DNA from: a virus
Length of the DNA: 45,327 nt
IMG/VR virus record: IMGVR_UViG_3300044641_004965
Coordinates: 1-45,327 of that record
Strand: one strand, 5' to 3'
Part shown: in pieces, positions 1-45,327 of the stretch
Layout of the letters: each line of letters opens with the position of its first letter
How positions within the stretch are numbered: position 1 is the stretch's first letter
The notes under the pieces: generated by a model
Databases searched by the model: none
The model's input: only the letters and a program-made list of their open reading frames with translations
Told to the model about the DNA's origin: nothing
Program-made: the position numbers and the translations under genes

Positions 1-27
1 TTATTGGGTGCGGGCAAGGTGGAACAC

Positions 28-258
28 ATGAAACGTCTAGACATTGACGAAACGTGGGACGCCGACGGCAACCTTGTGTCTAGCGTTGAGGTATGGCGCG
101 ACCCGTCACCGCTGGACTCTGTCGGGGCACTCGCCACGCTCCTCGCCGTCACCGATGTCGTGACCGTGCAAGACGCTGCCAACGCTGTCGGGTTGGACCC
201 GCAAGCACTCATCGACGAGGCCGAAGCATGGGCCGAGTTCGCTGATGTGCAGCCATAA
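28..258 (+). CDS. Small acidic protein of unknown function downstream of tail-fibre genes
   Basis: This 76-residue acidic protein has a W-rich start (DETWDADGN) and a helical C-terminal half (DAANAVGLDPQALIDEAEAW). I chose the ATG at 28 because AAGGTGG lies just upstream; a TTG at 4 is possible but has no clear ribosome site. If the sequence is circular, it directly follows the collagen-like fibre gene, overlaps its stop by 20 bases and precedes the portal gene. Small proteins of this kind often follow fibre genes in actinophages, but I know no function. It may be a small virion-assembly accessory protein (inference). Confidence 0.6.
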   Translation: MKRLDIDETWDADGNLVSSVEVWRDPSPLDSVGALATLLAVTDVVTVQDAANAVGLDPQALIDEAEAWAEFADVQP

Positions 259-260
259 GG

Positions 261-288
261 CTGACATTTGAGTGTTCTGGTGTAATCT
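261..288 (+). promoter_or_regulatory. Possible sigma70-type promoter before the portal gene
   Basis: CTGACA (261-266) is followed after 16 bases by TAATCT (283-288) in the gap before the portal gene. The -35 matches TTGACA at 5 of 6 positions; the -10 is weak. It could start the head-gene operon. Confidence is low because one promoter-like match in a short gap can arise by chance. Confidence 0.3.
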
Positions 289-326
289 GTGACGGTAGTG
301 TTTCCTCTCACCTGTCAGGACCGTTG

Positions 327-2741
327 ATGCCCTCACGCTTCGGAGTCAAGCCTGTTATAGCCCAGCGTCGCACACGTGCCATCACCGCAGCAGCAAGCCC
401 ACTTGCCACCATGCGACCTGTTGGCCGTGGCGGAGTTCCGGTTTGGCAGCAGCAAGCCTGGGATTTCTTCGATCAGATCGGGGAAGTTCGTTACGGTGCC
501 CGGTACTACGGGAACAGCCTGTCGAGGCTCAGGTTGTATGTCGGTTGGCGGGAGTCGCCGTCTGAGCCGGTCGTCCCGATTGATGATGGTGAGCTGCCCG
601 CTGGCCTCAATCGAGCTCTATACGAGGTTGCTGTCAATACAATCGCCCGACTTCACTCAACTGATGGCTCGGTCGCTGAGTTGCTGCGCGCTTTCGGCGT
701 CAATCTGTTTATCGCCGGCGAGGGATACATCGTCGGCAGGACTGATCCTAAGACTAGTCGTGAGGTTTGGGAGTTTCTGTCAGTTGATCAGATCGTTTGG
801 CATGATGGTCAATGGAAGCTGCGGGCATCAGTTTCAGATGGGCCGGCGCAGTATGAGCCTCTTGACCTTCAGGAAGATGTCGTGCGGCGAGTATGGATGC
901 CGCATCCGAGGTTTGCCCAGGAGGCAGACTCTCCTTTGCGGGCAGTCTTGACAGTTTGCGAGGAGCTGCTGCTGCTGTCGGCGTCGGTGCGGGCGTCAGC
1001 ACTTTCACGCATTCCTGCTGGGTTGCTCGTTATGCCTGACACGATGCTGGAAGGCGGACCTGACACCTACATTGAGGGTGACGGTACTGACGGCGAGTCG
1101 CAGGCCGACCGGACGTTGCAGGATCTAGTTGATCACTTCGTGAAGCCGATCGGTGATCCGAGCAGTGCTGCTGCTGTCGCTCCCTTCATTCTCGTCGGGG
1201 ACCCTGATGACGTTGACAAGGTCCGGTTGCTTGAGCCGTCAAGGTCTGTAGATGAGGTCGCTGCCAAGCAACGAGGCGAGCTGCTTATCAGGCTGGCAAA
1301 CGGTGTGGATCTCCCACCAGAGGTATTGACTGGGTACGGCGACACCAACCATTGGGGAGCCTGGCTGATCGATGAGCAAATGTTCAGGGCACACATCGCG
1401 CCAGCTGCCCAGTTGTTCACGAACGCTGTCACGGAGGAGTTGGTGTGGCCGAGCATCGTGGCAGCTGGCCTACCAGTTGATGAGCGGCTCGTCGTTGGTT
1501 TCGACGCTAGTGACCTAGTCGGGCACCCTGACCGCAAAAGCAACGCTGAGTCTGCCTATCAGTCTTTGACGATCTCTGATGAAACGTATCGGCGTGCACT
1601 TGGGTTCGCTGATGAGGACGCTCCAGATGCTGATGAGTACGCTCGTCGGGTTGCCCTTCGCATGAACAACGTTGAGTTGTACCCGATCGCTGCTGGTGTG
1701 CCTATCGGCGCTTTGGTAGAGGAGCCGGCTTCCCTGCCTCAGGCTCCTGCGATGCAGCCTTCAGTCTCCCCTGACGAGCCTGCTGACGTTGCGGCTGGGC
1801 CACCGCAGTCAGAGCCAGCCGAAGCGCTCACAGCAGCTTCTAGGGACCGTGCGCAGGACTTCGGTTTGCTGATCGCTAAGTTGGATCGGGTCACATTCGA
1901 TAGGTTGCAGCAGGCATCATCCGATGCTTTGCAGCGTGCGTTGGAAAAGGCTGGCGCACGTTTGCGGTCGAGACTGGCTCGCAACTCTGATTTGAAGCCG
2001 TTGATCGCTGGCGTTCCAGCTGCTGAGATTGCTGCCAGGTTGGGCCGAGACACCATCATCGCAGCCGGAATCATTGAAGATGAACTGTTGGAGGACAGCG
2101 AGTTCGAGGAGTTGGCCTTGCTGTTTGTCGCCTTGACAGCGAAGGCTCAGGATCGTGTCCGTCGTGAGCTTCGTGACGCATTTGGTTTAGGAAGGGCCGA
2201 GTATGAGTTGATGGGTCAGGAGCAGGCTTCGGCTCGAGCCGTTGGGGCAGCCTCATTGGTGGCTGGTTTGGCTGGTCTTGCGTTCGGTGCCTTGTATCGA
2301 CCGTCTCCAGCTGCTCCAGCAGGTGGCGAGTTCGACCCGACAGCAAGAGTCCCTGCTGGTGTTGTTCGATCAGCGCTTTCTGAGGCTGGTGGCGGTGCCC
2401 CAACTGTCGTCGTTGACAAGAGCGGTACCATCTCACCAGTTGCCCAGCCACCGGGACAGCAACCGGGTCTGGCGACAGAGGGACCGATCACGCGATCCTT
2501 TGGGGGAAGCGTCGGATTGGTCGAGACTGGTTTTATCTGGGATTACGGTCCTGACGATCGTGATACCTTCGAACCGCACTTCGATCTAGACGGGCAGCAG
2601 TTTGCAGGCCCTGAGGATTCTTCGCTTTCGAACACTGAAGCGTTCCCTCCGGACCCGTTCTACTTCCCTGGGGATCACGCTGGCTGCCGCTGCTCCACCG
2701 TTCCGATCTATACAGCCATCGCAGTTGAGGACGCAGACTAA
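327..2741 (+). CDS. Portal protein with C-terminal MuF-like head-morphogenesis region
   Basis: Residues about 25-480 look like an actinophage portal: the N-terminal WDFFDQIGEVRYGARYYGNS and the middle PPEVLTGYGDTNHWGAWLIDE, a typical portal-barrel motif. The portal forms the dodecameric DNA gate and the terminase docking site. After a Pro/Ala/Glu-rich linker (about 480-510) come long helices, and the protein ends in GDHAGCRCSTVPIY, the Cys-containing signature that closes MuF/SPP1 gp7-type minor head proteins. At 804 residues it is much longer than a typical portal of about 450-500, which fits a fusion. The start is the ATG at 327 (AGGA six bases upstream), not the TTG immediately before it. 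Its stop overlaps the protease start (TAATG), so the two are probably translationally coupled. Confidence 0.85.
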   Translation: MPSRFGVKPVIAQRRTRAITAAASPLATMRPVGRGGVPVWQQQAWDFFDQIGEVRYGARYYGNSLSRLRLYVGWRESPSEPVVPIDDGELPAGLNRALYEVAVNTIARLHSTDGSVAELLRAFGVNLFIAGEGYIVGRTDPKTSREVWEFLSVDQIVWHDGQWKLRASVSDGPAQYEPLDLQEDVVRRVWMPHPRFAQEADSPLRAVLTVCEELLLLSASVRASALSRIPAGLLVMPDTMLEGGPDTYIEGDGTDGESQADRTLQDLVDHFVKPIGDPSSAAAVAPFILVGDPDDVDKVRLLEPSRSVDEVAAKQRGELLIRLANGVDLPPEVLTGYGDTNHWGAWLIDEQMFRAHIAPAAQLFTNAVTEELVWPSIVAAGLPVDERLVVGFDASDLVGHPDRKSNAESAYQSLTISDETYRRALGFADEDAPDADEYARRVALRMNNVELYPIAAGVPIGALVEEPASLPQAPAMQPSVSPDEPADVAAGPPQSEPAEALTAASRDRAQDFGLLIAKLDRVTFDRLQQASSDALQRALEKAGARLRSRLARNSDLKPLIAGVPAAEIAARLGRDTIIAAGIIEDELLEDSEFEELALLFVALTAKAQDRVRRELRDAFGLGRAEYELMGQEQASARAVGAASLVAGLAGLAFGALYRPSPAAPAGGEFDPTARVPAGVVRSALSEAGGGAPTVVVDKSGTISPVAQPPGQQPGLATEGPITRSFGGSVGLVETGFIWDYGPDDRDTFEPHFDLDGQQFAGPEDSSLSNTEAFPPDPFYFPGDHAGCRCSTVPIYTAIAVEDAD

Positions 2742-4429
2742 TGCCCCGAGTGCCCGATTGGATGCGAGACAACTTCCGGCGAGGCCTGATCTATCACGAG
2801 CAGGGTAAGTCTGGCGATGGGCTGCGACCGCAAACTGTGCGAGAAGCGAGAATGGGTTCCCAAGAAGGGCACATCCCGTTCAACAAACCCAAGCGGATGG
2901 CCGCTTGGTTTGCACGCCACATGGTGGATCTTGATAATGCCCCGAACCGTGGTGACGGCGATTACCCTTCGCCTGGGCAGGTCGCTCACCTATTATGGGG
3001 AGGCGGAGTTTCTAAAGGTGAGAGTGAACGTGCGCAGCGATGGGCGGAGCGCATGGCTGAAAAGATTGAACGGGAGCGTGGACCGGTGGCTGACAAGACA
3101 AACGAGTTGCAGGCTGCAGCAGATGAGGAGTTGCTGCCTGACGAGCCTTTGATGGGCGGCGACGACGACGAGATCGTTGACGACGAGGACGACATGCTGC
3201 TTGACGGCTGGGTTCCTGAGCGTGTGCTGATTGTTGTTGCGACTGAGGATGAGGAGACTGCTGACGGTCGGATTGCTGACGCTGGGGCGCTCTCGTGGAG
3301 GGAGCCTCCATTGTCCCTGACAGTCAACCACGATCCGAATCAGCGTGTGGGCCGGCTCGATGCTTTGGGCAGGGTCGAGTCACTCGACGGTTTGACTTTG
3401 GACACGTTCGACGGCATGGTTGGCGAGGATGGGCCGATCATCGTGGCTCGAGGCACTCTAAACCTGAACACGGAGCTTGGTCGTGAGGTTGCTGCTGAGG
3501 TTCGCGACGGGTTCTTGACTGGCGTCAGCATGGAGGTTGGTGACGAGGTCGTTGAGTACGACAACGATGGCGTCATGCACCTTGTAGAAGGTCGGATTGG
3601 GGCAGTGTCAGTCGTTGTGTTCCAAGCGATTGAGTCGGCTCGAGTCGTGGAGGTCGCTTCAGCGCACCGCTGGCATCTACCAATGATCCGTTTTGAGCAG
3701 GAGGCGCTGGTCGCGGCTGCTGTGCCAGATACACCGCCGGCTGCCTGGTTCGCAGATCCATTGTTTGACGCACCTTGCCCGATGACTGTTACTGATGATG
3801 GACAGGTATTCGGACACATGGCTCTTTGGGAGACTTGCCATACGGGTAGGCCAGCCGATGTCTGCCTGACACCGCCACGCTCAGGCAGCGCGTATGCGTA
3901 CTTCCTGACAGGATACTGCCGTGCGATCAGCGACCTTTCCGAACCAGTTGACGTGCCTGTTGGCTGTCTGACTATGAGCACGGGCCATGCGTCGACAGCG
4001 CCAGGGACGAGTGCGGCTGCGGCCATCGCGCACTACGAGCACACTGGCTGTGCTGTCGCTGACGTGACTGTTGGCGAGGACGATTTCGGGATCTGGTTCG
4101 CTGGTGCTTTGCGGACCGGAGTGAAGCCTGAGCAGGTGCGGGAGCTTCGCGCTGGTTCGCTTTCCGGTGACTGGCGTTATCTGGGCGGCAACTTGGAGCT
4201 AGTCGCCGCATTGGCGGTAAACGTCCCTGGCTTCCCAGTCCCGCGGGTTCAGGCAGGGTTGGCTGCGTCTGGTGTTCAGACTGCGTTGGTTGCTGCTGGT
4301 ATTGAATCCAGAGATTGCGGTTGCGGCCAGTCAGACGTTGATCACCGCTTGGCGAGGCTCGAGGCATTAGTCTCGGTGCTGGGCTTGACTGATGATGCTG
4401 TGACGAGGCTCGCTGCCCGGCTTTCCTGA
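2741..4429 (+). CDS. Capsid maturation (prohead) protease with extra N-terminal module
   Basis: The central part (about 160-310) resembles the HK97-type serine prohead protease: LTVNHDPNQRVGRLD carries the usual NHD...GR histidine motif and FLTGVSMEVGDE the G-S catalytic segment, followed by the typical AVSVVVFQAIE strand. The enzyme would trim capsid protein inside the prohead. Residues 1-115 form a separate module with GDGLRPQTVREAR, AAWFARHMVD and YPSPGQVAHLLWGG, a pattern recurring next to phage protease or portal domains with no established function. Residues 115-150 are very acidic. The C-terminal 230 residues include Cys-rich CHTGRPADVCL and CGCGQSD and may be scaffold-like. Its start overlaps the portal stop. 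Confidence 0.75.
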   Translation: MPRVPDWMRDNFRRGLIYHEQGKSGDGLRPQTVREARMGSQEGHIPFNKPKRMAAWFARHMVDLDNAPNRGDGDYPSPGQVAHLLWGGGVSKGESERAQRWAERMAEKIERERGPVADKTNELQAAADEELLPDEPLMGGDDDEIVDDEDDMLLDGWVPERVLIVVATEDEETADGRIADAGALSWREPPLSLTVNHDPNQRVGRLDALGRVESLDGLTLDTFDGMVGEDGPIIVARGTLNLNTELGREVAAEVRDGFLTGVSMEVGDEVVEYDNDGVMHLVEGRIGAVSVVVFQAIESARVVEVASAHRWHLPMIRFEQEALVAAAVPDTPPAAWFADPLFDAPCPMTVTDDGQVFGHMALWETCHTGRPADVCLTPPRSGSAYAYFLTGYCRAISDLSEPVDVPVGCLTMSTGHASTAPGTSAAAAIAHYEHTGCAVADVTVGEDDFGIWFAGALRTGVKPEQVRELRAGSLSGDWRYLGGNLELVAALAVNVPGFPVPRVQAGLAASGVQTALVAAGIESRDCGCGQSDVDHRLARLEALVSVLGLTDDAVTRLAARLS

Positions 4430-4451
4430 CCGACAACCCTAAGGGGTACTC

Positions 4452-4685
4452 GTGCGGTTATCTGACTTTGAGGACCATAGGCGCAAGCGTTCAGCGATTG
4501 ACGAGTTGCCTGATGAGGTTCGGGACCAGTTGGTTTCTGCCCGAAAGTCAGGGAGTCATGGCCCAACCGGCATGGTCCGCTGGCTGCATCACAACCCTGA
4601 GTTTGGCGATGATTACAAGCATGTGACAGTGAACATGCTGGATCACTGGTTTGTTCGGAACGGCATCGATGCCACATCTGAGTGA
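4452..4685 (+). CDS. Small helical, possibly helix-turn-helix protein
   Basis: This 77-residue protein starts at GTG 4452 behind AAGGGG. The sequence RSAIDELPDEVRDQLVSA followed by a variable loop and a second helix (VTVNMLDHWFVRNG) resembles small Mu gp27/DUF3486-type DNA-binding proteins found near phage packaging genes. That similarity is from memory of the family pattern and is tentative. It overlaps the following phosphoesterase gene by 17 bases. Role unknown; a DNA-binding or head-assembly helper is possible. Confidence 0.55.
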   Translation: MRLSDFEDHRRKRSAIDELPDEVRDQLVSARKSGSHGPTGMVRWLHHNPEFGDDYKHVTVNMLDHWFVRNGIDATSE

Positions 4686-5835
4686 TTACCTTGAGCCGAA
4701 TGAGGGTCGGCAGGCGCAGCAGGCTGCAGCGCGACGCAAGCACGGTTTTCCGAGCGGCTGGGAGCCTCACGTTGTCGAATCTGGTGAGACTGCCGAGGCT
4801 GTATCTGCTGTATTCGATCAGGAGCCTGACGAGACATCGTTGCTGATCGGATGGCAGATGGACCCTGATGCCTGGAAGATTGCTGATGGGTCGCTGCTGG
4901 TCAACCGCTGGATGGGCGGCGACGGTGATTGGCACTATCAGTACAAGGCGCGGCTGGCGCGTCGCACCGGCCAGCGGATCGACGTAGATGAGTTGCTGCG
5001 TGGATTGAGCCGTTGGAAGGCACCGATCGCGAAGGACGGCAGCGGTTCACTTATCATCTGCCCGTCAGACTGGCAGATCGGAAAGGCTGATGGTGATGGC
5101 ACAGCTGGAACCGTTCAGCGGGTCGTGGAGTCTGGTCAGCGTGTTCTGGCGCGAGCAAAGCAACTGAGGCCCGAGGCCATCTATCTCGTTGGCATGGGCG
5201 ACTTGCTTGAAGGTTGCGATGGGCATTACGCAACACAGACGTTTGCTGTGGAGCTCGATAGGCGGCAACAAGTACGCGTCGTTCGGCGGCTACTCCGTGA
5301 CTGGGTTGTGGAGCTATCACGGCTCGGTATACCGATGGTCGTGTCAGCCGTAGCCGGCAATCACGGTGAGAACCGGAAGGACGGCAAGGCTTTTACAGGG
5401 CCAGGGGACAACGATGACGTAGCCGTAATCGAGGTTTTGGCAGAGGTGCTCTCTAGCAATCCCGAGGCATTCGATCACGTCCGGTTTCACGTCCCCGATG
5501 ACCGGCTCGAGGTTCTGTTAGAGGTGGCCGGGTATCGGGTCGGTTTCCATCACGGGCACATTGCCGGTCGTGGTTCGACACCGCAGCAGAAGCAGCAGAA
5601 CTGGTGGAAGGACCATGCGTTTCAGCAGAGTTTGATTGGTGATGCCGATTACCTGGTGACTGGTCACTATCACCATCTATCAGTCGTAGATCACGGTCCA
5701 CGCGTGCATTTCCAGTGCCCTGCGATGGATGGCGGTTCGGTCTGGTGGGAGAATCTCGGCGGTGGCCGATCGTCAACTGGCACGCTGACATTTATGGTTG
5801 GTGAGAGCGGCTGGGATCACCTACGGGTTCTGTGA
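4669..5835 (+). CDS. Calcineurin-like metallophosphoesterase
   Basis: The metallophosphoesterase motifs occur in order: SDWQIGK (metal-binding D-x-Q), GMGDLLEG (GD), VAGNHGENR (GNH[DE]), FHHGHIAG and TGHYHHLS (GH-x-H). They span about residues 125-350 of 388. The enzyme would hydrolyse phosphodiester or phosphomonoester bonds with two metal ions; its substrate in phages is generally unknown. The residues before about 120 are not recognisable. The ATG at 4669 is preferred over a TTG at 4651; both overlap the upstream gene. Its position among head genes is unusual for a nucleic-acid enzyme but recurs in actinophages. Confidence 0.88.
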   Translation: MPHLSDYLEPNEGRQAQQAAARRKHGFPSGWEPHVVESGETAEAVSAVFDQEPDETSLLIGWQMDPDAWKIADGSLLVNRWMGGDGDWHYQYKARLARRTGQRIDVDELLRGLSRWKAPIAKDGSGSLIICPSDWQIGKADGDGTAGTVQRVVESGQRVLARAKQLRPEAIYLVGMGDLLEGCDGHYATQTFAVELDRRQQVRVVRRLLRDWVVELSRLGIPMVVSAVAGNHGENRKDGKAFTGPGDNDDVAVIEVLAEVLSSNPEAFDHVRFHVPDDRLEVLLEVAGYRVGFHHGHIAGRGSTPQQKQQNWWKDHAFQQSLIGDADYLVTGHYHHLSVVDHGPRVHFQCPAMDGGSVWWENLGGGRSSTGTLTFMVGESGWDHLRVL

Positions 5836-6014
5836 CTGGCAGGTTTTCTTGCCTGCTTGACAGTCGCAGGTTTGACGCTCGGCGCAGAAAGACCCTTAGC
5901 CTGGAAAGAGACAGGTTTAGCCAGTCGTTGGCACGATAGCAGGTTGCTGATCCACGTTTGCTGTGGATTCACTGATGAAGCCAGAAGTCAGAGGCTGGTA
6001 GAGTGTTCGGTCCT

Positions 6015-6167
6015 ATGGCCTTGCTTTCTAATGATTCTGTAGTTGTGATTGGTTCGTGCCCACGATGCGATTGGCCAGTGACGCACAAGGTACTGATGCT
6101 CGGTGTGTGCTCCCGATGCGGCCGCCACCTTCCCCATCAGCTGCCAGCAGGCAGATCCCAGCGATAG
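6015..6167 (+). CDS. 50-residue zinc-ribbon mini-protein
   Basis: This short frame runs from ATG 6015 to TAG 6165-6167. It contains two CxxC knuckles, CPRCDWP (residues 15-21) and CSRCGRH (32-38), 13 residues apart, the classic spacing of a four-Cys zinc ribbon. The ribosome site is weak. It lies alone between the phosphoesterase and capsid genes, just before an array of DNA dyads. The ordered Cys pairs are unlikely by chance in so short a frame. It might be a small DNA- or RNA-polymerase-binding regulator; function unknown. Confidence 0.5.
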   Translation: MALLSNDSVVVIGSCPRCDWPVTHKVLMLGVCSRCGRHLPHQLPAGRSQR

Positions 6168-6173
6168 GCACCA

Positions 6174-6263
6174 CCTCCCCTGCAAACTGCGAGGGAGGGT
6201 GGCAAGTTGCCCACCAGTCTCCCCCGCAAGTTGCTAGGGAGCCTCCCCCGCAAATTGCAGGGG
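6174..6263. repeat. Array of four dyad elements with GCAANTTGC cores
   Basis: Four imperfect palindromes occur in tandem: 6174-6198 (core GCAAACTGC), 6198-6215 (GCAAGTTGC), 6219-6241 (GCAAGTTGC, arms CTCCC/GGGAG) and 6245-6263 (GCAAATTGC, arms CCCC/GGGG). Core centres are at 6186, 6206, 6230 and 6254, giving spacings of 20, 24 and 24 bases. The arms add C-rich and G-rich inverted repeats, so each could also fold as an RNA hairpin. They may be operators for a dimeric protein, iterons, or serial attenuators; the sequence alone does not decide. Confidence 0.65.
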
Positions 6264-6270
6264 TCAATAA

Positions 6271-6298
6271 AGAACCGTCTTAGAACCCTCCTAGAACC
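6271..6298. repeat. Three AGAACC direct repeats at 11-base phase
   Basis: AGAACC occurs at 6271, 6282 and 6293, each exactly 11 bases apart, so all copies face nearly the same side of the DNA helix. The bases between copies vary (GTCTT, CTCCT). They follow directly after the GCAANTTGC dyads. This arrangement is typical of protein-binding site arrays; no binding protein is identified. Confidence 0.5.
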
Positions 6299-6390
6299 GT
6301 TTAGCGTTTCCTGGCCCACCTTTGAGGCGACTCCCCACCGACTACCTGCCCCACGTTCCTGCGACCTTCAGGGCACCAATCAGACGATGC

Positions 6391-6419
6391 TTGCAGCAGG
6401 CTGTGATGCCATGTACCAT
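6391..6419 (+). promoter_or_regulatory. Possible promoter for the major capsid gene
   Basis: TTGCAG (6391-6396), a 17-base spacer and TACCAT (6414-6419) form a plausible sigma70-type promoter about 115 bases before the capsid start. It differs from the repeated promoter used elsewhere in the window. Support is the hexamer match and position only. Confidence 0.3.
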
Positions 6420-6532
6420 TTACGCAGTGTTGCTAGGTCCCCCGCATAGCCAGGGATCTTGATGACCCGCTTCGCCGGTCGCCAACTAGAGATCTGTCAT
6501 ATCAGACAACCACAATCTGGAGAAGTTGAACC

Positions 6533-8251
6533 GTGGACCGTGTTACTGAGATTGCTGAAGCCCTTGAGGCTGGAACCCTCACCGACGACGAGATCGGCGC
6601 TGCCCGCACCGAACTGGTGACTCTGTTCGAACAGATTCGCGCCGGCGAGGTCGAAGGCATCGAACCGACTGATGTGGAGCTGCTCGCTCGCATCGTTGAG
6701 ATCGCTGATCTGCTTGGCGTCGTGGCCTACCAGCGGCTCGAGGCTGCTGCCGAGGCAGCGATGACCATCGCTGAGTTGGAAGCTCGCCTTTCTGCTGAGG
6801 TTGCTGAGCCGGCTGACGGTGAAGCAGCTGAGCCAGTAGAGGCCGACGATGAGGCTGAGGCAACTACTGATGTTGTGGCCGAGGTCGTCGCTGAGGCTGA
6901 GGCAATCATTGAGGAGGCTGCGGCTCCTGTGGCTGCTGCTGCTCCGCCTCTTGCCAGCATCGCAAAGGCTGCGCCGGTCAAGGCGAACCCGCGTCCTCAG
7001 GCTCCTGCGAAGTCGTACCGGATCGTCGGTCAGCATGGCGAAATCTCCGGCATGGGCGACCTTGCTCGTGAAATGGCAAACCTGTGGAACAGTGGCGCAG
7101 CTGGCGTCTACGGCAACAAGGTTCGCGGTGCCCGCATCGTGGCGGATTACCCCGAGGACCGAGTCCTGCCTGAGATGGATGGCTCCACTGTTGAGGGTCG
7201 GATCGAGGCAGTCGTTGCTGCCGCTCAGGATCCGGCGTCGTGGACCGAAAGCATTGTCGCCTCTGGCGGCTGGTGCGCTCCCACCGATGTGGATTACGGC
7301 TTGGCTCAGATCTCTGAGGCTGGTCGGCCCGTCCGCGATTCGCTGCCAGCGTTCCAGGCAACTCGTGGCGGTCTTCGTGTGGCCCAGCCTCGGACCCTCG
7401 CTGATATCGATATCACCTACAACGCGAGCGACGCTGATGCGGCCATCACGGTGTGGGACAACGACACCGACGAGGACCCTGATGGTGCGGTCAAGGGTGT
7501 GCAGACCATTGACTGCCCGACTTTCAGCGAGTACCTCACCTCCGCCATTGTGAAGCGTCTCCGCTTCGGCAACATGGGCGCTCGAGCCTTCCCTGAGAAC
7601 GTCGCCAACTTCAACGAGCTCGCCTTCGCAGCGCACGCTCGGGCCGCAGAAACTGTCCTCCTTGACAGCATCAAGGGTGCCAGCACTGCTGTCACAGTCG
7701 GTCAGTCTTTCGGGGCATCTCGTGACCTTATCGAAGCGATCAAGCGTGCTGCTGCTGCGTACCGCAGCCGTCACCGTGCGCCGAACGTGGTGCTTCGTGC
7801 GCTGGTTCCTCGGTGGATCACCACGCTTGGTGACGTCGATCTGGTCCGTTCGCTTGCCAGCGACAGCCGGTTCGTGTCTGATGGTGAGGCTGTGTTCCGG
7901 AGCGGACTGGCTGTGGCCGGTGTGAACGTGACGTTCTACGACGACACGCCGACGACTGGCACCTCGCAGATTTTCGGTGCTCAGGGCGCTGGCGCTCTGA
8001 CGGCCTTCCCTGGCACCGTGCAATGGGGCCTGTACGACGAGGGGCATCACTTGTTCCTTGACGGCGGGACCCTTGATCTCGGGATCGTGCGGGACGCAAC
8101 CCTCAACAGCACCAACGACTACGAAACGTTCGTGGAAACCTTCGAAGGTGTCGCTCACCGAGGCATCGAGTCCCTGTGGATCACCTCCACCGTGTGCCCC
8201 GATGGAACCTCGGCAGCTGCCATCGAAGATGCCGTTGCGTGCGGCTCCTGA
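6533..8251 (+). CDS. Major capsid protein (HK97 fold) with long N-terminal scaffold-like domain
   Basis: This 572-residue protein starts at GTG 6533 behind TGGAGAAG. Residues 1-165 are helical, acidic and Ala/Glu/Pro-rich, like a delta (scaffolding) domain removed by the prohead protease. From about residue 165 the sequence is capsid-like: KVRGARIVADYPEDRVLP, the WTESIVASGGWCAPTDVDYGL segment, RGGLRVAQPRTLADI, and the C-terminal YETFVETFEGVAHRGIESLW strand and helix. It would assemble the icosahedral shell. It follows the protease gene after a regulatory gap and precedes a probable second virion protein. Confidence 0.85.
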   Translation: MDRVTEIAEALEAGTLTDDEIGAARTELVTLFEQIRAGEVEGIEPTDVELLARIVEIADLLGVVAYQRLEAAAEAAMTIAELEARLSAEVAEPADGEAAEPVEADDEAEATTDVVAEVVAEAEAIIEEAAAPVAAAAPPLASIAKAAPVKANPRPQAPAKSYRIVGQHGEISGMGDLAREMANLWNSGAAGVYGNKVRGARIVADYPEDRVLPEMDGSTVEGRIEAVVAAAQDPASWTESIVASGGWCAPTDVDYGLAQISEAGRPVRDSLPAFQATRGGLRVAQPRTLADIDITYNASDADAAITVWDNDTDEDPDGAVKGVQTIDCPTFSEYLTSAIVKRLRFGNMGARAFPENVANFNELAFAAHARAAETVLLDSIKGASTAVTVGQSFGASRDLIEAIKRAAAAYRSRHRAPNVVLRALVPRWITTLGDVDLVRSLASDSRFVSDGEAVFRSGLAVAGVNVTFYDDTPTTGTSQIFGAQGAGALTAFPGTVQWGLYDEGHHLFLDGGTLDLGIVRDATLNSTNDYETFVETFEGVAHRGIESLWITSTVCPDGTSAAAIEDAVACGS

Positions 8252-8281
8252 GTCGGCTGACAACAGAGAAAGGCTGGGCTG

Positions 8282-9157
8282 ATGCCTGACCTGTCTTACA
8301 CGCCAGTTGACCCACCGCTCGTTCAGCCACCGCGTGTCTCACTGCTCTCCTCTGCGGAGGAGGTCGTTGATGGCACGCGGTGGACGGCTGGCCTTACTTT
8401 TGAGCCGTACGGTTGCGGCTACAACGGTGGCAACACGGTTCTTTGCGCTGATGCCTCAACTGACCCTGAGAACGTCAGCAAGGCTTTCGACTCTGAACAT
8501 CGGGTCATTGAGGTTGAGCCGTTCGTCGCTTTCTATGGCGACTCGTGCTCCTCAGCGACTTTTAGGAGCCGGGACTTTGTTGATCGGGCGACGCGCGTGT
8601 TCCTCGCAGCCGAGTCTGCGCTGATCGCGCGCGAGCTTTGGGCCGGCGAAATCGCAGCTGCTGAGGGTTACCCGAATCCGTATTTTGGTGATGGCAACGC
8701 TGACGTGATCGGCAACCTTTGGCCGACTTCTCCTGGTCTGCACCAGTTGCAGCGGGAGCTGGCCGACCGCATCCCGACGAGGGGCATGATTCACGCCACG
8801 CGTGATGTCGTGACTTCGTGGTACGAGGCTGGCGCTATCCGACGCGAGGGAGCCATCCTGCTGGACGCCTACGACAACATCGTGGTCGCTGACGCTGGTT
8901 ACCCTGGTACTGGCCCGAATGGCGAGGCTCGGACAGATACGACCGCTTGGGCTTTCGCAACTGATCTTGTTCAGGTTCGTCGTGACGGGCAGGTTCGTGT
9001 CCTACCCGACCCTGGCGATTACGCAGCAGCGATGGATCGTGACGTCAACCTGATCGAGTGGCGTGCTGAGCGGATCGTGGCTGCGTACTGGTCTGTGTGC
9101 GCTCACGTCGCTATCGAGATTGACCTTTGTGCTGTAGAATGTCCTCTAGGAAGTTGA
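8282..9157 (+). CDS. Unknown probable virion protein after the capsid gene
   Basis: This 291-residue protein starts at ATG 8282 behind AGAAAGG. I do not recognise a family. It is Cys-containing (YGCGYNGGNTVLC near residue 45 and a C-terminal DLCAVECPLGS), has a long central helix (DRATRVFLAAESALIARELW) and ends in strands (ERIVAAYWSVCAHVAIEIDL) reminiscent of capsid or decoration proteins. Its position between the capsid and tail-tube-like genes suggests a head decoration or head-completion role (inference). Confidence 0.65.
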   Translation: MPDLSYTPVDPPLVQPPRVSLLSSAEEVVDGTRWTAGLTFEPYGCGYNGGNTVLCADASTDPENVSKAFDSEHRVIEVEPFVAFYGDSCSSATFRSRDFVDRATRVFLAAESALIARELWAGEIAAAEGYPNPYFGDGNADVIGNLWPTSPGLHQLQRELADRIPTRGMIHATRDVVTSWYEAGAIRREGAILLDAYDNIVVADAGYPGTGPNGEARTDTTAWAFATDLVQVRRDGQVRVLPDPGDYAAAMDRDVNLIEWRAERIVAAYWSVCAHVAIEIDLCAVECPLGS

Positions 9158-9166
9158 GGTAGTCAG

Positions 9167-9856
9167 ATGACTGTTTGTCTTGGTTCATTGCAGGTTTGCC
9201 GCATCCGTGTGGCGAAACTCACCGCTGGTGGCGTCCCTGATTATGGCGCTGGCAACGGCTACGTGAGTGACGCCATCATTCAGGCTGACCTGTCTGTGGA
9301 GCTGTCCTCCGGTGACGACTTCGAACTCAAGAACGGTTGCGGCGATATCGCCCAGCAGTACAAGGACTGCGACAAGCCGAAGCGTGTCAATGTGGATATT
9401 GAGTTCAGCCAGTTGGACTCTGAGCTGGTTGGCCTTCTGACCAACAGCGACACGTTCTACGACGCCGGTGAGGACGTAACTATCGGTGGGGCGCTCGCCT
9501 CTTCGACTGACCCGTGCCCCTACGGTGTGGCGCTCGAGATGTGGACCAAAGCCTGGAACAGCAACCAGCAGGCGAACGCTTCGCTCATCGGCGGTTCTGC
9601 GTCAGACGTGCTGTACTGGCGCTGGTTCTTCCCGTTCGTGCGTTTCCAGATCGGCAACATGACGCTGCAGAACGACATCCTCCGCATCCCAGTCACCGGG
9701 TACGCTCAGGAGAACGACGATATGCCAGCGTCTGGCCCGTACTTTGACTTCCCGGCTGCTGTGCAGTCCGCTGGTGGTATCACTACGAGCATGGGTTGGT
9801 TCCTTGACGACGAGATGCCAGCCGCGCAGTGCGGTTACATCGAAGTCGGCTCCTGA
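9167..9856 (+). CDS. Putative major tail (tube) protein
   Basis: The 229-residue protein opens with CRIRVAKLTAGGVPDYG and has SVELSSGDDFELKNGCGDI near residue 45, matching the strand pattern and the glycine/acidic loop seen in siphovirus tail-tube proteins. The rest is strand-rich with aromatic residues (LYWRWFFPFVRFQIGNM). It would stack in hexameric rings to form the tail tube. Its location upstream of the neck genes, rather than just before the chaperones, is slightly unusual. A GAGG site precedes ATG 9167. A decoration protein is the main alternative. Confidence 0.55.
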   Translation: MTVCLGSLQVCRIRVAKLTAGGVPDYGAGNGYVSDAIIQADLSVELSSGDDFELKNGCGDIAQQYKDCDKPKRVNVDIEFSQLDSELVGLLTNSDTFYDAGEDVTIGGALASSTDPCPYGVALEMWTKAWNSNQQANASLIGGSASDVLYWRWFFPFVRFQIGNMTLQNDILRIPVTGYAQENDDMPASGPYFDFPAAVQSAGGITTSMGWFLDDEMPAAQCGYIEVGS

Positions 9857-9868
9857 TCGGATCGTGCC

Positions 9869-10675
9869 GTGAGCCTCTTGGCTCCGTGGGTCACCGCTGA
9901 CGACATCATTGGTGACGATTCGCTCTGCTCTGCGTGTGTAGCAGTCGACGCCATATCACCTGAGATTGCTGACGCAGCAGGGCAGCTGGCGTCTGCCGTC
10001 CTGTATGAGCTCTCGGGACGCAAGTATCCTGGGATTGCTGAGCAGACTGTCCGTCCGGCTGCAAGGCCACGAACTGACCCGCCTCCACCCGACCCGCGAG
10101 TCACTGTGGACCGTGTCTTTACTTCGGTCCCTACCGGTTGGCATGAGTCTTGGGGATGGTATGAGTGGGACGATCCTGACGATCATGCCAGTCGGCGGGC
10201 CATCACACTCGGCTTCTACCCGATCGTTTCGGTCACCCAGGTTGAGTTCGCTGGCACACCGTTAGACCCGTCTGCTTACAGAGTGGAGGAGGCCCGATGG
10301 CTGGTCCGGCAGGATGGTGCCTATTGGCCTTGCCGTCAGGACTGGTGGCGTGCGACTGGTGAGCCTGACACGTGGTCTGTGACGTTCGACTATGGTGTTG
10401 AGCCACCACCTGAGGGTGTCACAGTCGCTGCGTATTATGCGTGTGAGCTGGCTCGAGGCATGTGCGGGATGGAGTGCAAGTTGCCGGCTCGGACGACGAG
10501 CATCACCAGACAGGGTGTTTCTCAGGTGCTGTTTGACCCGCTTGATCTCATCGCTGATGGGATGGTTGGGTTGCCGATGGTAGATACCTGGGTGAAGGCG
10601 GTGAACCCATCTCGTCGCCGTCGGCGTGCCCGCATCGCGTCTCCTGACGTGCCTAGAAGGGTTCATTATGGCTGA
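9869..10675 (+). CDS. Head-to-tail connector/adaptor protein
   Basis: This 268-residue protein starts at GTG 9869. The C-terminal third (LPARTTSITRQGVSQVLFDP, then DGMVGLPMVDTWVKAVNP and a basic RRRRRARI tail ending in SPD) is the typical ending of actinophage head-to-tail adaptors, and the N-terminal helices (PEIADAAGQLASAVLYELSG) fit the gp6/gp15-type helical bundle. It would bind beneath the portal. It overlaps the next gene by eight bases. Confidence 0.75.
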   Translation: MSLLAPWVTADDIIGDDSLCSACVAVDAISPEIADAAGQLASAVLYELSGRKYPGIAEQTVRPAARPRTDPPPPDPRVTVDRVFTSVPTGWHESWGWYEWDDPDDHASRRAITLGFYPIVSVTQVEFAGTPLDPSAYRVEEARWLVRQDGAYWPCRQDWWRATGEPDTWSVTFDYGVEPPPEGVTVAAYYACELARGMCGMECKLPARTTSITRQGVSQVLFDPLDLIADGMVGLPMVDTWVKAVNPSRRRRRARIASPDVPRRVHYG

Positions 10676-11132
10676 CGTTTCCGAGGTCACTGAAAGGCTT
10701 CGAGACTACGGCAGGAGACTGTTTGATGACGCTCTAGTCGGCATGGAGAAACGCTTGCAGGAGGTTGTACCAGTCGGTGAGCCGGACCCACTTGGGCGAC
10801 CGAGGACTGGCGACAGGCTGATCGACACTTTCTTCCGGCAGGCCACCTTCCCGTTGTTCGACTCGTTTGCTGCGACCATCGGGTATACCGCTCCGCAGGC
10901 CACGTTCTCCAATGACCTGATGCCACCGCACGTGATTCGGCCACGAGGCAAAGGCTACGCTCTCAGGTTCTGGTGGGAGGACGGACCAAACGGTCCTGGT
11001 GAGTATCGCTACATGGAAGTCAATCACCCTGGCAACGTGAACAGCCGGTCGCTGGGCTGGTGGGATAAGACAGTCACGAACGAGAACTGGTCCATTGAGG
11101 TGGATTTGGCGGTCCGAGGGGTGACGTACTGA
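10668..11132 (+). CDS. HK97 gp10-like tail completion/neck protein
   Basis: This 154-residue protein starts at ATG 10668 behind AGAAGGG. It is predicted from its place between the adaptor and the tail-terminator-like gene and from the pattern of N-terminal helix, RTGDRLIDTF segment, and then strands with H/W/N-rich YMEVNHPGNVNSRSLGWWDK, similar to gp10-type tail-completion proteins. It would seal the tail end against the head. The start is inside the upstream gene and the stop overlaps the next ATG. Confidence 0.65.
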   Translation: MADVSEVTERLRDYGRRLFDDALVGMEKRLQEVVPVGEPDPLGRPRTGDRLIDTFFRQATFPLFDSFAATIGYTAPQATFSNDLMPPHVIRPRGKGYALRFWWEDGPNGPGEYRYMEVNHPGNVNSRSLGWWDKTVTNENWSIEVDLAVRGVTY

Positions 11133-11581
11133 TGGATCTGTATGATCTTGGCAGCTCGGTGCTAGCCGAGTGCGAAGCGTTACTTGCTCAGCCGGTGACT
11201 GGTCGACGCCTGCCGCAACGACGCTATGTATCGCACGGGCAACCACCAATCGAGGAGTGTGACGGTGTGCTCGTCGTCTGGTTCTCCCAGGTGGAGGTCA
11301 GGCAGATCGGGTTGCGTGACGCTGGAATCACGAATCGGGTCGTGGCTGTGAACATTGACGTGTGGCGCTGTTGGCCGACCGGTGATACGCAGCCACCGCA
11401 GCCGACTGAGCTGTCTGCCGCCTCGTCAATCGTCGCTGATGATTGTGATCGTTTGACAGCTGGGCTTTCTGCCTGGCTCGTTGAGCGCTGTGGCCCTGTG
11501 GAGTGGCGGCCTGCTGTGCCCCTCGGCCCACAGGGCGGCCTTGCCGGATGGCGGCTTCAGGTTTCGTTGGCGCTTGATTAG
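11132..11581 (+). CDS. Tail terminator protein
   Basis: This 149-residue protein shows LPQRRYVSHGQPPIEECDGV at the N-terminal third, RVVAVNIDVWRCWP in the middle and AVPLGPQGGLAGWRLQVSLA at the end, the characteristic pattern of actinophage tail terminators. It would cap the tail tube and fix its length together with the tape measure. It is the last gene of this structural block before the inserted promoter cassette. Confidence 0.7.
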   Translation: MDLYDLGSSVLAECEALLAQPVTGRRLPQRRYVSHGQPPIEECDGVLVVWFSQVEVRQIGLRDAGITNRVVAVNIDVWRCWPTGDTQPPQPTELSAASSIVADDCDRLTAGLSAWLVERCGPVEWRPAVPLGPQGGLAGWRLQVSLALD

Positions 11582-11620
11582 AGGCGATCGGGCCTCCGAG
11601 CAACTTTTCTGCTCTAATAG

Positions 11621-11649
11621 TTGACGCCACGTTTCTCGTGTGTTACGAT
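11621..11649 (+). promoter_or_regulatory. Repeated phage promoter, copy 1
   Basis: TTGACG (11621-11626), a 17-base spacer and TACGAT (11644-11649) match three other copies at 22909, 28461 and 38556. The spacer is almost identical in all four, beyond what sigma factor alone needs, and contains CAC-N7-GTG, a possible operator. An upstream box (AACTTTTCTG, then CTAATAG) directly precedes the -35 and is shared with copies 2 and 3. An ATG at 11657 sits seven bases after the -10. Confidence 0.85.
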
Positions 11650-11692
11650 GCTCTGCATGGCACAGGGCCACACGACACAAGGAGAGCAGATC

Positions 11693-11920
11693 GTGAGCAG
11701 CACCATCATCCCCAACCGGTTGAGCAAGATGTTTTGCGAGGGATACGGGTACATCGCCGGACTGGCCAACACCGACTCGGCCTTTGCCGACGATCCGCAG
11801 GATTGGATGACCTACTACGCCACCGTTGCTGAGGACGGCCTGCGTCACGGCGATCAGGATCAGGTCAACTTCAGCGCCGGCCAGATGTTGGCGCTTGAGT
11901 GGCTGAGCAGCGAGTCTTGA
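11693..11920 (+). CDS. Small unknown protein, first gene of promoter cassette 1
   Basis: The conventional start is GTG 11693 behind AAGGAG (75 residues). An in-frame ATG at 11657, at the predicted transcription start, would add 12 residues beginning MAQGHTTQGEQI and may be used as a leaderless start. The protein is acidic and helical (FCEGYGYIAGLANTDSAF, AGQMLALEWLSSES) with no recognised family. Tight coupling to copy 1 of the phage promoter suggests high early expression. Confidence 0.65.
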   Translation: MSSTIIPNRLSKMFCEGYGYIAGLANTDSAFADDPQDWMTYYATVAEDGLRHGDQDQVNFSAGQMLALEWLSSES

Positions 11921-11961
11921 GCGCAACACAGACAACCGACACGACACAAGGAGCAGTCAAC

Positions 11962-12360
11962 ATGAACACGACCACCAAGATGACCTACCGACGGGCAGCA
12001 GAAGCCATCACCGACCTGATCCTCAACAGCCCGATCACCAAGCAGGACGACCTGTGGCCGATTGCCGGACTGATCAGCGACTTGGCTTACTGCGAGAACG
12101 AGATCATGGACCACGCTAAATGGGTCGCAGAACGAGCCACCGCAGCAATCAACCGGATCAACTCCAACGATTCGTGCAACTCGCTTGGAGAGATCCAGTC
12201 AGCCGGGTCTCGGCTGGACGTGGCGATTAGCCGGCGACAGACCTTGCGTGGAGCCATCCAGATGGTGGCTCCGTCACTCGGAATCGACGCTGCGATCCTG
12301 ATGACCCCTGACCACATCGACTTGCCTTACCCTGGCGAGTTAGCCAATCACCAACAGTAG
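11962..12360 (+). CDS. Unknown 132-residue helical protein
   Basis: ATG 11962 lies behind CACGACACAAGGAGCA, the same leader block found before genes at 28532 and 28822. The protein is mostly helical with W/A-rich helices (AEAITDLILNSPI, HAKWVAERATAAINRI). No family recognised. It is the second of four small genes between a phage promoter and the terminator at 13176. Confidence 0.6.
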   Translation: MNTTTKMTYRRAAEAITDLILNSPITKQDDLWPIAGLISDLAYCENEIMDHAKWVAERATAAINRINSNDSCNSLGEIQSAGSRLDVAISRRQTLRGAIQMVAPSLGIDAAILMTPDHIDLPYPGELANHQQ

Positions 12361-12374
12361 AAGGAGCAAAGACC

Positions 12375-12608
12375 ATGACATTGACCCAGCAAGACCAATA
12401 CACGCAGGCCATGAACGATCACGTTGGCGTTCTGATGGGCGCGACAGTCGTCAAGTGCACAGTCGTTCCTCTAGACGATGAGTGGCCTGATGAGCTCTGG
12501 ACAGTTCTTCACCTTCGCACTGGTGATGGCATGATCCTTGAGGTGGCTGTCAGTCAGGACGAGGAGGGAAATGGCCCAGGGCATCTGTTCATCGAACGCA
12601 TTCAGTAG
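12375..12608 (+). CDS. Unknown 77-residue acidic protein
   Basis: ATG 12375 follows AAGGAGC closely behind the preceding stop. The protein reads as beta-rich (MGATVVKCTVVPLDDEWPD, WTVLHLRTGDGMILEVAV) and ends GHLFIERIQ. No recognised family. It is part of the 11621-13210 cassette. Confidence 0.6.
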   Translation: MTLTQQDQYTQAMNDHVGVLMGATVVKCTVVPLDDEWPDELWTVLHLRTGDGMILEVAVSQDEEGNGPGHLFIERIQ

Positions 12609-12638
12609 CAACCAACAACCAAAGAAGGAGAAAGCACA

Positions 12639-13145
12639 GTGGGCTATCACGTAGATTTGATGTGGGTGAACGCATGTATCCCAGCCGACAAACTCGATGA
12701 GGCGTATCAGATCCTGTGCGATCTGAACAATCGCAACGACCTGAAGCGTGGAGGTGCCGGAGGTTACGCTTTCGGGGGAACCCCAGCAGGCGAGGAGCCT
12801 GTCAACTGGCCGCATCCGAATGTCTGGTTCTCATGGATGCCGTGGAACTATCCAGAGCTCTACTCCACGGCGCAGAGAATTCTGGAGGAGGTCGGGTTTG
12901 AGATGGCAATGGTTGACGGTGACCTGCACTTCGTGGGTTACAGCAGCAAAACTGGTTGTGAGGACCGGTTCTTGGAGGCGCTGGCACCTTGCCTGATCGG
13001 CGTGGACGAGGTTGACCCATATTTCTGCTGGCACGGCGAAGATGACTCCATCTGGATGCAGGTTCTCCGTCAGGTCAATGGCGTGGACACTTTGGTCAAC
13101 GTTGAGGCCAAGATGGTGCCGATGGACAGCAAGGAAAGCTCATGA
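12639..13145 (+). CDS. Unknown 168-residue protein
   Basis: GTG 12639 lies behind AAGGAG after an A/C-rich leader. The protein begins GYHVDLMWVNACIPADKLDE and has aromatic-rich segments (WFSWMPWNYPELYSTAQRI, DPYFCWHGEDDSIWMQVL). I do not recognise the family. Last gene of the cassette: its stop is about 30 bases before a strong hairpin terminator. Confidence 0.6.
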   Translation: MGYHVDLMWVNACIPADKLDEAYQILCDLNNRNDLKRGGAGGYAFGGTPAGEEPVNWPHPNVWFSWMPWNYPELYSTAQRILEEVGFEMAMVDGDLHFVGYSSKTGCEDRFLEALAPCLIGVDEVDPYFCWHGEDDSIWMQVLRQVNGVDTLVNVEAKMVPMDSKESS

Positions 13146-13175
13146 TCTGAGGCTGTATCTGCTCCAGCCTCAGAT

Positions 13176-13208
13176 GGGACCGCCGGTTTGTCGTGGGCCG
13201 GCGGTCCC
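13176..13208 (+). terminator. Strong hairpin terminator
   Basis: GGGACCGCCGG (13176-13186) pairs perfectly with CCGGCGGTCCC (13198-13208) around an 11-base loop and is followed by TTCGCG. There is no long T tract, which is common for terminators in G+C-rich actinobacteria. It closes the cassette begun at 11621 and separates it from ssb. Confidence 0.8.
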
Positions 13209-13289
13209 TTCGCGTCTACCCTCACCACTGCTGTCACAAGGCACTGCTATGCTGAGCCTGCCGCATCAATGCGAGATCAAGGAGGAACT

Positions 13290-13682
13290 ATGAGTGCTGT
13301 AGTAACCATCATTGGTAACGTGACTCGCGACGCTGAACTGAGGTACACGTCGTCGGGCCTTTCTGTCGGCTCCTTCAGCGTTGCTGTCTCAGAGCGCCAG
13401 AGGGGACCAGGTGGAGATTGGCAGGAGGGTGAGCCGTCCTACTATGACGTCACTTGCTTTCGCTTGTTGGGCGAGTCCGTGGCTGAGACTGTCGCCAAAG
13501 GTGACCGAGTCATTGTGACTGGCCGGCTGAAGCAGTCACGCTGGGAGCAGGACGGCAACAAGCGCAGCAAGGTTGAGGTCATCGCTGATGACGTCGCCAA
13601 ATCGGTTCTGTGGGCAGCGAAGGGCGATAGCCCACGCTCCCCGAGCAATACGCGTAGCATGTCCGAAGAAGATCCGTTCTGA
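13290..13682 (+). CDS. ssb: Single-stranded DNA-binding protein
   Basis: This 130-residue protein has the full OB-fold pattern of bacterial-type SSB: VVTIIGNVTRDAELRYTSSG, VGSFSVAVSE, YYDVTCFRLLGESVAETVAK, GDRVIVTGRLKQSRWE and KRSKVEVIADDVAKSV, and ends in the acidic tip SEEDPF that recruits partner proteins. It coats single-stranded DNA during replication and recombination and would work with the ERF protein. ATG 13290 sits behind AAGGAGG. Its place among structural genes, far from the other DNA genes, is unusual. Confidence 0.93.
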   Translation: MSAVVTIIGNVTRDAELRYTSSGLSVGSFSVAVSERQRGPGGDWQEGEPSYYDVTCFRLLGESVAETVAKGDRVIVTGRLKQSRWEQDGNKRSKVEVIADDVAKSVLWAAKGDSPRSPSNTRSMSEEDPF

Positions 13683-13692
13683 GGGGATGGCG

Positions 13693-14031
13693 ATGAGCAA
13701 GAGCAAAGATGGCGTAGAGCTGCTATCCGATGGCCGAGTCAAACTGGTGATTGACGGAACGTCGAATGTGCTTCGCCGGCCAAAGATCGGTGAGTTGCGG
13801 ACGTTCGTCGAGGCCATCGAGTCGCTCGGTAAGAACCCTACAGAGGCCGATCGTTCGTTCATGGCTGGCGCTGAGGACGTCGCAGACTGGTGGCGTAACG
13901 TTGTCGCGACCCTTTCCGATGGGACACTTTCGCAGGATCTAGACGAGCTGCCTGTCTGGCTCCTTGCCGGCGAACTCCTCGGTACGACCATCAGCCATTG
14001 GCGAGAGGTCCCTTACCAGTCTGGCGGTTGA
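13693..14031 (+). CDS. Tail assembly chaperone (first frame)
   Basis: This 112-residue acidic protein starts at ATG 13693 (GAGGGG upstream; ATG 13687 also possible). The N-terminal strands (GRVKLVIDGTSNVLRRPKIG) followed by a helical, Trp-containing second half (EDVADWWRNVVATLSDG) match gpG-type chaperones that coat the tape measure. It lies directly before the tape measure with a second open frame in the -1 register, as expected for the usual G/GT chaperone pair. Confidence 0.7.
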   Translation: MSKSKDGVELLSDGRVKLVIDGTSNVLRRPKIGELRTFVEAIESLGKNPTEADRSFMAGAEDVADWWRNVVATLSDGTLSQDLDELPVWLLAGELLGTTISHWREVPYQSGG

Positions 14032-14387
14032 CCGGAGCCGGTCCGTCAGACTCCCAGGCTCCCCCGACAGCATTGGCTGGCTCCTCGCTCGAGTGGTTCG
14101 CAGTCCTTTATCGGCGCTGCGCCAACACGTTCGGCTGGTCACCAGCTGCTGTGAACGAGATGGAGGCTTGGGAGATCGGCGCTGCCTTAGGTTCAGCGAC
14201 CGAGGAAACTGAGGCTTGGCTGGCGATGAACCGTCCGGCTGACAACCCTGCTGACGTACAATCTAAGAGCCGTGATCTTGTGGCAGAAAGGGTTTTAGCC
14301 CATCGTGAGGGCCGCCCACAGCCAGAAGCATCGGTGATGAGTACCGGTCAGGTCGGCATGTTGCAGGAGCGTTTGCGTGTCAGTTAG
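13998..14387 (+). CDS. Tail assembly chaperone extension (-1 frame)
   Basis: This frame is open from well upstream of 13998 to 14387 and lies in the -1 register relative to the preceding gene; it would encode the C-terminal extension of a frameshifted chaperone. It shows LEWFAVLYRRCANTFGWSPA and VNEMEAWEIGAALGS, the kind of helix that binds the tape measure. No good ribosome site lies near TTG 13998, which favours frameshifting. I see no canonical X-XXY-YYZ heptamer; CCCTTAC (14010-14016) is the nearest. Independent initiation is the alternative. Confidence 0.6.
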   Translation: MARGPLPVWRLTGAGPSDSQAPPTALAGSSLEWFAVLYRRCANTFGWSPAAVNEMEAWEIGAALGSATEETEAWLAMNRPADNPADVQSKSRDLVAERVLAHREGRPQPEASVMSTGQVGMLQERLRVS

Positions 14388-16869
14388 GGAAACTCTTGAG
14401 TTGGATATCAGTCCGGCGCTGGCTTCCATTGAGGAGCTCGGGAGCCGGCTGACCAACGTCGCGCAGGCGTTTGGCGAAGTGCTGTCCGACTCCATGCAGG
14501 CAGCTCTCGCTGGTCTACCAATCATTCAGCCAGAGGTTGATGCGACAGGCGTCACCGAGGAAGTTTCAGAAGCTCTTGCTGAGGCGACGGCAGAGGATCG
14601 CCCTGTTGAGGTCACAGTTGACGCTGACGCCTCAGCCATTACAGAGGCCGGTGACGAGGCTGCAGCTGCGATTGACACCGAGGTTGAACTTTCTGTTTCT
14701 GTTGACTCAACAGCAGTGGATGAGTTCAATCAGCAGGTTGAGGAAACAGGTAAGAGTGCTGACACCGCGACTGAGTCTGTTGAGGGCATGGGCGGTGCTG
14801 CTGGCTTCTTAGGAGCGAAGTTAGGCACTGCGAAAGCAGGATTGGCTGGCCTAACAACTGGTGCGGCTGCTGTCGCTGCTGGGGCAGCTGGCGCTGCGGT
14901 TGGCGTCAAGTTTCTGTATGACGCTGCGTTCGAATCTGTCGCTGTCACCCAAACCTGGGAGAACACGCTTGGGGCATTGGGTTCCCGCATTGAGGACCTA
15001 GAGTCCGGTAGCACCGGGTTCAGTCAGAGTCTGCGCCAGTTGGCTCAGGACACCGGCTCGTCCGATGAGGCGGTGCTGATCGCGACGTTGCGATACACGC
15101 AGTTCCAGCAGGCTGCCGGTCTAGCAGACGATGAGATCGTAAAGAACACGCAAAACATCGCTGCGTTGGCTGCTCAGGTTCGCATCAACAATCCGCAACT
15201 CGGCACAATGGACGAGATCATCAGGACACTTTCTCGGAGTCTTGGCCGTGGCGGTCCACGCCTTCAGCAATACGGCATTGACATCAACACCGCAGCGATT
15301 GAAGTCCGCGCCCTGGAAATGACAGGCAAGGCTGCTGCTGATGAGTTGACTGGCGCTGAGAAGTCTGCTGCAGGCCTGTCGCTGGCGTTAGAGCAGGTCG
15401 CCCCGAATGCTCAAAGCGTCGCAGACGGCATGAGCAATGTGCAAGTCGCATCGGACCGCGCAAGCGAGAAGTTCGGTGACGCTCTGGAGGTCTTGGGCGA
15501 ACCAGTTGTCGAACCGATCACCGAGGCCTTAGTGGATTTGGCCGAAGCGTTCGAGGGTTTGGCGAATGTCGTTGCACAGTCTGTGCCGTATATCAGCGCA
15601 TTCTTGAGCGAGGCTCGCAATCTTGGTGATTGGGTCAACGACAACCTTGATCCGATCTCAAAGTTCCTTGCACTAGAAGCACCTGATGGCCAGTCATGGC
15701 TCGAGTTCGGTGAGGACGTTCGTGGAGGTGGCGAAGACGTTCAGGAAACAGTTTCTGATACGACTGTCTCCTTCAATGACTTTGGTGATGCCGTAAATGT
15801 TGCTTTCAGCAGTGCTGGTCAGATCATTGGCGAGGCAGTGTCCACTGTTGCTGGTTTCGGTCGCGAAGCTGCGATCGCCGCGCAAAGCATGACTGTGTTG
15901 GCTGAGGCTGGTGCGTCGAATCTTCCCACAGTCCTGAGCCTGTTCCAAGACATTACAGATGAAACTACGCCTGATCAGTTGAAAGCCAATCTGGACGAGC
16001 AAATCGCGTTGACTCAGCAGTGGGTCATCACGATGTATCAGACACAGTCGGACGGATTCGGTAACGTCACCGCCTTGCTGGCGCAGCTAGGACCGGAGCG
16101 GTCAGCGATGCTGGTCGGCATGTACGGGACACAGCTGCAGGATCTTGAGAATCATCTAGCCCAGGTTTACGCAGCCGAGCAGCAGGCTCGAGTGGCTCTA
16201 AACGAGTTGGCAGTCAGAGAGTTCCTCCGGTTGCGGGGAATCACTGGTGCCGAGGCCGACGCCATTGTTGGTGTGTTCAGAGCCAACCTGCAACTTGGCG
16301 TTCCAGCAGCTCAGGAGCTGGATGCTGTCATCCGCAACGCTGAGACTAAGAAACTCGCCGGCATGACAGCCTTTGGCGACTTCGGCACGGCAGTCACCAA
16401 GAGCGTTCAGGACGTTGTAAACGAGACTGAGGGTCGGGCGATCGCTGACAATCTTGACAAAGGCTTGGGCGCTGGGCTTTCTAAGGAGCAGGCGCAGGCT
16501 GTATGGCAGGCAGCAATCTACGCTCAAAGGGTCAAAGACAAGATCAACGAGATTCTTGGAGTGAAGTCGCCGTCCACAGAGATGATGAGAACAGGTTACG
16601 AGTTGGCGCGCGGTTTGGCCATAGGCATCGAAGGCAACACCGGTCTTGTCGACACAGCAATCGGGAGGCTGGGTAGTAGTGCGCTAGGTCTGAGTCTTAC
16701 CGGCGCAGCTGGGGCTACTACCGCAGCAGGCAACATCGCTATCACTGTGCCCATCACAGTCGCTGCTGGCATGACCGCTGAGGACGGGGCGCGAATCGGT
16801 GAAGCAGCCGGCGAGGCCGTCGCTGACCAGTTGCGTCGCCGGATGAGACTGGAGGCGATGGTCGCATGA
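14377..16869 (+). CDS. Tape measure protein
   Basis: This 830-residue protein starts at GTG 14377 behind CAGGAG and overlaps the chaperone frame. It is largely helical and coiled-coil with a hydrophobic stretch at about 150-180 (AGLAGLTTGAAAVAAGAAGA) and LLG/ASEKFGDALEVLGEP-type motifs common in tape measures. The C-terminal EILGVKSPSTEMMRTGYELA is the typical closing motif. It sets tail length; at about 1.5 angstrom per residue the tail would be roughly 120 nm (general rule, inference). The stop overlaps the next ATG. Confidence 0.9.
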   Translation: MSVRETLELDISPALASIEELGSRLTNVAQAFGEVLSDSMQAALAGLPIIQPEVDATGVTEEVSEALAEATAEDRPVEVTVDADASAITEAGDEAAAAIDTEVELSVSVDSTAVDEFNQQVEETGKSADTATESVEGMGGAAGFLGAKLGTAKAGLAGLTTGAAAVAAGAAGAAVGVKFLYDAAFESVAVTQTWENTLGALGSRIEDLESGSTGFSQSLRQLAQDTGSSDEAVLIATLRYTQFQQAAGLADDEIVKNTQNIAALAAQVRINNPQLGTMDEIIRTLSRSLGRGGPRLQQYGIDINTAAIEVRALEMTGKAAADELTGAEKSAAGLSLALEQVAPNAQSVADGMSNVQVASDRASEKFGDALEVLGEPVVEPITEALVDLAEAFEGLANVVAQSVPYISAFLSEARNLGDWVNDNLDPISKFLALEAPDGQSWLEFGEDVRGGGEDVQETVSDTTVSFNDFGDAVNVAFSSAGQIIGEAVSTVAGFGREAAIAAQSMTVLAEAGASNLPTVLSLFQDITDETTPDQLKANLDEQIALTQQWVITMYQTQSDGFGNVTALLAQLGPERSAMLVGMYGTQLQDLENHLAQVYAAEQQARVALNELAVREFLRLRGITGAEADAIVGVFRANLQLGVPAAQELDAVIRNAETKKLAGMTAFGDFGTAVTKSVQDVVNETEGRAIADNLDKGLGAGLSKEQAQAVWQAAIYAQRVKDKINEILGVKSPSTEMMRTGYELARGLAIGIEGNTGLVDTAIGRLGSSALGLSLTGAAGATTAAGNIAITVPITVAAGMTAEDGARIGEAAGEAVADQLRRRMRLEAMVA

Positions 16870-19658
16870 GTTGGAATCCGAATCGCGCGGCCGGCTGCGT
16901 CTATGGGATGGAGTGGCTGCCGACCCGTCAAGTAGATCGGCCCGTGGCTGGAACAGGTGGAGCCTCGTACTCATGGACCGTGGACTCAACTGTTGCTGAG
17001 GACATCGACCGGCTGTGGCTTTACTCCGGCAAGGAGGTGCCGAACGCCTATGACACGGTAGACATTTATGACGCTGCCGACCTGGAGCCGGTCGTCGTTG
17101 AGACAGATACCTATCTGATGAGCGGTGATGGTGACTCGAGCCGGTTCATCCGCCCGACTGGTGCGATCTATGGCACGTTGCCTCCTGGCTCGCTCGGCAA
17201 CGGGACGTATAGCGTCAATCAGACCCGTATGACAGCAGCTGGCCGCGACTGGTACGAGTTGATCGATGACTCTCCATTTACGGCAGGCATCTACCAGGGC
17301 TGGTGGACTAGCACAGTCGTGGCGTTCTTTGACCCTGTGCCGGTGCTGAACGATGAGTTCATTGGGTTGGTGCCGTGGCCTAAGGAGTTCTACCCGATTG
17401 GTAGCGCAGACGTTCTGAGTCCCTTCAGCCAATGGTCGTTTGTCGCTGATGGTCTAGAGACTGGCCTGAGTGGGCGCAGAATCTTGGGGCTGACAGTTTC
17501 GTGTGTGGCGCAACGAATCATTGACCCGAGAGCTCGTGGCTCCGAGTTCGATCAGCCGGTTCGGATCCGGCCGGCCATCTACGTCAACGGTGCGACAGTC
17601 TGGGGTCAGGCTCAGTTGATGCCATCCCAGCCGCAAACGATCTCCTACACCTGGTACAACAACCCTGTGACTGGCCTGCCGTGGACTGAAACAGATCTTG
17701 AGGATTTCGACTCGACAAACGAGATTCTCTGGCTGATGTCACGACCGGATGACCCTGAAGTGATCGATGCTGTCGGTGGCGCTATCTACCGTGTTGAGGC
17801 GGTAGTGACGCACTGCGAGGAGACTCGTTCGGCTGTAGCACGCCGTGTTGACTCGCAGCAGCTGTTCGGCTGGAACCAATGGTCGGTTGAGGCCATCAGC
17901 GGTGGGCCATGGGGCAAGACCAGCGGTGACCTGTTCCTGTTCAATGCCCGACTAGATGAGCAGCAGGCAGTCGACTGGCGTCCTACGTTGTCCTCAGAGG
18001 GCCTGTCGGTGCGCGCCTTAGGGTTTGGCACAGGAAACGCCAACAACGTCACAGAGGTCCAACCAGCGTTCATTGAGGGCATCCCTCGCTCGGAAGGCTC
18101 AGGCACTGGCTACGCTCCAGCCGTTCTGCTTCAGCGTGATGACAACGATCTGTCAGTTGACGGACAGCCCTATGCAGCGTTGCAGGACTTCTACGGCTTC
18201 GGATTGGTGCGAGAGCCTGGACAACCGATTCTGCTACAAGTCCTTGACATTGACACCGAACCGGACCGAGTGCGTTTCTACGCTCGAGCCGAAGGGGACG
18301 GCCTGCCAGAGAACAATCTGTGCGTGTATGTCATTGACGTACTCGGCAACACCATCGCAACCTCCACAGTTGTGACCCCGATGATGCTTCAGGCAGCCGG
18401 CGCGTGGCAGCTGTTCGACCTGCCTTTGACGACTACTGGCACATGGTCAACACCAGACCTATACGTGGCGTTTCTGTTTGCGTCTGGTGATGGCACCGGC
18501 TGGCAGGTTCTATCATTCACTGACGGGACCAATGAGCCTGGGGCCAGCAGTGGAGGCTTGTTCCCAGCGTTCACCATCGGGTTCGCAGCAACTGGCGTGA
18601 CGACTGAACTGATCGCATACGGTGGCGATCCAGCCGACTTCCGCAACGACGGAACAACCTCAATCGCAGTCGGTGTTGCGCCAGAAACCCCGACCGGATT
18701 GACCGCGACCTACTACGGCTTCAACGATTCGGACCCCTTGAACCTCAACCTGCCACTCATCGCCTTGCAGTGGGATGGTGTCACAGAGGAGGCCGAATGC
18801 TCAGAGGTCGCGTACTACGAGATTCAGAGACGGTCATATGTGGCCGACGCAGGTTTCTACGTGGACTCTGGCTGGCAGACCATCTTCCACGCCGAGGTTG
18901 ATGGCTCAGAGGAGACATACACAGCGTATGACGTCGAAGCGATTCGTGGCTCAACGGCCGGCTCAGGCAATGAGTATCGGGTTCGCATCGTGTCCACCAC
19001 AGGGTTCGCTTCGGACTGGTCCCAGACAGACGAGGTCGCCCCACCAGTTGATGATTACTGCGGGTACTTGTTTGCCTCCAACGTGTTTCCGCTGCGCAAC
19101 ATCTGGCTGATGGATGTTGGCGAGCGTAGCTATCAGATGCTCGAGCGTGTCACCTACTACGAGTTCGAGGACCGTGACGGGGCGCTTCCGGTTCGCGGTC
19201 TCAGTGACCGGCTTGATGAGTTTGAGGTTCAACTGCTGGTTGGCGCTGATGGGGCACGTAACAATCTGCCTGACATCGCAGATTTCGGGACGCGTGGCCG
19301 GCTGCGCTTTGGGAACCTATCAACATTTGCCGGCAACAAACGTCTGCCTGCTGCGACGCAGGATCAACTTGGACTACGAGACCCTCTCCGACTCCCGTAT
19401 TTGGCAGTTCTTGACAATCGAGGCAACCGTTGGTTTGCGTCAGTTGAGACTCCGACCGGCGTCGAACAGGAACCTGGAGGCAGGCACTCGTATCGTGCGC
19501 AGGTGCGGGAGATTACCCGCCAGCCAGAGGTCGTGACGCTAGTAGCCTCCCCTGATGACGCGACGGTACTCGTTTCACAGTTTGTCTACGATCTGCTGAC
19601 GGTCGACCCTGAGCCACCTGTGCCCCCGTTGCCTCCTGGGCCTTATCCCGGTAGTTGA
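16866..19658 (+). CDS. Large minor tail protein with fibronectin-like region
   Basis: This 930-residue, strand-rich protein immediately follows the tape measure with a four-base overlap, the usual place of distal-tail proteins. Residues about 600-730 (PETPTGLTATYYGF, ALQWDGVTEE, EYRVRIVSTTGFASDWS) look like a fibronectin type III domain. The C-terminal part (RSYQMLERVTYYEFEDRDGA, NRGNRWFASVE) resembles strands of tail-tip proteins, and it ends in a Pro-rich tail. It probably lies at the tail tip. Confidence 0.75.
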   Translation: MSWNPNRAAGCVYGMEWLPTRQVDRPVAGTGGASYSWTVDSTVAEDIDRLWLYSGKEVPNAYDTVDIYDAADLEPVVVETDTYLMSGDGDSSRFIRPTGAIYGTLPPGSLGNGTYSVNQTRMTAAGRDWYELIDDSPFTAGIYQGWWTSTVVAFFDPVPVLNDEFIGLVPWPKEFYPIGSADVLSPFSQWSFVADGLETGLSGRRILGLTVSCVAQRIIDPRARGSEFDQPVRIRPAIYVNGATVWGQAQLMPSQPQTISYTWYNNPVTGLPWTETDLEDFDSTNEILWLMSRPDDPEVIDAVGGAIYRVEAVVTHCEETRSAVARRVDSQQLFGWNQWSVEAISGGPWGKTSGDLFLFNARLDEQQAVDWRPTLSSEGLSVRALGFGTGNANNVTEVQPAFIEGIPRSEGSGTGYAPAVLLQRDDNDLSVDGQPYAALQDFYGFGLVREPGQPILLQVLDIDTEPDRVRFYARAEGDGLPENNLCVYVIDVLGNTIATSTVVTPMMLQAAGAWQLFDLPLTTTGTWSTPDLYVAFLFASGDGTGWQVLSFTDGTNEPGASSGGLFPAFTIGFAATGVTTELIAYGGDPADFRNDGTTSIAVGVAPETPTGLTATYYGFNDSDPLNLNLPLIALQWDGVTEEAECSEVAYYEIQRRSYVADAGFYVDSGWQTIFHAEVDGSEETYTAYDVEAIRGSTAGSGNEYRVRIVSTTGFASDWSQTDEVAPPVDDYCGYLFASNVFPLRNIWLMDVGERSYQMLERVTYYEFEDRDGALPVRGLSDRLDEFEVQLLVGADGARNNLPDIADFGTRGRLRFGNLSTFAGNKRLPAATQDQLGLRDPLRLPYLAVLDNRGNRWFASVETPTGVEQEPGGRHSYRAQVREITRQPEVVTLVASPDDATVLVSQFVYDLLTVDPEPPVPPLPPGPYPGS

Positions 19659-19660
19659 CG

Positions 19661-20677
19661 ATGCTGGCATACGCGATTGAGTGGCAGGTCACAGACGCTG
19701 CTGGCGTCACGATCGGTGCAGCAGGCTCAACTGGTGGAAGCATCACCTGGGATGGGCGGGCAACCATCCAGCGTGTCTGCCGTGGAGCGTCATTCGATCC
19801 TGCTGACTGGTCAGAGATAAACCCTCTCACCGATTGGCTCGTCCCTGTGTTCAGAACGAGTGAAGGTGTAGCAACGCGTCTCGGAATGTTCACAGTCGCT
19901 GGGCTTCCAGAGCGCTTTATCGCCGGCTCGGTCAAAACACCTCCCGAGCCTTACCTGGCTGACGCAGGGATCCTTCTCGGGTCAGCCTCCCCGTACAATC
20001 TGTCAGGGCGGGCCGGCGAGCAGCTAGACCAAGTCTTGGCCCGCGTCTGCGATGCTGCTGGCGTCACCCGACGCAGAATCGATCCTGTCGGTGATCTGAT
20101 CGGTGAGCCAGTCGCCTATCCGGTCGGCACGAAGTTCATTGATGCGCTACGAGGTTTCGCTGATCTTGCTGGGCTCCTCCCACCGCATTTTGACCGTGAC
20201 GGTTTCCTCGTCCTCAAGAGTTACCCGTCTGGCGAGATTGAGCCTGTTGCGAGCTATTCTGGACCGTCCATCATCAGCGAGTCCCGTATTGAGGACAGCG
20301 ACCTGTTTACGGCTCCAAACGTTTGGCTCGTAATCGGTGGCGGCGGCACTGGTGGCCCGATCGTCGTTCAGCAAGAGATCGCGCCAGACGCACCAAATAG
20401 CGTGCCCAACCGTGGCGGACGCAGGATTGTGGAGGTGTACCGCGAGCAGGGCATCGACTCGATAGCGCAGGCGCAACGCATCGCTGGCGTGCGTGCCGAG
20501 CTATCCCGCCAATCGTTTCGCAGTATTGACTTTTCAGGCGCACCAAACCCCGATCATGATTGCTACGGGGTTGTCGAAGTGAACGGCAAGCGCTACTTCC
20601 AGACTGGCTGGACGTTGCCTCTCGTGATCGGACGTGAGATGAGACACAGTGTTTCGTCAAGATTGGAGCTGGCGTGA
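19661..20677 (+). CDS. Minor tail / baseplate hub-like protein
   Basis: This 338-residue protein starts at ATG 19661; the previous stop is immediately upstream. The N-terminal strands (GGSITWDGRATIQRVCRGAS, ATRLGMFTVAGLPERF) and the middle DALRGFADLAGLLPPHFDRD and GFLVLKSYPSGEIEP resemble gp27/hub-type tail-tip proteins of actinophages. It would form the ring at the tail tip. The stop overlaps the next gene's start. Confidence 0.7.
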   Translation: MLAYAIEWQVTDAAGVTIGAAGSTGGSITWDGRATIQRVCRGASFDPADWSEINPLTDWLVPVFRTSEGVATRLGMFTVAGLPERFIAGSVKTPPEPYLADAGILLGSASPYNLSGRAGEQLDQVLARVCDAAGVTRRRIDPVGDLIGEPVAYPVGTKFIDALRGFADLAGLLPPHFDRDGFLVLKSYPSGEIEPVASYSGPSIISESRIEDSDLFTAPNVWLVIGGGGTGGPIVVQQEIAPDAPNSVPNRGGRRIVEVYREQGIDSIAQAQRIAGVRAELSRQSFRSIDFSGAPNPDHDCYGVVEVNGKRYFQTGWTLPLVIGREMRHSVSSRLELA

Positions 20678-21369
20678 ACCTCGACGATGTTCGGACCTTG
20701 ATTCAGGCAGTTGATGAACGCTCTGCTCCAACAGCTGGCCTTCTCCCTGGCACTGTCGGAGCCGTCTACGGGGCAGGCCGGCTGGATGTTGCGATGGATG
20801 GGGACCCTGAGGACACGACGATTCAGGCCACAAGCCTGTTTGCTGACGTGGCACCGGGCGACCGGGTAATGGTCATGTTTGACCCGCCACGAGGCGTCTA
20901 TGCGGTAGGGCTGATCGGTCGGGTGCAGGAGGCCGGCATGGTTGTCGGTCTGTCTGAGGACGTGTTTGACGAGGAGTTCACCTGCGATGGAACCTGCACC
21001 GGCTCTTTGTCGTTTCCTGACATTGAGTTTGCTGGCAGGGCGGGCCGCATGTACCGGTTCGGTTGGAACATTTGGATCTACAAGTCTGCGTCGTTGGTTT
21101 ACCCACTTTGGACCTTGTATCCGGCGATGTTCGGCATGCGCAGTGATTTCTTGCCCGCAGGCGTAACGGGGATTGTTGATTTGGAGCAAAACATCGCTCA
21201 GGTCATGTTGTCGTACTCGTGGGTCGTGCCCTACTACGAGTCGGCTATTGAGACCATTACATGCAACGTAGGCATTTCGACTGGTGGAGCAGACACGTTC
21301 ACACTAGAAGGCACCGGGCAGTTCACTATCACAGACGCAGGACCAGTTGACGCTCTGACCGTCTTGTGA
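20674..21369 (+). CDS. Minor tail protein with N-terminal OB-like domain
   Basis: This 231-residue protein starts at GTG 20674. Residues 25-90 (GTVGAVYGAGRLDVAMDGD, ATSLFADVAPGDRVMVMFDP, GVYAVGLIGRV) fit the OB-fold found at the start of tail spike-hub proteins. The rest is strand-rich with two nearby Cys (CDGTCTGS) and ends in a jelly-roll-like pattern. Last structural gene before the lysis genes; it may be the tail-tip spike or a small receptor-facing protein. Confidence 0.65.
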   Translation: MNLDDVRTLIQAVDERSAPTAGLLPGTVGAVYGAGRLDVAMDGDPEDTTIQATSLFADVAPGDRVMVMFDPPRGVYAVGLIGRVQEAGMVVGLSEDVFDEEFTCDGTCTGSLSFPDIEFAGRAGRMYRFGWNIWIYKSASLVYPLWTLYPAMFGMRSDFLPAGVTGIVDLEQNIAQVMLSYSWVVPYYESAIETITCNVGISTGGADTFTLEGTGQFTITDAGPVDALTVL

Positions 21370-21375
21370 AGCAGT

Positions 21376-21403
21376 CCGACAACAACCTGCCGACTGATAA
21401 AAT
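21376..21403 (+). promoter_or_regulatory. Possible promoter of the lysis genes
   Basis: CCGACA (21376-21381), a 16-base spacer and TAAAAT (21398-21403) precede the endolysin ATG at 21412 by eight bases. The GGCAGGG before the ATG is too close to be a normal ribosome site, so the endolysin mRNA may be leaderless or nearly so. Support comes from hexamers and spacing only. Confidence 0.35.
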
Positions 21404-21411
21404 GGCAGGGT

Positions 21412-22221
21412 ATGGGCTACTACCTCCTCGACAACCCACCAGCGACGCAGCAGTTCTATCCGAACCGTGTCAAGGGCTGGACTGGCGGTGTTCTGATTCA
21501 CACAGCAGAGAGCGTCATGGACTCGGTAGGTCCTGACACTGGCGCTGAGAACGTGGCAGCGTACATCTCTCGCCGGCTCGAGGCAGGTTGCTATCACATT
21601 CTCGTGGACTCAGACTCAGTCATAGAGATGGTCCCGGCCACTTACACTGCTTTCCATTGTGCGGCCAGCGGTTACAACAGCACGACAGTCGGGGTTTCGT
21701 ATGCCTGCCGAACTGTGGATCTCAATCCAGATTCCCAATGGTTCAAGAAAGCGACTGCGCTTCTCGCCGGCACACTGGTTCGCTGGTGGCGAGAAGCCGG
21801 ATTCGATCCGGTCGCAGCGGCACGCTATCTACCAGCTGCTGAGACGAAAGTCAGACCTGGCCTCACAACACACGGCGAGGCCCAACCAGTCGACCGGTCA
21901 GATGCTTGGACTAGACGACCTGACCGTCAGCAGCTCGAGTCTGTGCTTCGAGGTGCCATAATTGAGGCTGCTGGCTGGCAGCCAGAACCTGATCCGGAGG
22001 ACGAGATGCGAACGCTAGTTGTGCGGGACCCAAGAGATGGCGGCATGTGGCACGTGTCAGGCAATCTGCGCTACCCGCTTCGCACGCAGGGCGAGGTTGA
22101 CTCGGCCCTGTTCATGGGAGCCAAGTTCGTGACAGTCCCAGGCAACGACCCAGCTGCCGTCGCTGGATTGGCAAACTACCTGTCATCGCTGTATGAGCTG
22201 TCGCGAGCGCGAGGCAAGTGA
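21412..22221 (+). CDS. Endolysin, N-acetylmuramoyl-L-alanine amidase
   Basis: Residues 1-165 show the amidase-2/PGRP pattern: VLIHTAES (zinc ligand H30), AGCYHILVDSDSVIEMVP, FHCAASGYNSTTVGVSYA and THGEAQPVDRSD (H154, with D161 or D164 as the third ligand). The enzyme would cut the amide bond between muramic acid and L-alanine of peptidoglycan. Residues 195-260 form a C-terminal domain (RTLVVRDPRDGGMWHVSGN, GAKFVTVPGNDPAAVAGL), likely cell-wall binding. It heads the lysis block with two membrane proteins. Confidence 0.88.
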   Translation: MGYYLLDNPPATQQFYPNRVKGWTGGVLIHTAESVMDSVGPDTGAENVAAYISRRLEAGCYHILVDSDSVIEMVPATYTAFHCAASGYNSTTVGVSYACRTVDLNPDSQWFKKATALLAGTLVRWWREAGFDPVAAARYLPAAETKVRPGLTTHGEAQPVDRSDAWTRRPDRQQLESVLRGAIIEAAGWQPEPDPEDEMRTLVVRDPRDGGMWHVSGNLRYPLRTQGEVDSALFMGAKFVTVPGNDPAAVAGLANYLSSLYELSRARGK

Positions 22222-22231
22222 GGTTGTTCCT

Positions 22232-22540
22232 GTGCAACAGTTCCCGTGGGAGTCAATCATCGTTGTTACCTACGGGGCGATCTTCACCGCAGCGTTAGGG
22301 GGAGTCTTGGCGCTATTCCGCAGAATGGGTAGGGTCGAGGAAGCCGGTCGGCGTGTTGAGGCACATACAGACCGGCTCGATAAGTCTGTTGAGGAGATGC
22401 GTTCTGAGGTGAAGCAGCAAGGCAAGGATTTGCATTCAGCCATGACTGATCTCAGAGTTCACATGGCAGAGGAGGGCCGCAACGTTGAGCGGCTCGAGCA
22501 ACTAATCAAGACAGCTCTGTCAAGCCACCAGTCAACTTAG
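22232..22540 (+). CDS. Small membrane protein with coiled coil (possible holin partner)
   Basis: GTG 22232 with a nearby AGG is preferred over an ATG at 22193 inside the endolysin. The 102-residue protein has one membrane segment near the start (IIVVTYGAIFTAALGGVLAL) followed by RRMGR and a long charged coiled coil (RVEEAGRRVEAHTDRLDKSV onward). It sits between endolysin and holin and may be a second holin-type or spanin-like lysis protein. Family not recognised. Confidence 0.65.
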   Translation: MQQFPWESIIVVTYGAIFTAALGGVLALFRRMGRVEEAGRRVEAHTDRLDKSVEEMRSEVKQQGKDLHSAMTDLRVHMAEEGRNVERLEQLIKTALSSHQST

Positions 22541-22548
22541 GAGCGGCA

Positions 22549-22791
22549 ATGTTTACTACAAGTTTCTGGACGCAGGCGCTCGAGCGTGCCCTCAAGACAG
22601 CAGCACAGTTCGTGCTTGTTGGCGCTGGTGGCGACATGGTTTCGGCGTGGAGCATGGATTGGAAGGCCATAACTGGTGCGGCTGCCGCTGGCTTCGTCCT
22701 CTCGATGTTGACGAGCCTGGCATCCATCCCGTTTGCCGAGCCTGGGAACCCGTCCCTTGTTGCTGAGGACCGAGAGAGCGGTCTGCTATGA
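22549..22791 (+). CDS. Holin, r1t-like
   Basis: This 80-residue protein starts at ATG 22549 behind AGGAG. It has two hydrophobic segments (TAAQFVLVGAGG and ITGAAAAGFVLSMLTSLASI) around SMDWKAI, and ends PGNPSLVAE, the pattern of r1t-type phage holins. It would form the pores that let the endolysin reach the cell wall. It follows the coiled-coil membrane protein after eight bases. Confidence 0.8.
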   Translation: MFTTSFWTQALERALKTAAQFVLVGAGGDMVSAWSMDWKAITGAAAAGFVLSMLTSLASIPFAEPGNPSLVAEDRESGLL

Positions 22792-22825
22792 TGTGATCGC
22801 TCCTCTGGAGCCTCCTTGTTGCGTG

Positions 22826-22862
22826 AGCTGCCCGCTGCCGAGCCTTCCGGTGGCGGGCAGCT
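22826..22862 (+). terminator. Hairpin terminator after the lysis genes
   Basis: AGCTGCCCGC (22826-22835) pairs perfectly with GCGGGCAGCT (22853-22862), followed by GCGTTTCC. It ends the structural/lysis operon just before repeated promoter copy 2, so it separates late from early transcription. Confidence 0.75.
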
Positions 22863-22908
22863 GCGTTTCCGGCTTTAGAGCGCCCCCGAAAGTTTCTTGC
22901 CCTAATAG

Positions 22909-22937
22909 TTGACGCCACGTTTCTAGTGTGTAATAAT
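22909..22937 (+). promoter_or_regulatory. Repeated phage promoter, copy 2
   Basis: TTGACG (22909-22914), a 17-base spacer and AATAAT (22932-22937). The spacer and upstream CTAATAG are the same as in copies 1 and 3. An ATG at 22944 lies six bases after the -10. It probably drives the early operon from 22944 on. Confidence 0.87.
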
Positions 22938-22976
22938 GCTTGCATGGCAAGGAACCACGACAACAAGGAGCAAGCA

Positions 22977-23204
22977 ATGAGCATCACAGAAATCCCAACG
23001 TCAGAGCGTGTCACTGCCCACGAGATTCGCTGGGGCAGCTTCGACAGCGCCATCGTGTTCAAGTGCGCTGATGGCACCTTCGGAAACAGCATGGTTGGCT
23101 GGGGATACACAACCTTCGCTGCTGTCGAGGAAGCGTGCAAGGCCCTGCCGATTCGTGACGAGTGGGCAGGCATCGCTGCTGGCATGAAGTCAGGAGCGCT
23201 CTGA
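22977..23204 (+). CDS. Small unknown protein, first gene behind promoter copy 2
   Basis: The Shine-Dalgarno start is ATG 22977 (AAGGAG six bases upstream; 75 residues). An in-frame ATG at 22944, at the predicted transcription start, would add 11 residues (MARNHDNKEQA). The protein is beta-rich (SAIVFKCADGTFGNSMVGWG) and ends in a helix (FAAVEEACKALPIRDEWAG), the look of a small phage accessory protein. No family recognised. It overlaps the next ATG by one base. Confidence 0.65.
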   Translation: MSITEIPTSERVTAHEIRWGSFDSAIVFKCADGTFGNSMVGWGYTTFAAVEEACKALPIRDEWAGIAAGMKSGAL

Positions 23205-23410
23205 TGGCTGAGACTAACGCAAGCGAATACGAGCGTGGCCAACGAGCTGCTGCGAACTGGTGGCGCATCTCAAAGACGACCCGAGAGGTCGCCACACAGC
23301 GCCACGACCAAATGAAGGATGCAGCCCAAGAGGCACTCGCAGCCAACGACAATGATCGCTACTCCTACCTCATCGGCATGGTCGACCACTTTGCCGGCGA
23401 GCTCTCCTGA
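23204..23410 (+). CDS. Small unknown charged helical protein
   Basis: ATG 23204 overlaps the preceding stop (TGATG) and has GGAG upstream. The 68 residues are charged and helical (ERGQRAAANWWRISKTTREV, HDQMKDAAQEALAANDNDRY). No recognised family. Probably co-expressed with its neighbours. Confidence 0.55.
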   Translation: MAETNASEYERGQRAAANWWRISKTTREVATQRHDQMKDAAQEALAANDNDRYSYLIGMVDHFAGELS

Positions 23411-23421
23411 AGGGAACCAAC

Positions 23422-23619
23422 GTGCTTACTGAGCAGATCAACTACGTCCTGAGCAAGTCAGCAGATTACGCTGCGACGTTTTTCAACAGCGATGGCAGCA
23501 TGAAGGTCAAGGCTGCGAAGGGCTTGGCGCAGATGAGCGCAGCAGCCAGCGATCTCGGCATTCAGGCCGAGTTTGCGAGCATCGTCAGCACCAGCGCACG
23601 ATCTGGTTCGCTGGCCTGA
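23422..23619 (+). CDS. Small unknown helical protein
   Basis: GTG 23422 lies behind AAGGGA. The 65-residue protein begins MLTEQINYVLSKSADYAATF and is Ala/Ser-rich and helical. No family recognised. Early small-gene cluster. Confidence 0.5.
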   Translation: MLTEQINYVLSKSADYAATFFNSDGSMKVKAAKGLAQMSAAASDLGIQAEFASIVSTSARSGSLA

Positions 23620-23665
23620 TACCCAACGGCCCACAGCAATCACAACCACACAAGGAGGAAAGGCA

Positions 23666-23905
23666 ATGACAGTGCAAGGGTCAACAGTCGAATGGAGGCA
23701 GGTGGCTGAGCGTCGCTACGAGTCAGCCGATGGCTCCCTCACCATCTTCGGAATCAGGACCTCATACCATGCGTATGGTGGCCCAGACATCATCTGGCTT
23801 TACCATCACAACATCGGTGAGGGTTCCCGACCGGTGACCAGCGGAGAGTTCGGGAGCCTTGAGGCAGCCCGAGCCGCTGCTGAAGCGATCGTGATGCAGC
23901 CATGA
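23666..23905 (+). CDS. Small unknown protein
   Basis: ATG 23666 lies behind AAGGAGG within an A/C-rich leader (CACACAAGGAGG) like others in this phage. The 79 residues appear to form a small alpha/beta domain (RRYESADGSLTIFGIRTSYH, then FGSLEAARAAAEAIV). No recognised family. It overlaps the next gene by four bases (ATGA). Confidence 0.55.
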   Translation: MTVQGSTVEWRQVAERRYESADGSLTIFGIRTSYHAYGGPDIIWLYHHNIGEGSRPVTSGEFGSLEAARAAAEAIVMQP

Positions 23906-24486
23906 GGGAACCAGCCGAGCCAACCGGTGAGCAGGCCAACGTGACGACCACAGAGCTCGTTCAGGCTGATGCCCTTCCTGGCCGACAGGAACCAGTCGTT
24001 GCGCTGCGAGAGGCAATCGCCAGGATGGGTGACAGCGTCCGCCTCCTAGCAGAGCAAGGCGACTATGAGTCCCTCGTGCGAGGACTCGAGCCGCTACAGC
24101 AGGTGATCGGTGACCTGAGGGTCATTGAGCATGACGCCAAGCGTTTTATCGCTGACACGATGCCTGATAGAAGGGTCACGGTAGAAGGCGTCGGCACAGT
24201 GGAGCGCCGAGCCAAGATCACCCGCAAGAACTGGGATAGCGACGAGCTGCTCCGCAAGATTGTCGCTGCTGCTGTCGTCAATCCGGAAACAGGAGAGATT
24301 CCGAACTCACCGATCGAGGCCGCTGACCGGATTCTGCAGGAGATCAGGGCCTGCCTACCGATCACCGGTTCGCTGGGATGGCGACTCGGAGCTCTACGTG
24401 AACGTGGCTACGATCCTGATGAGTGGTGCCAGGAGCATCGTGACGGTTACACCATCTCCCTATCAAGAGTGAGAGAAAAGCCGTGA
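23902..24486 (+). CDS. Conserved-looking unknown protein upstream of the recombination gene
   Basis: This 194-residue protein starts at ATG 23902. It is helical in the middle (QQVIGDLRVIEHDAKRFIAD), then VEGVGTVERRAKITRKNWDS and a C-terminal helix and strand (RACLPITGSLGWRLGALRER). I have seen this general layout upstream of ERF-type genes in actinophages, but no function is established. A role in recombination or single-strand DNA handling is a guess from its neighbours. Confidence 0.6.
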   Translation: MREPAEPTGEQANVTTTELVQADALPGRQEPVVALREAIARMGDSVRLLAEQGDYESLVRGLEPLQQVIGDLRVIEHDAKRFIADTMPDRRVTVEGVGTVERRAKITRKNWDSDELLRKIVAAAVVNPETGEIPNSPIEAADRILQEIRACLPITGSLGWRLGALRERGYDPDEWCQEHRDGYTISLSRVREKP

Positions 24487-24842
24487 TGCGCTGCACCTTG
24501 TGCGAGGCCGAGGGTCACGTGCGGGCCTGCTCCCTCCTTGATGGGATAGCTCTCACTGTGATGTGCCCAGAGCATGAGGTCGCCTGCCTGTTCGCTGTCA
24601 TGCAAGGCGACTACGAAAGCCTGGCAAGGCAGATCGCTGCCCTAAATATCGAAGTCACGGATTCGGACTACTTCACTGCTGCGAAACTGCTGGCTGTGAC
24701 GAGGCTGGAATCCATCAACCAGTCAGACCCTGAGCTTGTCACTGAGCTCGCTGAAACTATCGAGGCCATGCCCACAGGCTGCGATGAAACAGATTTCGAG
24801 TGGGCGCTAGTCAAAACTATAAGGAGCAAATTCAATGAGTGA
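24486..24842 (+). CDS. Unknown protein with N-terminal Cys knuckle
   Basis: ATG 24486 overlaps the previous stop (a GTG at 24483 is also possible). The N-terminal MRCTLCEAEGHVRAC with CPEH near residue 28 could bind zinc; the remaining 80 residues are helical and acidic. 118 residues in all. Family not recognised. The four-base-or-less spacing to neighbours places it in the same operon as the ERF gene. Confidence 0.55.
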   Translation: MRCTLCEAEGHVRACSLLDGIALTVMCPEHEVACLFAVMQGDYESLARQIAALNIEVTDSDYFTAAKLLAVTRLESINQSDPELVTELAETIEAMPTGCDETDFEWALVKTIRSKFNE

Positions 24843-25080
24843 AGATGAGTATCCGGTAGCAGTGCCGCCTGCGTCGACTGGTGGCCGCAAGAACCCTCAC
24901 TACGACAAGGTTGACGCAGTGCTACGTAGTCAACCTGGCGTCTGGAGGAAGGTCGTTGCAGTCACCAACCGGAATGATGCACAGCGCTGGCGGCAGGCCG
25001 GCCATCGTAAGGGTTGGCAGGTGGCACAGCGCAGAACAGCAGCCGGCTGGGATGTATACGCCACAGTGGTCGAAGTCTGA
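24835..25080 (+). CDS. Small basic protein, unknown
   Basis: ATG 24835, overlapping the upstream gene by eight bases, has AAGGAG upstream. The 81-residue protein is basic: HYDKVDAVLRSQPGVWRKVV, then RWRQAGHRKGWQVAQRRTAA. It may be a small nucleic-acid-binding protein (inference from charge only). Confidence 0.55.
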   Translation: MSEDEYPVAVPPASTGGRKNPHYDKVDAVLRSQPGVWRKVVAVTNRNDAQRWRQAGHRKGWQVAQRRTAAGWDVYATVVEV

Positions 25081-25109
25081 TGGCAACAACAAACAAGGAG
25101 GAGTCAACG

Positions 25110-25712
25110 ATGACAGTTCACGAAGCAATGCGAAACGTGATGCGTGATGTGCGGGCAGTAACGAAGGATGAGAAGCACGGACAGGGATGGTCGTTCCGTG
25201 GTGTGGACGCAGTCGTCAACGCCATCGGCCCAGCCTGCCGTGAGCACGGACTGGTCATTCTTCCTGAGGTTCTCGATGCTGCGGTTCAACAGTTGCCAGC
25301 TGCCGCAGGCAAGACTGTCCGGTCCGTGACCGTCACCGTCAAGTATCACATCATCGGGCCGAAGGGTGACACGCTGACCACGATCTGTGTCGGTGAGGCA
25401 ATGGATCATGGCGACAAGGCCACAGCGAAGGCGATGAGCGTTGCTTGGAGGACTGCGCTGATTCAAGCGTTCATGCTTCCAACCGATGAGCGTGACCCCG
25501 ATCATGACGTGTACGAGGTGGAAAGGGTCGAATTCGACCCGAGCAATCCACAGACCTGGCCGGATCATCTTTCTGAGGCACAGGCCAAGAAGGCTGTGCT
25601 TGCTGCCACAGATGGTGACAAGGAGCAGGCTAAGGAACTCTGGGAGCAGATCGGGCAATGGGAGGGCTGGACCCGGCCAGAGCTCAGCCGCACTTTGGAG
25701 AGGGAGGCATAA
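25110..25712 (+). CDS. erf: ERF-family single-strand annealing recombinase
   Basis: This 200-residue protein shows the ERF pattern: GWSFRGVDAVVNAIGPACRE near the start, then VTVKYHIIGPKGD and GEAMDHGDKATAKAMSVAWR plus ALIQAFMLPTDE, the conserved GDK-A/KA-S core. ERF proteins anneal complementary single strands in phage recombination and genome circularisation; ssb at 13290 and the Hjc-like resolvase at 33122 are natural partners. ATG 25110 lies behind AAGGAGGAG. Confidence 0.88.
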   Translation: MTVHEAMRNVMRDVRAVTKDEKHGQGWSFRGVDAVVNAIGPACREHGLVILPEVLDAAVQQLPAAAGKTVRSVTVTVKYHIIGPKGDTLTTICVGEAMDHGDKATAKAMSVAWRTALIQAFMLPTDERDPDHDVYEVERVEFDPSNPQTWPDHLSEAQAKKAVLAATDGDKEQAKELWEQIGQWEGWTRPELSRTLEREA

Positions 25713-25714
25713 TC

Positions 25715-26113
25715 GTGGAGCAGCTGGACTTCGAACAGGATATGGCCGATCAGGTTGGTTACGAGTTCGACTTCGATGAGATGGTTCGAGAGCAGGAACT
25801 TCGAGAGGCTGAGAACGCTCGAGCCGCAGCCATAGATCAGGTGGAGCGCAATGCTGACGATGAGTGGAGAGAGGCCGCAGCCGAAATCATCATGCGTTTG
25901 GCGCAGACCAGGTCTGTGTTCACTACGGATGATGTGTGGGAGCAGCTGGTGCTTGCTGGATACACGACGCATGAGCCTCGGGCGATGGGAGCGGTGATGC
26001 GGGCCAGCGCAAGGATGGGAGTCATCTGCAAGACTGATCGGGTGGTGAACAGTCGCCGTGCTCAGTGTCACGCAAGACCAGTCGCTGTCTGGCAATCGTT
26101 ATGGAGATCCTGA
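25715..26113 (+). CDS. Probable winged-helix DNA-binding protein
   Basis: GTG 25715 lies behind GGGAGG. Residues 1-60 are acidic and helical; the second half (FTTDDVWEQLVLAGYTTHEP, RAMGAVMRASARMGVICKTD, SRRAQCHARPVAVWQS) has the look of a small winged-helix domain seen in phage proteins near recombination and methylase genes. Specific role unknown. It overlaps the next ATG by one base. Confidence 0.6.
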   Translation: MEQLDFEQDMADQVGYEFDFDEMVREQELREAENARAAAIDQVERNADDEWREAAAEIIMRLAQTRSVFTTDDVWEQLVLAGYTTHEPRAMGAVMRASARMGVICKTDRVVNSRRAQCHARPVAVWQSLWRS

Positions 26114-26934
26114 TGTCAAATTACCCGATCAGAGTGCTTTCTCTCGGCGCTGGAGTGCAATCGACCACGCTGCTACGGATGTGTATTGCCGGTGAACTCG
26201 AACCGATCACTCATGCCGTGTTCTCTGATACCGGCTGGGAGCCACGAGCAGTTTACGACCATCTCGCCAAGATCAGGAAAGAGACAGAGGCGGCGGGCAT
26301 TGAGTTTCATCTCGTTTCGCAAGGCAACATTCGTGACGATGCCCTAAACCCGAATCACCGTTTCGCGTCAATGCCGCTGCACATTCGCAACAAGGATGGC
26401 AAACCGGCTATGGCCCGCAGGCAATGCACAAGTGAGTATAAGTTGAAACCATTGCAGCGGAAGCAACGGGAGATCGCTGGGCTTGCGAAGGGAGAACGAT
26501 GCAAGGAGCATCGGATTACTTCTGTGATCGGCATTTCTTGGGATGAAAGTCAACGGATGAAAGACCCATTCTTCTCTTGGATTCGCAATGAGTACCCTTT
26601 AGTTGATCGCAGGTTGACGCGACAAGATTGTCTAGCGTGGAATGACCGCAACGGTTTTGAACGTCCGCCTAGGTCGTCGTGCATCGGGTGTCCGTTCCAT
26701 AGCGACAAGGAGTGGAGGGCGATCAAAGACGACCCGGAGGACTGGGAAGATGCTATCGCTTTTGACAAGGCGATTCGCAACAGCCATCCGAATAAGAATG
26801 GCGATGCATTGCTTGGCACTGCCTACCTTCACAAGTCTTTGACTCCGTTAGATGAGGTCGATTTCCGAACCATTGAAGAACGGGGACAGGAAACCCTCTT
26901 TGATATGGAATGCGAAGGCATGTGCGGATTATGA
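26113..26934 (+). CDS. PP-loop ATPase, PAPS reductase-like protein
   Basis: This 273-residue protein carries the PP-loop SLGAGVQSTTLLRM (about residues 10-23), a conserved SDTGWEP, the phage-type RRQCTSEYKLKP motif, and a Cys-pair segment CIGCPFHSDKEW. It belongs to the adenine-nucleotide alpha-hydrolase fold (PAPS reductase/DndC superfamily). Phage members have no settled reaction; nucleotide activation or base modification is possible. Its ATG is coupled to the upstream stop, and the stop overlaps the methyltransferase start by four bases, suggesting joint production. Confidence 0.8.
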   Translation: MSNYPIRVLSLGAGVQSTTLLRMCIAGELEPITHAVFSDTGWEPRAVYDHLAKIRKETEAAGIEFHLVSQGNIRDDALNPNHRFASMPLHIRNKDGKPAMARRQCTSEYKLKPLQRKQREIAGLAKGERCKEHRITSVIGISWDESQRMKDPFFSWIRNEYPLVDRRLTRQDCLAWNDRNGFERPPRSSCIGCPFHSDKEWRAIKDDPEDWEDAIAFDKAIRNSHPNKNGDALLGTAYLHKSLTPLDEVDFRTIEERGQETLFDMECEGMCGL

Positions 26935-27866
26935 AAGTCGCGGCCCTATGCGCTGGTTATGGTGGCCTTGAGATGGGTCTCGGACTCGCTGGTGTAGATG
27001 TTGAGCTCACCTGGTATGCCGAGATTGACAAGGCTGCCTCTGAGGTGATGGCCTACCATCATCCTAACATCCCTAATCTTGGGGATCTGACGCAGATCAC
27101 CGACCCGCCACAGGTGGACCTGGTGACCGCAGGGTTCCCGTGTCAGCCGGTTTCTGTGGCTGGGAAACGTAAGGGAGTGAACGATGAACGATGGCTTATC
27201 GACGACGTGTGCCGAGTTGCTCGGGAGACTGGAGCCCAATGGCTTCTGCTGGAGAACGTCTCAGGAATCTTTACTGCCAATCGAGGCGAAGCGTTTCTTA
27301 GAGTCCTCGAAGCGTTGGCCGAAAACGGGTTCTCTGCGGAGTGGACAAGTGTTCGGGCGTCCGACGCTGGTGCCCCGCATGGACGCCTCCGCTGGTTCTG
27401 TCTTGCCTACGCCGAGGGCGCAGAACGGGGAGTCACGGAACATGAACTGCTGGGTGCGACCGTTGGACCAGCCGCAGAATCCGGAAAATGCCATCGGTCG
27501 ACTGCTGCCGACTCCGACGGCACGGGACTGGAAGGACGGACGCCCCTGCGAGAACGTGGAGGAAAACGCGCTGCTGGGTCGGACGGTGTGGCGGCTGACT
27601 TCGGACCCTACGCCGAGGCCATCGCAAGATGGGAACCGATAGTCGGACGGCCAGCTCCTGAACCAGTAGACAGCAAGGGACGTCTGAATCCGGTCTTTGT
27701 GGAGTGGATGATGGGTTTACCGGACGGTTGGGTAAGCAGTCGTTTGGAGGCCCGCACAAGGGCTTTGAAGGTGCTTGGGAACGGTGTCGTTCCACAGCAG
27801 GCAGCAGCTGCCGTGCGAATACTGATTGACCAGTTGGGGAACAAAACAAACGAGGAGGAGAAATGA
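26931..27866 (+). CDS. DNA (cytosine-5) methyltransferase
   Basis: Motifs of C5 methyltransferases appear in order over 311 residues: motif I CAGYGGLEMG, motif IV GFPCQPVSVAGKR with catalytic C71, motif VI ENVSG (E108-N109-V110), motif VIII-type GRLRWFCLAYA, and motif X GNGVVPQQAAA. It transfers a methyl group from SAM to cytosine; the target site cannot be read. The target-recognition region (about 165-250) is Gly/Arg-rich. In this phage 5mC could be the substrate of the TET/JBP-like protein at 35098. A separate restriction partner is absent. Confidence 0.92.
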   Translation: MKVAALCAGYGGLEMGLGLAGVDVELTWYAEIDKAASEVMAYHHPNIPNLGDLTQITDPPQVDLVTAGFPCQPVSVAGKRKGVNDERWLIDDVCRVARETGAQWLLLENVSGIFTANRGEAFLRVLEALAENGFSAEWTSVRASDAGAPHGRLRWFCLAYAEGAERGVTEHELLGATVGPAAESGKCHRSTAADSDGTGLEGRTPLRERGGKRAAGSDGVAADFGPYAEAIARWEPIVGRPAPEPVDSKGRLNPVFVEWMMGLPDGWVSSRLEARTRALKVLGNGVVPQQAAAAVRILIDQLGNKTNEEEK

Positions 27867-28066
27867 CATACCTGAGCCACTATCCGGACGGTTGCACGGA
27901 GCGACACATTGACGAGGCAGCTGGCGTCGACTGTTTTGAGGACTGTGCGGCTGACACAGCAGACGGCTGGAACGGGGATCTCTGTGACTGTGGGGAGCGG
28001 GCAGAGGAGTTGCGGCTGGAAGGCGAAGCGGTTCGGATGGCGTCTAGCCTCGACATCGACTACTGA
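27863..28066 (+). CDS. Small acidic Cys-rich protein
   Basis: ATG 27863 overlaps the methyltransferase stop by four bases. The 67 residues are acidic with several Cys (GCTERHI, DCFEDCAADT, DLCDCGERAEE), suggesting a small metal-binding or disulfide-bonded protein. No family recognised. Coupled to the methyltransferase. Confidence 0.55.
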   Translation: MTYLSHYPDGCTERHIDEAAGVDCFEDCAADTADGWNGDLCDCGERAEELRLEGEAVRMASSLDIDY

Positions 28067-28071
28067 GTCCC

Positions 28072-28440
28072 ATGAACCAGGAACTGACTGATCTCGCCGT
28101 GGAGATGCGCCGGCTCTCATTGCTGGTTGACCGCGCCCTGCAGGTTCTTCGGGAAGCCAGCCGTGATCACTCACAGCACGAGCACCACTATCGCAAGGAG
28201 CGCGGGAAGGCTTGGGCCACTACCGCAGGGCAGGGCATGGTCGTTGCCGAGCGGGAGGCGCTGGTGGACTCGTTGACCGCTGACGCCAGACTGTCTCGGG
28301 ACCTGGCAGCTGGGCTCGAGCGTGCTGCCCTTGAGGCGGTGCGGGCTAGGCGACAGCAGCTCTCAGCGTTGCAGTCGTTGCTGGCCGGCTGGCGTGAGGA
28401 GGCCGCTTTCGGTCGGACTGGTCCTGAACTCCGACCTTAG
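28072..28440 (+). CDS. Coiled-coil protein of unknown function
   Basis: This 122-residue protein is nearly all helix (EMRRLSLLVDRALQVLREAS, HYRKERGKAWATTAGQG, VRARRQQLSALQSLLAGWRE). The YRKERGKAW and QLSALQSLLAG-RxEA segments recur in actinophage hypotheticals. It has no obvious ribosome site, so coupling to the upstream gene is likely. Confidence 0.65.
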   Translation: MNQELTDLAVEMRRLSLLVDRALQVLREASRDHSQHEHHYRKERGKAWATTAGQGMVVAEREALVDSLTADARLSRDLAAGLERAALEAVRARRQQLSALQSLLAGWREEAAFGRTGPELRP

Positions 28441-28460
28441 AAACTTTTCTGTCCTAATAG

Positions 28461-28489
28461 TTGACGCCACGTTTCTAGTGTGTCATAAT
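28461..28489 (+). promoter_or_regulatory. Repeated phage promoter, copy 3
   Basis: TTGACG (28461-28466), a 17-base spacer and CATAAT (28484-28489). It shares the upstream AACTTTTCTG box with copy 1 and the spacer with all copies. The ATG at 28496 lies six bases after the -10. The second internal start of early transcription. Confidence 0.87.
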
Positions 28490-28531
28490 GCTCTTATGGG
28501 AGTTACCCACACGACACAAGGAGCAGTCAAC

Positions 28532-28789
28532 ATGATCCAGAACACAGCATTCTCAATGCCAGCAGCCTACGGGCAGAGCGGTGTCCGCCTCACCGTGGAA
28601 GGCGGCGACAAGATCAGGGTGTGGGGAGAGCCTGCAGGCATGAAGGCCGAGGTTGAACTCAGCCTCAAGAACCATCAGGCGCTGGCGCTCGCAGCCGGCC
28701 TGTTGCGCGATGCCGGACAGAGCGAGTTGGCCGACACGCTTAGCGACGTGATTCGGGACGCCTACCAGCAGGATCTCGCAGAGGCATGA
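28532..28789 (+). CDS. Small unknown protein, first gene behind promoter copy 3
   Basis: ATG 28532 lies behind CACGACACAAGGAGCA (85 residues). An in-frame ATG at 28496, at the predicted transcription start, would add 12 residues (MGVTHTTQGAVN). The protein has two beta segments (GVRLTVEGGDKIRVWGE, KAEVELSLKNHQA) and a helix with SELADTLSDVIRDA. No recognised family. Confidence 0.65.
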   Translation: MIQNTAFSMPAAYGQSGVRLTVEGGDKIRVWGEPAGMKAEVELSLKNHQALALAAGLLRDAGQSELADTLSDVIRDAYQQDLAEA

Positions 28790-28821
28790 GAGCAGCAACC
28801 ACGACACAAGGAGCAAAGAGC

Positions 28822-29115
28822 ATGGACACGACAAAGAGTTTCCATCCGATGAACCGCTACCAGATGGAACTGATCTGCTTTGAATACAACAGGCGGGTGA
28901 GCCAGAACACAGATTGGAATTGGAACGGTGCTGCCGCTGCGATGGCAGACAAGGAGAGCGACGTCGCCTACTACTTGGCTGACATTGCTGAGGAGCTGGG
29001 TTGGAGTTTTTCTCAGGGCGACTTCAAGGAACTCCACGAGTTCTGGCATGAGAACTTCCGTGGACGGCTTGCGAGGCTTGCCAACTTCTACCCGTCGACG
29101 CATGGGGAGGTTTGA
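28822..29115 (+). CDS. Small unknown acidic protein
   Basis: ATG 28822 lies behind CACGACACAAGGAGCA. An in-frame ATG at 28786 overlapping the preceding stop would add MRAATTTQGAKS, the same peptide motif as at the promoter copies. The 97-residue protein is aromatic and acidic (RYQMELICFEYNRRVSQNTD, YYLADIAEELGW). No recognised family. Confidence 0.6.
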   Translation: MDTTKSFHPMNRYQMELICFEYNRRVSQNTDWNWNGAAAAMADKESDVAYYLADIAEELGWSFSQGDFKELHEFWHENFRGRLARLANFYPSTHGEV

Positions 29116-29117
29116 CA

Positions 29118-29555
29118 ATGCAAACGTTCCTACCATCAGCAGACTTCAGGGATTGCGCCACGGTCCTTGACCGTCAGCGTCTTGGCAAGCAGCGAGTTGA
29201 GTGCCTTCAGATTCTGAAGTGCCTGACCGGCTCAGGGACCGGCTGGGCCAACCATCCTGCGGTGCGAATGTGGGAGGGCTGCACAGACGTGCTGGCCGAG
29301 TACGGTCTAGCGATCTGTGATGAGTGGCTCCGGAGAGGGTACAAGGATACTTGCCGAGACAAGATCCTGACCCTGGTTCCTTTCCGGTCGTCAGACCCGA
29401 TGCAGCCATTGTGGATGGGCGACCTGAGACTCCACGTTTCGCACCAGTCGAACCTGATCCGCAAGTTCCCTGAACACTATGGACCGTTCTGGCCGGACGT
29501 ATCTGGGAACCTCCCGTACTTCTGGCCGACCAACGAGAAGGAGATGGCGCAGTGA
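29118..29555 (+). CDS. Pyrimidine-dimer DNA glycosylase-like protein
   Basis: The 145-residue protein follows the Pyr_excise / MSMEG_6728 pattern closely: MQTFLPSADFRDCATVLDRQ, RLGKQRVECLQILKCL, NHPAVRMWEG, LAICDEWLRRGYKDTC, then HVSHQSNLIRKFPEHYGPF. Family members resemble T4 endonuclease V-type repair enzymes, which cut DNA at UV-induced pyrimidine dimers. The role here would be repair of UV damage or of modified bases; activity is not shown by sequence alone. ATG 29118 lies behind GGGGAGG. Confidence 0.82.
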   Translation: MQTFLPSADFRDCATVLDRQRLGKQRVECLQILKCLTGSGTGWANHPAVRMWEGCTDVLAEYGLAICDEWLRRGYKDTCRDKILTLVPFRSSDPMQPLWMGDLRLHVSHQSNLIRKFPEHYGPFWPDVSGNLPYFWPTNEKEMAQ

Positions 29556-30433
29556 GCAAGGCAAACGCAACCTTTGAGGCCATGACAGCAGCGTTCATCG
29601 AACGCATCGAGGAAGGGACTGCTGGCAAGTGGACCAAGCCGTGGATTGATCTCGGGCATGGTCTCCCGAAGAACGCCAGCACCTCAGCCTGCTATCGGGG
29701 AGGCAATGCCCTTATCGCTCTCATCGAGGCCGACACACGAGACTACAGCACCCAATGGTGGGCAACCTACAAGCAGTGGGAGCAGCTGGGCGCGCAGGTT
29801 CAGCGTGGCGAGGGTGGTATCTCTCTAGTGAAATGGGGGATGGCCCAATGCCGAGATCATGGTCCTGAGGAGTCTTGCTCCCGATGTGGACGCATGTACG
29901 CCAGGGGATTCACAGTTTTCAACGCTGATCAGGTTGAGGGTTGGCAAGCGCCGGAGGAGCCGGCTTTGAGCACGCTCGAGCGGCATCAGGCAGCCGACAA
30001 GTTCTTTGAGGCTGTCGGTTCGGCAGTTGAGTATGGCGGTGATCGAGCCTGCTACTCGCCTGCCACTGACATCATCTCAATGCCGACTGCAGACCAGTTC
30101 GCAGATCAGTCAGCGTTCTACGCAACGCTGGCACATGAGCATGGGCATTGGACCGGTCATGAGAGCCGGCTCGGACGGAACCTGGAGGGTCGCTTCGGGT
30201 CGGCTTCCTACGCGATGGAGGAGTTGGTCGCAGAGCTCACAGCAGTGTTTGTCTGCGCAGAGCTGGGCATCACAGCGTTGCCGAGGGAGGACCATTGCGC
30301 CTACCTGGCTCATTGGCTCGAGGTTCTCGCTGAGGATAGTCAGGCTCTGTGGAGAGCATCATCTGAGGCTCAGAAGGCGGCGACGTTCATGCAGGCTTCG
30401 GCAAGCGACAGCATTGCTGAGGTCGCAGCATGA
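29552..30433 (+). CDS. ArdC-like antirestriction protein with zincin domain
   Basis: This 293-residue protein starts at GTG 29552, overlapping the previous stop. The N-terminal region has the ArdC single-strand DNA-binding pattern: TKPWIDLGHGLPKNASTSAC, YRGGNALIAL and a WWATYKQWEQLGAQV-type stretch with RGEGG. Between, RDHGPEESCSRCG (C100, C109, C112) looks like a zinc-ribbon insertion. The C-terminal domain has the metallopeptidase signature LAHEHGHWTGH (H195-E196-x-x-H199) followed by EELVAEL. ArdC proteins protect incoming DNA from restriction. Host target unknown. Confidence 0.8.
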   Translation: MSKANATFEAMTAAFIERIEEGTAGKWTKPWIDLGHGLPKNASTSACYRGGNALIALIEADTRDYSTQWWATYKQWEQLGAQVQRGEGGISLVKWGMAQCRDHGPEESCSRCGRMYARGFTVFNADQVEGWQAPEEPALSTLERHQAADKFFEAVGSAVEYGGDRACYSPATDIISMPTADQFADQSAFYATLAHEHGHWTGHESRLGRNLEGRFGSASYAMEELVAELTAVFVCAELGITALPREDHCAYLAHWLEVLAEDSQALWRASSEAQKAATFMQASASDSIAEVAA

Positions 30434-30711
30434 GGTGGGAGGTGTGGTTCTCGACGGGCGGACTGGTTTTCCTGTCAGCCGTCACGATCTGGGCTACGAG
30501 AGGAATCGCTGTCACGATGCGGCAGCCATGCCCCGACCATTGGTTCGTAGCCGAATCGCCGGTCACGGCCGATGAGCCGTGCCTGCGCTGCTCGTACACA
30601 GCAGCCGACTTGGGCGATGACGTGAACGGAGTCTGGATCGGTGGCCTATGGTGCTGCCCCGATTGCTGGCCTGATTTGGATGAGAGCGACGTCGTCTGGG
30701 GCAACGAATGA
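30430..30711 (+). CDS. Small membrane-anchored Cys-rich protein
   Basis: ATG 30430 overlaps the ArdC-like stop. One hydrophobic N-terminal segment (VWFSTGGLVFLSAVTIWATR) is followed by Cys pairs (PCPDHW, CLRCSY, CCPDCW) that could bind zinc. 93 residues. No recognised family; the membrane call is from hydrophobicity only. Confidence 0.6.
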   Translation: MRWEVWFSTGGLVFLSAVTIWATRGIAVTMRQPCPDHWFVAESPVTADEPCLRCSYTAADLGDDVNGVWIGGLWCCPDCWPDLDESDVVWGNE

Positions 30712-31202
30712 GCGTTTCGCAAACCTGGGAACTAGAGGGCTTCAGGTGCTCGATTTATCAGCGGACCGATGGGAGATGGCAGCATCGCTTGGAGCGTCGA
30801 ACTGCCTGGGGTTGGACTGGTGTTTCCGGCGCAGTCGGAACGCTTGATAGCGTCGTCGTCGGCCTGTTGGACGAGGACCGCTGGGTTGAGGCCCATCCTA
30901 TGCTTTCTCAGGTCGGGCGATGGTGGCTGGCGCTGGACACACAGCATGGCAATAATGAGCCGGTGCATCTGGTCGGCCGAATCTGCCCGGTCGGGGGAAC
31001 CCGATACGTAGTCACCGCTCGTGACGCATCGGGACGCCTATTCGGTGAGGAAACTTTTGAGTCCCCGACTTCAGATGAAGAATCTTTGAAAGATCTAGCA
31101 GTGGCTGCACTCTGCCAGCTGCCGCTAGAGCCAGCAGGCTCGTTGGTCCAGGTGGCCGACAACTGGTTGCTGGCTTTACAAACCAAACAACAAGGAGATT
31201 GA
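30708..31202 (+). CDS. Unknown 164-residue protein
   Basis: ATG 30708 overlaps the previous stop by four bases. The protein is Trp-rich and strand-rich (CSIYQRTDGRWQHRLERRTA, GRWWLALDTQHGNN, YVVTARDASGRLF). No family recognised. It closes this coupled block. Confidence 0.55.
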   Translation: MSVSQTWELEGFRCSIYQRTDGRWQHRLERRTAWGWTGVSGAVGTLDSVVVGLLDEDRWVEAHPMLSQVGRWWLALDTQHGNNEPVHLVGRICPVGGTRYVVTARDASGRLFGEETFESPTSDEESLKDLAVAALCQLPLEPAGSLVQVADNWLLALQTKQQGD

Positions 31203-31208
31203 GAAGGT

Positions 31209-31535
31209 ATGAGCAAAGCACGTTACATCCATTTTGATTCCCTGCTGAACCGGGTCGGAACTGTGGTTTCGGCGCTCGATTTGACGAAGGTGAATCTGCC
31301 GTCCAAGGTCACTTTCTTCATTCACAATCACGACAATCTGGAGGAGCAGGGGTTCAGCGCGATGATGTTGCCAGCCGAAGCGATCGAGTTGGCAATGAAT
31401 CTTCTGATCGCCGCTGAGGAGGCCAAGTCCTTCGATGAGCAGCATTGCCTTCAGGGGTCGCTGCAAGCCGTCGCAGATCTCGCCAGCGATGAGCTTGACG
31501 CCGAGGCAAAGGCAGCAGCAGATGCAGCCCTTTGA
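31209..31535 (+). CDS. Unknown 108-residue protein
   Basis: ATG 31209 has GAGAAGG upstream. It shows beta segments early (ARYIHFDSLLNRVGTVVSAL, SKVTFFIHNHDN) and helices later (AIELAMNLLIAAEEAKSF), ending in an Ala-rich tail. No family recognised. It overlaps the following gene. Confidence 0.55.
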   Translation: MSKARYIHFDSLLNRVGTVVSALDLTKVNLPSKVTFFIHNHDNLEEQGFSAMMLPAEAIELAMNLLIAAEEAKSFDEQHCLQGSLQAVADLASDELDAEAKAAADAAL

Positions 31536-31857
31536 GAATCGGGCCGATCACTCATACGAGGCAGACATTCTTACCTCTGAGCGCCGGGAGTATTACGACT
31601 CGCTCGGAGATCAGGAATCTTGCCGCACACCCGACATTACCAACCAAAGACACAAGAACTTCACGGTCTGGGTTGGTGGTGTTGAGGTCAACGACTACCT
31701 CCTGTCTGAGCAGGATGCACGCTCTGTCGCTGAACGTTGGCGCACGCTGGGCTACGCCGATGTTGCGGTGGCCGCCAGCAGACCAGTGAAGGAGCCTGGC
31801 GGACACTCTGGCAATGGCGGCACCAGCCTGCCTGCGCCTCTACGACCGCACTCATAA
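31522..31857 (+). CDS. Unknown 111-residue protein
   Basis: ATG 31522 lies within the preceding gene's end. The motif FTVWVGGVEVNDYLLSEQDA followed by WRTLGYADVAV appears in actinophage hypotheticals. The C-terminus is Gly/Pro-rich. Function unknown; start codon uncertain, since no strong ribosome site is visible. Confidence 0.5.
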   Translation: MQPFENRADHSYEADILTSERREYYDSLGDQESCRTPDITNQRHKNFTVWVGGVEVNDYLLSEQDARSVAERWRTLGYADVAVAASRPVKEPGGHSGNGGTSLPAPLRPHS

Positions 31858-31863
31858 CCCCGA

Positions 31864-32601
31864 GTGTCAGTTCAAGCGATCTCTTGGGTTCTGACGCACT
31901 CTGCTGCTAAGGGCGCAGCCCGCTGCGTGCTGATCAGCATCGCTAATCATGTTGATCCTGACGGGTCGGGTTGGGTTCATGTTCGTCGTGTGCTTCAGGA
32001 GGCTAACTGCTCTCTTGACTCATACCGTCGGGCTGTGCAAGAGGCGGTAGAGCAAGGTGAACTCGTGAGGGAAACGCACGCTGGTGGTTCTGTCAAGATG
32101 CATGACGCACACCGGCCCAACCTGTTCACGTTCCCAGCTCTGTCTGCGAAGGAGGCACCGGTTGCCGCTGTGAAAAAGCAGCCGGCTATTGACGGGCCAT
32201 CATCGGACGTGTTGAGAGTCTTCGAACGCTGGGTGCTCGCTTCGGGCAGGGACTTGGCAAGGACAAGGTTGACAACGCAGCGGAGGAGGAAGGTGGAGGC
32301 CAGACTTAAGGAGGGTTACTCGGTCAACGAGATCCTGGCCGCCATCGAGGGAGTCCAGCGTTCTCCTTTCCATCAGGGCGCTAACGATACTGGCACTCGA
32401 TACGATGACCTGACCGTGATCTGCCGTGATGGGGCGCAAGTTGAGCGATTCGCTGACCTGGCTGCCGAGCCAGCGGCATCTGAGAAACCGGTGATAGCTC
32501 AACCGCGTGGCTGCGAACTCTGCGACAATGGGTTCATCTTTCATGGCGACAACAGCGTGAGCATCTGCAAATGCACCAGCAACAGTCAGAAGCGTGCGTA
32601 A
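31864..32601 (+). CDS. Replication initiator-like protein with winged helix
   Basis: This 245-residue protein starts at GTG 31864. The N-terminal 90 residues (KGAARCVLISIANHVDPDGS, WVHVRRVLQEANCSLDSYRR) form a winged-helix module of phage replication proteins. Residues about 125-205 (LTTQRRRKVEARLKEGYSVN, EILAAIEGVQRSPFHQGAND, YDDLTVICRDGAQVERF) match the conserved C-terminal region of phage O/DnaT-type proteins. The end has a zinc-ribbon-like CELCDNGFIFHG...CKC. It may load the host helicase at the phage origin. Confidence 0.75.
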   Translation: MSVQAISWVLTHSAAKGAARCVLISIANHVDPDGSGWVHVRRVLQEANCSLDSYRRAVQEAVEQGELVRETHAGGSVKMHDAHRPNLFTFPALSAKEAPVAAVKKQPAIDGPSSDVLRVFERWVLASGRDLARTRLTTQRRRKVEARLKEGYSVNEILAAIEGVQRSPFHQGANDTGTRYDDLTVICRDGAQVERFADLAAEPAASEKPVIAQPRGCELCDNGFIFHGDNSVSICKCTSNSQKRA

Positions 32602-32741
32602 CCTGTGGCGCACTGGTCCCGCCAGACCGTGGTAGTGGGACCAGTGCCTGCGTTCGCTGCGCTAGAAAGCAAGCCAGAGAGCAAGCCTGGAAGGAAGGTT
32701 TGGCAGCAGCTCGAGCCACTTTGACGAGAGAGAGGGAATAG
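32571..32741 (+). CDS. 56-residue zinc-ribbon mini-protein
   Basis: This short frame runs from ATG 32571 to TAG 32739-32741. It has two CxxC knuckles, CVTCGAL (residues 9-15) and CVRCARK (27-33), then a basic helix (QAREQAWKEGLAAARATLTR). It overlaps the end of the replication gene by 31 bases and stops before the HNH gene. The Cys pairs are consistent with a small zinc-binding nucleic-acid protein; function unknown. Similar in design to the small gene at 6015. Confidence 0.5.
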   Translation: MHQQQSEACVTCGALVPPDRGSGTSACVRCARKQAREQAWKEGLAAARATLTRERE

Positions 32742-32748
32742 AAGGCAC

Positions 32749-33120
32749 ATGAAACGAACACCGTTGAAGCGCAACACCGAACTGCGGGGTGACCCGCTCA
32801 AGACGCTGGAATGGCATCAACGCTCACGGAAGGCGCTCGCAAAAGTTTCTGCAAAGCGTAGGGCCGATCTCGGCAGGCGAACTGAGGTTCGAAACGAGGT
32901 GATCGCTCGAGCCGGCGGCCAGTGCGAGTACGCAACTATTGTTCCTGAGGTTGCTTGCAGGCTGCTACCTGGTCGTGGGATGGAGGTCGATGAGCTGCGA
33001 GGTGGCTCCTATCGGGTCACCGAGTGGCTTGATCCGGACCGGTGTCGGCTGGTGTGCCCAGTCCACCATGATTGGAAAACAGCCAACAAGCGTGAACTGT
33101 TGAAGCGTTTGGGGGACTGA
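32749..33120 (+). CDS. HNH-endonuclease-like protein
   Basis: The 123-residue protein starts basic (MKRTPLKRNTELRGDPLKTL), then RNEVIARAGGQCEYA, and CRLVCPVHHDW near the end, the frame of small phage HNH proteins. However, the position where VHEL is usual reads VDEL, so the first His of the HNH motif seems replaced by Asp. It might be a weak or altered nuclease. ATG 32749 lies eight bases after the small zinc gene. Confidence 0.65.
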   Translation: MKRTPLKRNTELRGDPLKTLEWHQRSRKALAKVSAKRRADLGRRTEVRNEVIARAGGQCEYATIVPEVACRLLPGRGMEVDELRGGSYRVTEWLDPDRCRLVCPVHHDWKTANKRELLKRLGD

Positions 33121-33121
33121 A

Positions 33122-33466
33122 GTGCCGAATCCGAACAAGGCAAAGGGCAGCCGGTGGGAGTCCGAGGTCCGTGATTATCTGGCGACTGCTTTGGATGTGC
33201 GTGTAGAGCGCATTCCTGCAGGAGCAACCCTTGACCGTGGCGATCTGACCGGCATCAACGGTTTGTGTATTGAGTGCAAGAATGTTGCGAAGATAGAGCT
33301 GGCTGGCTGGGTTGACGAGGCCACTGCTGAGGCGCGAAACGTGGCACCCGACACTCTGCCAGTCGTGATTGCGAAGCGACGCAATAAGAGCGTCACCGAT
33401 GGCTACGCAGTGATGCCGCTGTGGGCATGGGCCGAATTGATGCGACGAGCAGGCAACGCTGAGTAG
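33122..33466 (+). CDS. Hjc-like Holliday junction resolvase
   Basis: This 114-residue protein starts at GTG 33122. It has the PD-(D/E)XK nuclease layout of archaeal-type Hjc: KAKGSRWESEVRDYL (E13), DRGDLTG (D41) and LCIECKN (E51-x-K53), with an R/P-rich loop (ERIPAGATLDRGD). It would cut four-way DNA junctions made during ERF-type recombination and packaging. The alternative is a general repair nuclease of the same fold. Confidence 0.8.
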   Translation: MPNPNKAKGSRWESEVRDYLATALDVRVERIPAGATLDRGDLTGINGLCIECKNVAKIELAGWVDEATAEARNVAPDTLPVVIAKRRNKSVTDGYAVMPLWAWAELMRRAGNAE

Positions 33467-33469
33467 CAT
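33464..33469 (+). promoter_or_regulatory. -10-like TAGCAT placed for leaderless start at 33476
   Basis: TAGCAT (33464-33469), six bases, then ATG 33476. No ribosome site precedes the ATG. The -35 is not clear. The spacing is the same as at the repeated promoters. One of five such TANNNT-N6-RTG starts. Confidence 0.35.
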
Positions 33470-33475
33470 GGTGCG

Positions 33476-33736
33476 ATGGACGAGAAGTGGTGGGACAGAT
33501 TGTGGGTCGTCCAGCTGTGGCGACTTCATCTTCACCATGTTCACCGGCAGCAACGTTTGCGGCATGAGGCTCGAGAGTTGAGGTCGGCGTTGGCCTGGGC
33601 GCAGGCTTCTGCTGCTGAGCAGACTCAGCGCCGGCTCGAGGCTGAAGATCGGGAGAAGGTGATGGCATCCATAGTCGCTGAGATGGGTATCGACGCGATG
33701 GCCCAATGGCTTCACAAGGACGAGAAGGACCAATAG
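33476..33736 (+). CDS. Small coiled-coil protein with apparent leaderless start
   Basis: This 86-residue protein has a Trp-rich N-terminus (DEKWWDRLWVVQLWRLHLHH) and a long Ala/Glu/Arg coiled coil. No Shine-Dalgarno precedes ATG 33476; TAGCAT ends six bases before it, so the mRNA may begin at the start codon. Function unknown. Confidence 0.55.
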   Translation: MDEKWWDRLWVVQLWRLHLHHVHRQQRLRHEARELRSALAWAQASAAEQTQRRLEAEDREKVMASIVAEMGIDAMAQWLHKDEKDQ

Positions 33737-33737
33737 G

Positions 33738-34076
33738 GTGACTTGGTGGGAGCGGGCTGCTTGCCGTGACGACAGCAAGGAAGTCTGGTTTGAGAAGAAC
33801 CGTCCACAGCGGGAGGTTACTAAGATCCTCCGCAGGTGCATGACAGAATGTGAAGTACAAACCGAATGTCTGAATCAGGCTCTGTCAGAGCCGGAGATGC
33901 ACGGAATGTGGGGAGGCTTCAGCGAGCAGGAACTCTTTGCGATCAGGACTCGACGCTTCTCACGGTGCCGGGAGTGTGGCCGGCGCTGGCCCAAAGCCAA
34001 ACTACGACCTACGACCGTTTGTAGATGGTGTCTCATTGAACGACTAGACATGGAGAATGAAACCAATGCGAGTTAG
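33738..34076 (+). CDS. WhiB-like Fe-S protein with variant Cys spacing and extra zinc ribbon
   Basis: This 112-residue protein starts at GTG 33738. It has the WhiB pattern of WERAACRDD (first Cys), RRCMTECEVQTECLNQAL (three Cys), then MHGMWGGFSEQEL (the G-W-G-G turn). WhiB proteins are actinobacterial [4Fe-4S] transcription factors that bind sigma factor; phage members can alter host transcription. Here the middle Cys pair is C-x3-C instead of the usual C-x2-C. Residues 75-100 add CRECGRRWP...CRWC, a further four-Cys motif not usual for the family. Confidence 0.8.
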   Translation: MTWWERAACRDDSKEVWFEKNRPQREVTKILRRCMTECEVQTECLNQALSEPEMHGMWGGFSEQELFAIRTRRFSRCRECGRRWPKAKLRPTTVCRWCLIERLDMENETNAS

Positions 34077-34257
34077 CGAAGCACTATTTACCTGCGTCGA
34101 GCACCCTGAGTGCCCGCCTGAGATCGCACAGATTCTGCGTGACTGCGCCTACGATGTCCAGAAAATGGAGATTGACACTGCGAGGCGAGGGGCACCGAAA
34201 GGCATCGGCCACCCTTCCTACCCCTACATCGGACCAGACCTGACGGTGGTGCGCTGA
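34066..34257 (+). CDS. Small unknown protein
   Basis: ATG 34066 is preferred (GGAG 11 bases upstream), with ATG 34057 in frame. The 63 residues include HPECPPEIAQILRDCAYD and PSYPYIGPDL. No family recognised. It overlaps the WhiB-like gene's end and the next ATG. Confidence 0.55.
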   Translation: MRVSEALFTCVEHPECPPEIAQILRDCAYDVQKMEIDTARRGAPKGIGHPSYPYIGPDLTVVR

Positions 34258-34463
34258 TGTGGGTCGTGGCGAGTTTGCTGGCAGCAGCTGGATGCAGCGG
34301 GTTCGGATTGGCAGCTGTATTCACTTACCGAGCGGCTGAGGACCGGCCAACCTGGGATCGGCCAGCCATTCTGTTGTTTCTGCTTACGACTGGCCTCCTC
34401 GCTGCAGCCCTATGGTGCGCCTATACTGCGGCTTTCCTGATCGCTAGCAACCTGGGAGCATAA
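34257..34463 (+). CDS. Small membrane protein with two hydrophobic segments
   Basis: ATG 34257 overlaps the previous stop by one base. The 68 residues have two membrane spans: VVASLLAAAGCSGFGLAAVF and ILLFLLTTGLLAAALWCAYT, joined by a charged loop. No family recognised. It is not near the lysis genes, so a superinfection or membrane-modulating role is only a guess. Confidence 0.6.
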   Translation: MWVVASLLAAAGCSGFGLAAVFTYRAAEDRPTWDRPAILLFLLTTGLLAAALWCAYTAAFLIASNLGA

Positions 34464-35117
34464 ATGAAGTTTGCGAAAGGATTAGAAGGCCTGCTCGAGC
34501 CGATCGACGGGATCGTCGAACTGAACGACAATCCGAGGCGAGGCGACGTTGACGCAGTCAAACGGTCGTATGACCGGTTCGGGCAACGCAAACCCATCGT
34601 TGTCCGTCACGACGAGGACGGAGTCGCAGTCTGCATCGCTGGCAATCACCAGTTGCGAGCGGCTCGAGAGCTTGGTTGGGAATCTATCGCTGTCAGTTGG
34701 GGGGATGACCTAACCGATGACGAGGCCAAAGCCTATGCGCTGGCCGATAACCGCATCGCTGAGCTTGGCGACTATGAGATCGACGTTCTCGCAAACGCTG
34801 TTCTAGAGCTTCACGCTAAGGACGCCACGCTTGCTGAGGCAGCCGGCTACTCAGAGGAAGCAGTCAAAGCGTTCGACTTTGAGGCCAGCATCGAGGATCT
34901 GCTTGGTGACCTGTCGCCAGTCTATGAAACTCCCGCTGAGGGTATGGAGCGTTACCTTGCGCAGCAGGTGATTGGCATCACGTTCCCGATTCCGGCAGAA
35001 CAGCATGACGAGCTGGTAACGCAACTGTTTGCTCTGCGTCGGGCATTTGACCATGAGACAACCACAGAAACTTTTATGAAACTCGTCGGTGACGCACATG
35101 CGGCACTTGAAGGTTGA
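34464..35117 (+). CDS. ParB/Srx-domain protein
   Basis: Residues 15-105 of 217 show the ParB-type N-terminal domain: NDNPRRGDVDAVKRSYDRFG, QRKPIVVRHDEDG, CIAGNHQLRAARELGWESI and KAYALADNRIAELG. Such domains have nucleotide-dependent DNA-binding or nuclease functions and in phages often occur with modification methylases. The C-terminal half is not recognisable. It overlaps the dioxygenase gene by 20 bases. No ParA is present, so a partition role is unlikely. Confidence 0.8.
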   Translation: MKFAKGLEGLLEPIDGIVELNDNPRRGDVDAVKRSYDRFGQRKPIVVRHDEDGVAVCIAGNHQLRAARELGWESIAVSWGDDLTDDEAKAYALADNRIAELGDYEIDVLANAVLELHAKDATLAEAAGYSEEAVKAFDFEASIEDLLGDLSPVYETPAEGMERYLAQQVIGITFPIPAEQHDELVTQLFALRRAFDHETTTETFMKLVGDAHAALEG

Positions 35118-35946
35118 ACGCCAGCAGCACGTCATCCCGCCAAGCACCGAGATGCGGACGTTCGCTGACGAGCCAGCGGCGGAGCCTATCCGTGGACCAG
35201 TTATTGCCCGAGACGACAACGGGTCGCTAGTTTTCGCACAGTTCCCGATCACCAATGGCAAAGCGAACCGAGTCCTCGAATGGTTGCCGCGCGCTTTCGA
35301 ACAAGTCGGCTTCCCCATCATGAAACGGATGGCTGGCTTCGCTCCACAGTCGCAAACGTTCGGGTCAGCGCCACCAGAACCGATGCGGCGACGCTACGCC
35401 TGCACAACTTGCGGTTTCGACCGCATCTACCCGCGAGTATCGAAGGCCCTTCAGGTGCTACTAGAAGGCGTTGTGCCTGATGTGCGGCAACAACTACCCG
35501 AGGAAGTCAAAGAGCACGAGGAAAAGGTCTACGGCAACATCCACGACGACTGGCTGCTCGCTGGCCAAGCCTGGTCATCCGGCGTGATCAACCGCTCAAC
35601 GATGCTGCCGTACCATACAGACAGGACGAACGTGTCCGGCGGTCTTTCCCTGCAGGTCAACCTCAGGAAGAACGCAGAAGGTGGCTGCCTCCACTTTCCT
35701 GAGTACGGAGTCTGGATATTGCCGGAGGACGGGACCGTGACCGTTTTCCGTGGCGGGACAACCTTCCACGCGGTCACCCCGATACACCTACAGAAACCTG
35801 ACGCCTACCGTTACTCCATTGTGTATTACGCAAAGTCCACCCTTCACAAGTGTGGAGCCAGGGCTGACGAGGCAAAAAGAGCTGCAAAGTATCAGACGTG
35901 GATTCTGGAGCAGCGGCTCGAGGCCAAAGGAATCAAACCGGAATGA
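35098..35946 (+). CDS. TET/JBP-like Fe(II)/2-oxoglutarate dioxygenase
   Basis: This 282-residue protein (ATG 35098; GTG 35089 possible) shows the double-stranded beta-helix oxygenase motifs: PYHTDRTNVSGG (Fe ligands H173 and D175), GGCLHFPEYGVW, TTFHAVTPI (distal ligand H224) and AYRYSIVYY (R238, the 2-oxoglutarate-binding Arg about 14 residues after the His). This arrangement and the GGxLxFPEYG strand match TET/JBP base hydroxylases. It would oxidise 5-methylcytosine (or thymine) in DNA. A CTTC pair at residues 102-105 may bind zinc. The next gene overlaps it and is a TET-associated glycosyltransferase-like protein, which supports the assignment. A prolyl hydroxylase-like enzyme is the main alternative. 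Confidence 0.78.
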   Translation: MRHLKVERQQHVIPPSTEMRTFADEPAAEPIRGPVIARDDNGSLVFAQFPITNGKANRVLEWLPRAFEQVGFPIMKRMAGFAPQSQTFGSAPPEPMRRRYACTTCGFDRIYPRVSKALQVLLEGVVPDVRQQLPEEVKEHEEKVYGNIHDDWLLAGQAWSSGVINRSTMLPYHTDRTNVSGGLSLQVNLRKNAEGGCLHFPEYGVWILPEDGTVTVFRGGTTFHAVTPIHLQKPDAYRYSIVYYAKSTLHKCGARADEAKRAAKYQTWILEQRLEAKGIKPE

Positions 35947-36662
35947 CGCTCCCCTACCATCTCGCAGTCATCTCGGCCCGCCGACCGCATTCTGTTCCAG
36001 CCATGAACCAGCTGCTACCCATCGGAGCCTGCTGGTACGTCCCCGAAGATGAGATGCAGGCATACAAGGACGCTGGCGCAAACCGTGTACGGGCAGCCAA
36101 CGCACTTGTAGAGGCGCGAAACCTGGCTCTAGACGACGCATTCTCCACCGACCAGTTATGCGTCCAAACCTCTGACGACCTCACCAAGATTCGGCGTCTC
36201 GGAGTCAAAGAGCATCCCGAGCTCACCATGCACGAAACCATCGAAGAGATGATGTCAGCAATGGCGCAAACCGGGGCACACCTCGTCGGCTGCGCCCCAA
36301 CCGCCAACCCCTTCTACGGCAAACACAACATCAACACCACAGGCTTCGTAGTAGGCGACCTCATCATGATCGCCCCGACACCTCTACGGTTCGACGCCAA
36401 CCTCACACTCAAAGAGGACTACGACTACACCTGCCAACACCTACACGCCTACGGCACCATCGCCCGCTGCGACTACCTGCTCGCCACCTACAAACACCGC
36501 ACAAACGAAGGCGGAGCAGTCACCTACCGAAACGAACAGCAGGAACGGCTCGCCATCGCCTACCTCAACGCCAAATGGCCCAACACGTTCAAACCAAACC
36601 CGAAGCGACCCAACGAAATCCTCATGCGCTGGAAACCGCCAGCAACCAAACCCAAACCGTGA
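35943..36662 (+). CDS. TET-associated glycosyltransferase-like protein
   Basis: This 239-residue protein starts at ATG 35943, overlapping the dioxygenase stop by four bases. It reads SARRPHSVPAMNQLLPIG, CWYVPEDEMQAYKDAGANRV, EARNLALDDAF, CVQTSDDLTK (DD at 78-79, the probable metal/nucleotide-sugar site), then NTTGFVVGDLIMI and EDYDYTCQHLHAYGTI. This is the pattern of the GT-A-type TET/JBP-associated glycosyltransferases. It would add sugar to hydroxymethylated bases. Its codons are unusually C- and A-rich compared with neighbours, which suggests recent acquisition. Sugar and target are unknown. Confidence 0.72.
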   Translation: MTLPYHLAVISARRPHSVPAMNQLLPIGACWYVPEDEMQAYKDAGANRVRAANALVEARNLALDDAFSTDQLCVQTSDDLTKIRRLGVKEHPELTMHETIEEMMSAMAQTGAHLVGCAPTANPFYGKHNINTTGFVVGDLIMIAPTPLRFDANLTLKEDYDYTCQHLHAYGTIARCDYLLATYKHRTNEGGAVTYRNEQQERLAIAYLNAKWPNTFKPNPKRPNEILMRWKPPATKPKP

Positions 36663-36665
36663 CGT

Positions 36666-36694
36666 TTCATCACAATCATCACAGGCGCTACTCT
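36666..36694 (+). promoter_or_regulatory. Possible promoter for terminase genes with leaderless start
   Basis: TTCATC (36666-36671), a 17-base spacer and TACTCT (36689-36694) are followed after six bases by ATG 36701 with no ribosome site. It would start terminase transcription as a leaderless mRNA. The -35 is weak. Confidence 0.35.
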
Positions 36695-36700
36695 TGATAC

Positions 36701-37138
36701 ATGGCTCTCACAACAGACCAGCAACAAGAAGTCATCGACCTGCGCATCGCCGGCCTATCCATCAGGGCAGTCGCTGAACGCACCAGTCATGCTCCGCAAA
36801 CTGTCCAGCGGGTCTGGCGTGACTACCTGAGAGAACGCTCTGAGGATCGCTCAGCCGAGATTGAGGCGCACCATCAGGAACTCATTGAGAGGTTCATGGC
36901 GCAAGCCCAGGAGGCACGTGAGGAGGCTCTGGTGGCCCGCAGGGATCGGGAGACACGGGAGCATCGCGCCTATCTGCGTGAGGAGCGGGATGCGTTGCGG
37001 GAGGTGATCCGCTTGACTGGCTTGGATGCGCCGATGAAGGTGAACCTGACCGGTGATCTCACGGTCGGGGTTAGCGTGGAGGAGACTCGTGGTGCGCTGA
37101 CCGACTACCTGGTGGGTTTGTGTCAATCCCCGAACTAG
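36701..37138 (+). CDS. terS: Terminase small subunit
   Basis: This 145-residue protein has an N-terminal helix-turn-helix (QQQEVIDLRIAGLSIRAVAE, RTSHAPQTVQRVWRDYL), a central charged coiled coil for oligomerisation (HHQELIERFMAQAQEAREEA) and a short strand-rich end (APMKVNLTGDLTVGVSVEE). It would bind the packaging site and hand DNA to the large subunit, whose gene overlaps its end by 19 bases. The start ATG has no Shine-Dalgarno and looks leaderless. Confidence 0.8.
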   Translation: MALTTDQQQEVIDLRIAGLSIRAVAERTSHAPQTVQRVWRDYLRERSEDRSAEIEAHHQELIERFMAQAQEAREEALVARRDRETREHRAYLREERDALREVIRLTGLDAPMKVNLTGDLTVGVSVEETRGALTDYLVGLCQSPN

Positions 37139-38532
37139 CCCAGCCGATCCTAGAGTTGGCTGGCGGCGACCCTGACAGAGTCCGTGAGATCGTCGCCAAT
37201 ATGGATCCGGCGCTTGTCGTGCGGCTGGCTCAGTCGTGGAGAACGTTTGCGAGGCCGGAGCAGGTCGCACCGGACGGTGACTGGTCCGTCTGGCTGGTGC
37301 TGGCTGGTCGTGGTTCCGGCAAGACGCGCGCTGCTGCTGAGTGGGTCGTGGAGCGTTTGCGGGAAGGTGACGGTCAGCGACGTGGCGCTCTTGTCGGGCA
37401 GACCCTTGAGGACGTCCGACTGGTTATGGTCGAAGGGGAGTCCGGACTTCTTCGCTGCTTGCCGCCATCGATGCTCGTCAACGGGTCTGTGGAGAGCTCA
37501 TGGAATCGTGGCCCTTGCGAACTGACTCTGGCTGACGGCTCGAGACTCAAAGGGTTCTCGTCTGAAACGCCAGGAAGGCTCCGTGGCCCGCAGCATCACT
37601 TCGTCTGGGGTGACGAGCCGGCTGAGTGGCGTGACTCTCGGTTGGGCATGGCTGAGGATACGACGATTGCTAACGCTCTGATCGGTTGCCGGCTACCGCC
37701 TGACCCGAGGGTTTGCCTGACTGGTACACCGAAAGGCGTGCGCCTGATTCGGGAGCTGGTGAGTGATTCCCGTACTGCCGTGACGCGCATGACCACCTAC
37801 GACAATCTGAGCAATCTGGCACCTGAGTATCGGGAGCGCATCCTCGACCGGTACGAGGGGACGCGGCTCGGGAGGCAGGAGCTGATGGGTGAGCTGCTGG
37901 AGGACTCAGGCGGGATGTTCTCTCGGGACTGGTTCCGGCTCACTGATGAGCGGTTGGAGGGCCGGCAGATCAGGGCATGGGACTTTGCTGCTACGGAGCC
38001 TTCAGATACCAACCCTGACCCTGACTGGACGGTTGGGGCGCTGGTCTGCTGGAACCCTGACGTGCTCGTAGAAGGACGTAGAGGGGTCATTCAGATACAG
38101 CACGTGGCACGCTGGCGTGTCGGTCCTGGCGAGAATCAGGATCGGTTCGTTGCCCAGTGTCGCGAGGACGGTTTCCCGAGGGTGCTTGTGGAGCAGGAGC
38201 CTGGCTCGGCTGGCAAGAACCTGATCGCTTCGTTCAGTAGGGCTATCCCATCAGTCAGGATTGAGGGAGTGCGGCCGACCGGCCCGAAGGAGGCTCGAGC
38301 AGAGGTATGGGCTTCGTTGGCTGAGCAGGGCAGAGTGTCTGTGCTGGCTGGTCCGTGGGCGACTGCGTTCCTTGACGAGTGCGATGAGTTCCCGTTGGGG
38401 GCGCACGACGATCAGGTGGACGCGGTATCACTGGCTGTTAGTGGTCTGATGGGCCGGCGGGGATCTGGTCGGAGGCCTAGGCAGCCGGAGGCGACGTTGC
38501 CGGTCGGGACTGGTCCCAGGGTGCGGTCGTGA
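37120..38532 (+). CDS. terL: Terminase large subunit
   Basis: The 470-residue protein has Walker A LAGRGSGKT (residues 61-69), Walker B FVWGDEPAEW (D165-E166), a coupling motif CLTGTPKG, and RNase H-like nuclease residues at IRAWDFAATEP (D288), VEQEPGSAG and GAHDDQVDAVS. It powers DNA packaging and cuts the concatemer. It starts at GTG 37120 inside the small-subunit gene. Portal and protease are not next to it but across the possible circular join. Confidence 0.93.
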   Translation: MSIPELAQPILELAGGDPDRVREIVANMDPALVVRLAQSWRTFARPEQVAPDGDWSVWLVLAGRGSGKTRAAAEWVVERLREGDGQRRGALVGQTLEDVRLVMVEGESGLLRCLPPSMLVNGSVESSWNRGPCELTLADGSRLKGFSSETPGRLRGPQHHFVWGDEPAEWRDSRLGMAEDTTIANALIGCRLPPDPRVCLTGTPKGVRLIRELVSDSRTAVTRMTTYDNLSNLAPEYRERILDRYEGTRLGRQELMGELLEDSGGMFSRDWFRLTDERLEGRQIRAWDFAATEPSDTNPDPDWTVGALVCWNPDVLVEGRRGVIQIQHVARWRVGPGENQDRFVAQCREDGFPRVLVEQEPGSAGKNLIASFSRAIPSVRIEGVRPTGPKEARAEVWASLAEQGRVSVLAGPWATAFLDECDEFPLGAHDDQVDAVSLAVSGLMGRRGSGRRPRQPEATLPVGTGPRVRS

Positions 38533-38538
38533 CCGAGC

Positions 38539-38551
38539 CACCTCGCAGGTG
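38539..38551 (+). promoter_or_regulatory. Small hairpin just upstream of promoter copy 4
   Basis: CACCT (38539-38543) and AGGTG (38547-38551) form a 5-bp stem with a CGC loop four bases before the -35 hexamer. It may be a weak terminator for the terminase gene or an operator half-site. It replaces the upstream box seen in promoter copies 1-3. Confidence 0.35.
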
Positions 38552-38555
38552 ATAG

Positions 38556-38584
38556 TTGACAGCACGTTTCTAGTGTGTTATAAT
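38556..38584 (+). promoter_or_regulatory. Repeated phage promoter, copy 4
   Basis: TTGACA (38556-38561), a 17-base spacer and TATAAT (38579-38584): both hexamers are perfect sigma70 consensus. The spacer differs from the other copies at one position next to the -35. The ATG at 38591 follows after six bases. It drives a three-gene cassette ended by the terminator at 39627. Confidence 0.9.
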
Positions 38585-38623
38585 GTGGTTATGGCCCACT
38601 ACACGACACAGGAGGAACGGACC

Positions 38624-38980
38624 ATGAGTAAGACCATTGACATCCCGAAGGCATGGTGGAACAACTTCACCGACGAGCTCATCTGCGACGACGCAACCGA
38701 CCCCAACACCGAGGACGAATGTCTCCGCCAGGTGTGGCTCATCCTCAACGCTCCAGCCATCAAGGAGCTGAAGCACGGCCGACGAGTGGAGGCCACACCG
38801 GAGATGCTGGAGGCCCTACACGATCAGGCCAAGTGGTACGCCTACTACTGGGGTGACGCTCTCGCTGACTCAGCATGGGACAAGGACGACCGGCTCGGCT
38901 GGATCGCTAAGGGTCGCAGCAGCGCAGCACTCCAGCGGAAGGTTAAGGCCATGATGGCCGAGATCGGGGAGGAGGCGTGA
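38624..38980 (+). CDS. Small unknown protein, first gene behind promoter copy 4
   Basis: ATG 38624 lies behind CAGGAGGA (118 residues). An in-frame ATG at 38591, at the predicted transcription start, would add 11 residues (MAHYTTQEERT). The protein is helical and Trp-rich (KAWWNNFTDELICDDATD, HDQAKWYAYYWGDALADS). No family recognised. It overlaps the next ATG. Confidence 0.65.
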   Translation: MSKTIDIPKAWWNNFTDELICDDATDPNTEDECLRQVWLILNAPAIKELKHGRRVEATPEMLEALHDQAKWYAYYWGDALADSAWDKDDRLGWIAKGRSSAALQRKVKAMMAEIGEEA

Positions 38981-39372
38981 TGGACACCATCACCAACATT
39001 CACAGCAGCCGTCCGGTGCCGACCCAGCAGCTCACGAAGCCCGAGGCGCTAGTTCGCCTCTGGCACCTCACCCGAATGATGCGAGAGCAGGGTGAGCTTC
39101 CCTTCGGAGCGTCGTTCAACCTCGGCGTACGCGTCTACCGATACACCTACGACACCATCCCTGACCGGGCAGCGATGGACACACCGGACGACGATGACCT
39201 TCATGACATCGGTGACTATGACTACGTGCTGGATCACTACGGATTGCATGAGGGGGAGGTCACTGAGATCTGGGTATACGAGTGGAGCCGGAGTGAGCTC
39301 TGCCACCAACTACATGAGACACGCACTGTCTGGATGGGAACGCCAGACGCAAACCCAGTCATCATTGACTGA
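38980..39372 (+). CDS. Unknown acidic 130-residue protein
   Basis: ATG 38980 overlaps the previous stop (TGATG). The protein has a helical N-terminal half (KPEALVRLWHLTRMMREQGE) and an acidic, Tyr-rich second half (DDDDLHDIGDYDYVLDHYGL). No recognised family. The middle gene of the cassette. Confidence 0.6.
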   Translation: MDTITNIHSSRPVPTQQLTKPEALVRLWHLTRMMREQGELPFGASFNLGVRVYRYTYDTIPDRAAMDTPDDDDLHDIGDYDYVLDHYGLHEGEVTEIWVYEWSRSELCHQLHETRTVWMGTPDANPVIID

Positions 39373-39386
39373 GCTCAGGAGGAACC

Positions 39387-39614
39387 ATGAAACACCACAG
39401 CGAGCACTTCGATCGTGGCTGGGAGTGGGCCATCAGCGTCACCCCAGGCTTGTCCGAGGAGCAGCTTCAAAGCCTGCTGAACCGCTGCGAGCATGAGAGC
39501 GTCATGGAGGCTGAGCAACCATCCGGCTCGAGCGACGTGGCCGACTATCTCGCTGGTCGTGTCGCTGGCGTAGATATGATGCTCGGGATGCTGCGCTTCG
39601 ACACACCAGTCTGA
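39387..39614 (+). CDS. Small unknown 75-residue protein
   Basis: ATG 39387 lies behind AGGAGGA. It reads as helical (FDRGWEWAISVTPGLSEEQL, DYLAGRVAGVDMMLGMLRF). No recognised family. It is the last gene before a strong terminator. Confidence 0.55.
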   Translation: MKHHSEHFDRGWEWAISVTPGLSEEQLQSLLNRCEHESVMEAEQPSGSSDVADYLAGRVAGVDMMLGMLRFDTPV

Positions 39615-39626
39615 CCCCTACCCCAG

Positions 39627-39661
39627 CAGGTGCCCCGATTGCTTCGGCGTCGGGGCACCTG
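39627..39661 (+). terminator. Strong hairpin terminator closing cassette 4
   Basis: CAGGTGCCCCGA (39627-39638) pairs perfectly with TCGGGGCACCTG (39650-39661) around a GCTTCGGC-containing loop, followed by TCTGTCT. A 12-base-pair stem makes it the strongest hairpin I noticed in the window. Confidence 0.85.
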
Positions 39662-39686
39662 TCTGTCTAGACGTCAGCATCGCTGA

Positions 39687-39692
39687 TACTCT
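39687..39692 (+). promoter_or_regulatory. -10-like TACTCT placed for leaderless start at 39699
   Basis: TACTCT (39687-39692), six bases, then ATG 39699. No ribosome site precedes the ATG, and the strong terminator upstream requires a new promoter here. No clear -35 is visible. The same hexamer and spacing occur before terS. Confidence 0.4.
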
Positions 39693-39698
39693 TGGCGT

Positions 39699-39929
39699 AT
39701 GGTCGTCGTCAGGTCAGCAACCGTCACGCTCCCTGATGGGAGGCTCGAGCGGCAGCGCAAGGTAACTGTCGCTGATGATGTGATCACAGTGATGGACCGG
39801 AGGACCGGTCGAACCATCTGGCAGGCCACGATCACGCAGGGTTCTCCAGCAGGTCGGCGCTGGTCTGTCCTCACAGACGCTGGAACGATCCAGGTTCGCT
39901 CTGGCTGTGGTTGCGGTGGCAACCGGTAG
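39699..39929 (+). CDS. Small strand-rich protein with C-terminal CGCG motif
   Basis: This 76-residue protein reads as a small beta domain (SATVTLPDGRLERQRKVTVA, DDVITVMDRRTGRTIWQATI) ending SGCGCGGNR. Its start looks leaderless. It overlaps the first glycosyltransferase gene by 23 bases and is the first gene of that operon. Function unknown. Confidence 0.6.
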   Translation: MVVVRSATVTLPDGRLERQRKVTVADDVITVMDRRTGRTIWQATITQGSPAGRRWSVLTDAGTIQVRSGCGCGGNR

Positions 39930-40854
39930 CCGGCGGGTCGCCATCGTCGGGAATCATCGCTGGCGCTGGTCTGCTGAGCAAGACTGGGCAGATGGCTTCA
40001 GACTGAACGGCTGGGACGTCACCGAAGTCGACGAGCGGGAGGCCACAGGCAACGAGATCGTACGCATCGCGTCACGCAGCGATCTGCTGCTTTGGATCAG
40101 TTCCTCAGATCGGCACCCTCAAGACGTCATGCGTAGATGCCGCACCAAGACAGTCACAGTCGCTTGGCACGCTGACCTTTTCTTCGGTCTGAACCGTGGC
40201 AACTGGAGGAGTAGCCCGATGTGGGCAGCCGAGCACGTATTGACCGCTGATGGGAATCCGGACAATGACTGGGCGTCGCTTGGTGTGAATCGGCATGAGT
40301 GGCTGCTTCCAGGTGTCCGTGACCGATGGACGAGCAGCCCTGGCAGATTGAGAGAGGCGTTCCGTTGCGACGTGGCCTTTGTCGGGTCGGCTGGTGGCGG
40401 CTATCACAGGCAGTGGCCCTACCGGTCCCAGCTCCTAGAGCGCCTATCGGAGATGGCTGACCGCAACGGCTGGACGTTCCTGAACCCTGGAGGCTCGAGC
40501 CGACGAGTGGAGAGAAACCAGCGCATGACCGACTTCTACCGGTCGGCGAGGGTCACGGTCGGGGACTCGCTATGTCTCCAGCAGCAGGGGTCACGATACT
40601 GGTCGGACCGTGTGTACGAGGCGACTGGTCGCGGTGGCGTCCTCATCATGCCCCGCATCGAGGAGCTCGCTACACAGTTCCCGATGATGCCGATGTACAA
40701 CTGGTCAGACTGGTTCGGCTTGGAAGGGACCATCAGCCGTTTACTCGCTGATGCCAGGGAGCGTGATCTTGTGCGTGCTGAGTGTCAGAATGTGACCCGT
40801 TCAGGACATACGTATAGTCATCGGGTGCGCCAGCTGCTGGAGGCAGTCAAGTGA
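39907..40854 (+). CDS. Glycosyltransferase-like protein (GT-B type)
   Basis: The 315-residue protein has RVAIVGNHRWRWSAEQDWAD at the N-terminus, HADLFFGLNRGNW in the middle, and a C-terminal Rossmann half with CDVAFVGSAGGGYHRQWPYR, YRSARVTVGDSLC, and YWSDRVYEATGRGGVLIMPR. The last resembles the nucleotide-sugar-binding end of CgeB/group-1-like glycosyltransferases. It starts at GTG 39907. Substrate unknown; it could be hydroxymethylated DNA or a virion protein. The stop overlaps the next GTG by four bases. Confidence 0.72.
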   Translation: MVAVATGSRRVAIVGNHRWRWSAEQDWADGFRLNGWDVTEVDEREATGNEIVRIASRSDLLLWISSSDRHPQDVMRRCRTKTVTVAWHADLFFGLNRGNWRSSPMWAAEHVLTADGNPDNDWASLGVNRHEWLLPGVRDRWTSSPGRLREAFRCDVAFVGSAGGGYHRQWPYRSQLLERLSEMADRNGWTFLNPGGSSRRVERNQRMTDFYRSARVTVGDSLCLQQQGSRYWSDRVYEATGRGGVLIMPRIEELATQFPMMPMYNWSDWFGLEGTISRLLADARERDLVRAECQNVTRSGHTYSHRVRQLLEAVK

Positions 40855-41549
40855 CGTTGCTTTCGTCGAATAGCGAACTGAGGCAGCAGCGGATCGCTGT
40901 CTGGAGCCTGCCTGCCCTGTCGGCCGAACTGCCTGACGGACGCCGAGTCAAGACCTGCCCGAACGCTGGGGCTTGCGCCAGCCTGTGCTACGCGAGGTCA
41001 GGCACCTACAACTTTTCGAACGTGAAGGCAGCGCACGTCCGCAACCTCCAGTACGTACTTGACCATCCTGATCTGTGGCGGCGAGAGATGGTCGCTGAGC
41101 TATCGCGACCGCAGCACCGCAACGGTTGGGTGAGGATCCATGACTCTGGTGACTTCTTCGCTGACTGGTACATGGAGGCTTGGTGCTGGATCGCTGAGGC
41201 GCACCCTGACATCACCTTCTATGCGTACACGAAAGAGGTCACCATGACCCGCCAGCTGCGCAACCGTAGCGTCATACCAGGCAACCTACTGATCGTGTTT
41301 AGTCTTGGCGGCAAGGAGGATCATCTCATCAACCTGGAAACTGAGCGGCACGCTGATGTCTTTACGACTATTGATGCGATGATCGAGGCCGGCTATCACG
41401 ACCAGTCTGCCGATGACCGGCTGGCGGCTGTCGGGCCACAGCGGGTCGGCATCCCAGCGAACAACATTCGGCACCTCCGCAAGCGGCAGGGCGGCCAGTC
41501 GTTCGGACAGATCCAGCAAGATCTTGATGTGAAGAGGCTGAACCGATGA
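40851..41549 (+). CDS. gp88-family protein
   Basis: The 232-residue protein matches the mycobacteriophage gp88 family layout: LSSNSELRQQRIAVWSLPAL, RVKTCPNAGACASLCYARSG with the Cys cluster C-x5-C-x3-C, NLQYVLDHPDLWRREMVAEL, VRIHDSGDFFADWYMEAWCW and ITFYAYTKEV. The family function is unknown. The RIHxSGDF motif and Cys cluster suggest a metal- or cofactor-binding enzyme. Four-base overlaps on both sides place it in the glycosyltransferase operon. Confidence 0.78.
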   Translation: MTLLSSNSELRQQRIAVWSLPALSAELPDGRRVKTCPNAGACASLCYARSGTYNFSNVKAAHVRNLQYVLDHPDLWRREMVAELSRPQHRNGWVRIHDSGDFFADWYMEAWCWIAEAHPDITFYAYTKEVTMTRQLRNRSVIPGNLLIVFSLGGKEDHLINLETERHADVFTTIDAMIEAGYHDQSADDRLAAVGPQRVGIPANNIRHLRKRQGGQSFGQIQQDLDVKRLNR

Positions 41550-42562
41550 AAGTGGGGATGGTCGTCAGGGACGACAATGGCGGACTTGGCAACCTGACGT
41601 ATGACGTCTGGCGTTATGTCCGTCCTGCTGTCACCGTCGTGGTTCAGGTCCGTCCCTGTCGAGGCCAACCGCATCCAGCACAGTTTGAGGAGGCATGGAC
41701 TAAGACGTTCACGATGCCGAACCCGATGAGCCGGCGTGACTGGCGGCGGGTCGCTGCTGAGGCTGACGTCTGGTGGACAGCAGAAACCTGGTATTGCGCT
41801 GAGGCGGAGCAGGTCATTCGTGAGGCCGGTGCCCAGTCTGTGCTGTACGCCATGCCAGAACTGTTCTCTGGATCTGAAGCGGACGCCATCTGGAACCCTA
41901 CTGACTACCTGATGGACAAGATGCCAGAGCGAACAGAAGTAGTTCAGATGCCAATCAGGTTGACTGACAGGTGGGAACCACGGACGAAAGTGCGTCGGAT
42001 CCTGCACATCTCGGGTGGGGCGCAGTACGACAGAAACGGTACGACTTTGCTACTGGATGCACTACGCAAGGTTCGAGAACCGTGTGAGGTGCTCTTTCAT
42101 CAGCCGGACACGCTGCACTGGCTTTCCAACAAGGATCTGCGCGGGTTGCCGAAGGAGGTGCAGGTTAGGGTCACTCGCGACTACGTGGACGGAATGGGCA
42201 GTCTGTACAAGTGGGCAGACCTGCTCGTGTTGCCACGACGCTACGCAGGGCTGTGCCTTCCAGCGTTCGAAGCGTTCTCGCACGGATTGCCAGTGATGAT
42301 GCCGGATACTGACCCGCAGAGCAGCTGGCCGATCATCCCTGTAGACGCAGTCAACGAGAGGCCCGCTCGCATGAAAGGTGGCCGAGTCCCAATGGTGAGC
42401 ACCGACCCTGTAAACCTGGCAAGACGGCTCGAGTCGGTTCTAACCGCTGATGTCCATTGGGTTGTTCGTGAGTCTGAGCGGGTTCGGAGCTGGGCTGAGG
42501 CCCACACTTGGCAGCAACTTGGCCCGATCTGGCGTCAACAGTTCGATAGGTTGGGATCATGA
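41546..42562 (+). CDS. Glycosyltransferase-like protein (GT-4/GT-B type)
   Basis: The 338-residue protein has RRILHISGGAQYDRNGTTLL at the domain junction and the nucleotide-sugar-binding end LYKWADLLVLPRRYAGLCLP, then AFEAFSHGLPVMMPDTDPQS, the E-x7-E-like and Gly-Leu-Pro pattern of group-1 glycosyltransferases. The N-terminal half (KVGMVVRDDNGGLGNLTYDV) would hold the acceptor. It may glycosylate modified DNA or a tail protein. It overlaps both neighbours. Confidence 0.78.
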   Translation: MKVGMVVRDDNGGLGNLTYDVWRYVRPAVTVVVQVRPCRGQPHPAQFEEAWTKTFTMPNPMSRRDWRRVAAEADVWWTAETWYCAEAEQVIREAGAQSVLYAMPELFSGSEADAIWNPTDYLMDKMPERTEVVQMPIRLTDRWEPRTKVRRILHISGGAQYDRNGTTLLLDALRKVREPCEVLFHQPDTLHWLSNKDLRGLPKEVQVRVTRDYVDGMGSLYKWADLLVLPRRYAGLCLPAFEAFSHGLPVMMPDTDPQSSWPIIPVDAVNERPARMKGGRVPMVSTDPVNLARRLESVLTADVHWVVRESERVRSWAEAHTWQQLGPIWRQQFDRLGS

Positions 42563-43008
42563 AGGTGAACATCGGGTGCGGCGGCAAGCCCAGAGATGGC
42601 TTTGTGAACGTAGACCAGCATCCGCTCTCAGGTGTTGACATCGTTCACGACCTAGATATCTATCCGTGGCCCTTCGATGACCAGTCGGTTCAGCATGTGC
42701 TAGCAGAGCATGTGTACGAACACGTCAAGGACCCGATCGGGTTCGTTCTAGAGTGCTGGCGAGTCCTGGACTCTGGAGGTTTGCTGACAGTGACCTGCCC
42801 CCATTGGACCAGTCAGAACGCCTTCACTGACCCGACACACGTACGTTTTGTTACAGATCAGACGTTTGATTACTGGTGCGCTGGCGAGCACCTAAACGTG
42901 GCGCAGGGTAAACCCTTTCTGGGGGACGTATTCCGATTCCGGAAACGTAGGATCATTCGCAACGGCGGTGATATCACGTTCAGGCTCCTCAAGATGCCAT
43001 GCGAGTGA
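42559..43008 (+). CDS. Small SAM-dependent methyltransferase-like protein
   Basis: The 149-residue protein has VNIGCGGKPRDGFVNVDQHP (SAM-binding motif I), DLDIYPWPFDDQSVQHVLAE, HVYEHVKDPIGFVLECWRVL and DSGGLLTVTCPHWTSQ, the class I fold typical of methyltransferases in sugar-modifying gene clusters. It is short but complete in the main motifs. It might methylate a sugar added by neighbouring enzymes (inference). It overlaps both neighbours. Confidence 0.75.
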   Translation: MKVNIGCGGKPRDGFVNVDQHPLSGVDIVHDLDIYPWPFDDQSVQHVLAEHVYEHVKDPIGFVLECWRVLDSGGLLTVTCPHWTSQNAFTDPTHVRFVTDQTFDYWCAGEHLNVAQGKPFLGDVFRFRKRRIIRNGGDITFRLLKMPCE

Positions 43009-44000
43009 ACGCCTACTGCTCCCATCGGCACTACGCCGACCATCTACTACCAGTCTTGGCCGGCCTTCCAGAACTGGTGCGAGGCAGCCTCTATTGCGCT
43101 ACTGATGAGTTGGCGAAACAGCTGCGACTGCGTGGTGACCGAGCATCGATTCTTGGTCCGCGTGAGTTTAGAGTGAGGCCGATGCCGCCCGATGAGGCGG
43201 TGATGGTCGCTGGCTTCATAGATCTGAGAATGATGCGCGGTCGCCCGATCTGCCTGATGGAGCATGGTGCGGGGCAACGCTACGAAGGCGTTCGTGACGG
43301 TTCTTACGCTGGCGGTCGTGGCCGTGGTCGGGTGAGTCTTTTTCTCTGCCCCAATGATCAGGTGGCGCAAGCAAACCGTGACCGCTATCCGCAGGCCAAC
43401 GCTGTTACGGTCGGCTCTCCCAGGCTCGATGTTCTTTGGAAGGCACGAGCGGAGTTCAGCCGGCATCGGGACGGGCAGAGGGTCGCGGTCTCGTTTCATT
43501 GGCCCTGCCCGCTGGTGCCCGAGGCAGGTTCATCGTGGGATGCCTTTCGTCCAGACGTCATCAGACTGGCTGCGAACAGCACCTACCAGCTGCTCGGGCA
43601 TGGTCACCCGCGCCTTTGGTCACGAATCCAGAAATGGTGGGAGAGGCTGGGGGTAGAGCAGGTTCAGGAGTGGATTTCTGTCGTTCGTCGTGCCGATATC
43701 TACGTCTGCGATAACAGCAGCACCATGTTTGAGGCCTGTGCGCTCGATCTACCGGTCGTAGTGTTGAACTCCCCTGACTATCGGAGAGGCGTGGAGCATG
43801 GCCTACGGTTCTGGGATCATGCCGGAATGGGTCCTGAGGTATCCCCTGGCGGCAATCTTGACCGAGCCCTACAGGTTGCCAAGTCATTTACTGAGCAGCG
43901 CCAGAAGGCTGCTTCAGCAGCGTATGCTGTCCTTCCTGACGGGTCTGGCGAGGCAACGGCTCGAGCGGTTGAGGCGGTGATGAAATGGGCAGCGAACTGA
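42999..44000 (+). CDS. Glycosyltransferase / CDP-glycerol transferase-like protein
   Basis: The 333-residue protein has ICLMEHGAGQRYEGVRDGSY (the H-G motif), FLCPNDQVAQANRDRYPQAN, and YVCDNSSTMFEACALDLPVV with VLNSPDYRR, the N-S-S/E/P-V pattern of the GT-B CDP-glycerol glycerophosphotransferase clan. It could move a sugar or glycerol-phosphate group. It is the last enzyme of this operon and overlaps the next gene. Confidence 0.7.
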   Translation: MRVNAYCSHRHYADHLLPVLAGLPELVRGSLYCATDELAKQLRLRGDRASILGPREFRVRPMPPDEAVMVAGFIDLRMMRGRPICLMEHGAGQRYEGVRDGSYAGGRGRGRVSLFLCPNDQVAQANRDRYPQANAVTVGSPRLDVLWKARAEFSRHRDGQRVAVSFHWPCPLVPEAGSSWDAFRPDVIRLAANSTYQLLGHGHPRLWSRIQKWWERLGVEQVQEWISVVRRADIYVCDNSSTMFEACALDLPVVVLNSPDYRRGVEHGLRFWDHAGMGPEVSPGGNLDRALQVAKSFTEQRQKAASAAYAVLPDGSGEATARAVEAVMKWAAN

Positions 44001-44323
44001 GGGATGTTGCTCTCGACTCTGTTGCTGCTTGGCGGCTGACGAGGCTGGTGACTACGGATCGGATCAGCGAGCCGTTGCGTGACCGGCTGATAGGGCATCC
44101 GAGGCTGGGCTTCATTGGTGAGGGTATCGAGTGTGACTGGTGCGTTGGTGTGTGGATGGGCGCTGCTGTGGCAGCAGCTGGCAGATACACACCGCGCCTT
44201 TGGAAGTTCGGCCGCTACGCATTGGTGGTTGCTGGCGCTGTCGGTCTGATTAGTGAGGCCATGAGAGGAAATGATGAGCATGACAATCATTTCGATCATG
44301 CGTTCTCATTTCAGACAGAATGA
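43985..44323 (+). CDS. DUF1360-like small membrane protein
   Basis: The 112-residue protein shows DVALDSVAAWRLTRLVTTDR, EPLRDRLIGHP and ECDWCVGVWMGAAVAAAGR, then ALVVAGAVGLISEA. Charged LTRL-TTDRIS-PLR and CxxC-VGVW are typical of DUF1360 phage proteins, which are membrane-associated and of unknown role. It overlaps the preceding gene by 16 bases. Its 3' end contains one copy of a 21-base direct repeat. Confidence 0.7.
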   Translation: MGSELRDVALDSVAAWRLTRLVTTDRISEPLRDRLIGHPRLGFIGEGIECDWCVGVWMGAAVAAAGRYTPRLWKFGRYALVVAGAVGLISEAMRGNDEHDNHFDHAFSFQTE

Positions 44324-44348
44324 CGAACATGACAATCATTTCGATCAT
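44279..44348. repeat. 21-base direct repeat, two copies 49 bases apart
   Basis: A 21-base block starting CATGACAATCAT and ending TTCGATCAT is present at 44279-44299 and 44328-44348. The area is A+T-richer than its surroundings. The first copy lies in the end of the DUF1360-like gene, the second in the gap after it. It could be a protein-binding pair or the trace of a small duplication. Confidence 0.65.
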
Positions 44349-44395
44349 CTGCATCATGCAGCGTTGCGAACCCTCCTGAGCCGGCTGGACCACGC

Positions 44396-44401
44396 TACAT
44401 T
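44396..44401 (+). promoter_or_regulatory. -10-like TACATT placed for leaderless start at 44408
   Basis: TACATT (44396-44401), six bases, then ATG 44408, with no ribosome site. No good -35 is visible. One of the five TANNNT-N6-RTG starts. Confidence 0.35.
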
Positions 44402-44407
44402 TGCGAC

Positions 44408-44632
44408 ATGGACGCAGAATCTGTGAAAAGAGCGAAGCGGGCAGCGTACGCACGGGCTTGGCGGGCCAAACATGGCGCGAGGACTGGCCGGCGTGGCCCA
44501 GCTGCTAGCGCAGCGTGTGGTACCAGGTCTGGATATCACCGTCACCGCCGAGAAGGCACAACAGTTTGCAGCTTGTGCCGTGAGGCTGAGAGCCTTTATC
44601 AGCAACAGAGGCGTCGCCAATCTCGGCTGTAG
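44408..44632 (+). CDS. Small basic zinc-finger-like protein
   Basis: The 74-residue protein is strongly basic (SVKRAKRAAYARAWRAKHGA). Its second half, ACGTRSGYHRHRREGTTVCS with CSLCREAESLYQQQRRR, has spaced C, H and CxxC residues consistent with a zinc knuckle seen in small actinophage proteins. Likely nucleic-acid binding. The start appears leaderless. Confidence 0.6.
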   Translation: MDAESVKRAKRAAYARAWRAKHGARTGRRGPAASAACGTRSGYHRHRREGTTVCSLCREAESLYQQQRRRQSRL

Positions 44633-44670
44633 ACAGGCATCAGTGTATCTCTGGTGACTCTGTTGCTGTG

Positions 44671-44676
44671 TAGAAT
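44671..44676 (+). promoter_or_regulatory. -10-like TAGAAT placed for leaderless start at 44683
   Basis: TAGAAT (44671-44676), six bases, then GTG 44683. No ribosome site precedes the GTG. The hexamer is a good -10; a -35 is not evident. Confidence 0.4.
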
Positions 44677-44682
44677 GTTCAG

Positions 44683-45021
44683 GTGCCTCAGCCTGCCCCA
44701 AGAGACCTAAGCGCCTATCAGGGCGACGACTTCACACACGAAGTTCGTTTCGTAACCTCGGCCGGATCGCCCGTGAACGTGACCGGCAGGACGTTTGCTT
44801 CGCAGGTGCGGCGACGCTGGTCTGATACCACTATTGACGCCACTTTCGCTGTGGACACAACCAACGCAGCAACTGGCATCGTGGTGTTCACCCTGTCAGC
44901 TGCGACCATGACAGCCTTCGAGCCAGGCACCTATCGTTACGATCTTCAGCAGGTCGCTGGCGGGCGCAGATTGACGCTACTCAAAGGCAAGTTTGTCGTT
45001 GACGGTGAGATCACACGCTAA
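44683..45021 (+). CDS. BppU-like N-terminal tail/baseplate protein
   Basis: The 112-residue protein has [56 protein letters not shown] and [20 protein letters not shown], then DGEITR, the pattern of BppU-type N-terminal domains that join receptor-binding fibres to the tail. GTG 44683 appears leaderless. Its stop overlaps the start of the collagen-like gene, so both belong to the fibre module. Confidence 0.72.
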
Positions 45022-45327
45022 TGGCAAGCGAATACACCGAGATTGTCGTTGAGGGGGGTGTCGTCACTGAGGTGACGGTTGTTGACGAGATCGTTTCGGT
45101 GCTTGACGTCACGGACAACGAGGTGACCATTCTCGGTGTCGGGGAGATCGGGCCAGCAGGTCCGACCGGCCCGCAGGGTTCGACGGGACCGCAGGGCGCG
45201 GCGGGTCCTACTGGTCCGACGGGTGTGCAAGGTCCGACCGGACCGCAGGGTTCTACCGGTCCTCAGGGTCAGATCGGCCCGCATGGTCCGACCGGTCCGA
45301 CGGGTCCGGTTGGTCCTCAGGGTGCTA
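45021..45327 (+). CDS. Collagen-like tail fibre protein (runs off the window)
   Basis: The gene starts at ATG 45021 (TAATG overlap). About 42 residues of strand-rich sequence ([20 protein letters not shown]) are followed by G-x-y repeats ([16 protein letters not shown] and similar) to the window edge, 102 complete codons. Phage collagen-like segments form trimeric fibre shafts. If the sequence is circular the frame continues for 16 codons and stops at base 47, giving a 117-residue protein. Otherwise it is truncated. Confidence 0.8.

Follow-up and report, generated by a model that had tools for sequence, protein, structure and literature searches.

A conserved phage glycosyltransferase and methyltransferase cassette probably directed at the C-termini of virion proteins

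The window, i.e., the whole stretch of DNA analysed here, is an IMG/VR virus record of 45,327 bases, whose right end breaks inside a collagen gene. Both contig ends of a close relative, G012, also fall in the collagen gene, so that the G012 genome appears complete except for the collagen repeats. Five genes were found in the window at positions 39907–44000, all on the plus strand, as originally predicted, with overlaps of 4, 4, 4 and 10 bases. These overlaps are of the ATGA/GTGA type, the usual type for translational coupling. The overlapping run is longer than the five genes. It includes upstream a conserved 76-aa gene (39699..39929, +), overlapping the first glycosyltransferase by 23 bases and carrying, close to its end, the Cys-rich motif SGCGCGG, and downstream a DUF1360/phrog_781 gene (43985..44323, +), overlapping the fifth gene by 16 bases. 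The 76-aa gene had homologs in G009, G012 and G021 and kept its place in the relatives; DUF1360 was also found there behind the fifth gene.

The first of the five genes, GT1 (39907..40854, +), encodes a glycosyltransferase with a Glyco_trans_1_2 domain (E-value 1e-12), assigned to phrog_28745. It is followed by gp88 (40851..41549, +), a radical-SAM-like protein matching PF17338 (GP88, E-value 2e-51, 175 bits against a gathering score of 24.4), which is inserted between GT1 and GT3. GT3 (41546..42562, +) is a GT4-type glycosyltransferase (Glyco_trans_1_4, 3e-7), and MT (42559..43008, +) is a short SAM-dependent methyltransferase (Methyltransf_11, 1e-8). All these matches were above the Pfam cut-off, confirming the predicted identities of gp88 and the methyltransferase. 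From the three glycosyltransferase-like proteins proposed for this operon, Pfam recognized GT1 and GT3; the third, GT5 (42999..44000, +), stayed below every Pfam cut-off and was TagF-like by profile and predicted fold. It belongs to a phage family often found behind the capsid gene.

The profile match of GT5 to PF04464, the family of the TagF/TarL teichoic acid polymerases, reached 16.8 bits, below the gathering score of 22.1. In its predicted model (pLDDT 92), 306 residues could be matched to TagF with a Z of 20.9 and an rmsd of 3.7; UDP-GlcNAc 2-epimerases matched about equally well (Z 20.7). By this model, GT5 has a GT-B fold of the TagF type, with the epimerases as an equal match. Conserved His and D-x-SS motifs were present, which we take to resemble those of TagF. 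GT5 thus shares a predicted fold with the teichoic acid polymerases, but differs from them in its sub-threshold Pfam score, in its tie with the epimerases and in being encoded in phage head gene clusters.

Scans with the single GT1 and GT5 proteins gave no matches; scans based on alignments found relatives, with the GT1 and GT5 alignments leading to 72 viral loci. The terminase, GT1, GT3, MT and GT5 genes, in the same order, were common to the closest relatives of the window, G009 and G012. Protein identities to relatives were 51–55% for GT1 and GT3, and 64% for MT in both G009 and G012. Judged by this conservation in relatives, the gene order is not due to chance. Variants of the cassette included GT47/RXYLT1-like and FkbM proteins.

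The close relatives have no gp88 gene in their cassette, and 44 of the 45 other glycosyltransferase records also lack it. Conversely, GT1, GT3 and GT5 were found in none of 80 gp88 loci. We therefore rejected gp88 as a member of the glycosylation set. Its loci carried instead a TET gene (8 loci), a TET-associated glycosyltransferase (TAGT, 5 loci), a ParB-like gene (15 loci) or a related terminase (15 loci), and several kept the order ParB-TET-TAGT-terminase-gp88, whole or in part. Shared lineage may account for part of this co-occurrence. Since gp88 is a separate gene, found together with TET, TAGT and terminase, the operon is a mosaic. In its predicted model (pLDDT 92.8), the eleven best structural matches (VIA-align) were radical SAM enzymes, the first being spore photoproduct lyase, with a Z of 7.1 that lies within the range of unclear matches. 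Three invariant cysteines add to this likeness, but they are spaced CX5CX3C, and not CX3CX2C as in the radical SAM cluster motif. A role of gp88 on DNA is possible.

About 3.2 kb upstream of the cassette, the window has a separate DNA-modification module, formed by a TET/JBP dioxygenase (35089..35946, +) and a TAGT (35898..36662, +). Together with a C5-cytosine methylase at 26910, this makes the presence of 5hmC, a premise of the original prediction, reasonable as an annotation. The cassette shares this genome with the phage TET/TAGT hypermodification module for cytosine, but the two did not co-occur elsewhere. G009 and G012 kept GT1, GT3, MT and GT5, and neither HMM nor phmmer searches found TET, TAGT, ParB or gp88 in them. 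Whole-record searches of 45 further records gave no TET match above the cut-off, with the window as positive control and one weak match, many of the records being fragmentary and the Pfam TET model being weak for this branch. TAGT was found in three distant records of the 45 and in none of the close relatives. A weak TET match was present in 1 of the 72 glycosyltransferase loci. From the other side, a scan with the TET profile gave 80 loci, of which 55 had a ParB-like gene, 19 had a TAGT, and none had GT1, GT3 or GT5. Being kept in relatives without TET and TAGT and absent from the 80 TET loci, the cassette is not part of the TET/TAGT pathway.

The neighbors of the GT5 relatives were major head proteins, portals, head proteases, adaptors, other glycosyltransferases and methyltransferases. 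Among the 16 records with a recognizable HK97-type capsid gene, GT5 started at most 1.5 kb downstream of this gene and on the same strand in 8, compared with 0.5–1 expected. In the virus Rctr41k, GT5 lay two genes behind the capsid-protease gene. In Streptomyces phages, GT1 was followed by a hypothetical gene and a FkbM methyltransferase, in the late region. The giant proteins encoded before GT1 in two of these phages (PHTowN gp30 and Yara gp27) do not end in Ser, and were left out as targets; the PHTowN tail protein ends in TAGS. The cassette of the window itself does not adjoin the capsid gene, which counts against the reading proposed below.

In the virion proteins of cassette phages, the C-termini of the head, phrog_779 and tail tube proteins were often Gly/Ala-Ser. 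The window has four predicted targets with such an end: the major head protein (phrog_777; 6533..8251, +; ending in AVACGS), the phrog_779 protein (8282..9157, +; ECPLGS), the major tail (tube) protein (phrog_792; 9167..9856, +; YIEVGS), and a 930-aa tail protein encoded after the tape measure gene (16866..19658, +; GPYPGS, in relatives VPSS). Their terminal Ser was kept in G009 and G012, while the preceding residues varied (AS, VS, TGS, SS). It was not kept in the portal, terminase, tape measure and lysin, among the genes with homologs in these two relatives. One further protein, w31435, a weak match, also ends in S in G012. Counted within the window alone, the Gly/Ala-Ser endings were not significant.

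Scanning with the window's capsid family yielded 80 loci, and 50 whole records were then searched for GT5 and GT1, one near-identical fragment of the window being left out of the count. In these records, the capsid ended in Gly/Ala-Ser in 5/5 phages with the cassette and in 0/44 without it (Fisher 5e-7), although such p-values overstate independence, because the carriers are partly related. Any terminal Ser was found in 4 of the 44 cassette-free capsids. The capsid of locus L264 ends in CAAS and its locus had no glycosyltransferase; a search of its full record then located GT1 elsewhere (6e-80). Counting distinct C-termini only, the ending was present in the head protein of 6/6 carriers and 1/37 non-carriers, this one being an 8-kb fragment, in the tube protein of 4/7 versus 1/56, and in the phrog_779 protein of 4/6 versus 0/43. 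A second, HK97-type capsid family had the Gly/Ala-Ser end in 14/19 carriers and 0/3 non-carriers. The background over all ORFs together was 2.8%. Pooling the capsids, with a first-family tally of 13/15 made by hand, we found the Gly/Ala-Ser end in 27 of 34 cassette phages and in none of 47 related capsids without the cassette, a count uncorrected for kinship. Seven of the 34 carriers had no tag. Tags were also missing from L266, L268, L271 and L310 of the capsid family, which have a Che8 gp110-like or Firecracker gp36-like glycosyltransferase.

Glycans on the C-termini of capsid and tail-tube proteins, made by phage transferases, are described for Che8 and cluster O mycobacteriophages in passages of PMC12619734, PMC11600133, PMC12363180 and PMC11256854. 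The virion glycosylation genes given there are Che8 gp108-110 and Corndog gp35-38 (Freeman et al. 2023, via PMC12619734, PMC11600133 and PMC12363180), and the Freeman et al. authors may already describe such a C-terminal motif for mycobacteriophages. Cluster O phages also have an O-methyltransferase and further transferases between portal and protease, and their authors, in a passage of PMC4351075, proposed a capsid modification. With Firecracker (cluster O) as a stand-in for Corndog, we found head and tail proteins ending in KTGS and SDGS in Che8, and in LVGS and KGDS in Firecracker; those of Rctr41k end in AEGS and LPGS. Homologs of Che8 gp109/Firecracker gp35 lay beside GT5 in eight loci. 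GT1, GT3, GT5 and MT had no detectable sequence homology to Che8 108-110 and Firecracker 33-36 (E > 0.01), so the window enzymes would be a convergent or distantly related variant. We did not take homology to Che8/Corndog-type transferases as defining, because the Myrna transferase is placed in another structural cluster in a passage of PMC12363180. The window thus resembles the mycobacteriophages in its tandem phage glycosyltransferases within an operon, accompanied by a methyltransferase as in cluster O, and in its capsid and tail proteins ending in Ser, mostly Gly-Ser. It differs in having sequence-unrelated enzymes, a TagF-like enzyme and two further candidate targets, and in being an uncultured phage.

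Based on these comparisons, GT1, GT3, GT5 and MT probably form a virion glycosylation cassette, which would build a methylated sugar chain on the C-terminal Ser of capsid and tail proteins, and not on DNA. The computed observations behind this reading are the conservation of the cassette, its independence from TET/TAGT, the neighborhood of GT5-family and capsid genes, and the co-occurrence of cassette and Gly/Ala-Ser ends. Glycosylation of virion proteins, one of the two options originally considered, is therefore supported by both the head-gene neighborhood of the GT5 family and the C-terminal tag. The choice between DNA and fibre that had been left open is narrowed, with neither target favored and the C-termini of virion proteins better supported. 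The terminal serine as attachment point is our inference, and so are the sequence of enzymatic steps, the sugars involved, and what MT and GT5 do. One transferase would place the first sugar on the hydroxyl of the C-terminal serine in structural proteins ending in a small residue and Ser, here the head, phrog_779, tube and 930-aa proteins. The other transferases would lengthen the chain, MT would O-methylate it, and the TagF-like GT5 may add a further sugar or a polyol-phosphate. The C-terminus would need to be recognized as a free end, resulting in one glycan per modified subunit.

Alternatively, the cassette could glycosylate the GPT-rich shaft of the collagen-like fibre (45021..45326, +, cut by the contig end) or the complex of the BppU/LtfC-like protein (44683..45021, +), both encoded nearby. 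Their genes do follow the cassette in the window, but not directly, as had been stated, because DUF1360 and a small WhiB-like gene lie between. Both genes exist in G009 and G012, and the threonine-rich GPT repeats are plausible acceptors, with Bacillus BclA as background. In G009 and G012, however, the fibre gene is far from the cassette, and the general neighbor of GT5 is the capsid gene. Most cassette phages had no collagen, which was found in only 7 of ~42 searched glycosyltransferase records, the window lineage included, and G056 and G058 had collagen and no cassette in the loci searched. We consider the fibre or BppU complex an unlikely target, and we rejected collagen as a general one, the capsid and tail-tube C-termini being better supported.

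It is very unlikely that the enzymes change glycopolymers of the host envelope, for superinfection exclusion or receptor masking. The likeness of GT5 to TagF/TarL and a few GtrB-like neighbors of its relatives point in this direction, but the location among head genes and the C-terminal tag of the capsids would stay unexplained. In addition, no GT5 relative turned up in 84,980 genomes of bacteria and archaea, scanned twice with few patterns and at low sensitivity.

That the cassette extends or caps the sugar put on 5hmC in DNA by TET and TAGT, the other original option, is hardly probable: the C5-methylase, TET and TAGT share its genome, and there is precedent for phage glycosyltransferases that hypermodify DNA (Pyle 2024, cited in PMC12619734), but the cassette occurs in relatives without TET/TAGT, is missing from the 80 TET loci, and its family is located in head gene clusters.

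Returning to the virion glycosylation cassette, the terminal Gly/Ala-Ser-COOH might be a portable glycosylation tag, served by several unrelated cassettes (Che8/Corndog transferases, GT1/GT3 and the TagF-like GT5) well outside the mycobacteria. We see the chances of this as even. A capsid gene ending in this tag would then suffice to predict glycosylation of the virion from sequence, and the TagF-like enzyme may add polyol-phosphate to the glycan. So far, phage virion glycosylation has been documented in a few mycobacteriophages. In the genome of the window, two glycosylation systems could be told apart, one for DNA and one, as proposed here, for the particle. Should tag and cassette indeed be linked, many phages from the environment would modify their particles, with an acceptor site readable from sequence, and the predicted targets would be open to mass spectrometry on cultured phages.

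The true major head gene of the window (6533-8251) lies opposite a longer minus-strand ORF (588 aa, 6497-8263), so that longest-ORF calling takes the wrong strand at this position. The close relatives G009 and G012 had gene content in common with the window, and their block of tail and head genes was inverted relative to the terminase and the glycosyltransferase cassette.

The gene at 39699-39929 encodes a 76-aa protein that is conserved and carries a CGCG motif close to its end. In the closest relatives this gene is placed between the terminase and the first glycosyltransferase of the cassette, GT1. An ORF of 74 aa (44408-44632) matched a WhiB-like PHROG at 2e-8.

From the genes outside the cassette, a PAPS-reductase-like gene (26065-26934) immediately preceded the C5-cytosine methylase, and no counterpart was found in the three relatives compared with the window. 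The product of 35089-35946 matched Tet_JBP in Pfam. Its homologues are named “queuine tRNA-ribosyltransferase” in many deposited phage records, as is PHROG 6059, which looks like a propagated misannotation. In the viral locus L038, a gene at 4155-4664 lay inside the glycosyltransferase cassette, with GT1 on one side and GT3 on the other, and its product of 169 aa was weakly similar to TET/JBP. This protein is possibly another 2OG oxygenase, acting on a glycan or protein substrate.

Four further viral loci (L266, L268, L271 and L310) carried a transferase similar to gp110 of mycobacteriophage Che8 or gp36 of Firecracker, and capsid proteins without the Gly/Ala-Ser end, the proposed C-terminal glycosylation tag. 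In three of the four, the capsid protein ended in Cys or next to Cys. Possibly, these phages use a different acceptor site.
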